A stretch of 49,135 nt of DNA from a virus. Location: positions 1 through 49,135 of the IMG/VR virus record IMGVR_UViG_3300042445_002263; one strand, given 5' to 3'. Of this stretch, positions 1-49,135 are shown piece by piece. Made by a program: the position numbers and the translations under genes. The notes under the pieces are model-generated. The model was not told the origin of the DNA. It did no database searches and saw nothing but the letters and a program-made list of their open reading frames with translations. How positions within the stretch are numbered: the stretch's first letter is position 1; the number at the start of each line of letters is the position of its first letter.

Positions 1-88
1 TAGCTACAATTGGATTTTTAGCAAAAGTTTTAAAATCCATTATCCCTGTTACAGGATTTAAACCTATTTTCTTTTTAGCCGTTGCCAT
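1..88 (-). CDS. Partial hypothetical protein (N-terminal 29 residues)
   Basis: An ATG at 88 follows directly on the TAG stop of the spanin-like gene and opens a frame that runs off the left edge without a stop. The visible residues begin MATAKKKIGLNPVTG and are basic at the start. The ORF is too short to assign a function. Its tight spacing to the two lysis-type genes upstream suggests it belongs to the same transcript; a lysis role would be a guess. Confidence 0.5.
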   Translation of the reverse strand, partial: MATAKKKIGLNPVTGIMDFKTFAKNPIVA

Positions 89-646
89 CTAAAATAACTT
101 TTTATATAAGCCTATGCTTATGTGATTTGTGGTATAATTAAAAGTGTAACTCTCTTTTTGCTTTTTATAAATAACCCCTACTCCAACTCCTAACTTCCCA
201 TCAAGCCTTGTGTAATCGCCTATTAATCCCAAAAACAATTCATTTTTAGGTTTATGGTAAATGTCGTTTTTTATTGTGATTGTTTTTTGGATAAAATGTC
301 CGCCATAACCTCTGCCTAAAATTCTGTTTTGGGATATTGTATCGTTCACATATACGAAATTATCCGTATCGATACGTAAAGTATCCGTATATTGTTTTAC
401 TTCCCTATAATCTTTAACTATGTATGCTGTGTCGTGAATTTTTATAGAATCAACTAAAACCAATGTGTCTAAAACGACAAAAGGGATGTCTTTCCCTTTC
501 TTATATTTGTATATTGTAGTATCCTTTATTAAGGTATCTACCCTCGTTATTATGTGGTCGCCTTTTATGTAGGTGGAATCACCTAGTACAAAAAAAAGTA
601 AAACTAATACTAATAAAAGTATTAATATATTTTTAGCGCTTGCCAT
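89..646 (-). CDS. Membrane-anchored protein, spanin-like candidate
   Basis: A 185-residue protein. Residues about 6-24 are a strongly hydrophobic helix following a short basic start, so it is probably anchored in the inner membrane with the rest outside the cytoplasm. The middle is polar and repetitive in character (many D-T-L and K-D motifs). The last 50 or so residues alternate hydrophobic and polar residues with Gly-Val pairs and Tyr-Lys turns, like short outer-membrane beta strands. The start overlaps the stop of the holin-like gene by 14 bases, which suggests coupled translation. Position and topology would fit a protein connecting inner and outer membranes in lysis, but there is no sequence family I can name and no lipobox. 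It could equally be an unrelated exported phage protein. Confidence 0.55.
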   Translation of the reverse strand: MASAKNILILLLVLVLLFFVLGDSTYIKGDHIITRVDTLIKDTTIYKYKKGKDIPFVVLDTLVLVDSIKIHDTAYIVKDYREVKQYTDTLRIDTDNFVYVNDTISQNRILGRGYGGHFIQKTITIKNDIYHKPKNELFLGLIGDYTRLDGKLGVGVGVIYKKQKESYTFNYTTNHISIGLYKKLF

Positions 647-818
647 CTTTTTTAAGGTGTTTGATTTTCCAATAGTAGTACCTTATTGCAAAAATACCCG
701 AAACAATAGCAACCAATCCAGCAGTTAAGCTTACAAATGGCTGAATGGAACTAATAGTAACGACTGCCGATAGTATGCTTATAGATGCCGATGCGTCCGC
801 TAAATTATGTTGAGTCAT
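633..818 (-). CDS. Small holin-like membrane protein
   Basis: A 61-residue protein. About residues 12-46 form one long or two closely spaced hydrophobic helices, followed by a highly basic tail (KIKHLKKDGKR). Size, hydrophobic core and charged C-terminus are typical of phage holins, which permeabilise the inner membrane at the end of infection. It lies directly upstream of, and overlaps, a single-anchor exported protein, as in holin/spanin arrangements. No endolysin is visible in the window; it may lie beyond the left edge. The assignment rests on topology and context only. Confidence 0.5.
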   Translation of the reverse strand: MTQHNLADASASISILSAVVTISSIQPFVSLTAGLVAIVSGIFAIRYYYWKIKHLKKDGKR

Positions 819-831
819 GTCAATTTTTTAC

Positions 832-839
832 CAAATATA
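832..839 (-). promoter_or_regulatory. Candidate Bacteroidota -7 box (TATATTTG)
   Basis: TATATTTG on the minus strand fits the TAnnTTTG -7 consensus and lies 13 bases before the ATG of the holin-like gene at 818. I see no good TTTG about 19-21 bases upstream, so only half of the promoter is supported. Confidence 0.3.
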
Positions 840-861
840 AATATTATTTAATTATATTTAC

Positions 862-1086
862 CTATATTGTCCACTTTTTTTCCGGACAGGCGCTGCTGCC
901 GACAGGACTAAATACCTTGGCGCTTGTAGTACAACCACATTTACTACAATAATCTCTTATACTTGTTTGCACCCAAAACTCACAAGTAGCACATATCTCA
1001 AGTCTTTTTTCAGCTACCTCCTTCTGCTCTTCTGTTGGGTTCATTGCAGTCATGTAGGATAGCAATATTTCTTTTACTTTATTCAT
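862..1086 (-). CDS. Small zinc-ribbon-like protein
   Basis: A 74-residue protein with six cysteines: a CATC pair near residue 32, a CSKCGC cluster near residue 47, and a final Cys in SSACPEKKW. Paired CxxC knuckles with a CPxxKW ending are seen in many small phage and bacterial zinc-ribbon proteins that bind nucleic acid or protein. The function here is unknown. It is divergently oriented from the plus-strand island, and its own -7 box lies only four bases before its ATG. Confidence 0.65.
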   Translation of the reverse strand: MNKVKEILLSYMTAMNPTEEQKEVAEKRLEICATCEFWVQTSIRDYCSKCGCTTSAKVFSPVGSSACPEKKWTI

Positions 1087-1090
1087 GAAA

Positions 1091-1134
1091 CAAAGATAAA
1101 TAATTTATTTAATTAAATTAAATTAATATCTTTG
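1091..1134. promoter_or_regulatory. Symmetrical divergent promoter region
   Basis: CAAAGATA at 1091-1098 and TATCTTTG at 1127-1134 are a perfect 8-base inverted repeat. Read outward, each is a TAnnTTTG -7 box: the left one serves the zinc-ribbon gene (ATG at 1086, minus strand), the right one the plus-strand island (ATG at 1149). The spacer is almost pure A/T. For the plus-strand side, TTTA at 1104-1107 sits 19 bases upstream, close to the TTTG -33 box. I see no convincing -33 box on the other side. Confidence 0.5.
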
Positions 1135-1165
1135 GCAAAACCAATATTATGACACCAAAAGAAAA
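1131..1165 (+). repeat. 35-bp inverted repeat, copy A
   Basis: These 35 bases match 8283-8317 on the other strand exactly. They run from the end of the -7 box through the leader and first codons (MTPKE) of the 67-residue gene. The two copies point toward each other and enclose the glycosyltransferase gene, two fibre-region genes and two small genes. Confidence 0.85.
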
Positions 1166-1352
1166 AGCAAAAGAATTATATTTTAAAATGCATAGTCAAG
1201 AACAAATAGTTTCTAAAGAAGCTAAACAATGTGCATTAATAGCAGTAGATGAGATATTAGATTTAAAGCATATAGTAACATTAAGAAGGAATATGCACGA
1301 AATGGAATTAGAATATTGGGATGAAGTTAAACAAGAGATAGAAAACCTATAA
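1149..1352 (+). CDS. Small MTPKEKA-family phage protein (copy 1)
   Basis: A 67-residue, charged, helix-rich protein starting MTPKEKAKEL and ending EYWDEVKQEIENL. It is clearly a paralogue of the 63-residue protein at 8108-8299: both share the MTPKEKA start, an A(V)DEI core and the YW-VKQEIENL end, and the DNA of both ends is conserved too. The function is not known to me. It is the first gene of the only plus-strand unit and ends two bases before the large glycosyltransferase, so it may couple translation of that gene or act as a small partner or regulator. Both are inference. Confidence 0.75.
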   Translation: MTPKEKAKELYFKMHSQEQIVSKEAKQCALIAVDEILDLKHIVTLRRNMHEMELEYWDEVKQEIENL

Positions 1353-1354
1353 AA

Positions 1355-4156
1355 ATGAAAAAAATTAAACTGCTCTACTTGATGAGCCACATTTCAACGG
1401 GGGGAATGCCTCAATTCGTGCTAAAACGCATCCAAACATTACTAGATTATACTGATTCGTTTGAGATATTTGTTGCTGAATATGATGATTATGGTAAAAT
1501 TTTCCCCGTACAAAGGAATCAAATAATGAAGCTTGTGGGGGATAATTTCTTTAGTCTTGGTGAGAATAAGATGAGGGTAATGGAAATTGTAAGGACTGAA
1601 GAGATAGATATTGTCCACCTAGATGAAATGCCAGAGTCAATGAATAATGATAGGCTTTTCACTAATTTATATCGTAATGATAGGAAGTGGAGAATCGTTG
1701 AAACCTGCCATAATTCTAACTTTAAACCACATGAAGAGAAACGCTTTCATCCTGATATGTACGCTTTCTGTACCCCTTGGCATGAGGATATATTTGCAGG
1801 ATTGGATGCTAAATTTGTAACTATACCTTATCCAATTGATATACAATTTACTACTAACAGATGGTTATCAAGAGCTGAATTAGGGTTTGAAGGGGATAAA
1901 AAGCATGTTATAAATGTAGGCTTATGGACTCCGGGCAAGAATCAAAAAGAGGGTATTGAAATTGCTCGTAAGTATCCCGATATGATGTTTCATTTTATTG
2001 GCAATCAAGCGGGTAATTTTGAGGATTATTGGCGACCATTGATGAGCAATTTACCGGACAATGTTAAGGTATGGGGAGAAAGAAGCGATATATCCTCGTT
2101 TATGGTGGCTGCTGATATTTTTATGTTTAATTCTACTTGGGAGCTTAATCCATTGGTATTGCGTGAAGCTATTGCTAATGGACTTCCTATTGTTGCTCGT
2201 AATCTACCTCAATATGCGGGAATGTATGATGATTATATTAATCCTATTGATACTGATTTAAATACTTTAGAATGTAATTACAAAGTACCTACTGATAATA
2301 CCTCATTGACCTTTGGATTAAGACATGAAGAAGCCTATAAAAAGCTATTAGAACTGCCCTTGAAAGAGCAAAAGCCTATTATAATTCAACACTTTGTTGA
2401 CCAACCTTATCTAGAAATTAAAGGCGTTAACCCATTTGAAAAAAGGGATAAAGATGCAGTATCCATAGTACTTGCACACCCTAATAATGACTTTAGAAAA
2501 CAGCTATTAAAGAATTGTCTTAACAGATTGAACACTGATATTATCCTATCTGTAAACTATCCTGTAGAAGAAGATGCTCAATCATTATGTGATTATGTTA
2601 TTTACACAAAAGAAAACCCATTGCTTTATAAGGATGAATTTGATAAGTATGGTGTAGCTTTTTACCATTTCCATACAAATGAAAAAGGGGAAAAAGTATA
2701 TGAGCTGTTTGAAAAGGAGCATGGATATTGTGTTTATACTCTAATGCGTAATGGTGTTGAGTATGCAAAGAAATTAGGATATAAAAAAGTAAACATTGTA
2801 AATTATGATTACGAGCTTTCAAAAGCCACCATTAATGATAATCTTAAAGCACTAGATACAGAAGATTTTGTAGTTTATAAGTATGGTAGTACTAGCTACG
2901 AGGAAGATTCTTATTGCTCTGCTTTCTTTTCAGCCAGAATAGATGCCTTACATTCTTTTGTGACTAAATTTAAAGATAAAAAAGACTATTACACTAGCGG
3001 AACCTCCTTTAATATATTGGAAGTTAAATTCTATAATTTCCTAAAACAAAGTGATTACAATATTAAGGAACTTTTAATGTCAGACCTAAAGAAAAATAAT
3101 AAGATAGATGTTGAAGGAATAGATTATACCAATAATGAACAAAGGGATAAGGTAGTTATAGATAAAAGATTTTACATTGAATACTATGATGATGGCAAAT
3201 GCGTTTACAATAACCACATTGATGTCAATAATTGGGTTAAATTAAACAGACAATGGTTTACCAATTGGAAACTTAAGATATGGGATGAAGGTAAATTAAT
3301 CCACGAAAACAACTTAAACTACGAAGGCAAAAGAGTCTTAATAACGCTTGAAAGTAAATCATTGGGAGATACTTTGGCTTGGATTCCGTATGCTCAAGAA
3401 TTTAAAAAGAAACATAATTGCCATGTAATTGTATCTACATTCTGGAATGATATTTTTGATTATCCAGAACTAGAATTTGTAAAGCCGGGAGCAGTAGTTC
3501 AAAATATCTATGGTTTATATAGGGTTGGATGGTTTTATAATGAAGATAGAGAACCTGAAGTGCCACATACAATACCAATGCAAAAGTCTGCTACCAATAT
3601 ATTAGGCTTGGAGTACAAGGAAATAAGAGCTAAATTAAAAGTAAAAGAGGTGGAGAAAGTAAAGCAAGTGGTTATAGCCATTCATTCAACTGCTCAAGCA
3701 AAGTATTGGAATAACCCTACAGGATGGCAAGAAGTAGTGGATTATCTAATATCAAAAGGGTATGTGGTTAAACTATTATCTAAAGAAGGAATAGATTATA
3801 TGGGCAATATAGCCCCAAATGGCGTGGTTTTGCATCCCAATGGTAGTATTGAGTCAGTTATGGAAGAAATGCTTAAATCGGAGCTATTTATAGGCATAGG
3901 AAGTGGTCTGTCTTGGTTATCTTGGTCATTAGGTGTTCCTACTGCTATTATTAGTGGATTTTCAGAGCCTTTTGCCGAAGTTGAGGATTGCATTAGAATA
4001 TCTGCACCTGAAGGAAAATGTAGTGGATGCTTTAATAGATACCGACTAAACCCTGCTGATTGGAATTGGTGCGAAGATTATAAAGATACTGATAGACAAT
4101 TTGAGTGTACTAAATCAATTACCGGTAAAATGGTTATTGATAAGTTACCTATCTAA
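1355..4156 (+). CDS. Multi-domain glycosyltransferase with C-terminal autotransporter-type heptosyltransferase domain
   Basis: A 933-residue protein. Residues about 1-330 look like a GT-B, GT4-type transferase: a HISTGGMPQFVLKR start, NVGLWTPGKNQKEGIEIA, and the FNSTWELNPLVLREAIANGLPIVA region with the donor-site glutamate. Residues about 365-640 are a separate alpha/beta region I cannot name (AHPNNDFRKQLLKNCL; YYTSGTSFNILEVKF). Residues about 657-933 match the autotransporter strand-loop-strand O-heptosyltransferase family (TibC/Aah type): ESKSLGDTLAWIPYA, HSTAQAKYWN, GSGLSWLSWSLG, and four cysteines at 889, 892, 906 and 918. In that family cysteines of this kind hold an iron ion, and the enzymes glycosylate Ser/Thr of adhesin repeats with heptose. 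The gene ends against the convergent Asp-box fibre gene, overlapping by a few bases. The acceptor may be the phage fibres (inference). Confidence 0.85.
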   Translation: MKKIKLLYLMSHISTGGMPQFVLKRIQTLLDYTDSFEIFVAEYDDYGKIFPVQRNQIMKLVGDNFFSLGENKMRVMEIVRTEEIDIVHLDEMPESMNNDRLFTNLYRNDRKWRIVETCHNSNFKPHEEKRFHPDMYAFCTPWHEDIFAGLDAKFVTIPYPIDIQFTTNRWLSRAELGFEGDKKHVINVGLWTPGKNQKEGIEIARKYPDMMFHFIGNQAGNFEDYWRPLMSNLPDNVKVWGERSDISSFMVAADIFMFNSTWELNPLVLREAIANGLPIVARNLPQYAGMYDDYINPIDTDLNTLECNYKVPTDNTSLTFGLRHEEAYKKLLELPLKEQKPIIIQHFVDQPYLEIKGVNPFEKRDKDAVSIVLAHPNNDFRKQLLKNCLNRLNTDIILSVNYPVEEDAQSLCDYVIYTKENPLLYKDEFDKYGVAFYHFHTNEKGEKVYELFEKEHGYCVYTLMRNGVEYAKKLGYKKVNIVNYDYELSKATINDNLKALDTEDFVVYKYGSTSYEEDSYCSAFFSARIDALHSFVTKFKDKKDYYTSGTSFNILEVKFYNFLKQSDYNIKELLMSDLKKNNKIDVEGIDYTNNEQRDKVVIDKRFYIEYYDDGKCVYNNHIDVNNWVKLNRQWFTNWKLKIWDEGKLIHENNLNYEGKRVLITLESKSLGDTLAWIPYAQEFKKKHNCHVIVSTFWNDIFDYPELEFVKPGAVVQNIYGLYRVGWFYNEDREPEVPHTIPMQKSATNILGLEYKEIRAKLKVKEVEKVKQVVIAIHSTAQAKYWNNPTGWQEVVDYLISKGYVVKLLSKEGIDYMGNIAPNGVVLHPNGSIESVMEEMLKSELFIGIGSGLSWLSWSLGVPTAIISGFSEPFAEVEDCIRISAPEGKCSGCFNRYRLNPADWNWCEDYKDTDRQFECTKSITGKMVIDKLPI

Positions 4157-5931
4157 CAAACAATTCCTGTAGCTGAACCTAATGTATTTCCGCTTAAGTT
4201 ATATTCATCAAATCCGCCACCGCCACCATCACTTCTACAATATGTATATCCATTTGTATTATCGTAAGGTACAGTTAATGCCATGTCTGTATATAAAACT
4301 AATCCATTGTAAAATAATTGGCTTATCCCCCACCATAAATATTGTTGCGGATTACCCTCATTACAAGCCGAACCTGAAGAAAATCCAAACCAAACATCTC
4401 CTCCAAATACAGGACAAGTAGTTATTGAATTAACAGTATAATTATTAGAGAATTGTATTATATTATTATTGCCTATTCTATAATAATTTTGAGATGGCGC
4501 ACTGCTCGGAACAGCTTCTATTTCAGTTGTTCCGTAAATGTCATAATAAAGAGTAGCCCCTACAGTTATAGGGCTATAATCTGAATATACAGTAAATGAA
4601 TTAACTGCAGAACAAGCATCTTCTGGAATTGTAAATCCTATAACAACGGGTAATGTATCATTATAATCATAATACAATGTATAAGAATATGCCAAAGGAA
4701 ATAATTCAGGTGTATATGGATATGGTACTGCCCTTCTTTGTGTTTGCCAAGAAACGACATTAGATATAGGAACAGCATTCCATGATGTAAATGGAGATTT
4801 TGAAATATATACATATCCTTGATTAGAAGAATAAACCATTATATATGGCGTTGAACCATAATTATATGCAGTCATTGATATTGATGATATACTGCCTGCA
4901 GAAACAGTTCCTGTTATTGAGAATGTTGCACCAGAATCTGTTGAAACATAATATTTTCCACTTCTACTCATCCCAATTTGATAAACTGCATCATCTGTCA
5001 TAGTAACAAAATCCATAGAATAGCTTGCATCATCAACTTTTTTAGTCCAATTATACCCAAAATTAGAACTTATCCAAATTTTACCTTCAGCTGAACCTCC
5101 ATTACTAGCAGCTAATATTTGATATTGCCCTGTACTTGAAATTTTTATATCATTAAACCATGTAGCAGTTTGTTGAATACCATAATTCCAAGTTACCCCA
5201 AAGTCTGTAGTAAAACCAACACCAGACCCAACAACGCCTTCATTATCATAGGTACTTGCAATTGCATAACAATTACCATTTGCTGAAATATCACAACTAA
5301 CAGTATTGCTAGTAAAAAATCCTGCTGGCGCGGGCGGAAGCCCCCATGTAACTCCAAAATCACTTGATTTTATAAAATATGCAATCCTTCTACCTGAAGT
5401 AGAAATTTCACTAAAACTTGATATCATGTATTGCCCAGTAGCCGCAGAAACAGCTGCTTTATAAAACGAAAAATTAGAACCAAATGGTCCAGTATACGGA
5501 TGAGGTACTGATGTCCACGTTGCTCCACTATTATTAGATATCATTAATTTGCAATTATCAGAAAATCCAAGATTTACTGTAATGCATATATAAACACCAT
5601 CATTACTTGCTCCTATATATCTATAATTATCATCTATAGTTAATCCGGGGAAATTAGTAAATATCAGCCCCGCGTTATTTGAACGCGCACCATATCCTTC
5701 TCTAGCTCCCCACACAGAAAGTGATGGTATATCTAAAGGAATTATATCTTGATATCTAGGACATCTATTTGATGAATAAGTAGAAAATGGAGATGCTGTT
5801 TCATCTACAAAATAAGCAGCAATTAATTCAGCTTTACTAGATATACCTAGTCCAGTAGGAGGCGTTCCTTTAGCAGTCAAGCCCATAGTACTTAAATCAT
5901 CCCAAGTTACTAGGTAATTATTAGCTTTCAT
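4153..5931 (-). CDS. Asp-box (BNR) beta-propeller tail or receptor-binding protein
   Basis: A 592-residue protein. At least five Asp-box motifs of the SxDxGxTW type can be read: SNNSGATW, SSDFGVTW, TTDFGVTW, SSNFGYNW and STDSGATF, spaced as in sialidase-fold beta-propellers. This indicates a propeller in roughly residues 80-420. The C-terminal 170 residues are a different Tyr/Gly-rich region containing Cys residues and a GGGGG stretch. No sialidase catalytic set (Arg triad) is evident, so sugar or surface binding is more likely than cleavage. Its ATG overlaps the stop of the preceding fibre gene by one base (TAATG), so the two are probably coupled. Likely the most distal or receptor-binding part of the tail. 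Confidence 0.7.
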   Translation of the reverse strand: MKANNYLVTWDDLSTMGLTAKGTPPTGLGISSKAELIAAYFVDETASPFSTYSSNRCPRYQDIIPLDIPSLSVWGAREGYGARSNNAGLIFTNFPGLTIDDNYRYIGASNDGVYICITVNLGFSDNCKLMISNNSGATWTSVPHPYTGPFGSNFSFYKAAVSAATGQYMISSFSEISTSGRRIAYFIKSSDFGVTWGLPPAPAGFFTSNTVSCDISANGNCYAIASTYDNEGVVGSGVGFTTDFGVTWNYGIQQTATWFNDIKISSTGQYQILAASNGGSAEGKIWISSNFGYNWTKKVDDASYSMDFVTMTDDAVYQIGMSRSGKYYVSTDSGATFSITGTVSAGSISSISMTAYNYGSTPYIMVYSSNQGYVYISKSPFTSWNAVPISNVVSWQTQRRAVPYPYTPELFPLAYSYTLYYDYNDTLPVVIGFTIPEDACSAVNSFTVYSDYSPITVGATLYYDIYGTTEIEAVPSSAPSQNYYRIGNNNIIQFSNNYTVNSITTCPVFGGDVWFGFSSGSACNEGNPQQYLWWGISQLFYNGLVLYTDMALTVPYDNTNGYTYCRSDGGGGGFDEYNLSGNTLGSATGIVC

Positions 5932-7841
5932 TATTTCAATTTGGCTTCGAGTTCAGCAATTCTTTTTTCTAGGGCTGCAATTTTTAATGTGTGCAAATCC
6001 ATATAATTTACAGATAATTTTTCATCACCTGAAACTGCATCGGGAAGATATGATTGCACTTGTTGAGCAGAATAACCATATCTAATTGCATCACTATTTT
6101 CATCTGTTCTTGTAAATTTAATTACATCTAATGGTAAATCTATTGATGGATTTGTTTCTAATACATTTTTAAATCTTATATCTGAAGATTCATAAAATGC
6201 ACCTGCTGTCATTGTACGAGCAGAACCTAAATCAACATTTGTTGTTGCTCCTGTGTATGGGACAAGTCCTGTTAATGAACTTGCTGTAATATAACTATTT
6301 GAATCAATTGAACCATTTGCTTTTAAGAATTGGCTAGATGTTCCACCTGACTTAATAAAAGATGTTGCAGTGATATCACCACTTACAACCATAGCATTGG
6401 TGTATAGCTCTATTAAATTATTATAAGAACCCGCAGCTGCTCTATATTGGAAGTATATACGACCATTACTATTTTTAGCCAACCATTTTCCTGCATAAGC
6501 CGCTATGCCTCCAGAATTAGATGCGACCATTATAAATTCAGAATCAACCCCTGCTCCATCACCTAATTGGAATAATCCTTGACCGCCTGTTGAATATTTT
6601 AAAAACCCAGTAGTTGAGTCATAACTTAAATCACTAGATGTTATTGTTGTTGAGCTATTGAATAGAGCAAAACGGTTGGTTACACCTGAAACAGTTACCG
6701 AAGTTCCACTAGAACCACTTACTCCGCTAGAGCCTGATGAACCTGATGTTCCGTTTCCACCTTGCGCACCGCTTGTTCCTGAAGTACCTGTTCCGCCATT
6801 GATACCTGAAGTACCCGAAACACCACTAGTACCATTACCTCCATTGATGCCTGACGTTCCGTTTGCACCTGAAGTACCACTGATACCTGCTGTTCCATTT
6901 ACGCCACTTGAACCATTCAATCCACTTGTTCCTGATGAGCCAACTCCTCCATTGACACCTGATGTGCCTGAAGAACCATTGCCTCCATTTACGCCTGATG
7001 TTCCACTTGAGCCACTTGAACCGCTAGACCCTGATAAACCACTTGAGCCGCTTGTTCCATTGATTCCTGAAGTGCCATTTATACCGCTAGTGCCATTAGC
7101 ACCACTAGTACCCGCAACACCTGAACTACCGCTAGTGCCTGATGTTCCATTTCCACCACTTGCTCCTGCAAGGTTCACAGTCCAAGCAGTAAAAGTTCCT
7201 GAACCAACTGTTGTACTTGGTGCGCCGAAGGATAAACTACCCGTTCCGCTATTGTATGATATTACTGATGAGTTTTGATAGTTGCTAGCATTGTAAACGA
7301 TAATAATGGTTTGAGTAGCGCTATAAGCTAACCCTGTTCCAACTACTATTGTTCCCGCAATTCCTAAAGTAAATGATGTTGTGGATGTGGTTAAATACCT
7401 ATCTCCATTAGCACCACTGATGCCACTTGTTCCTGAAGTTCCTGTAGTTCCTGAAGTTCCTGTAGTTCCACTAGTCCCTGTTGTCCCTGAAGAACCGCTA
7501 GAACCTGATGAGCCTGACGAACCGCTTGAGCCACTAGAACCGCTTGAGCCAGTAATCCCCGAAGTACCCGATATACCCGATACACCACTAGTCCCTGATA
7601 CGCCACTAGTCCCTGATACGCCACTAGTACCTGAAGTACCTGTAGTTCCACTAGAGCCATAAATAGGGATATTCAATACATTGCTACTAAAAGTAGCGGG
7701 TCCAGTCACCCCGAACGTGGTTAAACTAATTGGTAGTTGATAATCTACATTTGGGATTGCAGTTGAAAAACCACTTGTACCGACTTGTTTTACTAATCCT
7801 GATACATTAGCTATTTCACTGATGACTGTATTTTTGCTCAT
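5931..7841 (-). CDS. Tail fibre with Gly-X-Ser repeats and C-terminal S74-type chaperone
   Basis: A 636-residue fibre. After a short N-terminal head (about 1-60) comes a Gly-X-Ser repeat (about 62-145), then a beta-rich module beginning GDRYLTTSTTSFTL (about 146-222) that recurs in the 1113-residue fibre, then a second long repeat (about 223-395). A beta-rich tip follows. The end (about 555-636) is a peptidase S74 intramolecular chaperone: SSDIRFKNVLE, IRYGYSAQQVQSYLPDAV, then a helix, LKIAALEKRIAELEAKLK. In that family the chaperone trimerises the fibre and cuts itself off before the Ser-Asp. The Gly-every-third pattern is collagen-like but lacks proline. The Thr/Ser density makes it a plausible glycosylation target. 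Confidence 0.85.
   Translation of the reverse strand: MSKNTVISEIANVSGLVKQVGTSGFSTAIPNVDYQLPISLTTFGVTGPATFSSNVLNIPIYGSSGTTGTSGTSGVSGTSGVSGTSGVSGISGTSGITGSSGSSGSSGSSGSSGSSGSSGTTGTSGTTGTSGTTGTSGTSGISGANGDRYLTTSTTSFTLGIAGTIVVGTGLAYSATQTIIIVYNASNYQNSSVISYNSGTGSLSFGAPSTTVGSGTFTAWTVNLAGASGGNGTSGTSGSSGVAGTSGANGTSGINGTSGINGTSGSSGLSGSSGSSGSSGTSGVNGGNGSSGTSGVNGGVGSSGTSGLNGSSGVNGTAGISGTSGANGTSGINGGNGTSGVSGTSGINGGTGTSGTSGAQGGNGTSGSSGSSGVSGSSGTSVTVSGVTNRFALFNSSTTITSSDLSYDSTTGFLKYSTGGQGLFQLGDGAGVDSEFIMVASNSGGIAAYAGKWLAKNSNGRIYFQYRAAAGSYNNLIELYTNAMVVSGDITATSFIKSGGTSSQFLKANGSIDSNSYITASSLTGLVPYTGATTNVDLGSARTMTAGAFYESSDIRFKNVLETNPSIDLPLDVIKFTRTDENSDAIRYGYSAQQVQSYLPDAVSGDEKLSVNYMDLHTLKIAALEKRIAELEAKLK
6685..7170 (-). 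repeat. Gly-X-Ser coding repeat, second array of the 636-residue fibre
   Basis: A run of 9-base coding units for GTS, GSS, GIN and GVN triplets. Synonymous codons vary from unit to unit, so the DNA is less repetitive than the protein. Long Pro/Val/Glu-rich frames on the opposite strand here are shadows of this repeat. Confidence 0.85.
7404..7656 (-). repeat. Gly-X-Ser coding repeat, first array of the 636-residue fibre
   Basis: Consecutive triplets of the GTS, GVS, GSS and GTT types encoded by degenerate 9-base units. The block separates the N-terminal head from the beta module shared with the 1113-residue fibre. Confidence 0.85.
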
Positions 7842-7852
7842 TTTCTATTTTT

Positions 7853-8032
7853 TTATTCTACTTCAACAGGAGTAGCTTGAGCCTTTTCTAACTCAATAGC
7901 CACTTTTTCAATAAAGCCTAGAATTTCTTTACCATACTTTGTTGGTAATTGCTCATTGGCATAAGTCATTAATACTTGAACTTGTTCAGCTGTTAATGAT
8001 GGTACCGGTAATTGTTTTGGTTCGTTGTTCAT
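7853..8032 (-). CDS. Small hypothetical protein (59 residues)
   Basis: An ATG at 8032 opens a 59-residue frame starting MNNEPKQLPVPSLTAEQVQ and ending TPVEVE, closed by TAA at 7853. It is acidic, helical and has no cysteines. It fills an otherwise empty gap, starts 15 bases after a near-perfect Bacteroidota promoter, and ends 11 bases before the 636-residue fibre gene, so it is very probably real and co-transcribed with the fibre. Small proteins of this kind beside fibres are sometimes assembly helpers; that is only a suggestion. Confidence 0.7.
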   Translation of the reverse strand: MNNEPKQLPVPSLTAEQVQVLMTYANEQLPTKYGKEILGFIEKVAIELEKAQATPVEVE

Positions 8033-8047
8033 GTTTATATTTTTTTA

Positions 8048-8078
8048 CAAAGATAGTTGATTAATTTAATTTTCCAAA
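8048..8078 (-). promoter_or_regulatory. Bacteroidota-type promoter for the fibre unit
   Basis: On the minus strand, TTTG (8075-8078) is followed after exactly 19 bases by TATCTTTG (8048-8055). This matches the TTTG-N19-TAnnTTTG consensus of the Bacteroidota primary sigma factor. The ATG of the 59-residue gene lies 15 bases beyond the -7 box. It should drive the 59-residue gene, the 636-residue fibre and the Asp-box protein. Confidence 0.7.
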
Positions 8079-8107
8079 TGTAGCTACAACCATAATATAG
8101 TTAATTG

Positions 8108-8299
8108 TTATAGGTTTTCTATCTCTTGTTTTACTTCAACCCAATATTCTTCTCCTAATTCTGTATCACTATGAAATGATAATGCAAATATTATTTCATC
8201 TACTGCCGTTTTTGCAATTGCTTTTACATAGGAATCAGTAAATATAGCGGATAGTCTAAATTTATTTACTAAATCTTGTGCCTTTTCTTTTGGTGTCAT
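8108..8299 (-). CDS. Small MTPKEKA-family phage protein (copy 2)
   Basis: A 63-residue paralogue of the plus-strand protein at 1149-1352. It starts MTPKEKAQDLVNKF and ends EEYWVEVKQEIENL; the centre has diverged. The leader and first codons are identical over 35 bases to copy 1, and the last codons are nearly so. It sits between the 811-residue fibre and the promoter of the next fibre unit. Function unknown. Confidence 0.75.
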   Translation of the reverse strand: MTPKEKAQDLVNKFRLSAIFTDSYVKAIAKTAVDEIIFALSFHSDTELGEEYWVEVKQEIENL

Positions 8300-8317
8300 A
8301 ATATTGGTTTTGCCAAA
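8283..8317 (-). repeat. 35-bp inverted repeat, copy B
   Basis: Exact match on the opposite strand to 1131-1165. It covers the leader and first codons of the second MTPKEKA-family gene. Confidence 0.85.
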
Positions 8318-8321
8318 ATTA
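8314..8321 (-). promoter_or_regulatory. Candidate -7 box before MTPKEKA copy 2
   Basis: TAATTTTG fits TAnnTTTG and stands at the same distance (14 bases) from the ATG as the TATCTTTG box before copy 1. No clear -33 TTTG was found. It begins four bases after the stop codon of the 811-residue fibre gene. Confidence 0.4.
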
Positions 8322-8324
8322 GTA

Positions 8325-10760
8325 CTATTTGTTTATTAATTGTTTAAGTTCTTCTATTTGTGCTTGTTGTTCTTCAATTTTAGCCATACACTCTTGTAAT
8401 ACTTTTATAGTAGCGTGATGCAAATCAGCAGTATAAATTGCTTTTAATGGCTCTTCATTATTTACAATTTCATTGCCATCTTCATCTAATTTTGGCTTTT
8501 TATCCCATCCCTCTATATCTACAAATTCAGGAGCAATTTCCTCTACTTGTTGCGCAATTACGCCAATATTAAAATCATCGTGTGTTTGGTCCTTATATTT
8601 AAACTTAACAATCTCAATAGCTTTAAATTTATCCCAATAAGATTCTAGAGGAATAATATCTTTTTTAGTTCTTATATCGGATAAATTAACATCGTTTGCT
8701 TGATAGTTTGCAATACCCCCGTTTGAACGAACACCAAATCTTGCTCCTCCTGTATCAAAAGCATAAAAAAATTCACTTCCACCGCCATTTGGACTAGCTC
8801 CTGTGTAATGAACTATTACACCATAAGGGTCTGTTGATGCCGTATTTGTTATATAGGTAACCCAATTACCTGAAGTATTTACTCTTAATTCGTGATATAA
8901 TCCAGCATTATAATAAGTTGCGGTATTGCTTGCCTTTAAAAACCCTCCACTTGTAATACGCATACGTTCACTTCCACCATTCTCAAATATTGTGTTTGAA
9001 GCAAAAAAGTATAATTGTTTATTAGTACCTGTACTTCTTTCAATAGAGCCTATTACACTATTTGTACCATTATACCACATTTCAAGTCCATCTCCACTTG
9101 TAGGCGGAGAACCAGCTGATATTTTAATAGCACCCCCACTTGTAATACGCATTCTTTCAGTAAAGGTTGCGGTAGTTCCTGCAGTTCCCGAAGGTGCAGA
9201 AAACCATCTATGTTCACCTGAAATTTGTTGATATTCGGATGCGTAATCACTTATAATATATTTTCTTACTGAACCATCCCAATAATAATTTAAACCAAAA
9301 TATGTTGAAAAATCACTATAATTCCAAAAAGCACCTGCTTTTAATTGTATTGCCCTAACATCATTAGAAGTACTCCACGCACTAGGTGTAACTCCTATAC
9401 CTACATTGCCTGTTGGAGATATAGTCATTGCAGTAACATTAGAGCCACCGCTATTAACCACTCTAAATTGCATTCCTGTAGAATAATCGCTATTGTATGT
9501 ATTACCAAAATAAATACCCGCATTACCACCCGATGCATTTAATCCATAAGTTAATGAATTAAGATATGAAATAGTTGGTGATGTACCACTACCACCCGAT
9601 GGTAAATAAAACCCAGCATTTGCCGTTACACTACTAGAGAATGTAGCTGCTCCTGTGGTAGCAATAGATAACCCTGTTGAACCACTTGAGCCGTTTGGAT
9701 TAAGATTTAATGCTTTGCCTGTTCCTGCTACTAAAAATGATGTAGTAGCACCCCAAGTCCAAAATCCACCAACTGCTGCTGCTCCTAAAGTTATAGTATC
9801 ACCACTTTTTATTTCACCACTAAATGTTGCTGCTCCTGTGGATGCTAATGTTAAAGCTACGCTTGATGAACTTGTTGCAAATCTTAAACTTCTACCACCA
9901 CCTGCTGCATATAAAACTATATCAGCAGCGGATACCCCTGTTACAGGAGAATAGTTTGTACTTGCAGTATATAAAACACCATCTTCAGTACCACCTCTTT
10001 GTAATGAAACTACACCACTATATGAACCTGTGCTTCCACTTGCCGTTAAAAAAGCATTTGCAGTTCCTGTTGCTACTGCTGCAATATTACCACCTGCCGT
10101 TACACTACTACTAAAACTTGCACTTGTTCCACTCAATGCACCTGTAAACCTTCCTGTACCATTAACATCTAGCTTGTAGCCTGAATCGGTTGGTAAAGTA
10201 GTTCCTGCTCCTAAATAAACATTACCTGTACTAAATCCTACAAATCTTAAATTACCATTACCATCAGCTAAAATAACATTACTATCTAATGTTGTTGTTC
10301 CTGCATAATTACCAACTATGGTATTATATGAACCTGTGGTTATGTAGTATCCTGAACTTGTGCCTATTGCAGTATTATTTTGTCCTGTTGTATTATCATG
10401 CATTGATAATGAACCAACAGATACATTACTTGAACCTGATGTATTTGATAATAATGCTTGATATCCAATGGCAGCATTATAAATACCATTACTATTAGTA
10501 CTTAATGAATATGCTCCAAATGCTGAATTATAACTTCCTGTTGTATTTTGTGATAATGCTATATACCCAATAGCGGTATTAAAAGTACCTGAACCTGCTC
10601 CTTTACCTACTTTCACTCCGTTGATTGTTGCATCTAAAGAAAAGGTTGCACTTGTACCACTCAATGCTCCTGTTAAAGTTCCCCCTGTTAATGGTAATAA
10701 ACTACTTGTAGCTACACCGCTATCAGTTAGAATGTTGTTTGTTATATTAGCTATTGCCAT
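8325..10760 (-). CDS. Tail fibre/adhesin with YadA-head-like repeats and S74 chaperone
   Basis: An 811-residue protein. Residues about 50-165 contain repeated NTAIG / NSAFG / NAAIG / NVSVG units spaced by about 23 residues. This is the pattern of the left-handed beta-roll heads of trimeric autotransporter adhesins (YadA). The middle is long, Gly/Ser/Thr-rich beta structure with recurring phrases such as TGAATFSSSVTA and MRITSGG, consistent with a trimeric beta-helical shaft. The C-terminus (about 700-811) is an S74-type chaperone: NLSDIRTKKDI, FNIGVIAQQVEEIAPEFV, then a coiled helix. In that family the chaperone drives trimerisation and is released by cutting before the Ser-Asp. It lacks the Gly-X-Ser arrays of its two neighbours. 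Confidence 0.8.
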   Translation of the reverse strand: MAIANITNNILTDSGVATSSLLPLTGGTLTGALSGTSATFSLDATINGVKVGKGAGSGTFNTAIGYIALSQNTTGSYNSAFGAYSLSTNSNGIYNAAIGYQALLSNTSGSSNVSVGSLSMHDNTTGQNNTAIGTSSGYYITTGSYNTIVGNYAGTTTLDSNVILADGNGNLRFVGFSTGNVYLGAGTTLPTDSGYKLDVNGTGRFTGALSGTSASFSSSVTAGGNIAAVATGTANAFLTASGSTGSYSGVVSLQRGGTEDGVLYTASTNYSPVTGVSAADIVLYAAGGGRSLRFATSSSSVALTLASTGAATFSGEIKSGDTITLGAAAVGGFWTWGATTSFLVAGTGKALNLNPNGSSGSTGLSIATTGAATFSSSVTANAGFYLPSGGSGTSPTISYLNSLTYGLNASGGNAGIYFGNTYNSDYSTGMQFRVVNSGGSNVTAMTISPTGNVGIGVTPSAWSTSNDVRAIQLKAGAFWNYSDFSTYFGLNYYWDGSVRKYIISDYASEYQQISGEHRWFSAPSGTAGTTATFTERMRITSGGAIKISAGSPPTSGDGLEMWYNGTNSVIGSIERSTGTNKQLYFFASNTIFENGGSERMRITSGGFLKASNTATYYNAGLYHELRVNTSGNWVTYITNTASTDPYGVIVHYTGASPNGGGSEFFYAFDTGGARFGVRSNGGIANYQANDVNLSDIRTKKDIIPLESYWDKFKAIEIVKFKYKDQTHDDFNIGVIAQQVEEIAPEFVDIEGWDKKPKLDEDGNEIVNNEEPLKAIYTADLHHATIKVLQECMAKIEEQQAQIEELKQLINK

Positions 10761-10761
10761 A

Positions 10762-11076
10762 TTAGAAAGGATTTGGTAAGACTACTGTCTTTGGGTTAAT
10801 TATATTGTCTAATTGAACTGCTAATTCTGCATCTAAAGCTACTACATCTGTTCCTTCATTTAACCAACCACATACTATGTCATAAGTTAAATCCTCATAA
10901 GGAATGAATCCTTCACTTGGTGGAGTTAATCCTACACATACAGGTATTTGAGTTGAAGTAGTTTCATCGCTAATTTGTCTGTAAGCGTTTACTTGTATTA
11001 CTACATCAGTCATATTATCTATTGCTTTTGCAGTTACCATTGAATCTTGTGGGATTACCCATTGAAAAGTTGCCAT
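10762..11076 (-). CDS. Small structural protein, DUF7936-like
   Basis: A 104-residue protein. It opens with ATFQWVIPQ and carries GFIPYEDLTYDIVCGWLNEG, followed by an acidic helix and NPKTVVLPNPF. This layout (PYEDLT, then GW, then an NP-rich end) resembles the DUF7936 family of small proteins found beside phage fibre genes. The role is unknown, possibly fibre attachment or assembly. It lies between two large fibre genes with one base to the next start, so it is surely co-expressed with them. Confidence 0.6.
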   Translation of the reverse strand: MATFQWVIPQDSMVTAKAIDNMTDVVIQVNAYRQISDETTSTQIPVCVGLTPPSEGFIPYEDLTYDIVCGWLNEGTDVVALDAELAVQLDNIINPKTVVLPNPF

Positions 11077-11094
11077 TTTATATTATTTAAATTG

Positions 11095-14000
11095 TTATAC
11101 CATTGTAAGGCTCTTCCATCCGCTTGATGTATAAATATAAAGACCTTCAACCGAATCAGTACAATAAAATATTAAACCAATTGCTGGACTTGTAATTGCA
11201 GTTCTTTGTGCATTTGTTCCTCTTGGTGGTAGGAAGCCTTGAGTAGTTGATGTTATTGCTAGTTTAGCTGATGCTATATCTGTTGGAGTATTGCCGCCAC
11301 CTATATTAACATTACCATTTCCAAATATTCTCATTTTCTCATTCCAATCGTTTGTAGAAAATGTAATTGGTTGAGAAGAAGTTGTAGTATTAAATGATAA
11401 TTGTGAAGCACCTGATAAAGCAAAAGCATAAGCAGTATTAGGAATAAGACTATTATATGTAGATGCACCGCTTGGATGGTATCCAAAGCCTAATGTATTA
11501 TTAGCTAAATCTTGACCTATTCTTATATTGTTTGCACCCGTTGTACTTGTATTAACAATATTTAATGAACTACCCGAACCGCTATCATTTCTTGATATAG
11601 TTGTTATACCTTGTAATCTTGTAGTGCCATTTACATCTAATAAAAAAGTAGATGAAGTTGTGCCAATAAGTAATTGACCTGCCATATAGTTAGCAGCAGT
11701 TCCTGCCATATACAAGTTCCATCTGTTCGTACCACTTGCTATGTTTCCGTAAAATCCGTAATTATTAGTTGCACCTGTCATTGATGAATTTACTAAAAAC
11801 CCAAATTGATTAGTAACAGTTGAACCTAAACCAAAAGTTCCTTGATTAGCAATATAATGTGTAATAGTACCAATTGTAAAAGTAGTAGCAGCAGTACTTG
11901 CTAAAGTAGCATTATATGAAGTACTTGTTGTTACATCAGATTGTATTACTCCATCAGATTGAATACCAGATGAAGTTGTTGCTCCTGTAATATTTTTACT
12001 TACTCTTAAACTATATCCTGTCAAACTTGTAGTACCAATTCCTAATGAACCATTAGCATCTAAACGCATATATTCTGTTGCAGTAAAAGTTTCGTCAGCT
12101 GCACCAATTAAAGATGAAAATGCTAAAAAGTTATTTGATGTACCTACACCTGTACCTACTCCTGATGTTATTCTAAATCCTGAAGCTGTTCCTTTATTTT
12201 TTGATATTGCTAAAGAAAGGTCAAGATTTATTGTTGATGCTTGACTATAAACACCACCTAAAATTCTATGTATTATACTTGTTTGTCCATAAGCCATTAA
12301 GAAAGAAGGCGAACCTGTATTTCTGAATCCATCATATTCGGTGGTAGTATAACCATTACCTAATTGTAAAGGAGCAAGAGGAGCTGCTGTACCAACACCC
12401 ATATCGCCATTTACAAATGTATTAGAACCTAATGTAATCAAAGTACCTGTATCAGTAATATTACTATTTCCTATTGTAGAAGCAGCAGTAAATTTAGGTA
12501 AGGTGTTTGTTGTACCTGTTCCTGTTATTACACCTACGGGAGTTGTTCCACTAGTCCCTTGCGCACCTGAAGTACCTGAAAGACCACTTGTTCCGCTTGA
12601 ACCGCTTGAACCACTGCTACCGCTAGAGCCACTAGACCCCGAAGAACCACTTGAACCTGAAGTACCTGTTGTACCACTCGTTCCTGAAGTACCTGAAGTT
12701 CCGCTAAAAGCAGATGTAGCTACAAATATTGGATGGTTATTAGCAAACCCTGTCGTTCCCGTTCCTGCTGATGATACCAATGTAACAGGTATTGTCCAAT
12801 AGGTTGGAGAAACATAAGTAGGGGTAGCGCTAATTGTCCATACTTGATAGTTAGCTGAATTATTTCTGTCTTGTATTGTTAACTTTTGCCCTGTTTGCCA
12901 TAAAGCTATAAATATATCAATATCTGTTATCGGAGTATCTGTTAAGTGATTTATGTTTATTTGGGTAGCACTTATTTGTGTTGCATTATTCCAAAGAATA
13001 TGTCCACTTGAAGGCGCACCCGTAAAAGTATTTGCATCAGCTTCGTATAAAAATAAATTATTTGATATGCCATTAGCACCACTTGTACCCGTTGTACCAC
13101 TTGTACCCGTTGTACCCGAAGTACCCGTAGTTCCTGATGTTCCTGTTGTACCGCTAGTCCCACTAGTACCTGTTGTACCACTAGAGCCATCACCACCACT
13201 CGCACCATCCAAGTTTACTGTCCAAGCACTAAAAGTTCCACTACCTACTGTTCTAGTAGGAGCTAAAAATACTAAAGCGCCTGTACCTGCATTATATGAT
13301 ACTACCTCACTCTCTTGAAAGTTTGCAGCATCATAGACTATAATTATTGATTGAGCAGGGCTATATCCCAATAGTGTTCCTACTGTTAAGGTTCCTGCAT
13401 TACCTAAAGTAAAAGTTGTAGTAGATGTTGTTCTATATCTATCTCCTGAAAGACCTGATGTACCTGTAGTACCCGAAGTGCCATCAACCCCAGATGTTCC
13501 TGAAGAACCACTAGTCGCCGATGTTCCTGATGAACCTGAAGTACCACTTGACCCTGAAGAGCCACTACTACCACTGCTACCACTAGTACCATCAATACCC
13601 GAAGTACCGCTAGAACCACTGCTTCCGCTAGTAGCACTTGTTCCTGAACTGCCACTGCTTCCAGAAGTACCGCTAGTTCCATTAATCCCTGATGTTCCTG
13701 AAGTACCATCACCACCCGAAGCACCATCTAGGTTTACTGTCCAACTAGAAAAAGTTCCACCACCGACAACCCTACTAGGGTCGCCAAAAACTATTTCCCC
13801 TGTAACCACATTATAAGAAACAACCTCACATTCTTGAAAGTGAGTATTATCATGTACTACAACGATTGATTGTGCAGGAGAGTATGATAAACCGGGTGAA
13901 ACCATTAAGTAACCACCCGTTCCTAAAGTAAATATTGAAACTGATATGGTATAATACTTATCACCACCAATACCAGAAGTACCTGTTGTACCAGAAGTAC

Positions 14001-14436
14001 CAGCTGTGCCACTTGTACCCGAAGTACCTGAAGATGCCACATAGCTAGATACAAAATTATCTATTTCTACATTATCACCTACTTGAAGAGGATTATTAAG
14101 TATTACATTGAAACCATCTGTCGCTGTATAATCGCTTGGAAATAATTTTACCCCGTTCACAAAAACATCAATCATCCCATTTTCATAACCACTAGGCACA
14201 TTAAAAGTAGTTTGCCCCGCTGTCGCCACATAATTAAAAACAATTCTTGCGCTTGTACCTGCGAATCCGCTAGTTCCCGCTGTTCCTGAAGTCCCTGCCG
14301 AACCTGAAGTACCGCTAGTACCTGCTGTTCCTGAAGTTATATTTCCAACAGAAGTTACTATACCATTATTGGCAATAAGAACTCCGTTTAAGTCCCTTAT
14401 TTGTAAATCACCTGTTATTATTGATTGTATTGCCAT
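11095..14436 (-). CDS. Long tail fibre with five Gly-X-Ser arrays and two repeated beta modules
   Basis: A 1113-residue protein and the largest fibre. Residues about 1-33 are a head motif. Gly-X-Ser arrays lie near 34-62, 137-160, 233-333, 410-458 and 578-640. Between arrays, residues about 160-233 and 334-410 are two copies of a roughly 75-residue beta module starting GDKYYTIS or GDRYRTTS and ending WTVNLDGASGG. The same module occurs once in the 636-residue fibre. Residues about 640-1050 are beta-rich with recurring NGDMGVGT- and GSLGIGT-type phrases. The end, GFLPPRGTNAQRTAI followed by EGLYIYTSSGWKSL, is a tip type common in Bacteroidota phage fibres. There is no S74 chaperone, unlike the two fibre genes downstream. 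Confidence 0.8.
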   Translation of the reverse strand: MAIQSIITGDLQIRDLNGVLIANNGIVTSVGNITSGTAGTSGTSGSAGTSGTAGTSGFAGTSARIVFNYVATAGQTTFNVPSGYENGMIDVFVNGVKLFPSDYTATDGFNVILNNPLQVGDNVEIDNFVSSYVASSGTSGTSGTAGTSGTTGTSGIGGDKYYTISVSIFTLGTGGYLMVSPGLSYSPAQSIVVVHDNTHFQECEVVSYNVVTGEIVFGDPSRVVGGGTFSSWTVNLDGASGGDGTSGTSGINGTSGTSGSSGSSGTSATSGSSGSSGTSGIDGTSGSSGSSGSSGSSGTSGSSGTSATSGSSGTSGVDGTSGTTGTSGLSGDRYRTTSTTTFTLGNAGTLTVGTLLGYSPAQSIIIVYDAANFQESEVVSYNAGTGALVFLAPTRTVGSGTFSAWTVNLDGASGGDGSSGTTGTSGTSGTTGTSGTTGTSGTTGTSGTTGTSGANGISNNLFLYEADANTFTGAPSSGHILWNNATQISATQININHLTDTPITDIDIFIALWQTGQKLTIQDRNNSANYQVWTISATPTYVSPTYWTIPVTLVSSAGTGTTGFANNHPIFVATSAFSGTSGTSGTSGTTGTSGSSGSSGSSGSSGSSGSSGSSGTSGLSGTSGAQGTSGTTPVGVITGTGTTNTLPKFTAASTIGNSNITDTGTLITLGSNTFVNGDMGVGTAAPLAPLQLGNGYTTTEYDGFRNTGSPSFLMAYGQTSIIHRILGGVYSQASTINLDLSLAISKNKGTASGFRITSGVGTGVGTSNNFLAFSSLIGAADETFTATEYMRLDANGSLGIGTTSLTGYSLRVSKNITGATTSSGIQSDGVIQSDVTTSTSYNATLASTAATTFTIGTITHYIANQGTFGLGSTVTNQFGFLVNSSMTGATNNYGFYGNIASGTNRWNLYMAGTAANYMAGQLLIGTTSSTFLLDVNGTTRLQGITTISRNDSGSGSSLNIVNTSTTGANNIRIGQDLANNTLGFGYHPSGASTYNSLIPNTAYAFALSGASQLSFNTTTSSQPITFSTNDWNEKMRIFGNGNVNIGGGNTPTDIASAKLAITSTTQGFLPPRGTNAQRTAITSPAIGLIFYCTDSVEGLYIYTSSGWKSLTMV
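12540..12705 (-). repeat. Gly-X-Ser array in the 1113-residue fibre (distal)
   Basis: Triplet coding repeat for GTS and GSS units in 9-base steps with varied synonymous codons. Confidence 0.8.
13065..13210 (-). repeat. Gly-X-Ser array in the 1113-residue fibre (central)
   Basis: Triplet coding repeat dominated by GTT-GTS pairs, directly after the second beta module. Confidence 0.8.
13435..13735 (-). repeat. Gly-X-Ser array in the 1113-residue fibre (between beta modules)
   Basis: The longest array of this fibre: about 100 residues of GTS, GSS and ATS triplets joining the two copies of the beta module. Confidence 0.8.
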
Positions 14437-14447
14437 TAAGCTAAATT

Positions 14448-14966
14448 TTAATATACTATGATTTTTACATATTCACCTGTTACAAAAGGAACTGTGGCAG
14501 CAACTGTTAAAGTTCCTGTCGCAATATCCCACCTAACCTGATTTAATACAGGCACTCCTGATAAAATTATTTCCCCTACATCTATACCACCTCTACTTGC
14601 GTAAAGTAATGTTTTCCCAATAGCTTGAGCAAATATAATAGATACGCTTCCGGTACTTGCAAACGCACTGTACTGTTCAGGTACTCTTGCGCCTCCACCA
14701 CTAGAAGGGTCAACTACATATCCCGCAAGTCCCATTAAAGCCTCTGCCTCAAATGCATATCCACCACACATACCATAAACATATTCAGTAAAACCTGCTA
14801 AATTTATTCCTGTATAATTTGTAGAATTAACCCACTCTAATGCACGAGCCTCTATAGAAATTTTATTAGGCAATTCAATATCATTCTCTTGATTTAATTC
14901 AATAGCTTTTATAACAACAGATACTGTAACCTTTGCTATCTCTATAACATCCACTGTATTTAACAT
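14448..14966 (-). CDS. Hypothetical tail-associated structural protein
   Basis: A 172-residue protein. The first 30 residues are helical (EIAKVTVSVVIKAIELNQEN); the rest is Gly/Ser/Val-rich with a GGGAR loop and a beta-type ending (TVAATVPFVTGEYVKIIVY). No family recognised. Its ATG overlaps the stop of the 178-residue gene by one base (TAATG), and it precedes the longest fibre by 11 bases, so a tail or fibre-connector role is likely from context. Confidence 0.6.
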   Translation of the reverse strand: MLNTVDVIEIAKVTVSVVIKAIELNQENDIELPNKISIEARALEWVNSTNYTGINLAGFTEYVYGMCGGYAFEAEALMGLAGYVVDPSSGGGARVPEQYSAFASTGSVSIIFAQAIGKTLLYASRGGIDVGEIILSGVPVLNQVRWDIATGTLTVAATVPFVTGEYVKIIVY

Positions 14967-15502
14967 TAGAATACTAATTTAGGATTGTCAATAATAAACT
15001 TCGCTTTATTTAATGATAATTGCGCAATCGTAATCCCTGCGCCAAATGACACTGCATCATCAGCAGCATCTATATAAGTATTTAATGCCTTTTTAGTAGA
15101 CAACCAGTTAGCGCCATCTAATAAACTAGGACTTGAAACTTGCGCTTTTGACAACTTTGTGTTATAAATTTTTGCATATGTTGAAAAACAATAAGATGCG
15201 CTTTTATTATACAAGACAACGGTATCACCTACGGTAGAGGTTGCGCTTCTCCATTCTACTGTAATATTTAATGCATAATCTTTATCAAGCACATCAAAAC
15301 TAATTGTACTACCGCTTGCTAAAGACCATATTTCATAATCTGTAGTTGTCCCTTCTTCAACAAGATATGTGCCATCTGATTTTTGCATATATACATATCG
15401 CACAGTTATTGAAGAGTCTGTTCCAGTACTTGTATCTGTAAATACAATTAAACTTGGATTTGATACATATTGCGCTACTGTAAAATTTGGTACTAAAGGC
15501 AT
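14966..15502 (-). CDS. Hypothetical tail-associated structural protein
   Basis: I chose the ATG at 15502 (178 residues, MPLVPNFTVAQYV). A longer frame starting with TTG at 15529 would run through the -7 box at 15518-15525. The N-terminal half looks like an Ig-type beta sandwich (VFTDTSTGTDSSITVRYVYM; ISFDVLDKDYALNITVEWRS). The C-terminal half is helical (LLDGANWLSTKKALNTYIDAA). No named family. It is the first gene after a terminator and a promoter-like box, so it opens the fibre transcript. Confidence 0.6.
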   Translation of the reverse strand: MPLVPNFTVAQYVSNPSLIVFTDTSTGTDSSITVRYVYMQKSDGTYLVEEGTTTDYEIWSLASGSTISFDVLDKDYALNITVEWRSATSTVGDTVVLYNKSASYCFSTYAKIYNTKLSKAQVSSPSLLDGANWLSTKKALNTYIDAADDAVSFGAGITIAQLSLNKAKFIIDNPKLVF

Positions 15503-15517
15503 AATATAAACTTTTAC

Positions 15518-15525
15518 CAAAAATA
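15518..15525 (-). promoter_or_regulatory. Candidate -7 box for the fibre operon
   Basis: TATTTTTG fits TAnnTTTG, 15 bases before the ATG at 15502. TTTA at 15545-15548 lies 19 bases upstream, one base off the TTTG -33 box. It follows directly on a terminator, where re-initiation would be expected. Confidence 0.45.
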
Positions 15526-15549
15526 CCAAAAAATAATAGTATTATAAAT

Positions 15550-15584
15550 AAAAAGCTCCTACTTTTTTTAAGTAAGAGCTTTCT
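15550..15584 (-). terminator. Rho-independent terminator
   Basis: On the minus strand a 13-base stem (AAAGCTCTTACTT with AAGTAGGAGCTTT, one G-U pair) encloses a short A-rich loop and is followed by a T-run. It closes the transcript of the 300-residue gene ahead of the tail genes. Confidence 0.8.
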
Positions 15585-15604
15585 TGTAAATAATTAAATT
15601 AATT

Positions 15605-16507
15605 CTATACCACTTCTGGTTCAGTTAATTGTTTATTAATATTATCTAAAACTTGTTTACCATTCTTTGCAGAATTAATAAATTGAGTTAAAGCTTCTGT
15701 AACATTTCCTCTATCTTCTTTTGATATAGTTGTTATTTCTTGAGAACCAAGAGTAACTTTTCCTGTTGCAATATCAAATTTAAGAATATCGGAATCTAAT
15801 GCTTTTCTAACAGATGCTTTAATTGGTTTATTAGGGTCATTATAAACTCTTAAAAACTCTTCAGGTTTAGTACGAGCTAAATCAGCTACTTGAGCTAAAA
15901 TAACTTCATCATCAGTAAATTCATTCCAATTTAATGATGCACCAATTTGACGAGCTTCGGAAGGTTTTAATTTGGTAACAATATTTATTGCCTCTTTTAA
16001 TGTGTTAAAGCCAGTCATAACTTTTTGACTTGTAACTTTTTGATTAATAACCTTGCACATAGGAGCTTTGCTTTTATCTCTTCCAGCTTCTCCTAAAATG
16101 CTATCTTGATTCCAATTTGAAATCATCAAAAACTCATACAACTCTTCATCTCTTTGGTTTCCACCGGTTAATGAAAACTTACCTCCGAATTTAAAATCTC
16201 CAGAGCCATCACTAATCCCCGGCATAAAAAATCTTTCTCTAGGATTATCATCTCTATCCCATGAATCAGCAACTACGATATCTACCCAAGAGCTTCCTTC
16301 TTTTATATAAGGGTCTTTAATTCTATCCCTTAAAGGAATATTTGCTTTAGGATAAAGCATAGGACTTTTTTGTCTTTCTTTTTCATCAGGGTCATTGTTC
16401 TTTTGACCGGTAAGCATTTCAAATGTGATTGTTTGACCAACCTCTAACGCAGGAATTTGTTTTTTTAATTCCTCTGAAATCGCGTTGAATTTTCCAACTA
16501 CTTGCAT
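15605..16507 (-). CDS. Hypothetical capsid-neighbour structural protein
   Basis: A 300-residue protein. It begins MQVVGKFNAISEELKKQIPAL, has a polar mid-part with RDRIKDPYIKEG and RERFFMPGISDGSGDFKFGGKF, and ends in helical segments (VTEALTQFINSAKNGKQVLD). No family I can name. It is ended by a terminator and, apart from the homing endonuclease, follows the capsid gene. A minor capsid, head-decoration or connector role is inference from position. Confidence 0.55.
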   Translation of the reverse strand: MQVVGKFNAISEELKKQIPALEVGQTITFEMLTGQKNNDPDEKERQKSPMLYPKANIPLRDRIKDPYIKEGSSWVDIVVADSWDRDDNPRERFFMPGISDGSGDFKFGGKFSLTGGNQRDEELYEFLMISNWNQDSILGEAGRDKSKAPMCKVINQKVTSQKVMTGFNTLKEAINIVTKLKPSEARQIGASLNWNEFTDDEVILAQVADLARTKPEEFLRVYNDPNKPIKASVRKALDSDILKFDIATGKVTLGSQEITTISKEDRGNVTEALTQFINSAKNGKQVLDNINKQLTEPEVV

Positions 16508-16531
16508 ATTGTGTGTTTTTTTGTTATGAAA

Positions 16532-17092
16532 TTAGGCTACGTGCGCCCATTTAGTTCCGTTTATAATTCCTTGAATTGTTGTTTTTCCAATATCAAACAT
16601 ATTTGCTAGTTTCCAATGAGAAAACTTTCCTGTTTTATAGAGCAATTTTATTGCCAAAACCTTATCCTCGTTCAATATGGCAGTACTTCTTTGCGTTCCT
16701 CTTGTTATCTTTAATTTACCCGCCTCAATTGCGTGTTTTGCATTTCTACTATGGTCGCACCATTCTAAATTTTCAACTCTATTATCAGCTCTATCGCTAT
16801 TTAAATGATTTATAATCTTAAATTTTTCAGGACTTGGATTATAAATAAAAGCTTCAGCAACTAAAACATGGATGTTTTTCATTTTTTTAATTCCATCCTT
16901 TTTAAAAGACACCACTTTATATCCATGAGCATTAGTTCCTGTTACTATTTTTTCTTTTGAAACTCTCATACCTTTACTATGCCTTAATAATCTTGGAAGC
17001 ATTTTTATTCTACCTAAATTACTTACCTCATAATAACCATCATATAAATCACCTTTAATGCCAATTACCGGCTTCCAAAATTCTTGTTGCAT
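16532..17092 (-). CDS. HNH homing endonuclease with NUMOD4 and helix-turn-helix
   Basis: A 186-residue protein. Residues about 4-35 (EFWKPVIGIKGDLYDGYYEVSNLGRIK) are a NUMOD4 module. The HNH nuclease core lies around residues 75-120: LVAEAF, IINHLNSDRADNRVENLEWC, then SRNAKHA. The C-terminus (about 140-186) is a helix-turn-helix: LANMFDIGKTTIQGIINGTKWAH. Such free-standing enzymes cut a related allele lacking them and so spread. It stands alone just behind the capsid terminator with its own -7 box, as expected for a mobile insertion between conserved genes. No intron or intein is visible in the capsid gene. Confidence 0.9.
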   Translation of the reverse strand: MQQEFWKPVIGIKGDLYDGYYEVSNLGRIKMLPRLLRHSKGMRVSKEKIVTGTNAHGYKVVSFKKDGIKKMKNIHVLVAEAFIYNPSPEKFKIINHLNSDRADNRVENLEWCDHSRNAKHAIEAGKLKITRGTQRSTAILNEDKVLAIKLLYKTGKFSHWKLANMFDIGKTTIQGIINGTKWAHVA

Positions 17093-17107
17093 TGATTATA
17101 GTTTATG

Positions 17108-17115
17108 CAAATATA
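17108..17115 (-). promoter_or_regulatory. Candidate -7 box for the HNH gene
   Basis: TATATTTG fits TAnnTTTG, 15 bases before the HNH start codon and directly after the capsid terminator. No clear -33 box, which would fall inside the terminator stem. Confidence 0.4.
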
Positions 17116-17146
17116 ATAAAAGGGGTGGAAAAACCACCCCCCTTAT
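17116..17146 (-). terminator. Strong rho-independent terminator after the capsid gene
   Basis: On the minus strand GGGGTGG, a T5 loop and CCACCCC form a GC-rich 7-bp stem followed by TTTTATTATA. A GC-rich hairpin in this AT-rich genome is conspicuous and marks the end of the head module. Confidence 0.85.
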
Positions 17147-17154
17147 CATTAAAA

Positions 17155-18507
17155 TTACGACAAAACTTGTTGACGTAAAAAGTGCTGAACACCTAAACAT
17201 TCGAGACCCTGAGCAGTTGTCCAAGAACATGTCCAGTTCATCGCATCTCCGTTAGGATTAACAGGAGATAATGCTCCTGTATGGATTTCACCAATCATGT
17301 CATTACCATACTTGGTTTGAGCAGGTACGTATCTTACACGCATTGCTGAATCATAACCACCGCCTTCAACTTTAACTCTATTGTTATAAGGAATGTAGTA
17401 AACACTCTTATTGATAGTAGTTTGGCTGAATAATACCGGTTGGTCTTGAATTGGCATTGCCATGTAATGTAAATCAAATCCACCGTAGCTAACTTTGTCT
17501 ACAGTCAAATCTAATTCTTTACCATCAACTACAATACGTACTGATTGAACACCAGAAGAACCTAAAGCCTTCCAATATGTATCATGCGCACGCTTTGCAG
17601 CAGAAGAACCAAATACTAAATAATCTTTAGGAGAGCGTTGAGAAATCAACACATCTAAAGCGTTATCAATATTTGTTTGTTGTACTGTACCTAAAGTACC
17701 ATTTACTAATGTAGAACCATACATTTCAATGTATTTGTTCAATCCACGAGTAGTTTGTACCGGTCCACCACCATCTCCGCCAGAAGTGTTAGCATCAGTC
17801 AAGATAGGGTTGCTATCGCTGAAAGTTGTAACTGACATATCACCTGCAATATAAGCAGCATTGATTTGTCCTTTTAAACGGATTGCTTTCTCTAAATGGT
17901 CTTTAACGATAAACTTGTTTTGTCCGTTAAATTCTACCTCGATTGTAGCAGCGTTTTGTACATCTGTGATTTTAGAGATTTCTCTAAAGATTTGATACTT
18001 GTTAGTGTAACGAGTCAAACCGAAACGTAAGTTGCTTTGAGAAACAGAATTCTCACCAACTGCTACAGAGAATAAAGATAATTTATCACCAGCAGTTAAA
18101 GTAGCGTTAGCTCCAGAAACTGTCTTAATGTAAACTGTATCAATACCTGAAGTAGATACTACGTTTGTAACGATAGCAGAAATAGCACCAGTAGGAACTA
18201 ACACTAAATCATCTTTACGAGCTTGACCTGAAGTCGCTGCTGTACAAGTGAAGTTTAATGAAGTTGTACCTGTACCATTAACTGTACCACCTGTTGTATC
18301 TAACAATTTAAATAAACTTTCGTTTACAAATGTGTAGTACAAAGGTTGACCTGTTGCGATTGGTTTTTTTCTATCTCCCAACCATAAAATGTCGGTTAAC
18401 GCATCTTCGTTTTGGATGTCGGTAACTAATTTGTTAATCTCTCTCGTGTCAAGCACTGGGTCAATAGCGCTGACATAGGCTTTGGTTATATTTCCAATAT
18501 TTGCCAT
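17155..18507 (-). CDS. Major capsid protein
   Basis: A 450-residue protein. It follows a scaffold-like gene and the portal and is ended by the strongest terminator in the window, which is the usual place of an abundant capsid protein. Features include an N-terminal helical arm (TREINKLVTDIQNEDALTDILWLG), a beta-rich insertion around 70-160, GLTRYTNKYQIFREISKITDV, and a C-terminal part with a long region containing KDYLVFGSSAAKRAHDTYWKALG. This is compatible with an HK97-type fold. I identify it from context and general character rather than from a specific motif. Confidence 0.8.
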   Translation of the reverse strand: MANIGNITKAYVSAIDPVLDTREINKLVTDIQNEDALTDILWLGDRKKPIATGQPLYYTFVNESLFKLLDTTGGTVNGTGTTSLNFTCTAATSGQARKDDLVLVPTGAISAIVTNVVSTSGIDTVYIKTVSGANATLTAGDKLSLFSVAVGENSVSQSNLRFGLTRYTNKYQIFREISKITDVQNAATIEVEFNGQNKFIVKDHLEKAIRLKGQINAAYIAGDMSVTTFSDSNPILTDANTSGGDGGGPVQTTRGLNKYIEMYGSTLVNGTLGTVQQTNIDNALDVLISQRSPKDYLVFGSSAAKRAHDTYWKALGSSGVQSVRIVVDGKELDLTVDKVSYGGFDLHYMAMPIQDQPVLFSQTTINKSVYYIPYNNRVKVEGGGYDSAMRVRYVPAQTKYGNDMIGEIHTGALSPVNPNGDAMNWTCSWTTAQGLECLGVQHFLRQQVLS

Positions 18508-18537
18508 TTTGTTTTGTTTTTAAGGGTAAAATAAATT

Positions 18538-19680
18538 CTACCTGCCTAGTGTGCTTACTTTAGCTCTTGTTTTAATAGCTTCAGCAAACGATTCATTGGG
18601 TTGGGCAGGTGTATTACCTATTGGTCTTCGTGCGTTTTGCCCTTCTTCCACAATAGCTTTCAGCCCCAATGATTTACCATAGTTCACTAAATCTCTCTCG
18701 TAGTTTGGATTCATTGCCACTAATGCAATTTTTTGCAATTTAGCGACATCTGGTATAAGCTTACTCACATCTGCCTCTTGCGGATTTACTGATATTGCTC
18801 TTTGCCATTTTTCCGAATCTAACGCTACTGACATTAGATTTTCAGGTTTATCAATATTGAAATTGAATTTACCATTATCACCCAAATCGATAGCAACTCT
18901 CTTGCTTTGATATAAGTTTTTAGTGGCTTCGTGTTCCTGAAAAAATTGAATAATCTTTTGTGATTGGTCTATTTCTAACTTTCGCTGCTCTTCATACATT
19001 GCCTGCGTATTCGCCTCTTGCGTTCTTGCGGGGTCTGGTATTTGGAATTGCTTCTGTTCGGTAACTCTTTTTTGTCTTACAAGTTCTGCATCTGCTTCTA
19101 ATTGAATTAATCCAATTTCTCTATCTTCATCAGATGCCATATCTGATTGCTTGTATTTAGACTGATATAATCTTTCAACTTTATCTTCAGTTAGATGGGG
19201 GTATTGCGATTTTAATTCATCTAAAATCAAATCCTGATGCGATACAGTTTCCCAATCAAATGCTCTTGCTTCTAAATACTTATACGCATCTCCTCCATTC
19301 TTTCTATACTCTGCAAATTCCGCTAAAAAATCATCATATCCTAATTCCTTTAGAATATCTTTTGGATTTGCTTTTTTTAACTCTTCCTTCCAGTCGCCAA
19401 TTGTTGCGCTTGCTGAATTAGCTTCTTCTCCATCTGTTCCATCAAGTGATGGCATTGTGAATGAAGATGCATTTTCTTCAGGTGGCGTATTATCAATAGC
19501 TGCGGGACTCTCATTTTGAACAGTTTGAGTTTGCGTTTCTACCTGCGCTTCGTTTTCTTCGGCTTTAAAGTTTTGACTTTCGGCTTCTCTGTAATCATCT
19601 ACGCTTGGGATACCCGTACTAGCTTTGTAAACCGGTTTTGCTTCTTCCTGTGTTGTTTGTTGATTTTGTTCTTCTGACAT
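18538..19680 (-). CDS. Scaffold-like head assembly protein
   Basis: A 380-residue protein, very acidic and Gln/Glu-rich in its first 100 residues (MSEEQNQQTTQEEAKP; ETQTQTVQNE), then mostly helical and charged (EELKKANPKDILKELGYDDFLAEF; QAMYEEQRKLEIDQSQKIIQFFQEHEATK). There are no cysteines. Composition, length and position directly before the capsid gene are typical of a scaffolding protein, which shapes the procapsid and is then removed. No protease motif seen. Confidence 0.7.
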   Translation of the reverse strand: MSEEQNQQTTQEEAKPVYKASTGIPSVDDYREAESQNFKAEENEAQVETQTQTVQNESPAAIDNTPPEENASSFTMPSLDGTDGEEANSASATIGDWKEELKKANPKDILKELGYDDFLAEFAEYRKNGGDAYKYLEARAFDWETVSHQDLILDELKSQYPHLTEDKVERLYQSKYKQSDMASDEDREIGLIQLEADAELVRQKRVTEQKQFQIPDPARTQEANTQAMYEEQRKLEIDQSQKIIQFFQEHEATKNLYQSKRVAIDLGDNGKFNFNIDKPENLMSVALDSEKWQRAISVNPQEADVSKLIPDVAKLQKIALVAMNPNYERDLVNYGKSLGLKAIVEEGQNARRPIGNTPAQPNESFAEAIKTRAKVSTLGR

Positions 19681-19711
19681 GTTTGTGTTTTTTCGTTACG
19701 AAATTATATAT

Positions 19712-20206
19712 TTAAGGAACATCGTTGATATGTTGGTCGAATTCTAATATTTCTTTAGTTGCTTCAGCTGTTTCATATTTAGCCAATAAATCACCATAAT
19801 GACCTACTGCTTTTCTTTGTATTTCTAAAAATTGCAATAAAAATTGTCCTACAACGCAATCTTCATCTTCTGCCTTTTTGTAAAACTCTTTATATTTATT
19901 ATAAACTTCAAGCTCCATTTCATATCCTATTTCTAAAGATTCACCAATAGTCTTTACTTTATCTTTAATAGCTTCAATTGAAGGCATTTCGGCGCAATCA
20001 CCCATGTCATTTTGGAATTCAACATGCATTTGATAATGCGTTAATTCTTCAGCGCTTTCTGTTAAAAAATATTTTTGTGTACCAAAGAAGCCATATTGTT
20101 GCATTTGGTTAGCCAAAGCTTTCCAAAGATTAGATTGATATAACTCTAGATATAACGCCTCTTGCAAGACGCTTTTCATACTTTTAGATAATAAGGATTT
20201 TACCAT
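19712..20206 (-). CDS. Ferritin-like diiron protein
   Basis: A 164-residue protein with the four-helix pattern of ferritin. YLELYQSNLW (Glu21), SAEELTH (Glu54, His57) and GYEMELEV (Glu98) line up with the E. coli FtnA ferroxidase residues Glu17, Glu50, His53 and Glu94. Both spacings are the same as in FtnA (33 residues from first to second Glu, 41 from His to the next Glu). The fourth helix has FLLQFLEIQRK, where Glu128/Gln130 may correspond to FtnA Glu126/Gln127. Length is close to the family's usual 165. Ferritins oxidise Fe(II) and store it in a 24-subunit shell. It sits between portal and scaffold genes, an odd place for metabolism, so a virion or DNA-protection role is possible. Diiron site certain by pattern; role unknown. 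Confidence 0.85.
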   Translation of the reverse strand: MVKSLLSKSMKSVLQEALYLELYQSNLWKALANQMQQYGFFGTQKYFLTESAEELTHYQMHVEFQNDMGDCAEMPSIEAIKDKVKTIGESLEIGYEMELEVYNKYKEFYKKAEDEDCVVGQFLLQFLEIQRKAVGHYGDLLAKYETAEATKEILEFDQHINDVP

Positions 20207-20207
20207 T

Positions 20208-22574
20208 TTATTTTGTTTTCATTGTTTGTACTTGTTTCCTGTCGCTTACCGCTATTCTAGCGTCTGCTGCTATTCTTTGAGCGATAACTTTTGCTTCTTT
20301 TTGTATTTCAGCTTCTTGAATATCTTTATCCTTCTTACCCATTTGAATAATATATTCCCATTGTTTTTCAGCATTAATTTTAGCTATATCTGCATTTAAT
20401 TGGTCTTGCAATGTGATACGTTTTTCTTGCTCTGCTGCTTGAGTCGCCATTACATTACCTTGAGAAGCCTCTCTTACCTTTTGCAATTCAAACTCTTGCA
20501 TCTTCTCTCTACGCTTCTTAATCTTATACGCAAGTATCATTGATGCCATTTTTAAATTACGGCAACTCATTACAAGTATTTTATCTTCCGGCTCAATTAA
20601 TCCTTGAGAATCTCTAATATTTAATTCTTGTATTAATTGTTGTCTTTCGTAATCAGACGGGCTATCTTCAATAAATATACCAAATTCATGAATAGATATA
20701 TTAGGATTGATTTGGAAAAACTTAACAGTTTCCGTACCTAATGCTCTACCATAACCTTCTACCTTACCTAATTTAACAGCTATTTGTACTTTTGCAACAA
20801 TAGCGTCTGCAACATTTTGCACTAATTGTTTGTCTGCAAAACTTAATAAGTATAAAGCATTATTAGTACTTTCCATTGCAGCATTTGCAACTGGAACTAA
20901 TGTTTTTGAATTAGGAGTAGAGCCATCGGTCAATTCATTTAATCCTGATATTTGACGCATCATATCAATAGTGTTTTGCAACTCTTGATACAATTGACCA
21001 AATACAGCTAATTGACCTGAAGCTTCAATGCTTACTGGCTTGTAGTTTGGATTTTGACTTAATAAATCAGTTGAACGATAAGGTACAACAAAATTAGAAA
21101 ATATAAAATCCATAACCTTTGTTGGGTTCATCTTATCTCCACCACCTCCAAAATCAACACCTTCTAATGCGTTTAAATCTATATTTATTAAATACGGAAT
21201 TAATTTATTAGACATATTTTGAAGCCTGAACCAAGCTAAACACGCTTTATCTTCTAACGGAATTAATCTTTCTGTAATACCTGCAAAACGCATCTTATAG
21301 AAATTCCATGAGTATAATTGGATGTTTAATTTTGTATCCCACCAAGACGAAGGTTGTCTAATTTGATTTTCAGACATACCCCAATCATACATATAATCAG
21401 TTTGAATTAACCATTTACACTTATAAACAACCTTTTTAGTAACAGGCATATATACAGGCTCGGCTTGTCCTTTGCTCTTTGAGTCAACTAAACTAGGTAC
21501 AGAACCTGCGTAGTCAAACTTTTCAATCGTTCCCTTCTCATTGACCGCCAAATCCATCTTGCTTGAATCCTGATACTTTGTTTTACCAAAGCGAGCATTA
21601 CCTCTGTTATCTATTTCTTCTTTATAAGTGTAATCATTCCATGATAGGAATTCAAAATCTAAAATAAGCACCTTAAAACGATTCCAATACTTTGAATAGT
21701 CTGTGCCATACATAAAGTTAGATGGGTTACCAAAGCGTCCGGCTACAGATTGAACTATCAAATTTAATTGGTCGGGGGAAAAATAAGGTGCCAAGTCCCC
21801 TACATATACTTCTCTAACTTCTCCGAAATGTACTAAATCGGAAAAGTCATTTTTTGCGCAATATGATAATACTAAATTTTCAGGATTAACCTCTCTTACA
21901 TTCACCGCACCATTCTCATCTATATATTCAGTATATCCACCAATACCAAAATCAAATAAATTTTCAATAGTTCTTTTTCTTTTCTCGTCAAATTTATTTT
22001 TATACATCGTCAAAGCGATAGCACATTCTGCTTCCATTGCCATAACATGTTTGTAACCAAATTGTTGCTCCATTAACAACTGCTCCATATCTTCAGGCTC
22101 ACCTTCCATTGGTTTCAAAACAGGGCTATTAGCCAATTCTTCATTACCTGCCTTTATTGCAGCCTCACGCATCATCACTTTAACTTTCATTTCATTAAAG
22201 CGCTCGTCTTCTTCACTTTTAGCTAAAGGGTCAACTGCAAATGCTTGCAAATCATAACGCCTTTGAACAAGTTTTGAAATAGCTATCTCTCTATACTTTG
22301 TTAAAAATGATGGTGGAGTCCAATCCGTATTAAGCCATGTCTTATCTGTTTGCTCATCTACATTTAAAAGTTTTTTATACTTTGTAGTGCTTTGTCTTCC
22401 TAATGCATACTCTCTTATTTCATTCATTTTAGACTGACCAAAGTTCAACATATTATTCGGCACATAACCACGGGAATCACCCCATGCCGCTTTGCAATAT
22501 TGAAGTATCCAGTCATATCCTTTTTCCCTTGGGTCAATCTGTTGATTAGGGTATGTATTTGTAGCTTGTTGCAT
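20208..22574 (-). CDS. Portal protein
   Basis: A 788-residue protein. Portals form the 12-subunit ring through which DNA enters the head. Supporting features are its length, its location before scaffold and capsid, a helical N-terminal half, RKRTIENLFDFGIGGYTEYID, and the long helix at about 540-600 beginning QLYQELQNTIDMMRQISGLNEL, which fits the stem/crown helix of portals. After this comes LVPVANAAMESTNNALYLLS. The C-terminal 110 residues are a charged helix (KKRREKMQEFELQKVREASQ; EAEIQKEAKVIAQRI). It starts from its own promoter, two bases separate it from the ferritin-like gene, and its sequence resembles portals of large short-tailed Bacteroidota phages. Confidence 0.8.
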   Translation of the reverse strand: MQQATNTYPNQQIDPREKGYDWILQYCKAAWGDSRGYVPNNMLNFGQSKMNEIREYALGRQSTTKYKKLLNVDEQTDKTWLNTDWTPPSFLTKYREIAISKLVQRRYDLQAFAVDPLAKSEEDERFNEMKVKVMMREAAIKAGNEELANSPVLKPMEGEPEDMEQLLMEQQFGYKHVMAMEAECAIALTMYKNKFDEKRKRTIENLFDFGIGGYTEYIDENGAVNVREVNPENLVLSYCAKNDFSDLVHFGEVREVYVGDLAPYFSPDQLNLIVQSVAGRFGNPSNFMYGTDYSKYWNRFKVLILDFEFLSWNDYTYKEEIDNRGNARFGKTKYQDSSKMDLAVNEKGTIEKFDYAGSVPSLVDSKSKGQAEPVYMPVTKKVVYKCKWLIQTDYMYDWGMSENQIRQPSSWWDTKLNIQLYSWNFYKMRFAGITERLIPLEDKACLAWFRLQNMSNKLIPYLINIDLNALEGVDFGGGGDKMNPTKVMDFIFSNFVVPYRSTDLLSQNPNYKPVSIEASGQLAVFGQLYQELQNTIDMMRQISGLNELTDGSTPNSKTLVPVANAAMESTNNALYLLSFADKQLVQNVADAIVAKVQIAVKLGKVEGYGRALGTETVKFFQINPNISIHEFGIFIEDSPSDYERQQLIQELNIRDSQGLIEPEDKILVMSCRNLKMASMILAYKIKKRREKMQEFELQKVREASQGNVMATQAAEQEKRITLQDQLNADIAKINAEKQWEYIIQMGKKDKDIQEAEIQKEAKVIAQRIAADARIAVSDRKQVQTMKTK

Positions 22575-22595
22575 TAACTAAATAAAATTTATTAC

Positions 22596-22628
22596 CAAAA
22601 TTAATTAAAAGTAAATAAAAAAAACAAA
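22596..22628 (-). promoter_or_regulatory. Bacteroidota-type promoter for the head module
   Basis: On the minus strand TTTG (22625-22628), a 21-base A/T-only-like spacer and TAATTTTG (22596-22603) fit the TTTG-N19-21-TAnnTTTG pattern. The portal ATG is 21 bases downstream. It lies just after the last gene of the glycan cassette, so head genes can be transcribed independently of it. Confidence 0.6.
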
Positions 22629-22647
22629 ATATATTTTATTAATTAAA

Positions 22648-23193
22648 TTAATATAATTCTCTTCCTATCAAAAGGTCATCGTAATTCATTTCCATTTTTG
22701 TATTATAGGAAAATCCATTGTGCTGAATTGCTATAAAAGGGCTAGATACATAATACTTTCCAAGACCTGCCAATGCCCTGTCAATGTGAGCATCATCCGG
22801 TAAGGATAAGTAAGTTTCATAGAATTTTTTATTTACAATGTAGCAATGAAATCCGGAAAACTCTTTTACTGAATTATCCTTTAAAATCTCTCCTAAATAA
22901 ATACCACTTAAATATACATCAAAATCTTCAGGTTTATGCTCTAAAAAATAAGAAAAACTATTTTTGTTAGTAAAACGAACATCGTCTTCCATTATGCATA
23001 TTTCAGGCAAATTATTATCTAAAGCATACCTGACGCATTGTTTGTGTGCTAAATTTATAGCTTTCTTAACCGAATGACTATCATGAACTGCCGGAAAAAA
23101 TTTAAAATCTCTTATGCCTTGAGTCTTAAATTCCTGCATTAACATATCAAATCTAGTAGCTGAATCAAAATTATGGATTACTGCTATTTGCAT
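22648..23193 (-). CDS. GT25-like glycosyltransferase (short)
   Basis: A 181-residue protein starting MQIAVIHNFDSATRFDMLMQEF. LPEICIMEDDVRFTNKNSF contains the EDD acidic motif of GT25-type enzymes (LPS galactosyltransferase-like, GT-A fold), followed by FHCYIVNKKFYE and DAHIDRAL. GT25 enzymes transfer a sugar, often galactose, from a nucleotide donor. It is somewhat shorter than usual for the family (about 200-250). It is the last gene of the cassette, its start overlapping the exostosin-like gene by 23 bases. Donor and acceptor cannot be read from sequence. Confidence 0.7.
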   Translation of the reverse strand: MQIAVIHNFDSATRFDMLMQEFKTQGIRDFKFFPAVHDSHSVKKAINLAHKQCVRYALDNNLPEICIMEDDVRFTNKNSFSYFLEHKPEDFDVYLSGIYLGEILKDNSVKEFSGFHCYIVNKKFYETYLSLPDDAHIDRALAGLGKYYVSSPFIAIQHNGFSYNTKMEMNYDDLLIGRELY

Positions 23194-23989
23194 TTAGAAT
23201 GTTTTTAATCTTGTTAAAAGCCCCTTCGTATGTATAATATTCATTGTATATCTCCTTGATTTTTAACTGCTTATCTACTATCTGTAAATCAGTGTAGCTT
23301 TTTAAAATTTCCTCTATTTTAATTGAATCCTTTTCTTCTATTATAATTCCATAGTCTTCAAAATTAGCATCAAAGCAACTAATAAATTCATCTGAAATAT
23401 ATACAGGGATGGTTTCGTATTGCATACATTCTGCTATTCTAAAACTATTCAATCCATACCCCCTTGGACATAATCCGAATAATGAATGAGAGATTATATC
23501 GCAAAATGATTGTATGTCATGCTGCTTATCGGAAATATAAAAATCCTTATTCTGTATGTTAAATACATTTTCCCTAATTGGATGCGTATGTGTACCAATA
23601 AATGATGCAAATATTGACTTGCTATGATTCCACTCGTATGAATGTGGCTTACACAATAAAGGAATTTCAACCCCCGTCTTCTTGCTCATACTGAAAACTA
23701 AAATATCTAAATCTTTAAAATCAGTCATTACCCCGTCATCATATTGGCAAATAGTCCAATATTTTAAATCTTTAGGCAACTTATCTACATAGTCTTGTAA
23801 TTGCTTTCTTGCTACAGGATTATTACCATAATTATTATTTACATGATATGCTGTCCATTGAATTGGAAGGTAATGCCTTTCAGTGTTTGGGATATGCTCG
23901 TGTGAAACCCAATCTTCAAATATAATATCATTTTCCCAAGGATATATTGTATTTATTGTTGGAGTAAATTCTTCTGGTATGTGTATCAT
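23171..23989 (-). CDS. Exostosin-like glycosyltransferase (GT47 type)
   Basis: A 272-residue protein. The C-terminal half carries the exostosin-type signature SLFGLCPRGYGLNSFRIAECMQYETIPVYISD, in which the conserved glutamate contacts the nucleotide-sugar. The N-terminal half has an ICQYDDG and HSKSIFASFIGTHTHPIRENV, also typical of the fold. Family members transfer diverse sugars (xylose, galactose, glucuronate). There is no membrane anchor, so it is cytoplasmic. It overlaps the FkbM-type gene upstream by four bases and the GT25-like gene downstream by 23, which indicates translational coupling. Confidence 0.75.
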   Translation of the reverse strand: MIHIPEEFTPTINTIYPWENDIIFEDWVSHEHIPNTERHYLPIQWTAYHVNNNYGNNPVARKQLQDYVDKLPKDLKYWTICQYDDGVMTDFKDLDILVFSMSKKTGVEIPLLCKPHSYEWNHSKSIFASFIGTHTHPIRENVFNIQNKDFYISDKQHDIQSFCDIISHSLFGLCPRGYGLNSFRIAECMQYETIPVYISDEFISCFDANFEDYGIIIEEKDSIKIEEILKSYTDLQIVDKQLKIKEIYNEYYTYEGAFNKIKNILNANSSNP

Positions 23990-24621
23990 ATTTTGTATTT
24001 ACGGATATATAATGCATCTGTCCACGTTTCGGCTACCCACTCCCCCGTTTCAACTCTTTCAAATCCTCTTTGCAACATGAAATAATCAAGCTCCTCTATC
24101 AACATGCACCCCTTATACGTTTCTTTCATATTCACCTCAAGCAATGCGTAGTCAATATTTTTAATCAAATCGCCCATCCCTTCTATTGCTAAATGCTCCG
24201 CACCTTGTAAGTCTACATTCAGAAAATTAATAGTAGATACATCTACATCTTTTAGCAATGTATCTACCCTTTGCGTTTTCATAGCTATTTGCTCTATATA
24301 ATGCACTTCCGGATGAATCAATGCATGAACTCCTAATTCTAAAATTGATGAACTTTGACTTTCATTATTTGATACATTGAATACAACTTCATCGCCATCC
24401 ACATTACTCAAGCAAGCATTATATGCTGTTTGTTGTGGGTATGGTTTTATATTATGCTGGAGGTCTAAATAAACTTTAGGTATAGCCTCTACCCATATAA
24501 CTTTCCCCTTGCAATAATTGTCATAGGCATCTCTTTCCTGTCCGGTAGAAGCTCCTAAATGCAACACCCCGTTTATATCTAACTTATGCTTGTTGACTAA
24601 ATAGTCAAATGAAATCATCAT
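23986..24621 (-). CDS. FkbM-family methyltransferase
   Basis: A 211-residue protein. Residues about 17-50 (NGVLHLGASTGQERDAYDNY; VIWVEAIPKVY) form the SAM-binding Rossmann start with the acidic residue that holds the ribose. NNESQSSSIL, VDTLLKD, INFLNVDLQGAEHLAIEGM and YALLEVN are the usual FkbM motifs. Members O-methylate sugars and polyketides, so it probably caps a sugar hydroxyl made by the neighbouring transferases. It overlaps the epimerase-like gene by four bases. Confidence 0.85.
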   Translation of the reverse strand: MMISFDYLVNKHKLDINGVLHLGASTGQERDAYDNYCKGKVIWVEAIPKVYLDLQHNIKPYPQQTAYNACLSNVDGDEVVFNVSNNESQSSSILELGVHALIHPEVHYIEQIAMKTQRVDTLLKDVDVSTINFLNVDLQGAEHLAIEGMGDLIKNIDYALLEVNMKETYKGCMLIEELDYFMLQRGFERVETGEWVAETWTDALYIRKYKI

Positions 24622-25625
24622 ATACTTGCGTTTTTATTAACTTGATTATCTATCCAAACATATAAATTTTCTAACCCTGTTTTTAAAGGCTTTGATGGTC
24701 GCCACCCTAAAACTTCTTGTATTAACTCATTATTTGAATTTCTTCCTCTTACGCCTATTGCGTTAGATTCTATATTTTTAATTTTTATATTTTTACCCGA
24801 AATGCTAATTACTAATTTAGCTAAATCGTTAATAGATATAATTTCATCAGAACCAATATTAACTGGTTTTCTATAATCAGATTCAAGCAATCTCATCACA
24901 CCTTCTATACATTCATCTATATATAAAAAAGACCTTGTTTGTAAACCATCTCCCCATATTTCTATTTCCCCTCCATCTTTAGTTTCGCATACTTTTCTAG
25001 TAACAGCGGCTGGAGCTTTTTCTTTACCACCAATCCATGTACCATCTTCTCCAAATATATTATGAAATCTAGCTATTCTTATATCAAGACCATAATTTCT
25101 ATGAAAAGAATCAAATAGTATTTCGCTAAATATCTTTTCCCATCCATACGGGCTATCTGGGTTAGCTGGGAAACAATCGCTTTCTTTTAAACCTTTGTTA
25201 TCTGTAGACTCTTGTATTTCTTGCGGATATGCGCAAGCGCTTGATGAAAAGAATAATTTTTTAACGCCACATTTGGAAGCATAAAATGCAATATTTAAAT
25301 TTACCAATGCAGAGTTATGCATAACATTTGCATCATTATCTCCTGAAAAAATATACCCTGCACCCCCCATATCCGCCGCCATTTGAATTACTAAATCAAA
25401 TGCATTATCCTTATCTAATAAATTATGTTGTTTAGGCGACCATAAAACCCTGCTAACTAATTGCTCATCTCTTAAATCCCCAGCGATAAATTCATCTGCT
25501 TTTGTTTCAGAATGTTCTGGGTATTTCAAATCTACGCCTCTAACCCAATAACCATCTTTTTTTAATCTTTTAACCATATGGCTACCTATAAATCCACCTG
25601 CGCCACAAACTAAAGCTGTTTTCAT
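24618..25625 (-). CDS. GDP-mannose 3,5-epimerase-like extended SDR
   Basis: A 335-residue protein, the right length for an extended short-chain dehydrogenase. GAGGFIGSH (8-16) binds NAD. Cys131 in SSSACAYP, Tyr160-x3-Lys164, and Lys203 in GGKEKAPAA match the catalytic residues of plant GDP-mannose 3,5-epimerase (GME). MAADMGGAGYI, FHNIFGEDGTWIGG, EIWGDGLQTRSFLYIDECIEGV and VRGRNSNNEL also follow GME closely. GME converts GDP-D-mannose to GDP-L-galactose (and some GDP-L-gulose). The product could feed the GT11 enzyme two genes upstream. A related NDP-sugar epimerase is possible, but the double lysine and GTW loop favour GME. It is the only sugar-nucleotide enzyme in the cassette; GDP-mannose must come from the host. 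Confidence 0.85.
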   Translation of the reverse strand: MKTALVCGAGGFIGSHMVKRLKKDGYWVRGVDLKYPEHSETKADEFIAGDLRDEQLVSRVLWSPKQHNLLDKDNAFDLVIQMAADMGGAGYIFSGDNDANVMHNSALVNLNIAFYASKCGVKKLFFSSSACAYPQEIQESTDNKGLKESDCFPANPDSPYGWEKIFSEILFDSFHRNYGLDIRIARFHNIFGEDGTWIGGKEKAPAAVTRKVCETKDGGEIEIWGDGLQTRSFLYIDECIEGVMRLLESDYRKPVNIGSDEIISINDLAKLVISISGKNIKIKNIESNAIGVRGRNSNNELIQEVLGWRPSKPLKTGLENLYVWIDNQVNKNASI

Positions 25626-25627
25626 AA

Positions 25628-26215
25628 TTATTTATTTAATTTTAAATACCATTGTTTCTTAAACCACCATAATCCCCAATTATTCAAAGTATCTTCTGAA
25701 TGTAAAATATCTTCGGGATTAAAAGTTTGCCCATCTAATTCATCTCTTAAAAAAACTTTAGGAACTACTTCGTCAACCGCTCTCATTACTTCAGGAGCAT
25801 TGTAATCATGCCCTGCTAATATGTTTTCATCTTTTACCTTTGGATACCAAGCTCTTATTTCTTTTTTAGTTTCCTCGTAAGTATGTGACGAATCAATGTA
25901 ACAAAAATCAAGATAACCATCATTAAATAATTTTACAGCCTCTAAACTTTCAAATGGAACTACTTCAATAAACTCCCCTAATCCGCTTTTTATAATGTTT
26001 TGGTAGATAGTTTTCATTTGCAAATAACCACCATAATCCATATTATCAACCATATACAGCTTAAACTTTTTACCAAGTCGGTTTATCTCTTGTGCTAAAT
26101 AAATGGCACTATCGCCATTAGCAACACCAACTTCACAAACTTTGCAATCGTCAGGAAGCTCTTTTGCAATTCCTTGGTAGAAATGCTGAAAATCAAACAT
26201 AATTAATTCACTCAT
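25628..26215 (-). CDS. Class I SAM-dependent methyltransferase
   Basis: I chose the ATG at 26215 (195 residues, MSELIMFDFQHFY). It overlaps the TGA of the GT11 gene as ATGA, the usual coupling in this cassette; a start four codons earlier, at 26227, is possible. VCEVGVANGDSAIYLAQEI is motif I, LYMVDNMDYGGY places the SAM-ribose acid, and LDFCYIDSSHTYEETKKEIRAWYPKV is typical of the Methyltransf_24 group that modifies sugars and surface polysaccharides. AGHDYNAPEVMRAVDEV follows. It lies between a fucosyltransferase-like enzyme and the epimerase; the product is likely a methylated sugar. Confidence 0.8.
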   Translation of the reverse strand: MSELIMFDFQHFYQGIAKELPDDCKVCEVGVANGDSAIYLAQEINRLGKKFKLYMVDNMDYGGYLQMKTIYQNIIKSGLGEFIEVVPFESLEAVKLFNDGYLDFCYIDSSHTYEETKKEIRAWYPKVKDENILAGHDYNAPEVMRAVDEVVPKVFLRDELDGQTFNPEDILHSEDTLNNWGLWWFKKQWYLKLNK

Positions 26216-26949
26216 AATTTTATCCATTCAGGTTTTACAATATCGCTTGTATCTAATCCGCACCATCCTTCGCTAAACCAAAATTGCGGGAATATTACTT
26301 TTTTATTTTTGTTTCTGTTTAAATAAGCTCCCCACCAACTAAATGTAGACGGGCTACATATTTGATGCTCACACCAACTCATTTCTATTAAATCACTTTG
26401 TTCATCTGTGTTTCCAGAGTATTCGCAATCATTTCTATGGGCAAACTTTTTTTGACACCAAGCTATATCATCTGAAAAAAACTTAAATTTATAATCAGGA
26501 AACATAGCCATTGCCTTCTCGTACCATTCTACCGTTACCTCTGGATGCTTTTGTCTTAATTCAACATAATCCCCTCTTCTTACATGACAAGCAACAACAC
26601 CTACATTTGGTGTGTGTTTAAAATTCAAAAGATACAATACTTCACTTCTGTATTCATCAAAATATTTTGCAGTTTGTCGGTATCCTTCTACAATAATATT
26701 TTTATCTCTCCAAGATTCTTCAAATGGCAGCTCCTCGTAAGAGTGTTTACCTTCCCATAATTGTATTTTCTCTAAACTTGGATTATATGTATTATCAATT
26801 AAATGATGACAATAAATAGGACTCCATTTTGGATTGCTTGTTTCTAATGGGACTGTAAATTCTAAATCATGTTTTATAGCATAAGCTATGGCTGTCGCAC
26901 ATTCAAATAAAAAATTACCCATTCTCCCTGCGTTTGTAAAAGATACCAT
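26212..26949 (-). CDS. GT11 alpha-1,2-fucosyltransferase-like enzyme
   Basis: A 245-residue protein. GRMGNFLFE (8-16) corresponds to the GGLGNQLFQ start of GT11. CHVRRGDY (121-128) is the HxRRGDY GDP-binding motif. FKFFSDDIAWC and STFSWWGAYLNRNKNKKVIFPQFWF are the remaining family motifs, so the enzyme looks intact though shorter than many (about 280-300). GT11 enzymes transfer L-fucose from GDP-fucose to the 2-position of galactose. GDP-L-galactose is the 6-hydroxy analogue of GDP-L-fucose and would be supplied by the nearby GME-like protein. Cytoplasmic, no anchor. Confidence 0.85.
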   Translation of the reverse strand: MVSFTNAGRMGNFLFECATAIAYAIKHDLEFTVPLETSNPKWSPIYCHHLIDNTYNPSLEKIQLWEGKHSYEELPFEESWRDKNIIVEGYRQTAKYFDEYRSEVLYLLNFKHTPNVGVVACHVRRGDYVELRQKHPEVTVEWYEKAMAMFPDYKFKFFSDDIAWCQKKFAHRNDCEYSGNTDEQSDLIEMSWCEHQICSPSTFSWWGAYLNRNKNKKVIFPQFWFSEGWCGLDTSDIVKPEWIKL

Positions 26950-26966
26950 AAGTAAAATTAATTAAT

Positions 26967-27662
26967 TTAATTTAATTTCCTAATCTTTTCTATTAATATT
27001 TCTCTAAAATCACCTGTTCTTTGAACATTATTTATATAGTGAGATTGATTGTGAACTAAATGCTCATACCTTAACCCGTGAACAATATGAATATACTTAC
27101 CTGACATTAGCCAATTATAATTTTGGAATAAGCTATCACTTGTTACGGGGTCTGTTGTAGCATCCCAAACATCACAATAAGCATTTTTGTTTACAAAATA
27201 ATTCATACAATTTAAGCAAGTTTCAAACATTGGCTTATCTATATATTCTTTTAAGTTGTCTTTGCTGACTATTAAATTTGAATACTCTGTATAATTAAAT
27301 GTTGGTTTTGCCCAATCTGGAGCTAAAATCATATCTTCCGCCCATTCTTGTTCAAAAATCTTATCAAGATATAGTGTATCTATTTGATTATCAGAGTCTA
27401 ATATAATGCAATAGTTGGTAGGGGATAAGCTAATAGAAACATACTTATTAGCATAACAATCTCTATTAGTCAAATTTCTATATAATTTAACTTTAGATAA
27501 TTTATCGCACTCTTCTTTTAATTTGTTATAAATATGCTCATCGCTTGCATCATCTACGATAACAATAGCTTCTACCCTATCATCATTGTAAACTTCCTTA
27601 AAACTATTTAATGTCATTTCTACTCTATTCCAAGTAGGTATGCAGATTGATAATGTTCTCAT
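26967..27662 (-). CDS. GT2-like glycosyltransferase
   Basis: A 231-residue protein with a GT-A fold. RTLSICIPTWNRVEMTLNSF and EAIVIVDDASD are the nucleotide-binding start, and YCIILDSDNQID holds the DxD metal site. The second half is compact, with SDSLFQNYNWLMSGKYIHIV and HGLRYEHLVHNQSHY. No transmembrane segment, so it is not a processive or polymerising type. It overlaps the GT25 gene by four bases. Substrate unknown. Confidence 0.85.
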   Translation of the reverse strand: MRTLSICIPTWNRVEMTLNSFKEVYNDDRVEAIVIVDDASDEHIYNKLKEECDKLSKVKLYRNLTNRDCYANKYVSISLSPTNYCIILDSDNQIDTLYLDKIFEQEWAEDMILAPDWAKPTFNYTEYSNLIVSKDNLKEYIDKPMFETCLNCMNYFVNKNAYCDVWDATTDPVTSDSLFQNYNWLMSGKYIHIVHGLRYEHLVHNQSHYINNVQRTGDFREILIEKIRKLN

Positions 27663-28285
27663 GGTTGTATTTCTCCTAGTTTTTGATAATATCTATTTTC
27701 TATGAATGGTCGCCAGTCTATAAATTGACCGCCTATATCAGACATCCCTTCTTTCTGTGTGCAAAGTAACGGATATGTTATGTAAGTCTGTCCGATTGGT
27801 TGAATTTTTTCTACTATGCAATTATCTATTGGAGCATATAAGCCTTGCGCCAATATCTCTTTCATCCCCTGCAATGACAAAGCCCATGCGTGGGTTGCAA
27901 AAGCCTTCTCTACTCGTAATAAATTAGGGGAAGTTCTGGCTCTAAAACCACCAGTAACTTGCGCTCCTAATAGTAATATATGCCAAGCTTCGGGTAGTTG
28001 TTTTACTACCTTTTCCATTGTTTCATTAGGATTGCCACACGATTCAACAAACATTGCGTCATCTTCAAAAATCAATACCGAATCCCATTTGTTTTCAATT
28101 GCCTTTTCAAAAATACCCTGCACCGTAAGGCGTAATCCTTCTGCTCCCTTTTCATGCTTAATAGCATTAACTAACTCATATGGGATACCCCACTTATCTA
28201 ACTCGCCCGCTATGTCTAATAATCTATCAGTCCTTTCGGGTAAATTTATAACGAATATTTTCGTAAAAAAGTCTGTCCAAGCCAT
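27659..28285 (-). CDS. GT25 glycosyltransferase (LPS-type)
   Basis: A 208-residue protein. KIFVINLPERTDRLLDIAGEL is the classic GT25 start, SVLIFEDDAMFVE the acidic motif, and FATHAWALSLQGMKEIL the downstream helix. GT25 enzymes add galactose or related sugars to lipooligosaccharide, and in animals to collagen hydroxylysine. It is the first gene of the cassette: its ATG shares the last base of the TerL stop (TAATG), which ties cassette translation to the packaging gene. Confidence 0.85.
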   Translation of the reverse strand: MAWTDFFTKIFVINLPERTDRLLDIAGELDKWGIPYELVNAIKHEKGAEGLRLTVQGIFEKAIENKWDSVLIFEDDAMFVESCGNPNETMEKVVKQLPEAWHILLLGAQVTGGFRARTSPNLLRVEKAFATHAWALSLQGMKEILAQGLYAPIDNCIVEKIQPIGQTYITYPLLCTQKEGMSDIGGQFIDWRPFIENRYYQKLGEIQP

Positions 28286-30333
28286 TATGCTATTTTTGTT
28301 TGTTTAAAAAAGTCTGTTATCTTAATTCTATCTTCTGACTTCTTGAAAATTGCTCGTTTAAAATAGTCAGCAACAAGCGTCCATCCTCCTCCCATTACAA
28401 GGTCACTTACTTCGGTTTCATTCACATTGAATTTAAGAAGCCCATCGTACTTGTCATCTATTAATTCCGGATATATTAATTTACCTTCCTTGCCATGCGT
28501 TAATATATACTGCTCCCATAGGTTTACCATAAGTGCTTTATTATCAGCATTAGGGTCAATACCATAATTTGCTTTATCGGGCAATCTCATTAGAAAAGCT
28601 TCGCAGTTATTATCTATAAAAAACTTACGCAAGCCGCCATCCATTTTAGCCTCTATCAATATCTGTCCGCCATAAGCAAAGCATTGTAAAACCATATCCA
28701 TATGGAATAACTCTACCATTCTAGGTCTTGCGTGATACTTGCTAACAAACATCATGTTATATACAGGGTCATTGTTGCCTATGTCATATCTATTTAGTAC
28801 CAAGCTTGTGGCTTTAGAACCTTCGCCATATTCCACAACTGAATTCTGAAAAGGGTCACATCCCATAATAAATTGAACAGGATTTTTAGGTAAAAACAAA
28901 GACCCCCTAGTTATGTATGTTTCACCTTCAGGTCGCTTAAAGTTTTTGGCTATAGTCCATCTACCATTTTCTTTTGTCGTAGGATGCCATTCAGCCTCTG
29001 TAAAAGGCTTGCCATCTTTCCACATCCAATTGCCATATTCCAATACTTCCTTTTCGTTTATTTTAGATATTTCATACAAATCGTTAAGTAATACAGCATC
29101 AAAATGACAATTATTATTCCGAAGCATAAACATCTCCCTTTCATCAAAAGGGTTCATCCTTATCTCTTCCTCTAATTGTACGCTTTCTAAAATCTTTCTT
29201 TTTTCTTTTAAATATTCTTTTGCGCCTAATTTAATATCTTCTTCATTAAGGTCACCTGCGCCTACATAATTATCAACTAAAAATTTATATTGCTCTTCGT
29301 TTGGCGGGTCAATGACACTCATCCCGTATCTATCTATAAAACCCAAGTACCCGTCATAAGCCGGAGAAAAATATTTAGCAAGTCTATTAGGAGTTTTTGA
29401 GTATTTAGTATGGTCTGCGTTATCCCAAACAATCTTAAATTCTTCTCCTCCACTAGTCATTGAATTGGATGTTGATGGACATTCTATAAATCCTACCCTT
29501 TTAGCACCCTTTACAAGTGTCTTGCTTACAATTGATATAAATGTCGAGAATGGGTTTTCTTTTGCCCATTTTCCGCCTTCGTCAAACAATCCACGACTTA
29601 ACCTTCCGGAGTCATAAGAGTTCAAGGAAGGCGCTCTATAATCGATTTTAGACCTATGTCCGGTATCTGTGTCAATTGTACTTCCTTTTCCACCTTTTAC
29701 CTCTACAGACTTATGCGCAAATACAAGTTCACTTACGCTGTCTTTGTTGTTTAATTGCTTTGGTTTTAAGAACACGGGCAACTGCCTGTATCCAAAAGAA
29801 ATCATATTTGTAAATGCAGCTTTGGCATCTATCTGCGTTTTGCTTGTTAATCCGCAAAAGCTATTTTTATAGAAGATACACTCATAAACGATATTTGATG
29901 TCGCCTGCGAGGTTGCACCCTCTCTACGCTTTTTACCTCTAACAACACCTAGACACCAAGGAGTCTTTTCCCAATGGTCTAGAAACAAAAAATAACGCCT
30001 ATCTGCATCCCTGAAATCACCATAAATATCATCCTCTAGCTTCCACCATTGAAGATAAAAATAGTGTTTACCTGTAAGAAAAGTTGGCACTCCATTATTA
30101 TAAAACCAAAACCCTTTTCTACATCTATCTACCTCTCTTGCTGCAAAATCAGATTGCTCTAAATCCAATAGCGCATTACCTTCTTTATCGTATTCTACCG
30201 ATTCAAAAAATTTAGGCAATTCTTTTCTTCTCCAATACTGCTCATTAGCAATATCAGTTCCCCAATTTTCAACCTCATCAGGGACGGGAGGTAGATTAAT
30301 TTCTACCCCGTATATTTTTATTTTATCAAACAT
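28285..30333 (-). CDS. terL: Terminase large subunit
   Basis: A 682-residue protein. ATPase: VRGKKRREGATSQATS (about 131-146) is the Walker A-like loop of Bacteroidota phage terminases, GLFDEGGK (249-255, Asp251/Glu252) is Walker B with the catalytic Glu, and FIECPSTS (about 282-289) is the coupling motif. Nuclease: FIMGCDPFQ (Asp493) and ILIEAKMDG (Glu561) are the first acidic residues of the RNase-H-like domain. It pumps DNA into the head through the portal and cuts it. Its start shares one base with the stop of the 103-residue gene, and its stop is coupled to the glycan cassette. Confidence 0.92.
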   Translation of the reverse strand: MFDKIKIYGVEINLPPVPDEVENWGTDIANEQYWRRKELPKFFESVEYDKEGNALLDLEQSDFAAREVDRCRKGFWFYNNGVPTFLTGKHYFYLQWWKLEDDIYGDFRDADRRYFLFLDHWEKTPWCLGVVRGKKRREGATSQATSNIVYECIFYKNSFCGLTSKTQIDAKAAFTNMISFGYRQLPVFLKPKQLNNKDSVSELVFAHKSVEVKGGKGSTIDTDTGHRSKIDYRAPSLNSYDSGRLSRGLFDEGGKWAKENPFSTFISIVSKTLVKGAKRVGFIECPSTSNSMTSGGEEFKIVWDNADHTKYSKTPNRLAKYFSPAYDGYLGFIDRYGMSVIDPPNEEQYKFLVDNYVGAGDLNEEDIKLGAKEYLKEKRKILESVQLEEEIRMNPFDEREMFMLRNNNCHFDAVLLNDLYEISKINEKEVLEYGNWMWKDGKPFTEAEWHPTTKENGRWTIAKNFKRPEGETYITRGSLFLPKNPVQFIMGCDPFQNSVVEYGEGSKATSLVLNRYDIGNNDPVYNMMFVSKYHARPRMVELFHMDMVLQCFAYGGQILIEAKMDGGLRKFFIDNNCEAFLMRLPDKANYGIDPNADNKALMVNLWEQYILTHGKEGKLIYPELIDDKYDGLLKFNVNETEVSDLVMGGGWTLVADYFKRAIFKKSEDRIKITDFFKQTKIA

Positions 30334-30644
30334 TATTTTCTTGACTCTGCTATAGTTTCAACAAATGGTTTTTTGACTATATCTTTCTGCTCATCTCCGG
30401 TAACACCAGCCGAAATTCCCAACTCTTTTATAGCTGCGGAAATACTAGCGCTGTCGTTCCAGATAACTTTTAGTCTTTCAAATGTTTTGTCTTTAGGGTC
30501 ATCAAGTAACAAATTGCTTATATTGGTTTTATTCAATAAATCAGCCATCTCATTCGCCTTCCTATTTAAAGCGTAAAATAATTTGGCTGCGCCATTTTGT
30601 TCATAAAGTGAAAGTTTGTGTTTTAGTTCTTCTAGTGTTTCCAT
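30333..30644 (-). CDS. Candidate small terminase subunit
   Basis: A 103-residue, mostly helical, charged protein (METLEELKHKLSLYEQNGAAKLFYALNRKANEMADLL; ERLKVIWNDSASISAAIKELGI). It sits immediately before TerL with a one-base overlap (TAATG), where small terminase subunits usually lie. I see no clear helix-turn-helix, so the assignment rests on size, helical content and position only. Confidence 0.5.
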   Translation of the reverse strand: METLEELKHKLSLYEQNGAAKLFYALNRKANEMADLLNKTNISNLLLDDPKDKTFERLKVIWNDSASISAAIKELGISAGVTGDEQKDIVKKPFVETIAESRK

Positions 30645-30657
30645 GTTTCATTTTTAG

Positions 30658-33600
30658 TTATTTTTCCTCGTCCTCTTCTTCGTTATTTGAATTAAATTTT
30701 GATTTAGATTGTGTTGTTGCTTGCCTTTTTGCTTTTATAATAGCTGCTGTAATTTCTTCAGGTGTTGACTGTGTAATAGGCACATATTTTTCTGCCCTAC
30801 TATCATATATACCTTCTTGGTATAATTTGGTAATTTTTTCTTCAATTAATTTATCACGCATTTCGGCATATTCCTTAAACTCTTTCATGGTCATCCCTTT
30901 CTTAATTGTTTCAGGATTTACATCATCACTATTTTTAGCTCTTTCTATAATTTCTTCCATAGGCTTCATATTCTTATCAGAATAATAACTACCAAAACCT
31001 ATTCCCAAAATATTTGGCATTAACACAGTTAATAAAGAAACCATCCCATCTTCTTTAAATGCATTGTAAACATCATCTGCATACATAGGATATATTTTGA
31101 CTATTTCCATTGGGTCAAAATCTTCACCTATTGTATTCTTACCAACAAATGCATTTACTCCATAAGACCAGTTTGGAGCTAATTTATTTCTAAAAAATCT
31201 AACAGCACTGCTCAAAGCAAAATCACGAGATTTAGCAGTTTCAAAATTGCTTTTATTTTTATTAGCTGCATTAACTCCATATTCAAGTATTCTTAAAAAT
31301 GTTCTAATATACGAAGCTTGTCCAGCAGTAAAGTCATACACTTTCTTGCCAAACCTAACTTGTAAAAATTCAGGGTCATCAGGGTCCATTGATACAGCAC
31401 CGCCTGCTGCTGCCAAAGCTAATGTTGACATAATTACAGTAGAAGTATATGCTGCCATATCTTTCATTGCCATCTTCCTTACTTCTGGAGGCATTTTTGC
31501 ATAGTAAACTGGATTTAAAGTATTAAAATTTGCTGCCATCAATCTAGCACCATAAAATATAGACCCCGCCGCTCGCTTTCCTTCAGGTGTTTCTAAAATC
31601 TTTAACATATTTCCACTACCGGTACTATTCATTACAAATTTAGCCATTGCCTCATATTCTTTAGGGTCACTTTCTCTTGTAATGCCTCTACTTAATAAAA
31701 ATTTCTTATTTTTTTGATAAAGCTCATATCGGGCGACATTCATAGAAGCATCAGCTATTCTTTGAGATGCAATCATTATATTTCTAATAATAGGTATTTT
31801 ATAAACAATATTTTGAGGGTTTGTAAATTCATTTGTATTTTTAGAATCAATTGCATTTAATTCATTAAATCTAATACCATCTTTCACCATTTCTTTATAA
31901 TCAGGTGATTGCTCTATTCCATACATTAATCTATCATAATTCTTTTGACTAAATATGGATTGAGAGCCTGCATATATGAATTTTGAAGCAATATCCCACT
32001 TTGTAGGATTTAATGTCAATTTTGCTAATTGTCTAAACCAAATAGAAGCATCAATAGAAGTTTGAACTATTCTCCTTATTCCCATTGTATTTTCTACAAA
32101 ATCCCATGCTTTTTGCCACCATTTCAAGTTTCTTTTTTGCTCATTATATCTTTCTACAGCAAGTGCTTTTTCAAGCTCAATGACTTTATCCATTTTTTGC
32201 TTTGTCTTTTTAGACATTGTATATTTAGGAGTCTCTTTTGCTTGTTTATCGTAATTCTTATTTTTTAAATCACTTTCTAATTGTTCAATTTTTTTATCTA
32301 AAAATTTTTGTCTTTTATCATTATATTCAGTATCTGTTAAACTTTCTTTAAAAGCTTCGCTAACTCCTTCTTCTTCTAATTGTTTAACCTTATACAACCT
32401 CTTTACCTCTTTTATTTTATCTTCTAATTCTTTAATCCTTTGTCCTTTTTCTTGAATTTGAGCTTCAGATTTAGCTGCCTCTTGACCAAGTCTTGCTTTT
32501 TCAAGTAAACCTAATAATTCAGCTTCTCTGCGCAACATTCTAATACCTGCACTTATATCGTTAGCTGTTTTCTTTTTAAGATTGTATTTACCTGCAATCA
32601 CATCTAATACATCTCTTTTTGTTAATCCTTCAATTAGTCCAGAAAATTCTTTATGAACTTCGGTAACAATATCATCTAATTTAGAAACACCTTCAGCAAA
32701 TAAACTTTTAACATATTTATTCATATGAGGAGCTACTGCAAATAATTGAGGCAACCCCGGCGCAGAAGCCATTAATCCGCCACCACCTTTATTAACTTTT
32801 TTTACGGCTTCTTTTGCAGCAGCTAATGCATCTTTTCTTTCTTTTACAAATTCTTCGTGAGATTTTTTAGCTTTTGTTTTACCCTCTTCTTTTAATTCCA
32901 TTTCAACTGATGCTGCCAATTGTTCTATAATATCATTAGCAGCAGATTCTTGTAGTTGTTCCTTTGCTTCTTGTATTTTTTCAAATCTAGCAGTTTCTTC
33001 TATCATCATTTTAGGAGTCAATGGATATCCCTTATCTTCTTGTCTACTTAATAAAAAGTTTGATAATGTGTTAGCTTCGTTAAGCTTTTTTATTATTTTT
33101 AAACTTTCTAATGCCTTACCAGTTTGAGATGCACTTTGTTGAAATATATCAGCAAATTCAGTAATCTTGGCTAATAATTCTGCTGAAGGATTATTTTTTA
33201 ATTCCAAATCTAATGCAGCTCTATATTCAGCCATAAATGCATTTTCGTAATTAGTTAAAATCTTTCCTAATTTTATTTTATCATACAAAGATTCAACGCT
33301 TACGCCTTTTTTAATCATCTCTTGAGCTGCCTCTCTTAACATTTCATGAGTTTCAAGAGGTAATCCTTTGTATGGTGGAAGCCCAAGACTTTTTCTTAAT
33401 TCACCTATATCTGCTGCTGTTATTCTAACATAATCCACATCACCATTATCCAATCCTACATTTTCAATTTCTTCTGGGATTTCCGTAGTACTTTCGGGCT
33501 GTGTTGCTTCTGTGCCTGCACCCTCTTCGGTAGTTGTTTCCCCTTCGACTCTTGGTTCCATTCGTTTACGTCCACCCCCTGATTCTCCATCTTCTCCTTG

Positions 33601-36600
33601 TTTTGGTTGAAGTATTTTCTCTGTGCTTCGCTCTTGTACGGCATCTTTTATATTTTTAAATGTTGGTAAATCAAATTCTGACTTTGCGATTTCAATTAAA
33701 TCCTGTTCTGTAAAATCAAGTTCATCTATCGCTTTTTTATCTTCTTCATTTTTTAAATTATCCTTTATGAAATTCTTTTTATTTTTAAAGCTTTTTATTC
33801 CTTTTAGCTTATCAACTGCTGCTACTTGTTCTTCTTGACTAACAATATCTGCAACTACTTTTTTAGAAAATTCATCTAATGTCATATTAGATATTTGTTC
33901 AGCATTCATATTTTTAATTCCAAAATGAATTGCAATTGTATCCCATAAATCTTTTAACCATTGTTTAAAATCAGCTTTTTGTGCAGCAGTTACAAATTTT
34001 TCTCCATTATCACCTATAGCTTTTGCAAGAGCTTCTGATTTAAAATAATTTTCTCTTTCTGATTCAGGCAATTTAGATGCATTTTCTTGGTAAACTGGAT
34101 TATTCTTAACATTGGAAAGATATTTAGAACCTTCTATTTTAGCCATCCCAGCATCATGCAAATCTTCTCTATTTTCTTTAGCCCAACTTAACCATAAATG
34201 ACCTGCTTCATGGAATGGAGTATTACCATTCATTACATCAGCATTTAATACAATTTTGCCATTTTGCTCAAAACCATAAATCGTTCCTGTAGCATCTGTC
34301 ATCATATTAACACCACTAGGATGTTCAGAAGCTGGTTTAACAACTCCTTTAGCCATCCCAATTTGATTACTACCAAATTTGCCCGCACCTCCCTTTTTAT
34401 CTACAGCATTGTTATTTGCATCATTTAATATATCTGTAACGTGTTGAGATTCTTTTAATACATTTAATACCGGTTTAACTTTATTGCCATTTTCATCAAA
34501 TTGTTGCAAATGAAATGGATAACTTTCATGACCTTCTTCTTTACCACTTAAATCAACAACTTTTACTGGATGTTTTATTTCAATAGTTGCATATGCTTCA
34601 CTATTTTTTACTCCAACGGTCATGTTGTCTGATAATAAATGACCAATAGCATCAATTATACCTTCTTTAGCAAAACTAATCTCTCCTGTTTTTCTTTCTG
34701 TTGATTGTGGTAAAGCTTCAGTATTAAGTAATTCTCTTATTTTACCAATATTCTCCTTGGCGCTTTTGCTATTTTTAGCTAAATGGTCAATAACATCTTG
34801 TACAAAAAAACCTCTTTTTGAAAATGTAGAATCATTTACACCAAAGAATTTTTTAGATATATCATCGTGAATAGCTTTAGCATCTAATCTACCATCAAAA
34901 TCTATATTATATTTTTTACCAACTTCAGTTAATGCTTTTCTAAAATCAGATAAAGAAACTAATTTTTTATCTACAAAATATTCTAAAACTTTCATTGCAG
35001 CTTTAGCACCTGTATGAGATGTTAAAGATTTTGATAAATCCCCTTTTGTAACAACAACATGAATTGTACCATTTCCACCAGCATCGATGTCCTTTTGTCT
35101 TGCTTCATTTATATATTTAGCCAAAGTATTAGCTGTAGCATTATCGGAAGATGCCCATACATCACCAAATTTAGTAACAAAGTTTATACCACCATTACCA
35201 TCTACAATCGGTTTACCATTTTTTGTAATAACTTCTCCCGTAAGCATATTATCAGGATTGATAACTACTACTGGTTTTCCTTCTAATCCTTTTATGTCAA
35301 AATTTAATTTAACAGTACCATCATCAATTAATTTTTTCCATTGAGGTGATTCTTCAAATCCTTTTTTCTCAAACCCGCCCCAAGATTGCAAATTAGCCCC
35401 ACCTGTTTTAATAGCATCTTCTAATGCTTTTGCAAAGTTTTTACCCTTTAATACACTTATTTTAGCTTTATCACTTAATTTTTGAATACCCTTTCTTATT
35501 TTATCAACTATAGGATTATATACCTCTTTTGGTATTTCAACAGGTTTTGTTTCTTCAGCTACTTCAGTTGGTTTATAAGCCAATAATTGGTCAGGAGTGT
35601 AACTCCTTAACATTTCAACAGAAGTGACTTCTACAGGTTCTTCATCTTGTTCTGTTACTGCAAATATTCTTTCTCCATTACTACGTCTTCTTTCAGCTTC
35701 TAATGTGCTTCCTATTGGTTCACCTTTTTCTTCTAAATCAAGTGGTATTTCTACTACTTCAACTGGCTCAACTTCTTCTTTTACTTCAACAACTGGTTCA
35801 ACAACTGGTTCAACATTTTCTGTTGGTTGCATGGGTTCTTCAACAACTGTTGTTTCTACTTCTGCTTTAGGCTCATTTTTACTTTTTTCTTTCAAGTTTA
35901 TTTGATAAGCTATATCTTCAGCTATACTTCCCTTAAATGTTCTTTTTTTACCATCAGCTGTTTCTAGATTAACGGAAACTATATTTCCATTTTCATCCTT
36001 ATTAATTGCTTTTAATGGATTTGAGTATCTGTTTATATAAGGCTTTTGTCTTACATTTATATTCCCTTTATCGTCAACTGAAACCAAAGACTCATCGTAT
36101 TTAACATCAAATTCAGATGCTGGTTTCTCTTGTATTTCAGATGCTTTGCCTATTTCATATTTTTCTCCTGAAGTCTCGTTCTCAAATACAATGCTATCCC
36201 CATCCTGCAAGAAAGTTCCTTTTTGTCCTTTGTATGTACCTTTTTTATCTACAACTTCACCTATTGTAATATCTTTTTCTACTGGCGGATTTATAGCCTC
36301 TATAAAAGATGCTTCTGTACCCATTTCATCTTCAGCAATTTCTCCTGTTTCCTTGTACTGTTGCGCTCTCTTGTATAAATCAGGTAGGTAATTAGGGTCG
36401 CTATCTATTTTCTTATTAAATTCTTCAAATGTATCAGGAAAATCAAATTCTGGATTATTTGATTTAACACCATATAATATATCAAATTGCTCTACTCTTT
36501 TGCGTCTATTTTCATCAACAGGAGCTTTCTTTCTGCTATCTTCTTTCTTAATTGCTTTAGCTAAATCATAACGAGCTTGACTTATTTGAGTTTTATCTCC

Positions 36601-38286
36601 ATTTTCGTCAACTTTATAATAAGTAGTTTCTTCTCCTTTTTTACCATCTCTTTTAACATATCTTGGCTTCTTTCCTGTTGCAAGACCTTCTAAATAATCG
36701 CCCGTTTCATCTATTTTAGCTTGTATTAAATCAATTTGGTCTTGCTTTTCTTTTCTAAAGATAGGGTCAACTTCCATCATCTCTTCACGAGCTTTTTGCA
36801 AATCTTGTTGTAAGCTATTCCTTTGAGAAATACCACCTATAATTTTATACTTATCTTCTTTTGATACTGTTGTAGGAATCTTCCCTGCAATTTCTGCGTA
36901 TTGTTGTGCTGTAATGCTTGCAGCTTCTGCTTCTTCTGGAGTTAAATTACCTTCTTCTACTTGATTGCTGATTTGGTCTTGTATATTCTGTAAATCAGTG
37001 GTAACTTTTTTGTTACCTGTAGATTGATTAAATTCATTTTCTGTAACTTCTTTATCATCAACATAAAACTTCTTTTCACCTGTAGCGTTTGCAACTTGTT
37101 GTCTAATTGCTTTATCTGTGCTATTTAAACCTTGTAATCCACCACCCATTACACCACCCATTGCGCCACCAACAACAACATTATTTACAACATTTTTCCA
37201 AAAGTTTTTATTTATATCCTCTTCGTTAAAAACTTCATTTTTTGCTATTTTATTAGTTATTAATTTTACAGCATCGGAACCAGCTTGTTCTAGCCCTTCT
37301 GTAGTTCCTTCTGTAACGGCAGCTTCTGCTCCTTTTATACCTGCGCTTTTTAATTTAGTAGATAATGTAGATACTTTTTTAAATACCTCCCTTTCAATAT
37401 CTTTCGCAGTAGCTTTAACCCCTTTTTTAACTTGCTCTTCTATAACCTCTTTTGCAATTTTATTCTGAATATTTTTAGCTAAACCTGTATTTTTTAATAT
37501 TTTATCTATAGAAAATTTATTTAACCCAGCCATAATTGTTGCTTGAACAAATAAATATCCTACCTTTTGCGTATCAGACAGCTTATCGCTAACTCCGCTT
37601 TCTTCTAATTCTTTTGCATTATCATTAATTGATTGTAAAACGAATGTCGAACCACCGGACGCACCGCCTGCAGCCGCCTGCAGCACCGTTTTTGGCGCTT
37701 GAAAAAGTACACCTCTAGCGTCCTCCCAATCCAATCCACTAAATAAACCACCTCCCTCTTTAGGAGTAACGTCAACCGCTCCTTGCTGTTGTTCAAATTC
37801 TTTACTAGAACTAATCCAATCTACTCCCATTGGAGTTATTAATGGGAAGCCTTTTTCTATTCTAGCATTTTCTATAATATCAGTAATCTTTTTCCTGTCT
37901 GCTTGAGCATTTGCAACCCTTACATTCAAAGGCATATAAGGTTGAGCGGCAAGTATATCAGCCATATAAACACCACCACCTATAATTGACGATAAGCTTC
38001 CAACTAATGCTTCGTTATATATTCCAGCTAAATTGCTACCTTTAATTTTATCTTTCTGAATAGCTTTACCTATTGGACTTTTATATCCAATAGTAGCCAC
38101 TTCTTCTCCTATATCAAATTTATCTTGAGATGGTAATGGTGTAACCGAATATCCTGAACGTGTAGGTTGGTCTTTTTTTTTTACATCTTCATCTAACGTA
38201 AACCCACTTGGCAATTTTATATCTGTGTCCAAAGATTCATCTAACGTAAATCCTTTAGGCAATTGTATTTTATCGTTATCTGGCAT
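30658..38286 (-). CDS. Giant internal virion / DNA-ejection-type protein with HEAGH motif
   Basis: A 2542-residue protein. It opens with two copies of LPxGFTLDE, a motif common at the start of large ejected phage proteins. Residues about 80-400 include Gly/Ala-rich hydrophobic stretches (NEALVGSLSSIIGGGVYMA; VVGGAMGGVMGGGLQGL) that may pierce membranes. HEAGH at 1359-1363 is a zinc-protease-type HExxH, in a context typical of phage large polyvalent proteins. A Glu/Thr/Gly linker follows near 1540-1620, then long coiled-coil regions (about 1900-2070) and a hydrophobic segment near 2310 (STVIMSTLALAAAGGAVS). The tail is acidic. I see no RNA-polymerase catalytic motif. Probably packaged in the head and injected with the DNA; whether the protease is active is unknown. 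Confidence 0.75.
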   Translation of the reverse strand: MPDNDKIQLPKGFTLDESLDTDIKLPSGFTLDEDVKKKDQPTRSGYSVTPLPSQDKFDIGEEVATIGYKSPIGKAIQKDKIKGSNLAGIYNEALVGSLSSIIGGGVYMADILAAQPYMPLNVRVANAQADRKKITDIIENARIEKGFPLITPMGVDWISSSKEFEQQQGAVDVTPKEGGGLFSGLDWEDARGVLFQAPKTVLQAAAGGASGGSTFVLQSINDNAKELEESGVSDKLSDTQKVGYLFVQATIMAGLNKFSIDKILKNTGLAKNIQNKIAKEVIEEQVKKGVKATAKDIEREVFKKVSTLSTKLKSAGIKGAEAAVTEGTTEGLEQAGSDAVKLITNKIAKNEVFNEEDINKNFWKNVVNNVVVGGAMGGVMGGGLQGLNSTDKAIRQQVANATGEKKFYVDDKEVTENEFNQSTGNKKVTTDLQNIQDQISNQVEEGNLTPEEAEAASITAQQYAEIAGKIPTTVSKEDKYKIIGGISQRNSLQQDLQKAREEMMEVDPIFRKEKQDQIDLIQAKIDETGDYLEGLATGKKPRYVKRDGKKGEETTYYKVDENGDKTQISQARYDLAKAIKKEDSRKKAPVDENRRKRVEQFDILYGVKSNNPEFDFPDTFEEFNKKIDSDPNYLPDLYKRAQQYKETGEIAEDEMGTEASFIEAINPPVEKDITIGEVVDKKGTYKGQKGTFLQDGDSIVFENETSGEKYEIGKASEIQEKPASEFDVKYDESLVSVDDKGNINVRQKPYINRYSNPLKAINKDENGNIVSVNLETADGKKRTFKGSIAEDIAYQINLKEKSKNEPKAEVETTVVEEPMQPTENVEPVVEPVVEVKEEVEPVEVVEIPLDLEEKGEPIGSTLEAERRRSNGERIFAVTEQDEEPVEVTSVEMLRSYTPDQLLAYKPTEVAEETKPVEIPKEVYNPIVDKIRKGIQKLSDKAKISVLKGKNFAKALEDAIKTGGANLQSWGGFEKKGFEESPQWKKLIDDGTVKLNFDIKGLEGKPVVVINPDNMLTGEVITKNGKPIVDGNGGINFVTKFGDVWASSDNATANTLAKYINEARQKDIDAGGNGTIHVVVTKGDLSKSLTSHTGAKAAMKVLEYFVDKKLVSLSDFRKALTEVGKKYNIDFDGRLDAKAIHDDISKKFFGVNDSTFSKRGFFVQDVIDHLAKNSKSAKENIGKIRELLNTEALPQSTERKTGEISFAKEGIIDAIGHLLSDNMTVGVKNSEAYATIEIKHPVKVVDLSGKEEGHESYPFHLQQFDENGNKVKPVLNVLKESQHVTDILNDANNNAVDKKGGAGKFGSNQIGMAKGVVKPASEHPSGVNMMTDATGTIYGFEQNGKIVLNADVMNGNTPFHEAGHLWLSWAKENREDLHDAGMAKIEGSKYLSNVKNNPVYQENASKLPESERENYFKSEALAKAIGDNGEKFVTAAQKADFKQWLKDLWDTIAIHFGIKNMNAEQISNMTLDEFSKKVVADIVSQEEQVAAVDKLKGIKSFKNKKNFIKDNLKNEEDKKAIDELDFTEQDLIEIAKSEFDLPTFKNIKDAVQERSTEKILQPKQGEDGESGGGRKRMEPRVEGETTTEEGAGTEATQPESTTEIPEEIENVGLDNGDVDYVRITAADIGELRKSLGLPPYKGLPLETHEMLREAAQEMIKKGVSVESLYDKIKLGKILTNYENAFMAEYRAALDLELKNNPSAELLAKITEFADIFQQSASQTGKALESLKIIKKLNEANTLSNFLLSRQEDKGYPLTPKMMIEETARFEKIQEAKEQLQESAANDIIEQLAASVEMELKEEGKTKAKKSHEEFVKERKDALAAAKEAVKKVNKGGGGLMASAPGLPQLFAVAPHMNKYVKSLFAEGVSKLDDIVTEVHKEFSGLIEGLTKRDVLDVIAGKYNLKKKTANDISAGIRMLRREAELLGLLEKARLGQEAAKSEAQIQEKGQRIKELEDKIKEVKRLYKVKQLEEEGVSEAFKESLTDTEYNDKRQKFLDKKIEQLESDLKNKNYDKQAKETPKYTMSKKTKQKMDKVIELEKALAVERYNEQKRNLKWWQKAWDFVENTMGIRRIVQTSIDASIWFRQLAKLTLNPTKWDIASKFIYAGSQSIFSQKNYDRLMYGIEQSPDYKEMVKDGIRFNELNAIDSKNTNEFTNPQNIVYKIPIIRNIMIASQRIADASMNVARYELYQKNKKFLLSRGITRESDPKEYEAMAKFVMNSTGSGNMLKILETPEGKRAAGSIFYGARLMAANFNTLNPVYYAKMPPEVRKMAMKDMAAYTSTVIMSTLALAAAGGAVSMDPDDPEFLQVRFGKKVYDFTAGQASYIRTFLRILEYGVNAANKNKSNFETAKSRDFALSSAVRFFRNKLAPNWSYGVNAFVGKNTIGEDFDPMEIVKIYPMYADDVYNAFKEDGMVSLLTVLMPNILGIGFGSYYSDKNMKPMEEIIERAKNSDDVNPETIKKGMTMKEFKEYAEMRDKLIEEKITKLYQEGIYDSRAEKYVPITQSTPEEITAAIIKAKRQATTQSKSKFNSNNEEEDEEK
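33456..33644 (-). CDS. Overprinted small protein, MPYKSEAQR family
   Basis: A 62-residue basic protein in another frame of the same strand, wholly inside the giant gene. It starts MPYKSEAQRKYFNQNKEK and has VDVNEWNQESKGKQLPKRV. This layout (MPxKSEAQRxxF, then EW, then GKxLPxRV) is that of a small, widespread phage/bacterial protein of unknown function. The ATG is preceded by an A-rich leader like other genes here. In the host frame the same DNA encodes a low-complexity Glu/Gly/Thr linker, the kind of region that tolerates overprinting. The local DNA is richer in G than its surroundings. A chance match of this quality is unlikely, but translation is unproven. Confidence 0.6.
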   Translation of the reverse strand: MPYKSEAQRKYFNQNKEKMENQGVDVNEWNQESKGKQLPKRVQAQKQHSPKVLRKSQKKLKM

Positions 38287-39821
38287 TATTGTATTTTTTT
38301 ACCGTTTGCATCAAACCAATTTACACCATCTTGTGAAAATATCTTAATTCCACCTTTCCCTGTTGCTGTAAATTTAGCATTATTTTTTGTTTCTAAATCG
38401 TTTAAATTTTGAATTTCAGAAGCAGTTTCACTACCTGAAATTTTTTGATAGGCTCCTTGTAATTTAGATTTAAAATTTTTATCTTTTACATCTAAAGTTT
38501 CAGATTTTTCACCATCTTTATCTTTATATCCAATTGTAATTTGAGAAACCTTACCGTCTTTATCTTTAACTACTTTTACTCCGTTATACTCATACTTACC
38601 TCCTTTTAACCCATAAAACTTATCAAAAGCAGTTGTTATATCATCTTCATTACCAGAAAGGCTCGCATTTTTTAACGTATCAAGGTATTTACCAATAATA
38701 ACAGCTCTTTTTTCTCCTTCTGTTGCTCTTGGACCAGCATATGATGGAGGAGGATTGTATGATGTTTCAGATAGACCCACAAATCCTTGTGTATCTTTCT
38801 TTTTTAAATAGTTATATAAAGCATTTCTATTAGCAAAATCTTTTTCTTGTGGGCTAAATGTTTTGTACTCTTCTGGAGTAAATTGCTTTTGTGCTAATGA
38901 AACAATTTCAGATTTAGCATTATTCCCACCTTCTGTTAAAAATTTATCATATGCTCCTTGAGGAACCATATCTAATGGCTTATCAACTCCCCTTAATGAA
39001 TTAGCAGGCAATGGTTCATTTGCTATTTCAACTCCTCCATATGTCAAAGATGGAATCTTTCCACCTTTTTTTATAAATCCGCTAGGTTCAACTTCAAATG
39101 TTGGCTTATTCCAAAAACCCATTTTACCTGAAAATGTAGTATATGCTTGAGGAGTACCAAGTTTAGCCTCTATATTACGAGAAGATTCTTTACCTGATAT
39201 TACTTTATCTAAAGTATTATATTCTGTAATATATTTGGATAAATTTTCAGGATTTGATAATTCAGCAATAAGCGCAGAATCTTCTACTTGATTTGGGTCA
39301 ACAAATTGCCCTTCTTTAATTCTTCTATTTCTAACATCCGATTTTAAATCATTTTTAAGTGCAGCCACGTCCACTGAAGGATTGTTTTTTGCTACTTGAT
39401 TTATAATTTCATCAATATTATTATGTTCTAAAATAAATGTATTTGATGCTCTTGTAATACCCTTCATCCCATCATTTATTTCAGTTTGCAATGCAATAGG
39501 GTCATACCCTTTGTTATTATTTATTTTGGATATTAAATTAGATTGCAGCTTTGATACAGCGTCTTGTGACACCATATAAGCTTGTTCATCAGCGGGCATC
39601 CTATCTAATCTAACTCCAGATTGAATCATTGCCATACTTCTTTGCCTTTCCGCTTCTAACTCTTTGGCTTTTCTTTCCTCTGCTTGTTTATTTCTAAAAT
39701 TAGCTTGTTCTAGTCTTTGCCCAAATCTTTCTTCTTGAGCAGTTGCAGCTTGCAAAGCTTCGCCCGGAGATTGAAACATCTTTGGGATATTTACCGCATA
39801 ACTACCTAAATTTTCTGCCAT
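38286..39821 (-). CDS. Internal virion-type structural protein
   Basis: A 511-residue protein. The N-terminal third is a Gln/Glu/Arg-rich helix (FGQRLEQANFRNKQAEERKAKELEAERQRSMAMIQ); the middle is helical with short loops. The C-terminus has a beta repeat-like region (KYEYNGVKVVKDKDGKVSQITIGYKDKDGEKSETLDVKDK). No named family. It lies between a T7/P22-internal-protein-like gene and the giant ejection protein, sharing one base with the latter (TAATG), so a role as a cargo or ejected protein is likely. Confidence 0.6.
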   Translation of the reverse strand: MAENLGSYAVNIPKMFQSPGEALQAATAQEERFGQRLEQANFRNKQAEERKAKELEAERQRSMAMIQSGVRLDRMPADEQAYMVSQDAVSKLQSNLISKINNNKGYDPIALQTEINDGMKGITRASNTFILEHNNIDEIINQVAKNNPSVDVAALKNDLKSDVRNRRIKEGQFVDPNQVEDSALIAELSNPENLSKYITEYNTLDKVISGKESSRNIEAKLGTPQAYTTFSGKMGFWNKPTFEVEPSGFIKKGGKIPSLTYGGVEIANEPLPANSLRGVDKPLDMVPQGAYDKFLTEGGNNAKSEIVSLAQKQFTPEEYKTFSPQEKDFANRNALYNYLKKKDTQGFVGLSETSYNPPPSYAGPRATEGEKRAVIIGKYLDTLKNASLSGNEDDITTAFDKFYGLKGGKYEYNGVKVVKDKDGKVSQITIGYKDKDGEKSETLDVKDKNFKSKLQGAYQKISGSETASEIQNLNDLETKNNAKFTATGKGGIKIFSQDGVNWFDANGKKIQ

Positions 39822-39839
39822 AATATAATTTTAAACTAT

Positions 39840-40601
39840 TTATCTTCCAAACATAGACATACTAGGCAATTTGCCTCTAAATTCACGAGGAGCGCTATAC
39901 TTGCCTGTTATTGGTCCGTATCTTTGCGGCATTTGCTGTTCCATACCCGCGTATTTACTATAATCACCGCCTTGCAACACTTGTTCAGCGTAATTTGCAG
40001 GAGCATTAAACCCAGCTTGTGCGCCACCCACTCCTCCTAACATTTTATTAAAATTAGCTGCATTTTTATAGTTACCATATTGCATAATTCCACCCGCAAG
40101 GTCACTAACACCGCCAAATATATTATTCATACCTGATTCTCTCAATGCTGATTGAGCTTGAGAATCTAATTGATATTTCATTAATTTATTTGCCTGTACT
40201 TTGTCACCCTCGTTAATAGACATTGCGTAAGCTCTGCTTAAATTATCTAAAACACCTGCTTGTTGTTGCGCTTCTTGACCAGCTAAATTTGAAAAAGCTT
40301 GATTAGCATTTCCGGCAGCACCCGCTCCTGTAGCTAATAAAGTAGCTGAATCTGTTGCATTTCTTTGAGCATTTGCCATTTGGTCTGATTGCGCTTGTCT
40401 AATATTGGCTTCAGCTTGCGTAAATGCACGATTCTTACCATAAAATAAATTTTGAGTAGCGCCTAGATTTTGTCCGGCTAATTTGTTTTCTTCGTATTTA
40501 GCCCACTCTGGCTTTATTTCATTAGCCTTTTTCATTTGACTAAATCCAGATATGGTTTTACCAAGCGCACCAACACCTCCAAGTACTGCTCCTAATAACA
40601 T
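39840..40601 (-). CDS. Small internal virion / ejection protein
   Basis: A 253-residue protein with a hydrophobic, Gly/Ala-rich start (MLLGAVLGGVGALGKTISGF), then a long Ala/Gln/Asn-rich helix region (AEANIRQAQSDQMANAQRNATDSATLLATGAGAAGNAN) and a Gly/Tyr/Pro-rich tail. This composition resembles T7 gp14 or P22 gp7-type internal proteins, which insert into the host envelope on DNA ejection. Its neighbours are the tail hub on one side and two larger internal proteins on the other. Identified by composition and order only. Confidence 0.6.
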   Translation of the reverse strand: MLLGAVLGGVGALGKTISGFSQMKKANEIKPEWAKYEENKLAGQNLGATQNLFYGKNRAFTQAEANIRQAQSDQMANAQRNATDSATLLATGAGAAGNANQAFSNLAGQEAQQQAGVLDNLSRAYAMSINEGDKVQANKLMKYQLDSQAQSALRESGMNNIFGGVSDLAGGIMQYGNYKNAANFNKMLGGVGGAQAGFNAPANYAEQVLQGGDYSKYAGMEQQMPQRYGPITGKYSAPREFRGKLPSMSMFGR

Positions 40602-40627
40602 AATATTTTTATTTAAAATTAAACAAT

Positions 40628-43600
40628 TTATTGATTTCCTAAAATAAAATTCTGCCCTCTTGACAAATTAAATCCTACATCAACAAAATTAACATAAATT
40701 ATTGATTCATAAGATTGAAATTCAGTCATAATTTGAGGGATTTGAGAAAGCACAACATCTCCGGTATTAAGCTTTTGGTCAGCCGTTCCTGTTGTATTTG
40801 GCGATAACCTGTCCCTTAATATTCTAGCATACAAAATACCTTCTTGATTTGTAAAATCAGAATTTGTCAAGTCGGTAATTTGCGTATTTGGTAATGTTGT
40901 GTAGATAACCGTAAAATTAGGGGCTTGACTGCCTTCTATTACAATTTCAGCCATATCCTTTAATCCGCTCAATGGCTTATTTAAAACCCAACATATTCTC
41001 ACAGGGTATTGTTGTCCAAACCAAGTGTTCCACGTAGAGCTATTTGTATTAAATTCATATAAAGCGCCATTTTTCCACCCAAACATTCTATTGTCAAAGT
41101 AATCATATTGCTCTGCAATGAATTGATAATCACTTACCCATTTGTTTTCTTGAATATTAAAAGTCACGGTTTTAGCTAACCCATCAGACATATCAAATCT
41201 ATTAATAATAGAAGATGCGTAAGATGGGACTGAAGAATAACTAGGTAATGTATCAGCATAATTTTCATAAATTAATCCCGGCAATGTTACGCCAAGCTCT
41301 CTATGATAAGGGTCAACGTATGTTGGTATATGATGAAACCCATTGATATTATCCAAATTACCCTCGCTTGCTGCTAAATAACCTTTTGCGTAATTCTTAA
41401 ATAACTTTTCTTGCTTATAAGAACTTATCGGGAATAGCCCGTTTGAGCTATATTGAACAATAGTTCCATTATTTAAGTCATACCAAAATATTACACCCAA
41501 ATATTCAACTACCGTTTCTGGAGCGGTAGTTCCAAACATTCCTTTTAATACATTAATTGTACCTATTACAGCAGTATCTTGAACTAAAGATGAATTAGAA
41601 GAAGAACCAACTAATTGAACTTCACCCAAGTAACATGATGCAGTTTGGAAAGAGCCAATGGATAACATTACAACACCCTGTTCTGTTGTTTTTGAAGCTA
41701 ATTGTAGTTTTTGTATGCTACCTGTACCCAATGGAACTGTTTTAAAATTCAAAGCCTCAAATGTGCTTAATCCATTACTTTGAGTTCCTGCTGCAAACAC
41801 ATTAGAATATCTAATTTCATGTTCGTTTCTATTTTGACCTAATAAAATAACAAAATTTGGGAATCCTTGGTCAGTAAACCAATTTTTATAAAAAAGGTCA
41901 TTTGGCGACATTGCTTCTACATAATAATACACGGTAGAATTAAATTGCCTTTGGAATACAAAAACATCACCAATTAAGCTACCCGATAATGTAGAATACT
42001 GCCTGTTAACAGTTCCCCCATTTGTTATTGGGTATATATTGCCAACTTCATAAAAAGGTTCATTTTCTCCTTTTATATATGGGGTATATATTTCGTATAT
42101 AAATGGAATATTTAATAGTGAATTTACTATATAAGTTGATGTCAATAATATATACGCTCCATCTTGCCCTATGACCGGCAATTCATATCTAACATCATTA
42201 GTATCAACAAGGACGCAAATATCGCCTTCTGTATAATTATATCCTAATCCTGATTGTAATAATATAGTCGAATCTACTGCAACTGCACTAGTTGTAGTAG
42301 CATTCCAAGTATCCGAATATGTATAAAGTCCAGTAGTCACATTTTTAGATGCATATTTATTAGTGCTACTATAAGAATCTATAAAATATCTTGTTTTTAA
42401 ATTTGCTGTTCTTAAAATAGAATAATAATGCGCCCAATCTGGTATTTCATTTAATCTATTGGCATTACTTAATGTCCAATCTAAAGTTTCTACATTATTT
42501 GCAGCGCTACTAGATGGTGCGATAGTAAAAGGAGAGCCACCCAAACATTCTAATTCACAAATTCCCGCACTTATAAATTGAACTTCAAAAACATCCCCAG
42601 TTGTTATAGCATAATTGTTTAAAGTCAAGGTAGAATTAAAATAATACGGTAATCCCATTGAAGCTGTATCAAAAAATTGTTCTGCAATAGCCGGTAAACC
42701 ATAATTTTTAATTATTCTTATTCTAAATACATCAAACCCCGGCGTCAATGCTGTTACATTACCAATTATATTTACAGCCATATTAGCAGTAAAGGAAGAT
42801 GTAGCAACAAATGAAGTTCCATTTCCCGGCGCTCCGCCACTTGCGGTAAAATCACCCAATTGAACAACTTCAAATTCAAAATTATTATCAACAGCAAAAT
42901 CGTAATTTGCTATTATAGGGTTTACATTAAAATCACTATTTGGAGTAAACACCTTTGGTGGAGTGGTAGTAATATTACTACTATTTGTTATAACTCCTGA
43001 CTTTCTTCTTGCTTTATCATAAAAAGCAACACCTAATTGGTAAGAAGATTCACTTTTAAAAAACCTTTTGTTAGCACCAGCTATTGCTGTTGTTTGCGAA
43101 ACAGCTAATGATGTTGTAGTTGGAGTATCATAACCTGACAAATTATTAGCTAAAAACATTCTATTTGTTGCGCTTTCCATTGTAGTTGAAAGCAATGGGA
43201 CACTATCAAATGGTTTTGAAGAAATTGAACTTGGAATAGTAGCTCCTGTTACATCTCCGTAATAATCAAAATAAAGCTGTGTTGTTCCATTATTGTGAGC
43301 TATAAATGGTTGTTCATCTATTAATTTATCAAATGTCTTAATTACATTTGCGGAATTAGTAAGTTCATCTTTAGCAATAAGTCTAATAATCCTTGCAGTT
43401 TGGGGTATTTTTTCTAGCAAACTTAAAGTGCAATATATATGATTATACAAATCTGCCTCACCTAACTCAACTAAATTCAACATAGAGGCAACAGAATACT
43501 CTCCAAGTACACTGTCCTCACCATCAAAATAAATATACTGCCATGCAAATTTCCAAGAGCGATTTGCTATAAAATTATTTATAAAAGTATTATTATACAG

Positions 43601-44170
43601 CTTTTCTATTGAAGGGGCATATGCCGGGGGTCTTCTTATTAACATAATCTCATAAGAATCAGTTAAGCTTGTATAGGCTCTGGCATCTGTAACATATGCT
43701 GGGTAATTTAATTTTATACCGCTATCAATGTTAATCTTTTTAGGCTCATTGTAATTATCTGTCCAATAAAGTAAACCTTGATTAACCTTGCAATTTTTAT
43801 CAATCCTATGATTTTTATCAAAATTTAAACCACCTTCAACCTGACTATCATATAATACAGCATATGTTGTAGATGTTGCAAAATCAAATGCATAAATTCC
43901 GTGGTCACCAAATGTATTATATACAAACCAAAGCAATCTTTGACCTTCGATGTCAATACAACTTCCTATACATATATTTGTTCCATAAGGAGGATACACC
44001 GATTGCGTTATGGAGGTAGTTCCGGGTACGCCTTCTACACGATAATTTTTACCATATTGAGTAATCCCAACACGACCGTTCATTAGCCTCAAGTATTGAG
44101 CATCATCTAATAAATGCAATGAGTCATCTTGATTCGTTCCGCCAGTAAATAATTTTTTATCTCTTAACAT
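40628..44170 (-). CDS. Large tail-hub / stabilisation-type protein
   Basis: A 1180-residue beta-rich protein. The start, RDKKLFTGGTNQDDSLHLLDDAQYLRLMNGRVG, followed by repeated blade-like segments (LLWFVYNTFGDHGIYAFDF; GLLYWTDNYNEPKKINID), resembles the muzzle or tail-stabilisation proteins of short-tailed Bacteroidota (crAss-like) phages and P22 gp10-type hubs. Such proteins form the tail end that is opened for DNA release. The C-terminal part (VTFNIQENKWVSDYQFIAEQYDYFDNRMFGWKNGALYEFN) is also propeller-like. It is preceded by three ring-type proteins. The exact homologue needs structure comparison. Confidence 0.7.
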   Translation of the reverse strand: MLRDKKLFTGGTNQDDSLHLLDDAQYLRLMNGRVGITQYGKNYRVEGVPGTTSITQSVYPPYGTNICIGSCIDIEGQRLLWFVYNTFGDHGIYAFDFATSTTYAVLYDSQVEGGLNFDKNHRIDKNCKVNQGLLYWTDNYNEPKKINIDSGIKLNYPAYVTDARAYTSLTDSYEIMLIRRPPAYAPSIEKLYNNTFINNFIANRSWKFAWQYIYFDGEDSVLGEYSVASMLNLVELGEADLYNHIYCTLSLLEKIPQTARIIRLIAKDELTNSANVIKTFDKLIDEQPFIAHNNGTTQLYFDYYGDVTGATIPSSISSKPFDSVPLLSTTMESATNRMFLANNLSGYDTPTTTSLAVSQTTAIAGANKRFFKSESSYQLGVAFYDKARRKSGVITNSSNITTTPPKVFTPNSDFNVNPIIANYDFAVDNNFEFEVVQLGDFTASGGAPGNGTSFVATSSFTANMAVNIIGNVTALTPGFDVFRIRIIKNYGLPAIAEQFFDTASMGLPYYFNSTLTLNNYAITTGDVFEVQFISAGICELECLGGSPFTIAPSSSAANNVETLDWTLSNANRLNEIPDWAHYYSILRTANLKTRYFIDSYSSTNKYASKNVTTGLYTYSDTWNATTTSAVAVDSTILLQSGLGYNYTEGDICVLVDTNDVRYELPVIGQDGAYILLTSTYIVNSLLNIPFIYEIYTPYIKGENEPFYEVGNIYPITNGGTVNRQYSTLSGSLIGDVFVFQRQFNSTVYYYVEAMSPNDLFYKNWFTDQGFPNFVILLGQNRNEHEIRYSNVFAAGTQSNGLSTFEALNFKTVPLGTGSIQKLQLASKTTEQGVVMLSIGSFQTASCYLGEVQLVGSSSNSSLVQDTAVIGTINVLKGMFGTTAPETVVEYLGVIFWYDLNNGTIVQYSSNGLFPISSYKQEKLFKNYAKGYLAASEGNLDNINGFHHIPTYVDPYHRELGVTLPGLIYENYADTLPSYSSVPSYASSIINRFDMSDGLAKTVTFNIQENKWVSDYQFIAEQYDYFDNRMFGWKNGALYEFNTNSSTWNTWFGQQYPVRICWVLNKPLSGLKDMAEIVIEGSQAPNFTVIYTTLPNTQITDLTNSDFTNQEGILYARILRDRLSPNTTGTADQKLNTGDVVLSQIPQIMTEFQSYESIIYVNFVDVGFNLSRGQNFILGNQ

Positions 44171-44175
44171 TTCTA

Positions 44176-44970
44176 TTATGATTTAGGCGCTGCCATTGTA
44201 TTCTTTTGTACAATCCTCTTAATTTTTTCAACACTCCAATCAGCTTTTCTTGCTCTCAATATCTTTCTTTCACGAATGTATTCATTTTGCGATAATTGCT
44301 TTTCACCCATATTATAATTTCTATTATGAGCTTTCAATTGAGAGTCAATATATGCTTGAATTGTTTTTATTGCATAAGGGTCTACTAATGTTGCAGCATC
44401 TGCTGACTGACCATCTGAAATATATTGTAATACTACATTTTCAACATATAATTTTTGGTCTATTTGGATTTGATTTCTTTCTTTAAAAACTTGAAAAGTA
44501 TCTTCTTGATACCCTGCACCTAAACCAAAAAACCTACCAATATTTTCACCAAAATCATTATAGTGAACTGTAAACCATTGAGCATAAGGCAATGCGCCAT
44601 AATATAGTTGAGCTTGTCCGTTATTTGAATCCGGAGGTGTTAGATTATCTGTCCAATCCTGTGGGTTAAAGTTACTATTTGTATCTAAACTTGTTAATGG
44701 GTTTAATGTTAAAGTAGGCACTAATGGTCGTATTCTTTGCCCAACCATAACGCTAACATTAACATAATCCTGATAATCTTCAGGTAATTCTGCTGTATTG
44801 ATAGCCTGATTTACCGGAAGTATTTTTGTATTTATAACACGCAAATCGTCAAATGTTATATCACGAAGACAATCTGATGCGTAAACCATAAATTGCATAT
44901 ACCAATGTAATGGGTATCCTTTTTTTAAAAGGAAATTTTTAACTATATAATCTAAACTTGCTGTAGTCAT
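44176..44970 (-). CDS. Neck/ring-type structural protein
   Basis: A 264-residue protein. KGYPLHWYMQFMVYASDCLRDITFDDLRVINTKILPVN, then ELPEDYQDYVNVSVMVGQRIRPL, resemble ring/adaptor proteins found before the tail hub in crAss-like phages. The C-terminal 70 residues are helical and basic (IKTIQAYIDSQLKAHNRNYNMGEKQLSQNEYIRERKILRARKADW). It is five bases from the tail hub gene and two from the 213-residue gene upstream, so all three are co-translated. Confidence 0.6.
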   Translation of the reverse strand: MTTASLDYIVKNFLLKKGYPLHWYMQFMVYASDCLRDITFDDLRVINTKILPVNQAINTAELPEDYQDYVNVSVMVGQRIRPLVPTLTLNPLTSLDTNSNFNPQDWTDNLTPPDSNNGQAQLYYGALPYAQWFTVHYNDFGENIGRFFGLGAGYQEDTFQVFKERNQIQIDQKLYVENVVLQYISDGQSADAATLVDPYAIKTIQAYIDSQLKAHNRNYNMGEKQLSQNEYIRERKILRARKADWSVEKIKRIVQKNTMAAPKS

Positions 44971-44972
44971 TT

Positions 44973-45614
44973 CTAATTAATTTTTTGTGTTGCTGAACTA
45001 TAATTGTTAACTATACCCGTTTCAGGAATGACTGTAGCAAATTTAGCAAACGCTTTCTCTACAATTTCTTCTTCCATACTTGCAGGTATTGGTAATGGGT
45101 CAGTGTTTGAGTACAATGATATATCCATTACAATCAAATACATATTCACCGTATCAATGCCAAGCAATAAAATATCTTTTGAAAAAATAACAATGTTTTT
45201 TCTTATTTCAAACCAAACGTTTCCCAACAAATCGTTCAATAACTTATCAGCCCTCAACAATGCTCCTTGCCCTAATGGGACAGGAATAAAATCATTATCT
45301 TTATCGTCTGTAACTCTATAAACACCCATATTTCTTGGTAAAGAAATTGGAATAATTGGTAGTTCGGCTTGCGATTTATCGCCAAGAGTTGTTACAGGTA
45401 TATTTTCATAAAAAGCTATCATTAAATTATCTGGAATAGTTTCTCCTGTTGGCAATGTAGCATTGTAATACTGCATTTGAAACATAGAGTTGATAATTTG
45501 TTCTATCGCTTTAACTATATCTACATTTTGTACAGGTTGACTTGCATCCCTGAATCCGCCGGCTAGTCGGGTTTGTACTTGTTCAGCCAAAAGGTATTTA
45601 GTGCTATTAGCCAT
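44973..45614 (-). CDS. Hypothetical neck/ring structural protein
   Basis: A 213-residue protein. The helical first 40 residues (STKYLLAEQVQTRLAGGFRDASQ) are followed by a beta-rich middle (IPVTTLGDKSQAELPIIPISLPRNMGVYRVTD) and a helical end (MEEEIVEKAFAKFATVI). The function is not readable from motifs. The same length as its upstream neighbour, but I see no clear similarity between them. Placed in the run of small structural genes before the tail hub, it is probably a head-tail connector ring. Confidence 0.55.
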   Translation of the reverse strand: MANSTKYLLAEQVQTRLAGGFRDASQPVQNVDIVKAIEQIINSMFQMQYYNATLPTGETIPDNLMIAFYENIPVTTLGDKSQAELPIIPISLPRNMGVYRVTDDKDNDFIPVPLGQGALLRADKLLNDLLGNVWFEIRKNIVIFSKDILLLGIDTVNMYLIVMDISLYSNTDPLPIPASMEEEIVEKAFAKFATVIPETGIVNNYSSATQKIN

Positions 45615-45616
45615 TT

Positions 45617-46258
45617 TTATTTAGTTTCTTGCGTTTGATTTTGTGCAAATGCCTGTATGTCTTGTTCAGCCATATTAATGCCCCAAAACTTTAATGCTAT
45701 TGAAATAATATTATTAATATAAACATCCGTAAATTCTAATTGTGTACTTGTAGCGTTGTCGTAATTTATTGTTCTTCCAGAAGTGGTATATCCATAAACA
45801 GGCTTTAACGGTCTTCTCAAGTAATTATAAAAACCGGTTTGAGTAACTTGTGGATATATTTGAAATCCGGTTGCCGTATCCTTTGCTATTGGTAACGATG
45901 TGCTTACAGGTCTTAATTGACTTTTTAAAGCTAATGCTATTTCGTCTTCGTTTACAAATCTTACTGGATTTACACTACTACCTGTAACGGTATATGCGCC
46001 CCCAATCATATGTAAATAATCAGAAGCGAAATCAACCTGCCCGTCTGACGCAGAAGTAAATTGAACTTGTGAACGAAGCTTTCTAATTGCGTCATGAATC
46101 TTTTGCGTTGCGCCATACTGCTCAAACCAGCCTGATACAGCTTCTATTTGTGCGTTATCAAGTGTTGACTCAAATTCCGGTATTGTAACAAATACACCTC
46201 TTTCTTTACGCACAATAAAGACCATGAAATTATATATCTCGTTTAAATTGTATGCCAT
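45617..46258 (-). CDS. Hypothetical neck/ring structural protein
   Basis: A 213-residue protein with NEIYNFMVFIVRKERGVFVTIPEFESTLDNAQIEAVSGWFEQYG, helical, then a beta-type central part (PVYGYTTSGRTINYDNATSTQLEFTDVYINNI) and a Gln-rich C-terminus (AEQDIQAFAQNQTQETK). There is no named family. Spacing of one and two bases to its neighbours shows that it belongs to the same transcript as the other ring-type genes. Confidence 0.55.
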   Translation of the reverse strand: MAYNLNEIYNFMVFIVRKERGVFVTIPEFESTLDNAQIEAVSGWFEQYGATQKIHDAIRKLRSQVQFTSASDGQVDFASDYLHMIGGAYTVTGSSVNPVRFVNEDEIALALKSQLRPVSTSLPIAKDTATGFQIYPQVTQTGFYNYLRRPLKPVYGYTTSGRTINYDNATSTQLEFTDVYINNIISIALKFWGINMAEQDIQAFAQNQTQETK

Positions 46259-46259
46259 A

Positions 46260-47108
46260 TTAATTTTCCTCCCAAATTCCCAATGCTCTATGGGATTTTA
46301 TTAAATAATAAGATTTATCTCCATATTCATATTTCTCAAGATATTGTGGTTCAAAACCAATTATATCTCCTTTTTTTAAGTTAGAATCTTCTGGCGCTGA
46401 TAGCACTTTAGCTCTATCGCCAAGCCTCACTTTTGCTTCAATGGTATCAACAATACCCATTTGCTTAATTACATCTTTTGGTATGTTTTCATCAATTGGT
46501 TCTAAAATAACCCTATCCCCAACTGTTATAAGTTCATCCTTAACTATTTTAGCATAAATGTCCCTGTAGTCAGCCTTCCAAACATCTTTATCGTTTATGT
46601 CAATTAAGTTTTTAAATAAGAACTTTTGCGTTTCTCCAAAACTAAATTGAGACTTCCATCTACTTAAATCATGTTCAGACCCTTGACATCCGTCAACAAA
46701 ATTACCTCTTTTGTCATGCAATGTACCTACCCAAATATGAGTTATCTTCCCCGGCATCGCTACAATAAGCAATCTTTCTCCTTTGCCATTTGTAAACTTT
46801 TGATAATAAGGACTATCTTTTGTTATTTCCGTAAAACTTCCGCCATCTGATTCAAATTTTCTTTCTGCGACTACGGAATAATCAAATAAAACCTTATCTC
46901 CATTTTTAAGTTTAGAAACAACTTTAGAATTATCTCCTTTTGGATTTTTTGGCAATCCATAAATTTCACCTACTACTGTAGCGTTCCATTCAGGTCTATA
47001 TGACCCGTCAAGATATAACTCTAAATCACCTACTTTAATTGTATCTTGAATAGGTTTTGTTAAGCTTAAAAAAATATGATTTACCGGTTGTGCTTGCATA
47101 TATGGCAT
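46260..47108 (-). CDS. Putative double GroES-like fold protein
   Basis: A 282-residue protein in which two stretches follow the Hsp10 pattern of 'binding start, G-x-V turn, GD-x-V-x-F core'. Residues about 10-80 have LYLDGSYRPEWNATVVGEIYGLP, then LKNGDKVLFDYSVV. Residues about 195-282 have VGDRVILEPIDENIPKDVIKQMGIVDTIEAKVRLGDRAKVLSAP, then LKKGDIIGFEPQYLEKYEYGDKSYYLI. Residues about 100-190 between them are different. The single-domain GroES of this genome lies 67 bases upstream across a terminator. A virion or chaperone role is open; the fold assignment is my inference from pattern. Confidence 0.5.
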   Translation of the reverse strand: MPYMQAQPVNHIFLSLTKPIQDTIKVGDLELYLDGSYRPEWNATVVGEIYGLPKNPKGDNSKVVSKLKNGDKVLFDYSVVAERKFESDGGSFTEITKDSPYYQKFTNGKGERLLIVAMPGKITHIWVGTLHDKRGNFVDGCQGSEHDLSRWKSQFSFGETQKFLFKNLIDINDKDVWKADYRDIYAKIVKDELITVGDRVILEPIDENIPKDVIKQMGIVDTIEAKVRLGDRAKVLSAPEDSNLKKGDIIGFEPQYLEKYEYGDKSYYLIKSHRALGIWEEN

Positions 47109-47134
47109 AAAATTAGACTTTTTTATTTATTAAA

Positions 47135-47170
47135 AATTAAAATGCCCCCAAAAATTTTGAAGGCACTTTT
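47135..47170 (-). terminator. Rho-independent terminator after groES
   Basis: On the minus strand AAGTGCCTTC pairs with GGGGGCATTT (some G-U pairs) around an A/T loop and is followed by TTTAATTTTTAAT. It separates the early/replication transcript from the tail genes. Confidence 0.65.
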
Positions 47171-47175
47171 TTAAA

Positions 47176-47436
47176 TTAAATTACAGCGTCAATATAGCTC
47201 TCGTCTGGAATTAATCTTAACTTCTCTCCGTCAACCTCAATATCTACCCCTACGCTATGGGCAAACATTATTCTATCGCCTTCTTTTACAAGCGCAGCTT
47301 CAGTTCCAACAGCAATTACTTTGCCTGTTGAAAAATCATTTTGAGCCGTTTGCGGAAGATAAATTCCTGCGTCCGTTTGCATTTTTGCTTCGTCAAGTTT
47401 TACTAATACCCTTTTGTTTAATGGTTTAAATTTCAT
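47176..47436 (-). CDS. groES: GroES-type co-chaperonin
   Basis: An 86-residue protein starting at the ATG at 47436 (MKFKPLNKRVLVKLDEAKMQ). A longer frame would need a TTG start at 47577 and would run through the 39-residue gene. The fold markers are RVLVKLDEA, AGIYLPQ (end of the mobile loop, which contacts the chaperonin), GKVIAVG and EGDRIMFAH, followed by DGEKLRLIPDESYIDAVI. Length is a little below the bacterial 95-97. GroES caps GroEL; phage versions such as T4 gp31 let the host GroEL fold the capsid protein. No GroEL is encoded in the window. Confidence 0.9.
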   Translation of the reverse strand: MKFKPLNKRVLVKLDEAKMQTDAGIYLPQTAQNDFSTGKVIAVGTEAALVKEGDRIMFAHSVGVDIEVDGEKLRLIPDESYIDAVI

Positions 47437-47467
47437 TTTTAATTTAATTTTTGTGTTTTTAATATAA

Positions 47468-47587
47468 TTAGCGCCCTTGACCTCGATACGCTTTTGGTCT
47501 TTGACTGTGTTTATTGTAAGATTTTTTAGCTCTGCCTGTTTTTGCTTTACCAAATGTAATTTTACTTGAAGACGCAAGTTTTGCCAT
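47468..47587 (-). CDS. Small basic protein (39 residues)
   Basis: An ATG at 47587, right behind an A/T-rich leader, opens MAKLASSSKITFGKAKTGRAKKSYNKH, ending KAYRGQGR and TAA at 47468. It is highly basic (about a third Lys/Arg) with an RGQGR tail, which suggests nucleic-acid binding. It fills the gap between the DUF3850-like and groES genes, with five bases to the former's stop. I recall similar short KSYNKH...YRGQGR proteins from other phages; I have not been able to check that. Confidence 0.65.
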   Translation of the reverse strand: MAKLASSSKITFGKAKTGRAKKSYNKHSQRPKAYRGQGR

Positions 47588-47592
47588 TTTTT

Positions 47593-47832
47593 TTAATTTA
47601 AAAGTTTAATTGCAATAATACAATAATTTGACTTTAATCCCTCACCATTTTCAATTAAAGTAATTTTAAACCTCAACTCATCTGATGTCAAACCAAAACC
47701 TTCGTCAGTTTCCTGAACGACTATTTCGTCACCATTTTTGTAAGGTCTATCTCTTTTTGTTAAAATAAAATTTTTTTCTCCATTTTTAATTGATTCAAAA
47801 TACTCTTTTGAAAAGTTAAATAAATGTGTCAT
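47593..47832 (-). CDS. DUF3850/ASCH-like small protein
   Basis: A 79-residue protein. EYFESIKNGEKNFILTKRDRPYKNGDEIVVQETDEGFGLTSDELRFKITLI follows the DUF3850 layout: 'F-x2-I-x-x-G-x-K', then an R-x-D-R basic site, then GDE. That group belongs to the PUA/ASCH-like fold, which often binds RNA. Its start overlaps the upstream gene by 17 bases. Role in the phage is unknown. Confidence 0.65.
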   Translation of the reverse strand: MTHLFNFSKEYFESIKNGEKNFILTKRDRPYKNGDEIVVQETDEGFGLTSDELRFKITLIENGEGLKSNYCIIAIKLLN

Positions 47833-48061
47833 TTTTTTTAGTTTTGTTTTTAAAATAATATTTATCTAATTCGCCGCCGTCCATTTTATTTGGGTAAACG
47901 AGAACATCGTCATCGTAAAAGTTCCGCACCATGCCGTTGTGGTATAATATGACTTTCCAAACAGTGTTTGTGTCACTTCCGTAGTCAATCCATGCAATTG
48001 CTTTTCCGTATCCAAGTGGAGTTTCGACATCTATTGGGTTGTTTAATTCGTGAATATACAT
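47816..48061 (-). CDS. Small hypothetical protein
   Basis: An 81-residue acidic protein. It has TPLGYGKAIAWIDYGSDTNTVWKVILYHNGMVRNFYDDDVLVY, which looks like a small SH3-like beta barrel, and a basic Lys-rich tail (YYFKNKTKKNDTFI). No family recognised. Its ATG shares one base with the SSB stop (TAATG), so it is coupled to the replication genes. Confidence 0.6.
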   Translation of the reverse strand: MYIHELNNPIDVETPLGYGKAIAWIDYGSDTNTVWKVILYHNGMVRNFYDDDVLVYPNKMDGGELDKYYFKNKTKKNDTFI

Positions 48062-48402
48062 TAAAAATTGTTTTCTTCTTTATTACTACTTGATAATAAT
48101 TGTATTGTTGATACTCTACAATGTAATTGAGGAACGGTTTCGTTTGTCTTGGTGTTTTGATAAGACTTTGCTTCTGGCTTTCCCTCTGTATAAACTAATG
48201 TACCTTTCTTTAAATAGTTGGCTACATTAAGCTTATCTGTCCAATAGGCGCAAGAAACCCAAGTTGTTCTTTCGGTATCTTCTCCTTGTTGGTTTTTAAA
48301 TTTTTCGCTGTAAGCTACTGAAAAATTAATTACACTTTTACCATTTACATTGTTTACTTGAGCATCTTGCCCAAGCCTTCCAATCACAGAAATTCTAATC
48401 AT
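48061..48402 (-). CDS. ssb: Single-stranded DNA-binding protein
   Basis: A 113-residue protein with one OB fold: IRISVIGRLGQDAQV, INFSVAYSEKF, ERTTWVSCAYW, ANYLKKGTLVYTEGKPEAKSY, then QLHCRVSTIQLL. It is shorter than E. coli SSB (178), with a reduced disordered tail and no DDDIPF-type end: it stops at SSSNKEENNF. SSB coats unwound DNA and works with the helicase encoded directly upstream, 18 bases away. Confidence 0.92.
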   Translation of the reverse strand: MIRISVIGRLGQDAQVNNVNGKSVINFSVAYSEKFKNQQGEDTERTTWVSCAYWTDKLNVANYLKKGTLVYTEGKPEAKSYQNTKTNETVPQLHCRVSTIQLLSSSNKEENNF

Positions 48403-48420
48403 TGTTTTTGTTTTTTATTA

Positions 48421-49135
48421 TTAAAAATTTACTTCTTCTCCGCTTTCGTCTTTGTATGGAACCCAATTGTCAAACGTTTTTTGCACTGCCGCATCGGGTC
48501 TTAAAATTATATTCTTATCGTTTATAATTTTCTGCAACGAGTCCAATCCATTAAATAAAAATCTTCTAGTTTGAAAAAACATTTGAAACAAAATAAAGCC
48601 TTTTTTACCAACAATCTTTTGCCTTCTTATTTTTTTACTATGAAATTCACAAGACGGATTTTGAGGGTCTGTTTGAGCAAAAGGTCTATGATACACAAGG
48701 ATATTATCCATCTTATTATTCCACATAGCTCCATCGGTTAAATCAAATACATCAGGACATGGATAGTTACCATCGGCTGCTTTTTGCATTTTTGTTGGAT
48801 GCGCAATTATCCAAAAGAAAATATTGTTTATTTGAGAAAATCTTGAAAACACTGACAATACCCACTCTAAATATTTATCACTTCTTTGAAACTTTTGATA
48901 TTCATTTGTTAATTGGTTAAACGGGTCAATATCAACCCCATCAACATTCTCCTTAACAATTAGTTCTAAAAATACTTCCATTATGTATTGTGGCGTAGGT
49001 GACACATCCTTTGGGTAAACATAAAATACATGATGGCAAACCAAGTCATAAACATACTCATACACTTGCTTACTTGGTCTGTGTGGATTGGCAGGGCTAC
49101 AATCACATCCTAATATTATCTCAACAAAATCGTGG
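48421..49135 (-). CDS. DnaB-like replicative helicase, C-terminal part (runs off window)
   Basis: At least 238 residues; the frame is open to the right edge, so the start lies outside. VDGVDIDPFNQL is the Walker B region of DnaB/Twinkle-type helicases, FFWIIAHPTKM the sensor (normally VxHxxK), and PDVFDLTDGAMWNNKMDNILVYHRP the 'gsaaiwnkADnv' region. KIRRQKIVGKKG is the final basic loop. The Walker A and any primase domain lie outside the window. A GTG at 49065 also occurs but is inside the frame. It unwinds the phage DNA ahead of replication. Confidence 0.85.
   Translation of the reverse strand, partial: HDFVEIILGCDCSPANPHRPSKQVYEYVYDLVCHHVFYVYPKDVSPTPQYIMEVFLELIVKENVDGVDIDPFNQLTNEYQKFQRSDKYLEWVLSVFSRFSQINNIFFWIIAHPTKMQKAADGNYPCPDVFDLTDGAMWNNKMDNILVYHRPFAQTDPQNPSCEFHSKKIRRQKIVGKKGFILFQMFFQTRRFLFNGLDSLQKIINDKNIILRPDAAVQKTFDNWVPYKDESGEEVNF

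Follow-up and report, generated by a model that had tools for sequence, protein, structure and literature searches.

The DNA analysed here, referred to as the window, is a stretch of 49,135 nucleotides from the IMG/VR virus record IMGVR_UViG_3300042445_002263. On its minus strand, flanked by the genes for the terminase large subunit (TerL) and the portal protein, are the eight open reading frames of a glycan cassette (22648-28285). These encode two GT25, one GT2, one GT11 and one GT47 glycosyltransferase, a GDP-mannose 3,5-epimerase-like protein (GME) and two methyltransferases, all of which score above the Pfam gathering score (second figure in each pair below).

28285-30333, minus strand: TerL, upstream flank (phrog_6681, E 1.8e-74)
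27659-28285, minus strand: GT25a, family 25 glycosyltransferase, 208 aa (37.2 vs 24; EDD at residue 74)
26967-27662, minus strand: GT2, family 2 glycosyltransferase, 231 aa (39.3 vs 23.3; DSD as its DXD motif)
26212-26949, minus strand: GT11, alpha-1,2-fucosyltransferase-type, 245 aa (79.2 vs 23.9; HVRRGDY, of the form HxRRGDY)
25628-26227, minus strand: MT24, class I methyltransferase (Methyltransf_24), 199 aa (61.5 vs 26.3)
24618-25625, minus strand: GME, 335 aa (Pfam Epimerase, 132.1 vs 20.9)
23986-24621, minus strand: FkbM-type methyltransferase (Methyltransf_21), 211 aa (58.6 vs 22.7)
23171-23989, minus strand: GT47, exostosin-type glycosyltransferase, 272 aa (41.8 vs 33.4)
22648-23193, minus strand: GT25b, family 25 glycosyltransferase, 181 aa (29.9 vs 24; EDD at residue 69)
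22596-22628, minus strand: promoter motif TTTG-N21-TAATTTTG, ahead of the portal operon
20208-22574, minus strand: portal protein, downstream flank (phrog_6547, E 3.2e-67)
1355-4156, plus strand: protein with GT4 and GT9 domains, 933 aa, outside the cassette and adjoining tail genes

An original prediction had placed an eight-gene glycan cassette at this position, and its reading frames, coordinates, strand and families were confirmed with Pfam and PHROG. The close packing that it described is also present: six of the eight joints from TerL to the last cassette gene are overlaps (1, 4, 16, 4, 4 and 23 nt), the other two being gaps of 17 and 2 nt, and base 28285 does belong both to the TerL stop and to the start of GT25a. 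A 73-nt gap separates GT25b from the portal gene. The GC content of the cassette genes is 29-38%, compared with 33.9% for the window, which gives no clear sign of a foreign origin such as recent acquisition from a bacterial LPS locus. No membrane segment is predicted in any of the eight proteins, the highest Kyte-Doolittle value for a 19-mer being 1.08. The description of the cassette as a complete sugar-making set was too strong, as only one donor-making enzyme is encoded.

The motif ahead of the portal operon is presumably a promoter of the Bacteroidota type. Of 29 sequences, 28 retain both of its boxes at the same spacing, the motif being missing from L031, and this conservation is in keeping with the proposal that the head module restarts from a promoter of its own. 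Strict matches to the motif number four in the window against 4.9 expected, so that its frequency alone is that of chance; a scan for sigma-70-type promoters was likewise at chance level (40 found, 51.6 expected). The named phages closest to this one infect Flavobacteriaceae, which are candidate hosts.

Predicted activities of the cassette enzymes

The closest solved structure to GME is the plant enzyme 2C59 (2.7e-88, against 7.6e-25 for the next family), in agreement with its earlier assignment. Residues C131, Y160, K164 and K203 are present in all 12 aligned homologues; the catalytic residues of Arabidopsis GME we take to be C145, Y174, K178 and K217. From its sequence, the enzyme is predicted to convert GDP-D-mannose to GDP-L-galactose or GDP-L-gulose. 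There are two allele groups of GME, 58-65% identical to each other, and each of three sub-clades has both of them occupying the epimerase slot. The second group, represented by L016, also matches GME best (9.7e-75, against 2.7e-19 for the next family). Close kin may differ in MT24 too, L008 and L022 being 69% identical in this protein and 94% in TerL. Both MT24 and the FkbM-type protein are predicted to be sugar O-methyltransferases.

GT11 carries what we take to be the family motif, HxRRxDY, and is predicted to use the GME product as its donor; a search for a related solved structure found none. A profile built from the two GT25 proteins matches COLGALT1 (2e-7) and mimivirus R655 (1e-5). A predicted model of GT25b (pLDDT 77.5) resembles structures of the GT25 family (best E 9.2e-9, TM 0.60), the top PDB folds being, in order, a GT25 beta-1,4-galactosyltransferase, mimivirus R655 and COLGALT1. 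The GT47 profile matches EXT1/EXT2 at 6e-7; its predicted structure was set aside (mean pLDDT 44). Relatives of GT2 were found at 54 viral loci. Among the matches listed for the GT2 profile against genome contigs, the best cellular relative is 32% identical over most of the protein, with short local cellular matches of up to 40%. GenBank phage records searched with GT2 and GT25b gave no match for either.

Conservation and recurrence of the cassette

Among IMG/VR contigs with both TerL and portal genes, the cassette is found at the same junction in 28 of 34, which excludes an assembly error, raised earlier as a possible refutation. It is present in all 28 contigs whose TerL is at least 63% identical to that of the window, and in none of the six at 54% or below. 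Every one of the eight reading frames is at least 0.96 of its length in the window in 26 of these 28 contigs; in the other two, the epimerase is short (L062, 0.89) or missing (L031). L031 nevertheless retains the seven other genes, at 30-59% identity, and dN/dS is low in the cassette genes. In L024 and L027 an HNH-like gene occupies the junction in place of the cassette, and in L008, L012, L016, L059, L062, L159 and L031 such genes, recognized by eye or by their likeness to the HNH protein of the window, lie within the cassette or at its end.

Blocks homologous to the cassette, of the form GT2-GT11-FkbM(-MT24-GME-GT47-GT25), are also present in structurally unrelated phages. Across ten structural backgrounds, six have the cassette on the same strand inside the head and packaging genes or no more than 2.3 kb away. 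The window's clade, with the order TerL, cassette, portal on one strand, is one of these. Type C comprises 12 contigs, and in all seven that show both flanks (including L220 and L221, which are near-identical) the order is head protease, two small genes, cassette, portal. L171 and L172 carry the cassette 3' of a major-head-type protein; in L171, a structural protein and a tail-completion/Neck1 protein come after it. In type B (L164, L217, L228, L229) a phrog_2-type TerL precedes the cassette by 1.5-2.3 kb, in L169 a phrog_5653 TerL does so by 1.9 kb, and in the 134-kb contig L213 the cassette comes 1.1 kb ahead of TerL; in these a head gene is recognized on one side only, with unidentified genes between (1.1-2.3 kb). 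The other four backgrounds do not fit this pattern. In type E the portal gene is near but on the opposite strand, in L174 the neighbours are tail fibres, in L212 the cassette is at the edge of an unannotated gene block, and in L161 nothing was identified nearby. Binomial probabilities for six of ten are 0.006, 0.05 and 0.17 if head genes make up 20%, 30% or 40% of the genome, a rough calculation that is not relied on here, since the backgrounds are few, partly dependent and defined by the analyst.

The cassette genes co-vary across backgrounds (Mantel r 0.32-0.88, p<=0.025 for 14 of 15 pairs; L008, L221, L229 and proteins of 420 aa or more left out), although these correlations include kin within one background and are therefore partly due to plain descent. 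The epimerases of L217 and L223, which belong to different backgrounds, are 76% identical, and the epimerase was not found in the cassettes of L031, L164, L171, L172 and L173. The recurrence of homologous cassettes close to head genes across unrelated phages is new here, and suggests that phages of this kind may equip their particles with a sugar coat of their own making.

Relation to known glycan systems

Gtr serotype-conversion operons resemble one reading of the cassette in that phage genes alter a surface glycan. They encode a flippase and polytopic membrane proteins, however, neither of which is seen among the eight cassette proteins.

It had been stated that some phages are known to carry a single glycosyltransferase, which understates the literature, judging from the portions available. 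Cluster O mycobacteriophages have three glycosyltransferases and an O-methyltransferase, said to modify the capsid and tail tube (PMC11600133), and sugars are reported on these structures in Che8, Rita and cluster O (PMC11256854, PMC11600133). As in the cassette, phage glycosyltransferases are thus combined with an O-methyltransferase. The genes of the Che8 relative Maravista are found close to the 3' genome end, whereas those of the window sit between TerL and portal. The accessible text does not name GME, GT11 or GT47, and the glycan of the window is a putative one.

The cyanophage S-SCSM1 has a large cluster containing GME and several glycosyltransferases (PMC9602691, in the part available), which shares with the cassette an alpha-1,2-fucosyltransferase and methyltransferases. 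The GME proteins of this and other T4-like cyanophages (S-CAM9, S-SKS1) are 51-56% identical to that of the window, among 30 of 37 matches listed, and S-SKS1 has a GT47 relative (33%). These phages belong to a family unrelated to that of the window. In the records of these three phages the cluster is beside nrd, tRNA or hli (high-light) genes, away from head genes, with a tail-lysozyme gene 1.7 kb off in S-SCSM1; the window's cassette does not have such neighbours. A glycosyltransferase within the structural module, kept across the genus, is known from the Bacteroidota phage phi18:1 of Cellulophaga (gp41; PMC11946311), but this is one gene only, and the passages available name no epimerase or methyltransferase.

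The algal virus PBCV-1, a chlorovirus, has eight putative glycosyltransferase genes that are expressed early, and several of their products act on the major capsid protein. Its capsid glycan involves the exostosin-annotated transferase A075L and methyl capping by A064R and A061L, and antigenic classes have been defined by mutants (PMC9614988, as far as the text was accessible). Like the cassette, to which it is likened here by description, it combines virus-coded, mostly soluble glycosyltransferases, one of the exostosin type, with methyl capping.

Proposed virion glycosylation and the alternatives

It is held here with moderate confidence that the cassette is a phage-borne system that glycosylates virion proteins and caps the glycan by O-methylation. 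The phage genome itself encodes both glycosyltransferases and methyltransferases by Pfam, as would such a system. From the observed gene families and order, we infer the sugar and the sequence of transfers as follows. GME would convert host GDP-mannose to GDP-L-galactose (or L-gulose), and GT11 would transfer this L-sugar, which is analogous to fucose. The remaining sugars of a short oligosaccharide may be added by GT2, GT47 and both GT25 proteins, drawing on nucleotide sugars of the host, and the two methyltransferases would cap the oligosaccharide with O-methyl groups. As no membrane segment is predicted, the enzymes probably work in the cytoplasm, where they would be produced with TerL, shortly before the portal and capsid proteins. 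The acceptors may be phage structural proteins of the capsid or tail, modified before or during assembly, and the particle might thereby be shielded or its surface varied. The original prediction, that the cassette works late and on virion proteins, is favoured as regards virion use by the co-orientation, the TerL overlap, the separate promoter motif of the portal operon and the placement in six of ten backgrounds; its late timing and its choice of acceptor are plausible extensions. The four backgrounds that do not fit, and the cyanophage clusters placed away from head genes, weigh against this reading. Early expression would also be compatible with virion glycosylation, because the PBCV-1 genes, in the available account, are early and yet act on the capsid.

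An unlikely but serious alternative is that the LPS core, capsule or O-antigen on the host surface is remodelled late in infection, which would keep progeny from re-adsorbing to the lysing cell and to cell debris, and would exclude other phages. GT25, GT11, GME and FkbM-type proteins also occur as enzymes of surface polysaccharides, and GT2 has a weak PHROG match to GtrB-like O-antigen conversion (6.3e-5). The lack of membrane segments counts against a host target, but LPS-core glycosyltransferases are likewise soluble, so that it is compatible with one. The S-SCSM1 cluster was read by its authors, in the part of the paper available, as serving cell-wall synthesis and modification (PMC9602691). 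Host-surface remodelling gives no obvious reason, however, for the recurrent placement by head genes. It is improbable that the block is passenger cargo, brought into the junction by homing endonucleases and retained by chance. The HNH-like genes that replace or interrupt the cassette are in keeping with this idea, but the near-full-length reading frames, the low dN/dS and the seven genes surviving in the divergent L031 all argue against it.

Very little weight is given to auxiliary metabolism, such as the diversion of GDP-mannose, the substrate of GME, from host polysaccharide synthesis: five glycosyltransferases and two methyltransferases would be superfluous, and the epimerase was not found in five of the cassettes. 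Glycosylation of phage DNA, as a hypermodified base that counters restriction, seems still more remote. Some phage glycosyltransferases do act on DNA, but to our knowledge the families involved do not include GT11, GT47, GT25 or sugar methyltransferases. No base-modifying family was matched by 26 proteins of the 70-kb relative G014, chosen among reading frames beyond the TerS-to-tail block that are at least about 100 aa long; one of the 26 matched the anti-restriction protein ArdC.

More tentatively than virion glycosylation itself, the cassette might be a portable 'virion serotype island', a counterpart of bacterial O-antigen islands. GT2, GT11 and FkbM would form a core that moves between unrelated tailed phages together with exchangeable GME, MT24, GT47 and GT25 genes, preferring endonuclease-prone head and packaging junctions, and single-gene swaps of the epimerase or methyltransferases would change the sugar coat. 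Sugar-coated particles are documented for few phages in the literature searched. If the cassette coats virions, glycosylation would be a trait that recurs and moves horizontally among environmental phages, and the system would carry its own means of changing the coat gene by gene. It also lends itself to testing: the epimerase product is predictable, a partner of the fucosyltransferase type is present, and the head proteins are candidate acceptors.

The resemblance of GT25 to collagen galactosyltransferase had prompted collagen-like tail fibres to be considered as acceptors, and the window proteins at 5931-7841 and 11095-14436 contain GTSGSSG repeats. This candidate was dropped because G026 has the cassette and a homologous tail protein (1343 aa to the contig end) without an eight-unit G-X-Y run, whereas G033 has such runs and no cassette between TerL and portal; further cassette contigs without a repeat match may end too early.

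The 933-aa GT4/GT9 protein beside the tail genes had been overlooked in the original prediction, and is possibly a further member of the pathway.

The cassette at the TerL–portal junction

The cassette lies on the minus strand of the 49,135-base window, a virus record, within the head operon, which runs from a gene at the TerS position through TerL, the cassette, portal and a ferritin-like gene to a scaffold-like gene (our label, with no database match behind it) and the major capsid protein (SU10_MCP).

30333-30644, minus strand: 103-aa gene at the expected TerS place, no PHROG match
28285-30333, minus strand: TerL
22648-28285, minus strand: eight-gene cassette, between TerL and portal

From the TerL side the cassette genes are GT25a, GT2, GT11, the methyltransferase MT24, an epimerase, the methyltransferase FkbM, GT47 and GT25b, with overlaps at six of the eight joints from TerL through the last gene. 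The families named in the original prediction all pass the Pfam curated cut-off, and best-match comparison identifies the epimerase as GDP-mannose 3,5-epimerase (GME) by a wide margin over other families. GT25b gives the weakest family match of the set. Its model (pLDDT 77.5) has a GT25 fold; the top PDB matches are GT25 beta-1,4-galactosyltransferase and mimivirus R655, with collagen galactosyltransferase lower, and viral models of GT25 proteins are also matched.

In GenBank phages, TerL and portal each match 87 records (Flavobacterium, Cellulophaga, Tenacibaculum, Maribacter and one unnamed phage), at 24-29% identity among the matches listed, and TerL adjoins portal in both records inspected. 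The IMG/VR sample comprised 34 contigs holding both genes, some only in part; loci lacking TerL or portal, and additional loci from a contig already represented, were left out. The cassette separates TerL from portal in 28 of the 34, a recurrence that rules out the assembly error named originally as grounds for rejecting the arrangement. The comparison of TerL–portal spacing proposed at that time finds the cassette in all 28 contigs with a TerL at least 63% identical to that of the window and in none of the six at 54% or less, although some of the 28, and L030 and L033 among the six, look near-identical and are not independent. All eight ORFs reach at least 0.96 of their window length in 26 of the 28; in the other two, the epimerase is either absent (L031) or shortened to 0.89 (L062). 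Three additional contigs (L159, L209, L211) have the same order. The placement is due neither to chance nor to assembly error; the original observation holds and extends further than was stated.

In L031, TerL (726-2674) reads as a pair of overlapping ORFs, 500 and 149 aa long, through sequencing error or a real break. The ferritin-like gene (19712-20206, minus strand; PF00210, 6.6e-15), which follows portal, is 72-99% identical, where in reach, in contigs with TerL at 79% or above, and 53% identical in L159; no match to it was found in L031. In G028, a 27% relative of this gene sits before TerS.

Of 29 sequences (the window and 28 contigs), all but L031 have a motif, TTTG-N21-TAnnTTTG, which we take to be the Bacteroidota -33/-7 promoter type, beginning 19-22 nt past the end of GT25b. 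Its spacer letters have diverged in the third sub-clade, and where an extra gene is inserted before portal (the L008, L013, L016 and L059 kinds) this lies downstream of the motif. The whole window holds four such motifs against 4.9 expected by chance, so that support comes from conservation and from the 0.4% chance of the motif in the gap under a model built on the composition of the gap itself. The separate head-module promoter proposed earlier is retained as a predicted element, of a type that fits a Bacteroidota host.

Homologous cassettes in unrelated phages

IMG/VR profile searches returned 46 loci with GT47 and 54 with GT2, many of which belong to the window clade. ORFs were mapped for loci outside the clade and some within it; selected neighbours were identified by PHROGs and their relatives then named by BLAST. 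Ten backgrounds, by our own definition, carry a homologous cassette.

Backgrounds carrying a homologous cassette
A: window clade; cassette flanked by TerL and portal
A2: L213, a contig of 134 kb; TerL (phrog_6681) and portal (phrog_6547) follow the cassette, TerL after 1.1 kb
B: L164, L217, L228, L229; cassette 1.5-2.3 kb after TerL (phrog_2 in L164)
C: 12 contigs (L215, L216, L218-L227); cassette preceded by a head maturation protease and two small genes and followed by portal
D: L171, L172; cassette 1.1-2 kb after head protein (phrog_771 virion structural, phrog_264 major head)
F: L169; cassette 1.9 kb after TerL of phrog_5653
E, not fitting: L165, L166, L167, L173
A3, not fitting: L212, a window relative; cassette edges a gene block matching unannotated window 44973-47577
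G, not fitting: L174; cassette beside tail fibre genes
H, not fitting: L161; no neighbour identified among those selected for PHROGs

In six of the ten, the cassette is on the same strand as head or packaging genes and inside or within 2.3 kb of them; in three of these (A, C, D) such genes flank it on both sides. The order in C holds in all seven loci with both flanks and the other five, with one flank each, agree (protease phrog_94 and portal phrog_11226 in L222). In B, the remaining TerLs are 43-46% identical to that of L164, and no gene was identified among selected neighbours on the side away from TerL. In L171 the genes after the cassette encode a structural protein (phrog_302, 3e-4) and a tail-completion/Neck1 protein (phrog_5). 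L173 has a portal (phrog_7376, 8e-8) on the other strand, at a distance of 1.7 kb. Extra cassette members include a second FkbM methyltransferase (L019:15716-16279) and a sulfotransferase (L171:8228-8905).

Cohesion and exchange of cassette genes

Identity matrices of the cassette genes correlate (Mantel r 0.32-0.88; p at most 0.025 for 14 of 15 pairs, 0.058 for MT24-epimerase), which is partly due to descent within backgrounds. Across 31 tabulated loci, several of them fragments, GT11 is found in 29, GT2 in 28 and FkbM in 25; the presence of GME, MT24, GT47 and GT25 varies.

Inside sub-clades, dN/dS computed on gapped alignments is mostly 0.01-0.14 for the cassette, compared with 0.02-0.04 for TerL and 0.01-0.07 for portal. 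Higher values occur in GT2 (0.44, window-L016), GT11 (0.21 and 0.17) and MT24 (0.22 and 0.18). Two allele groups, which share 58-65% identity within a sub-clade, alternate in the epimerase slot, and each of three sub-clades has both.

Epimerase allele groups
Sub-clade 1: window, L002, L004-L006, L014, L015, L018-L020 versus L007, L016, L023
Sub-clade 2: L011, L021 versus L008-L010, L012, L013, L017, L022, L025
Sub-clade 3: L056, L059, L065, L070 versus L062

Both groups match GME best, with the Cys, Tyr and Lys positions conserved; dN/dS between the groups is 0.25-0.34. Between the window and L016, TerL, MT24 and portal are 99% identical and FkbM 97%, while the epimerase is 59%; here one gene has been replaced. 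L008 and L011 share 98% in TerL and 61% in the epimerase, and since the adjoining FkbM is also more diverged (84%), this exchange may extend beyond the epimerase. From L008 to L022 only the MT24 slot differs (69%; TerL 94%, epimerase 91%).

Kin without the cassette can carry other glycan sets on the TerL strand: one containing GDP-mannose 4,6-dehydratase in G030 (L111:9809-16396), at the edge of a block matching window 44973-47577, and, in G029 (L106:11880-16940), one that precedes TerS and consists of an epimerase, DUF5672-GT9, a methyltransferase and GT2. FkbM is found in none of six kin that lack the cassette. HNH-like genes, some named by eye, occupy the TerL–portal junction in L024 and L027 and elsewhere lie inside or beside cassettes; they are a plausible candidate entry route.

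Proposed function and acceptor

The donor of GT11 enzymes is GDP-fucose. GDP-L-galactose, its 6-hydroxy analogue, is the proposed donor for the GT11 of the cassette. GT2, GT47 and the GT25 pair would draw on host donors, and the two methyltransferases would add the cap. None of the eight proteins has a predicted membrane segment, and no base-modification genes were found among 26 proteins of a 70-kb relative.

Virion glycosylation has been reported for mycobacteriophages (PMC11256854, PMC11600133, PMC13313380, PMC10955285), and PBCV-1 is a known case of capsid glycosylation (PMC9614988). Cyanophage S-SCSM1 has a GME/GT cluster (PMC9602691) and Cellulophaga phi18:1 one glycosyltransferase within its structural module (PMC11946311). 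The available portions of the open-licence literature yielded no account of this cassette, originally described as unusual, or of its recurrence by head genes. GenBank phages, with records very near the window possibly omitted, gave no match for GT2 or GT25b, four records for GT47 (two cyanophage S-SKS1, two uncultured phage) and 37 for GME at E of 1e-25 or below, all Synechococcus, Prochlorococcus or marine virus.

Virion proteins, as originally proposed, are the likeliest acceptor because of the repeated position, the coherence of the genes and the precedents for capsid glycosylation; the preferred reading, at slightly better than even confidence, is that the cassette acts on the virion. The collagen-like fibre was tested as acceptor on relatives and failed. 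Tail proteins at 5931-7841 and 11095-14436 (minus strand) carry collagen-like Gly-Ser/Thr-Ser runs whose total length varies among kin.

Elsewhere in the window, a 2542-aa protein (30658-38286, minus strand) has no Pfam match and reaches 3718 aa in G014. A protein of 933 aa that carries GT4 and GT9 domains (1355-4156, plus strand) is encoded beside the tail genes but on the other strand, with relatives at 58-97% identity in G003, G005, G014, G018 and G021.
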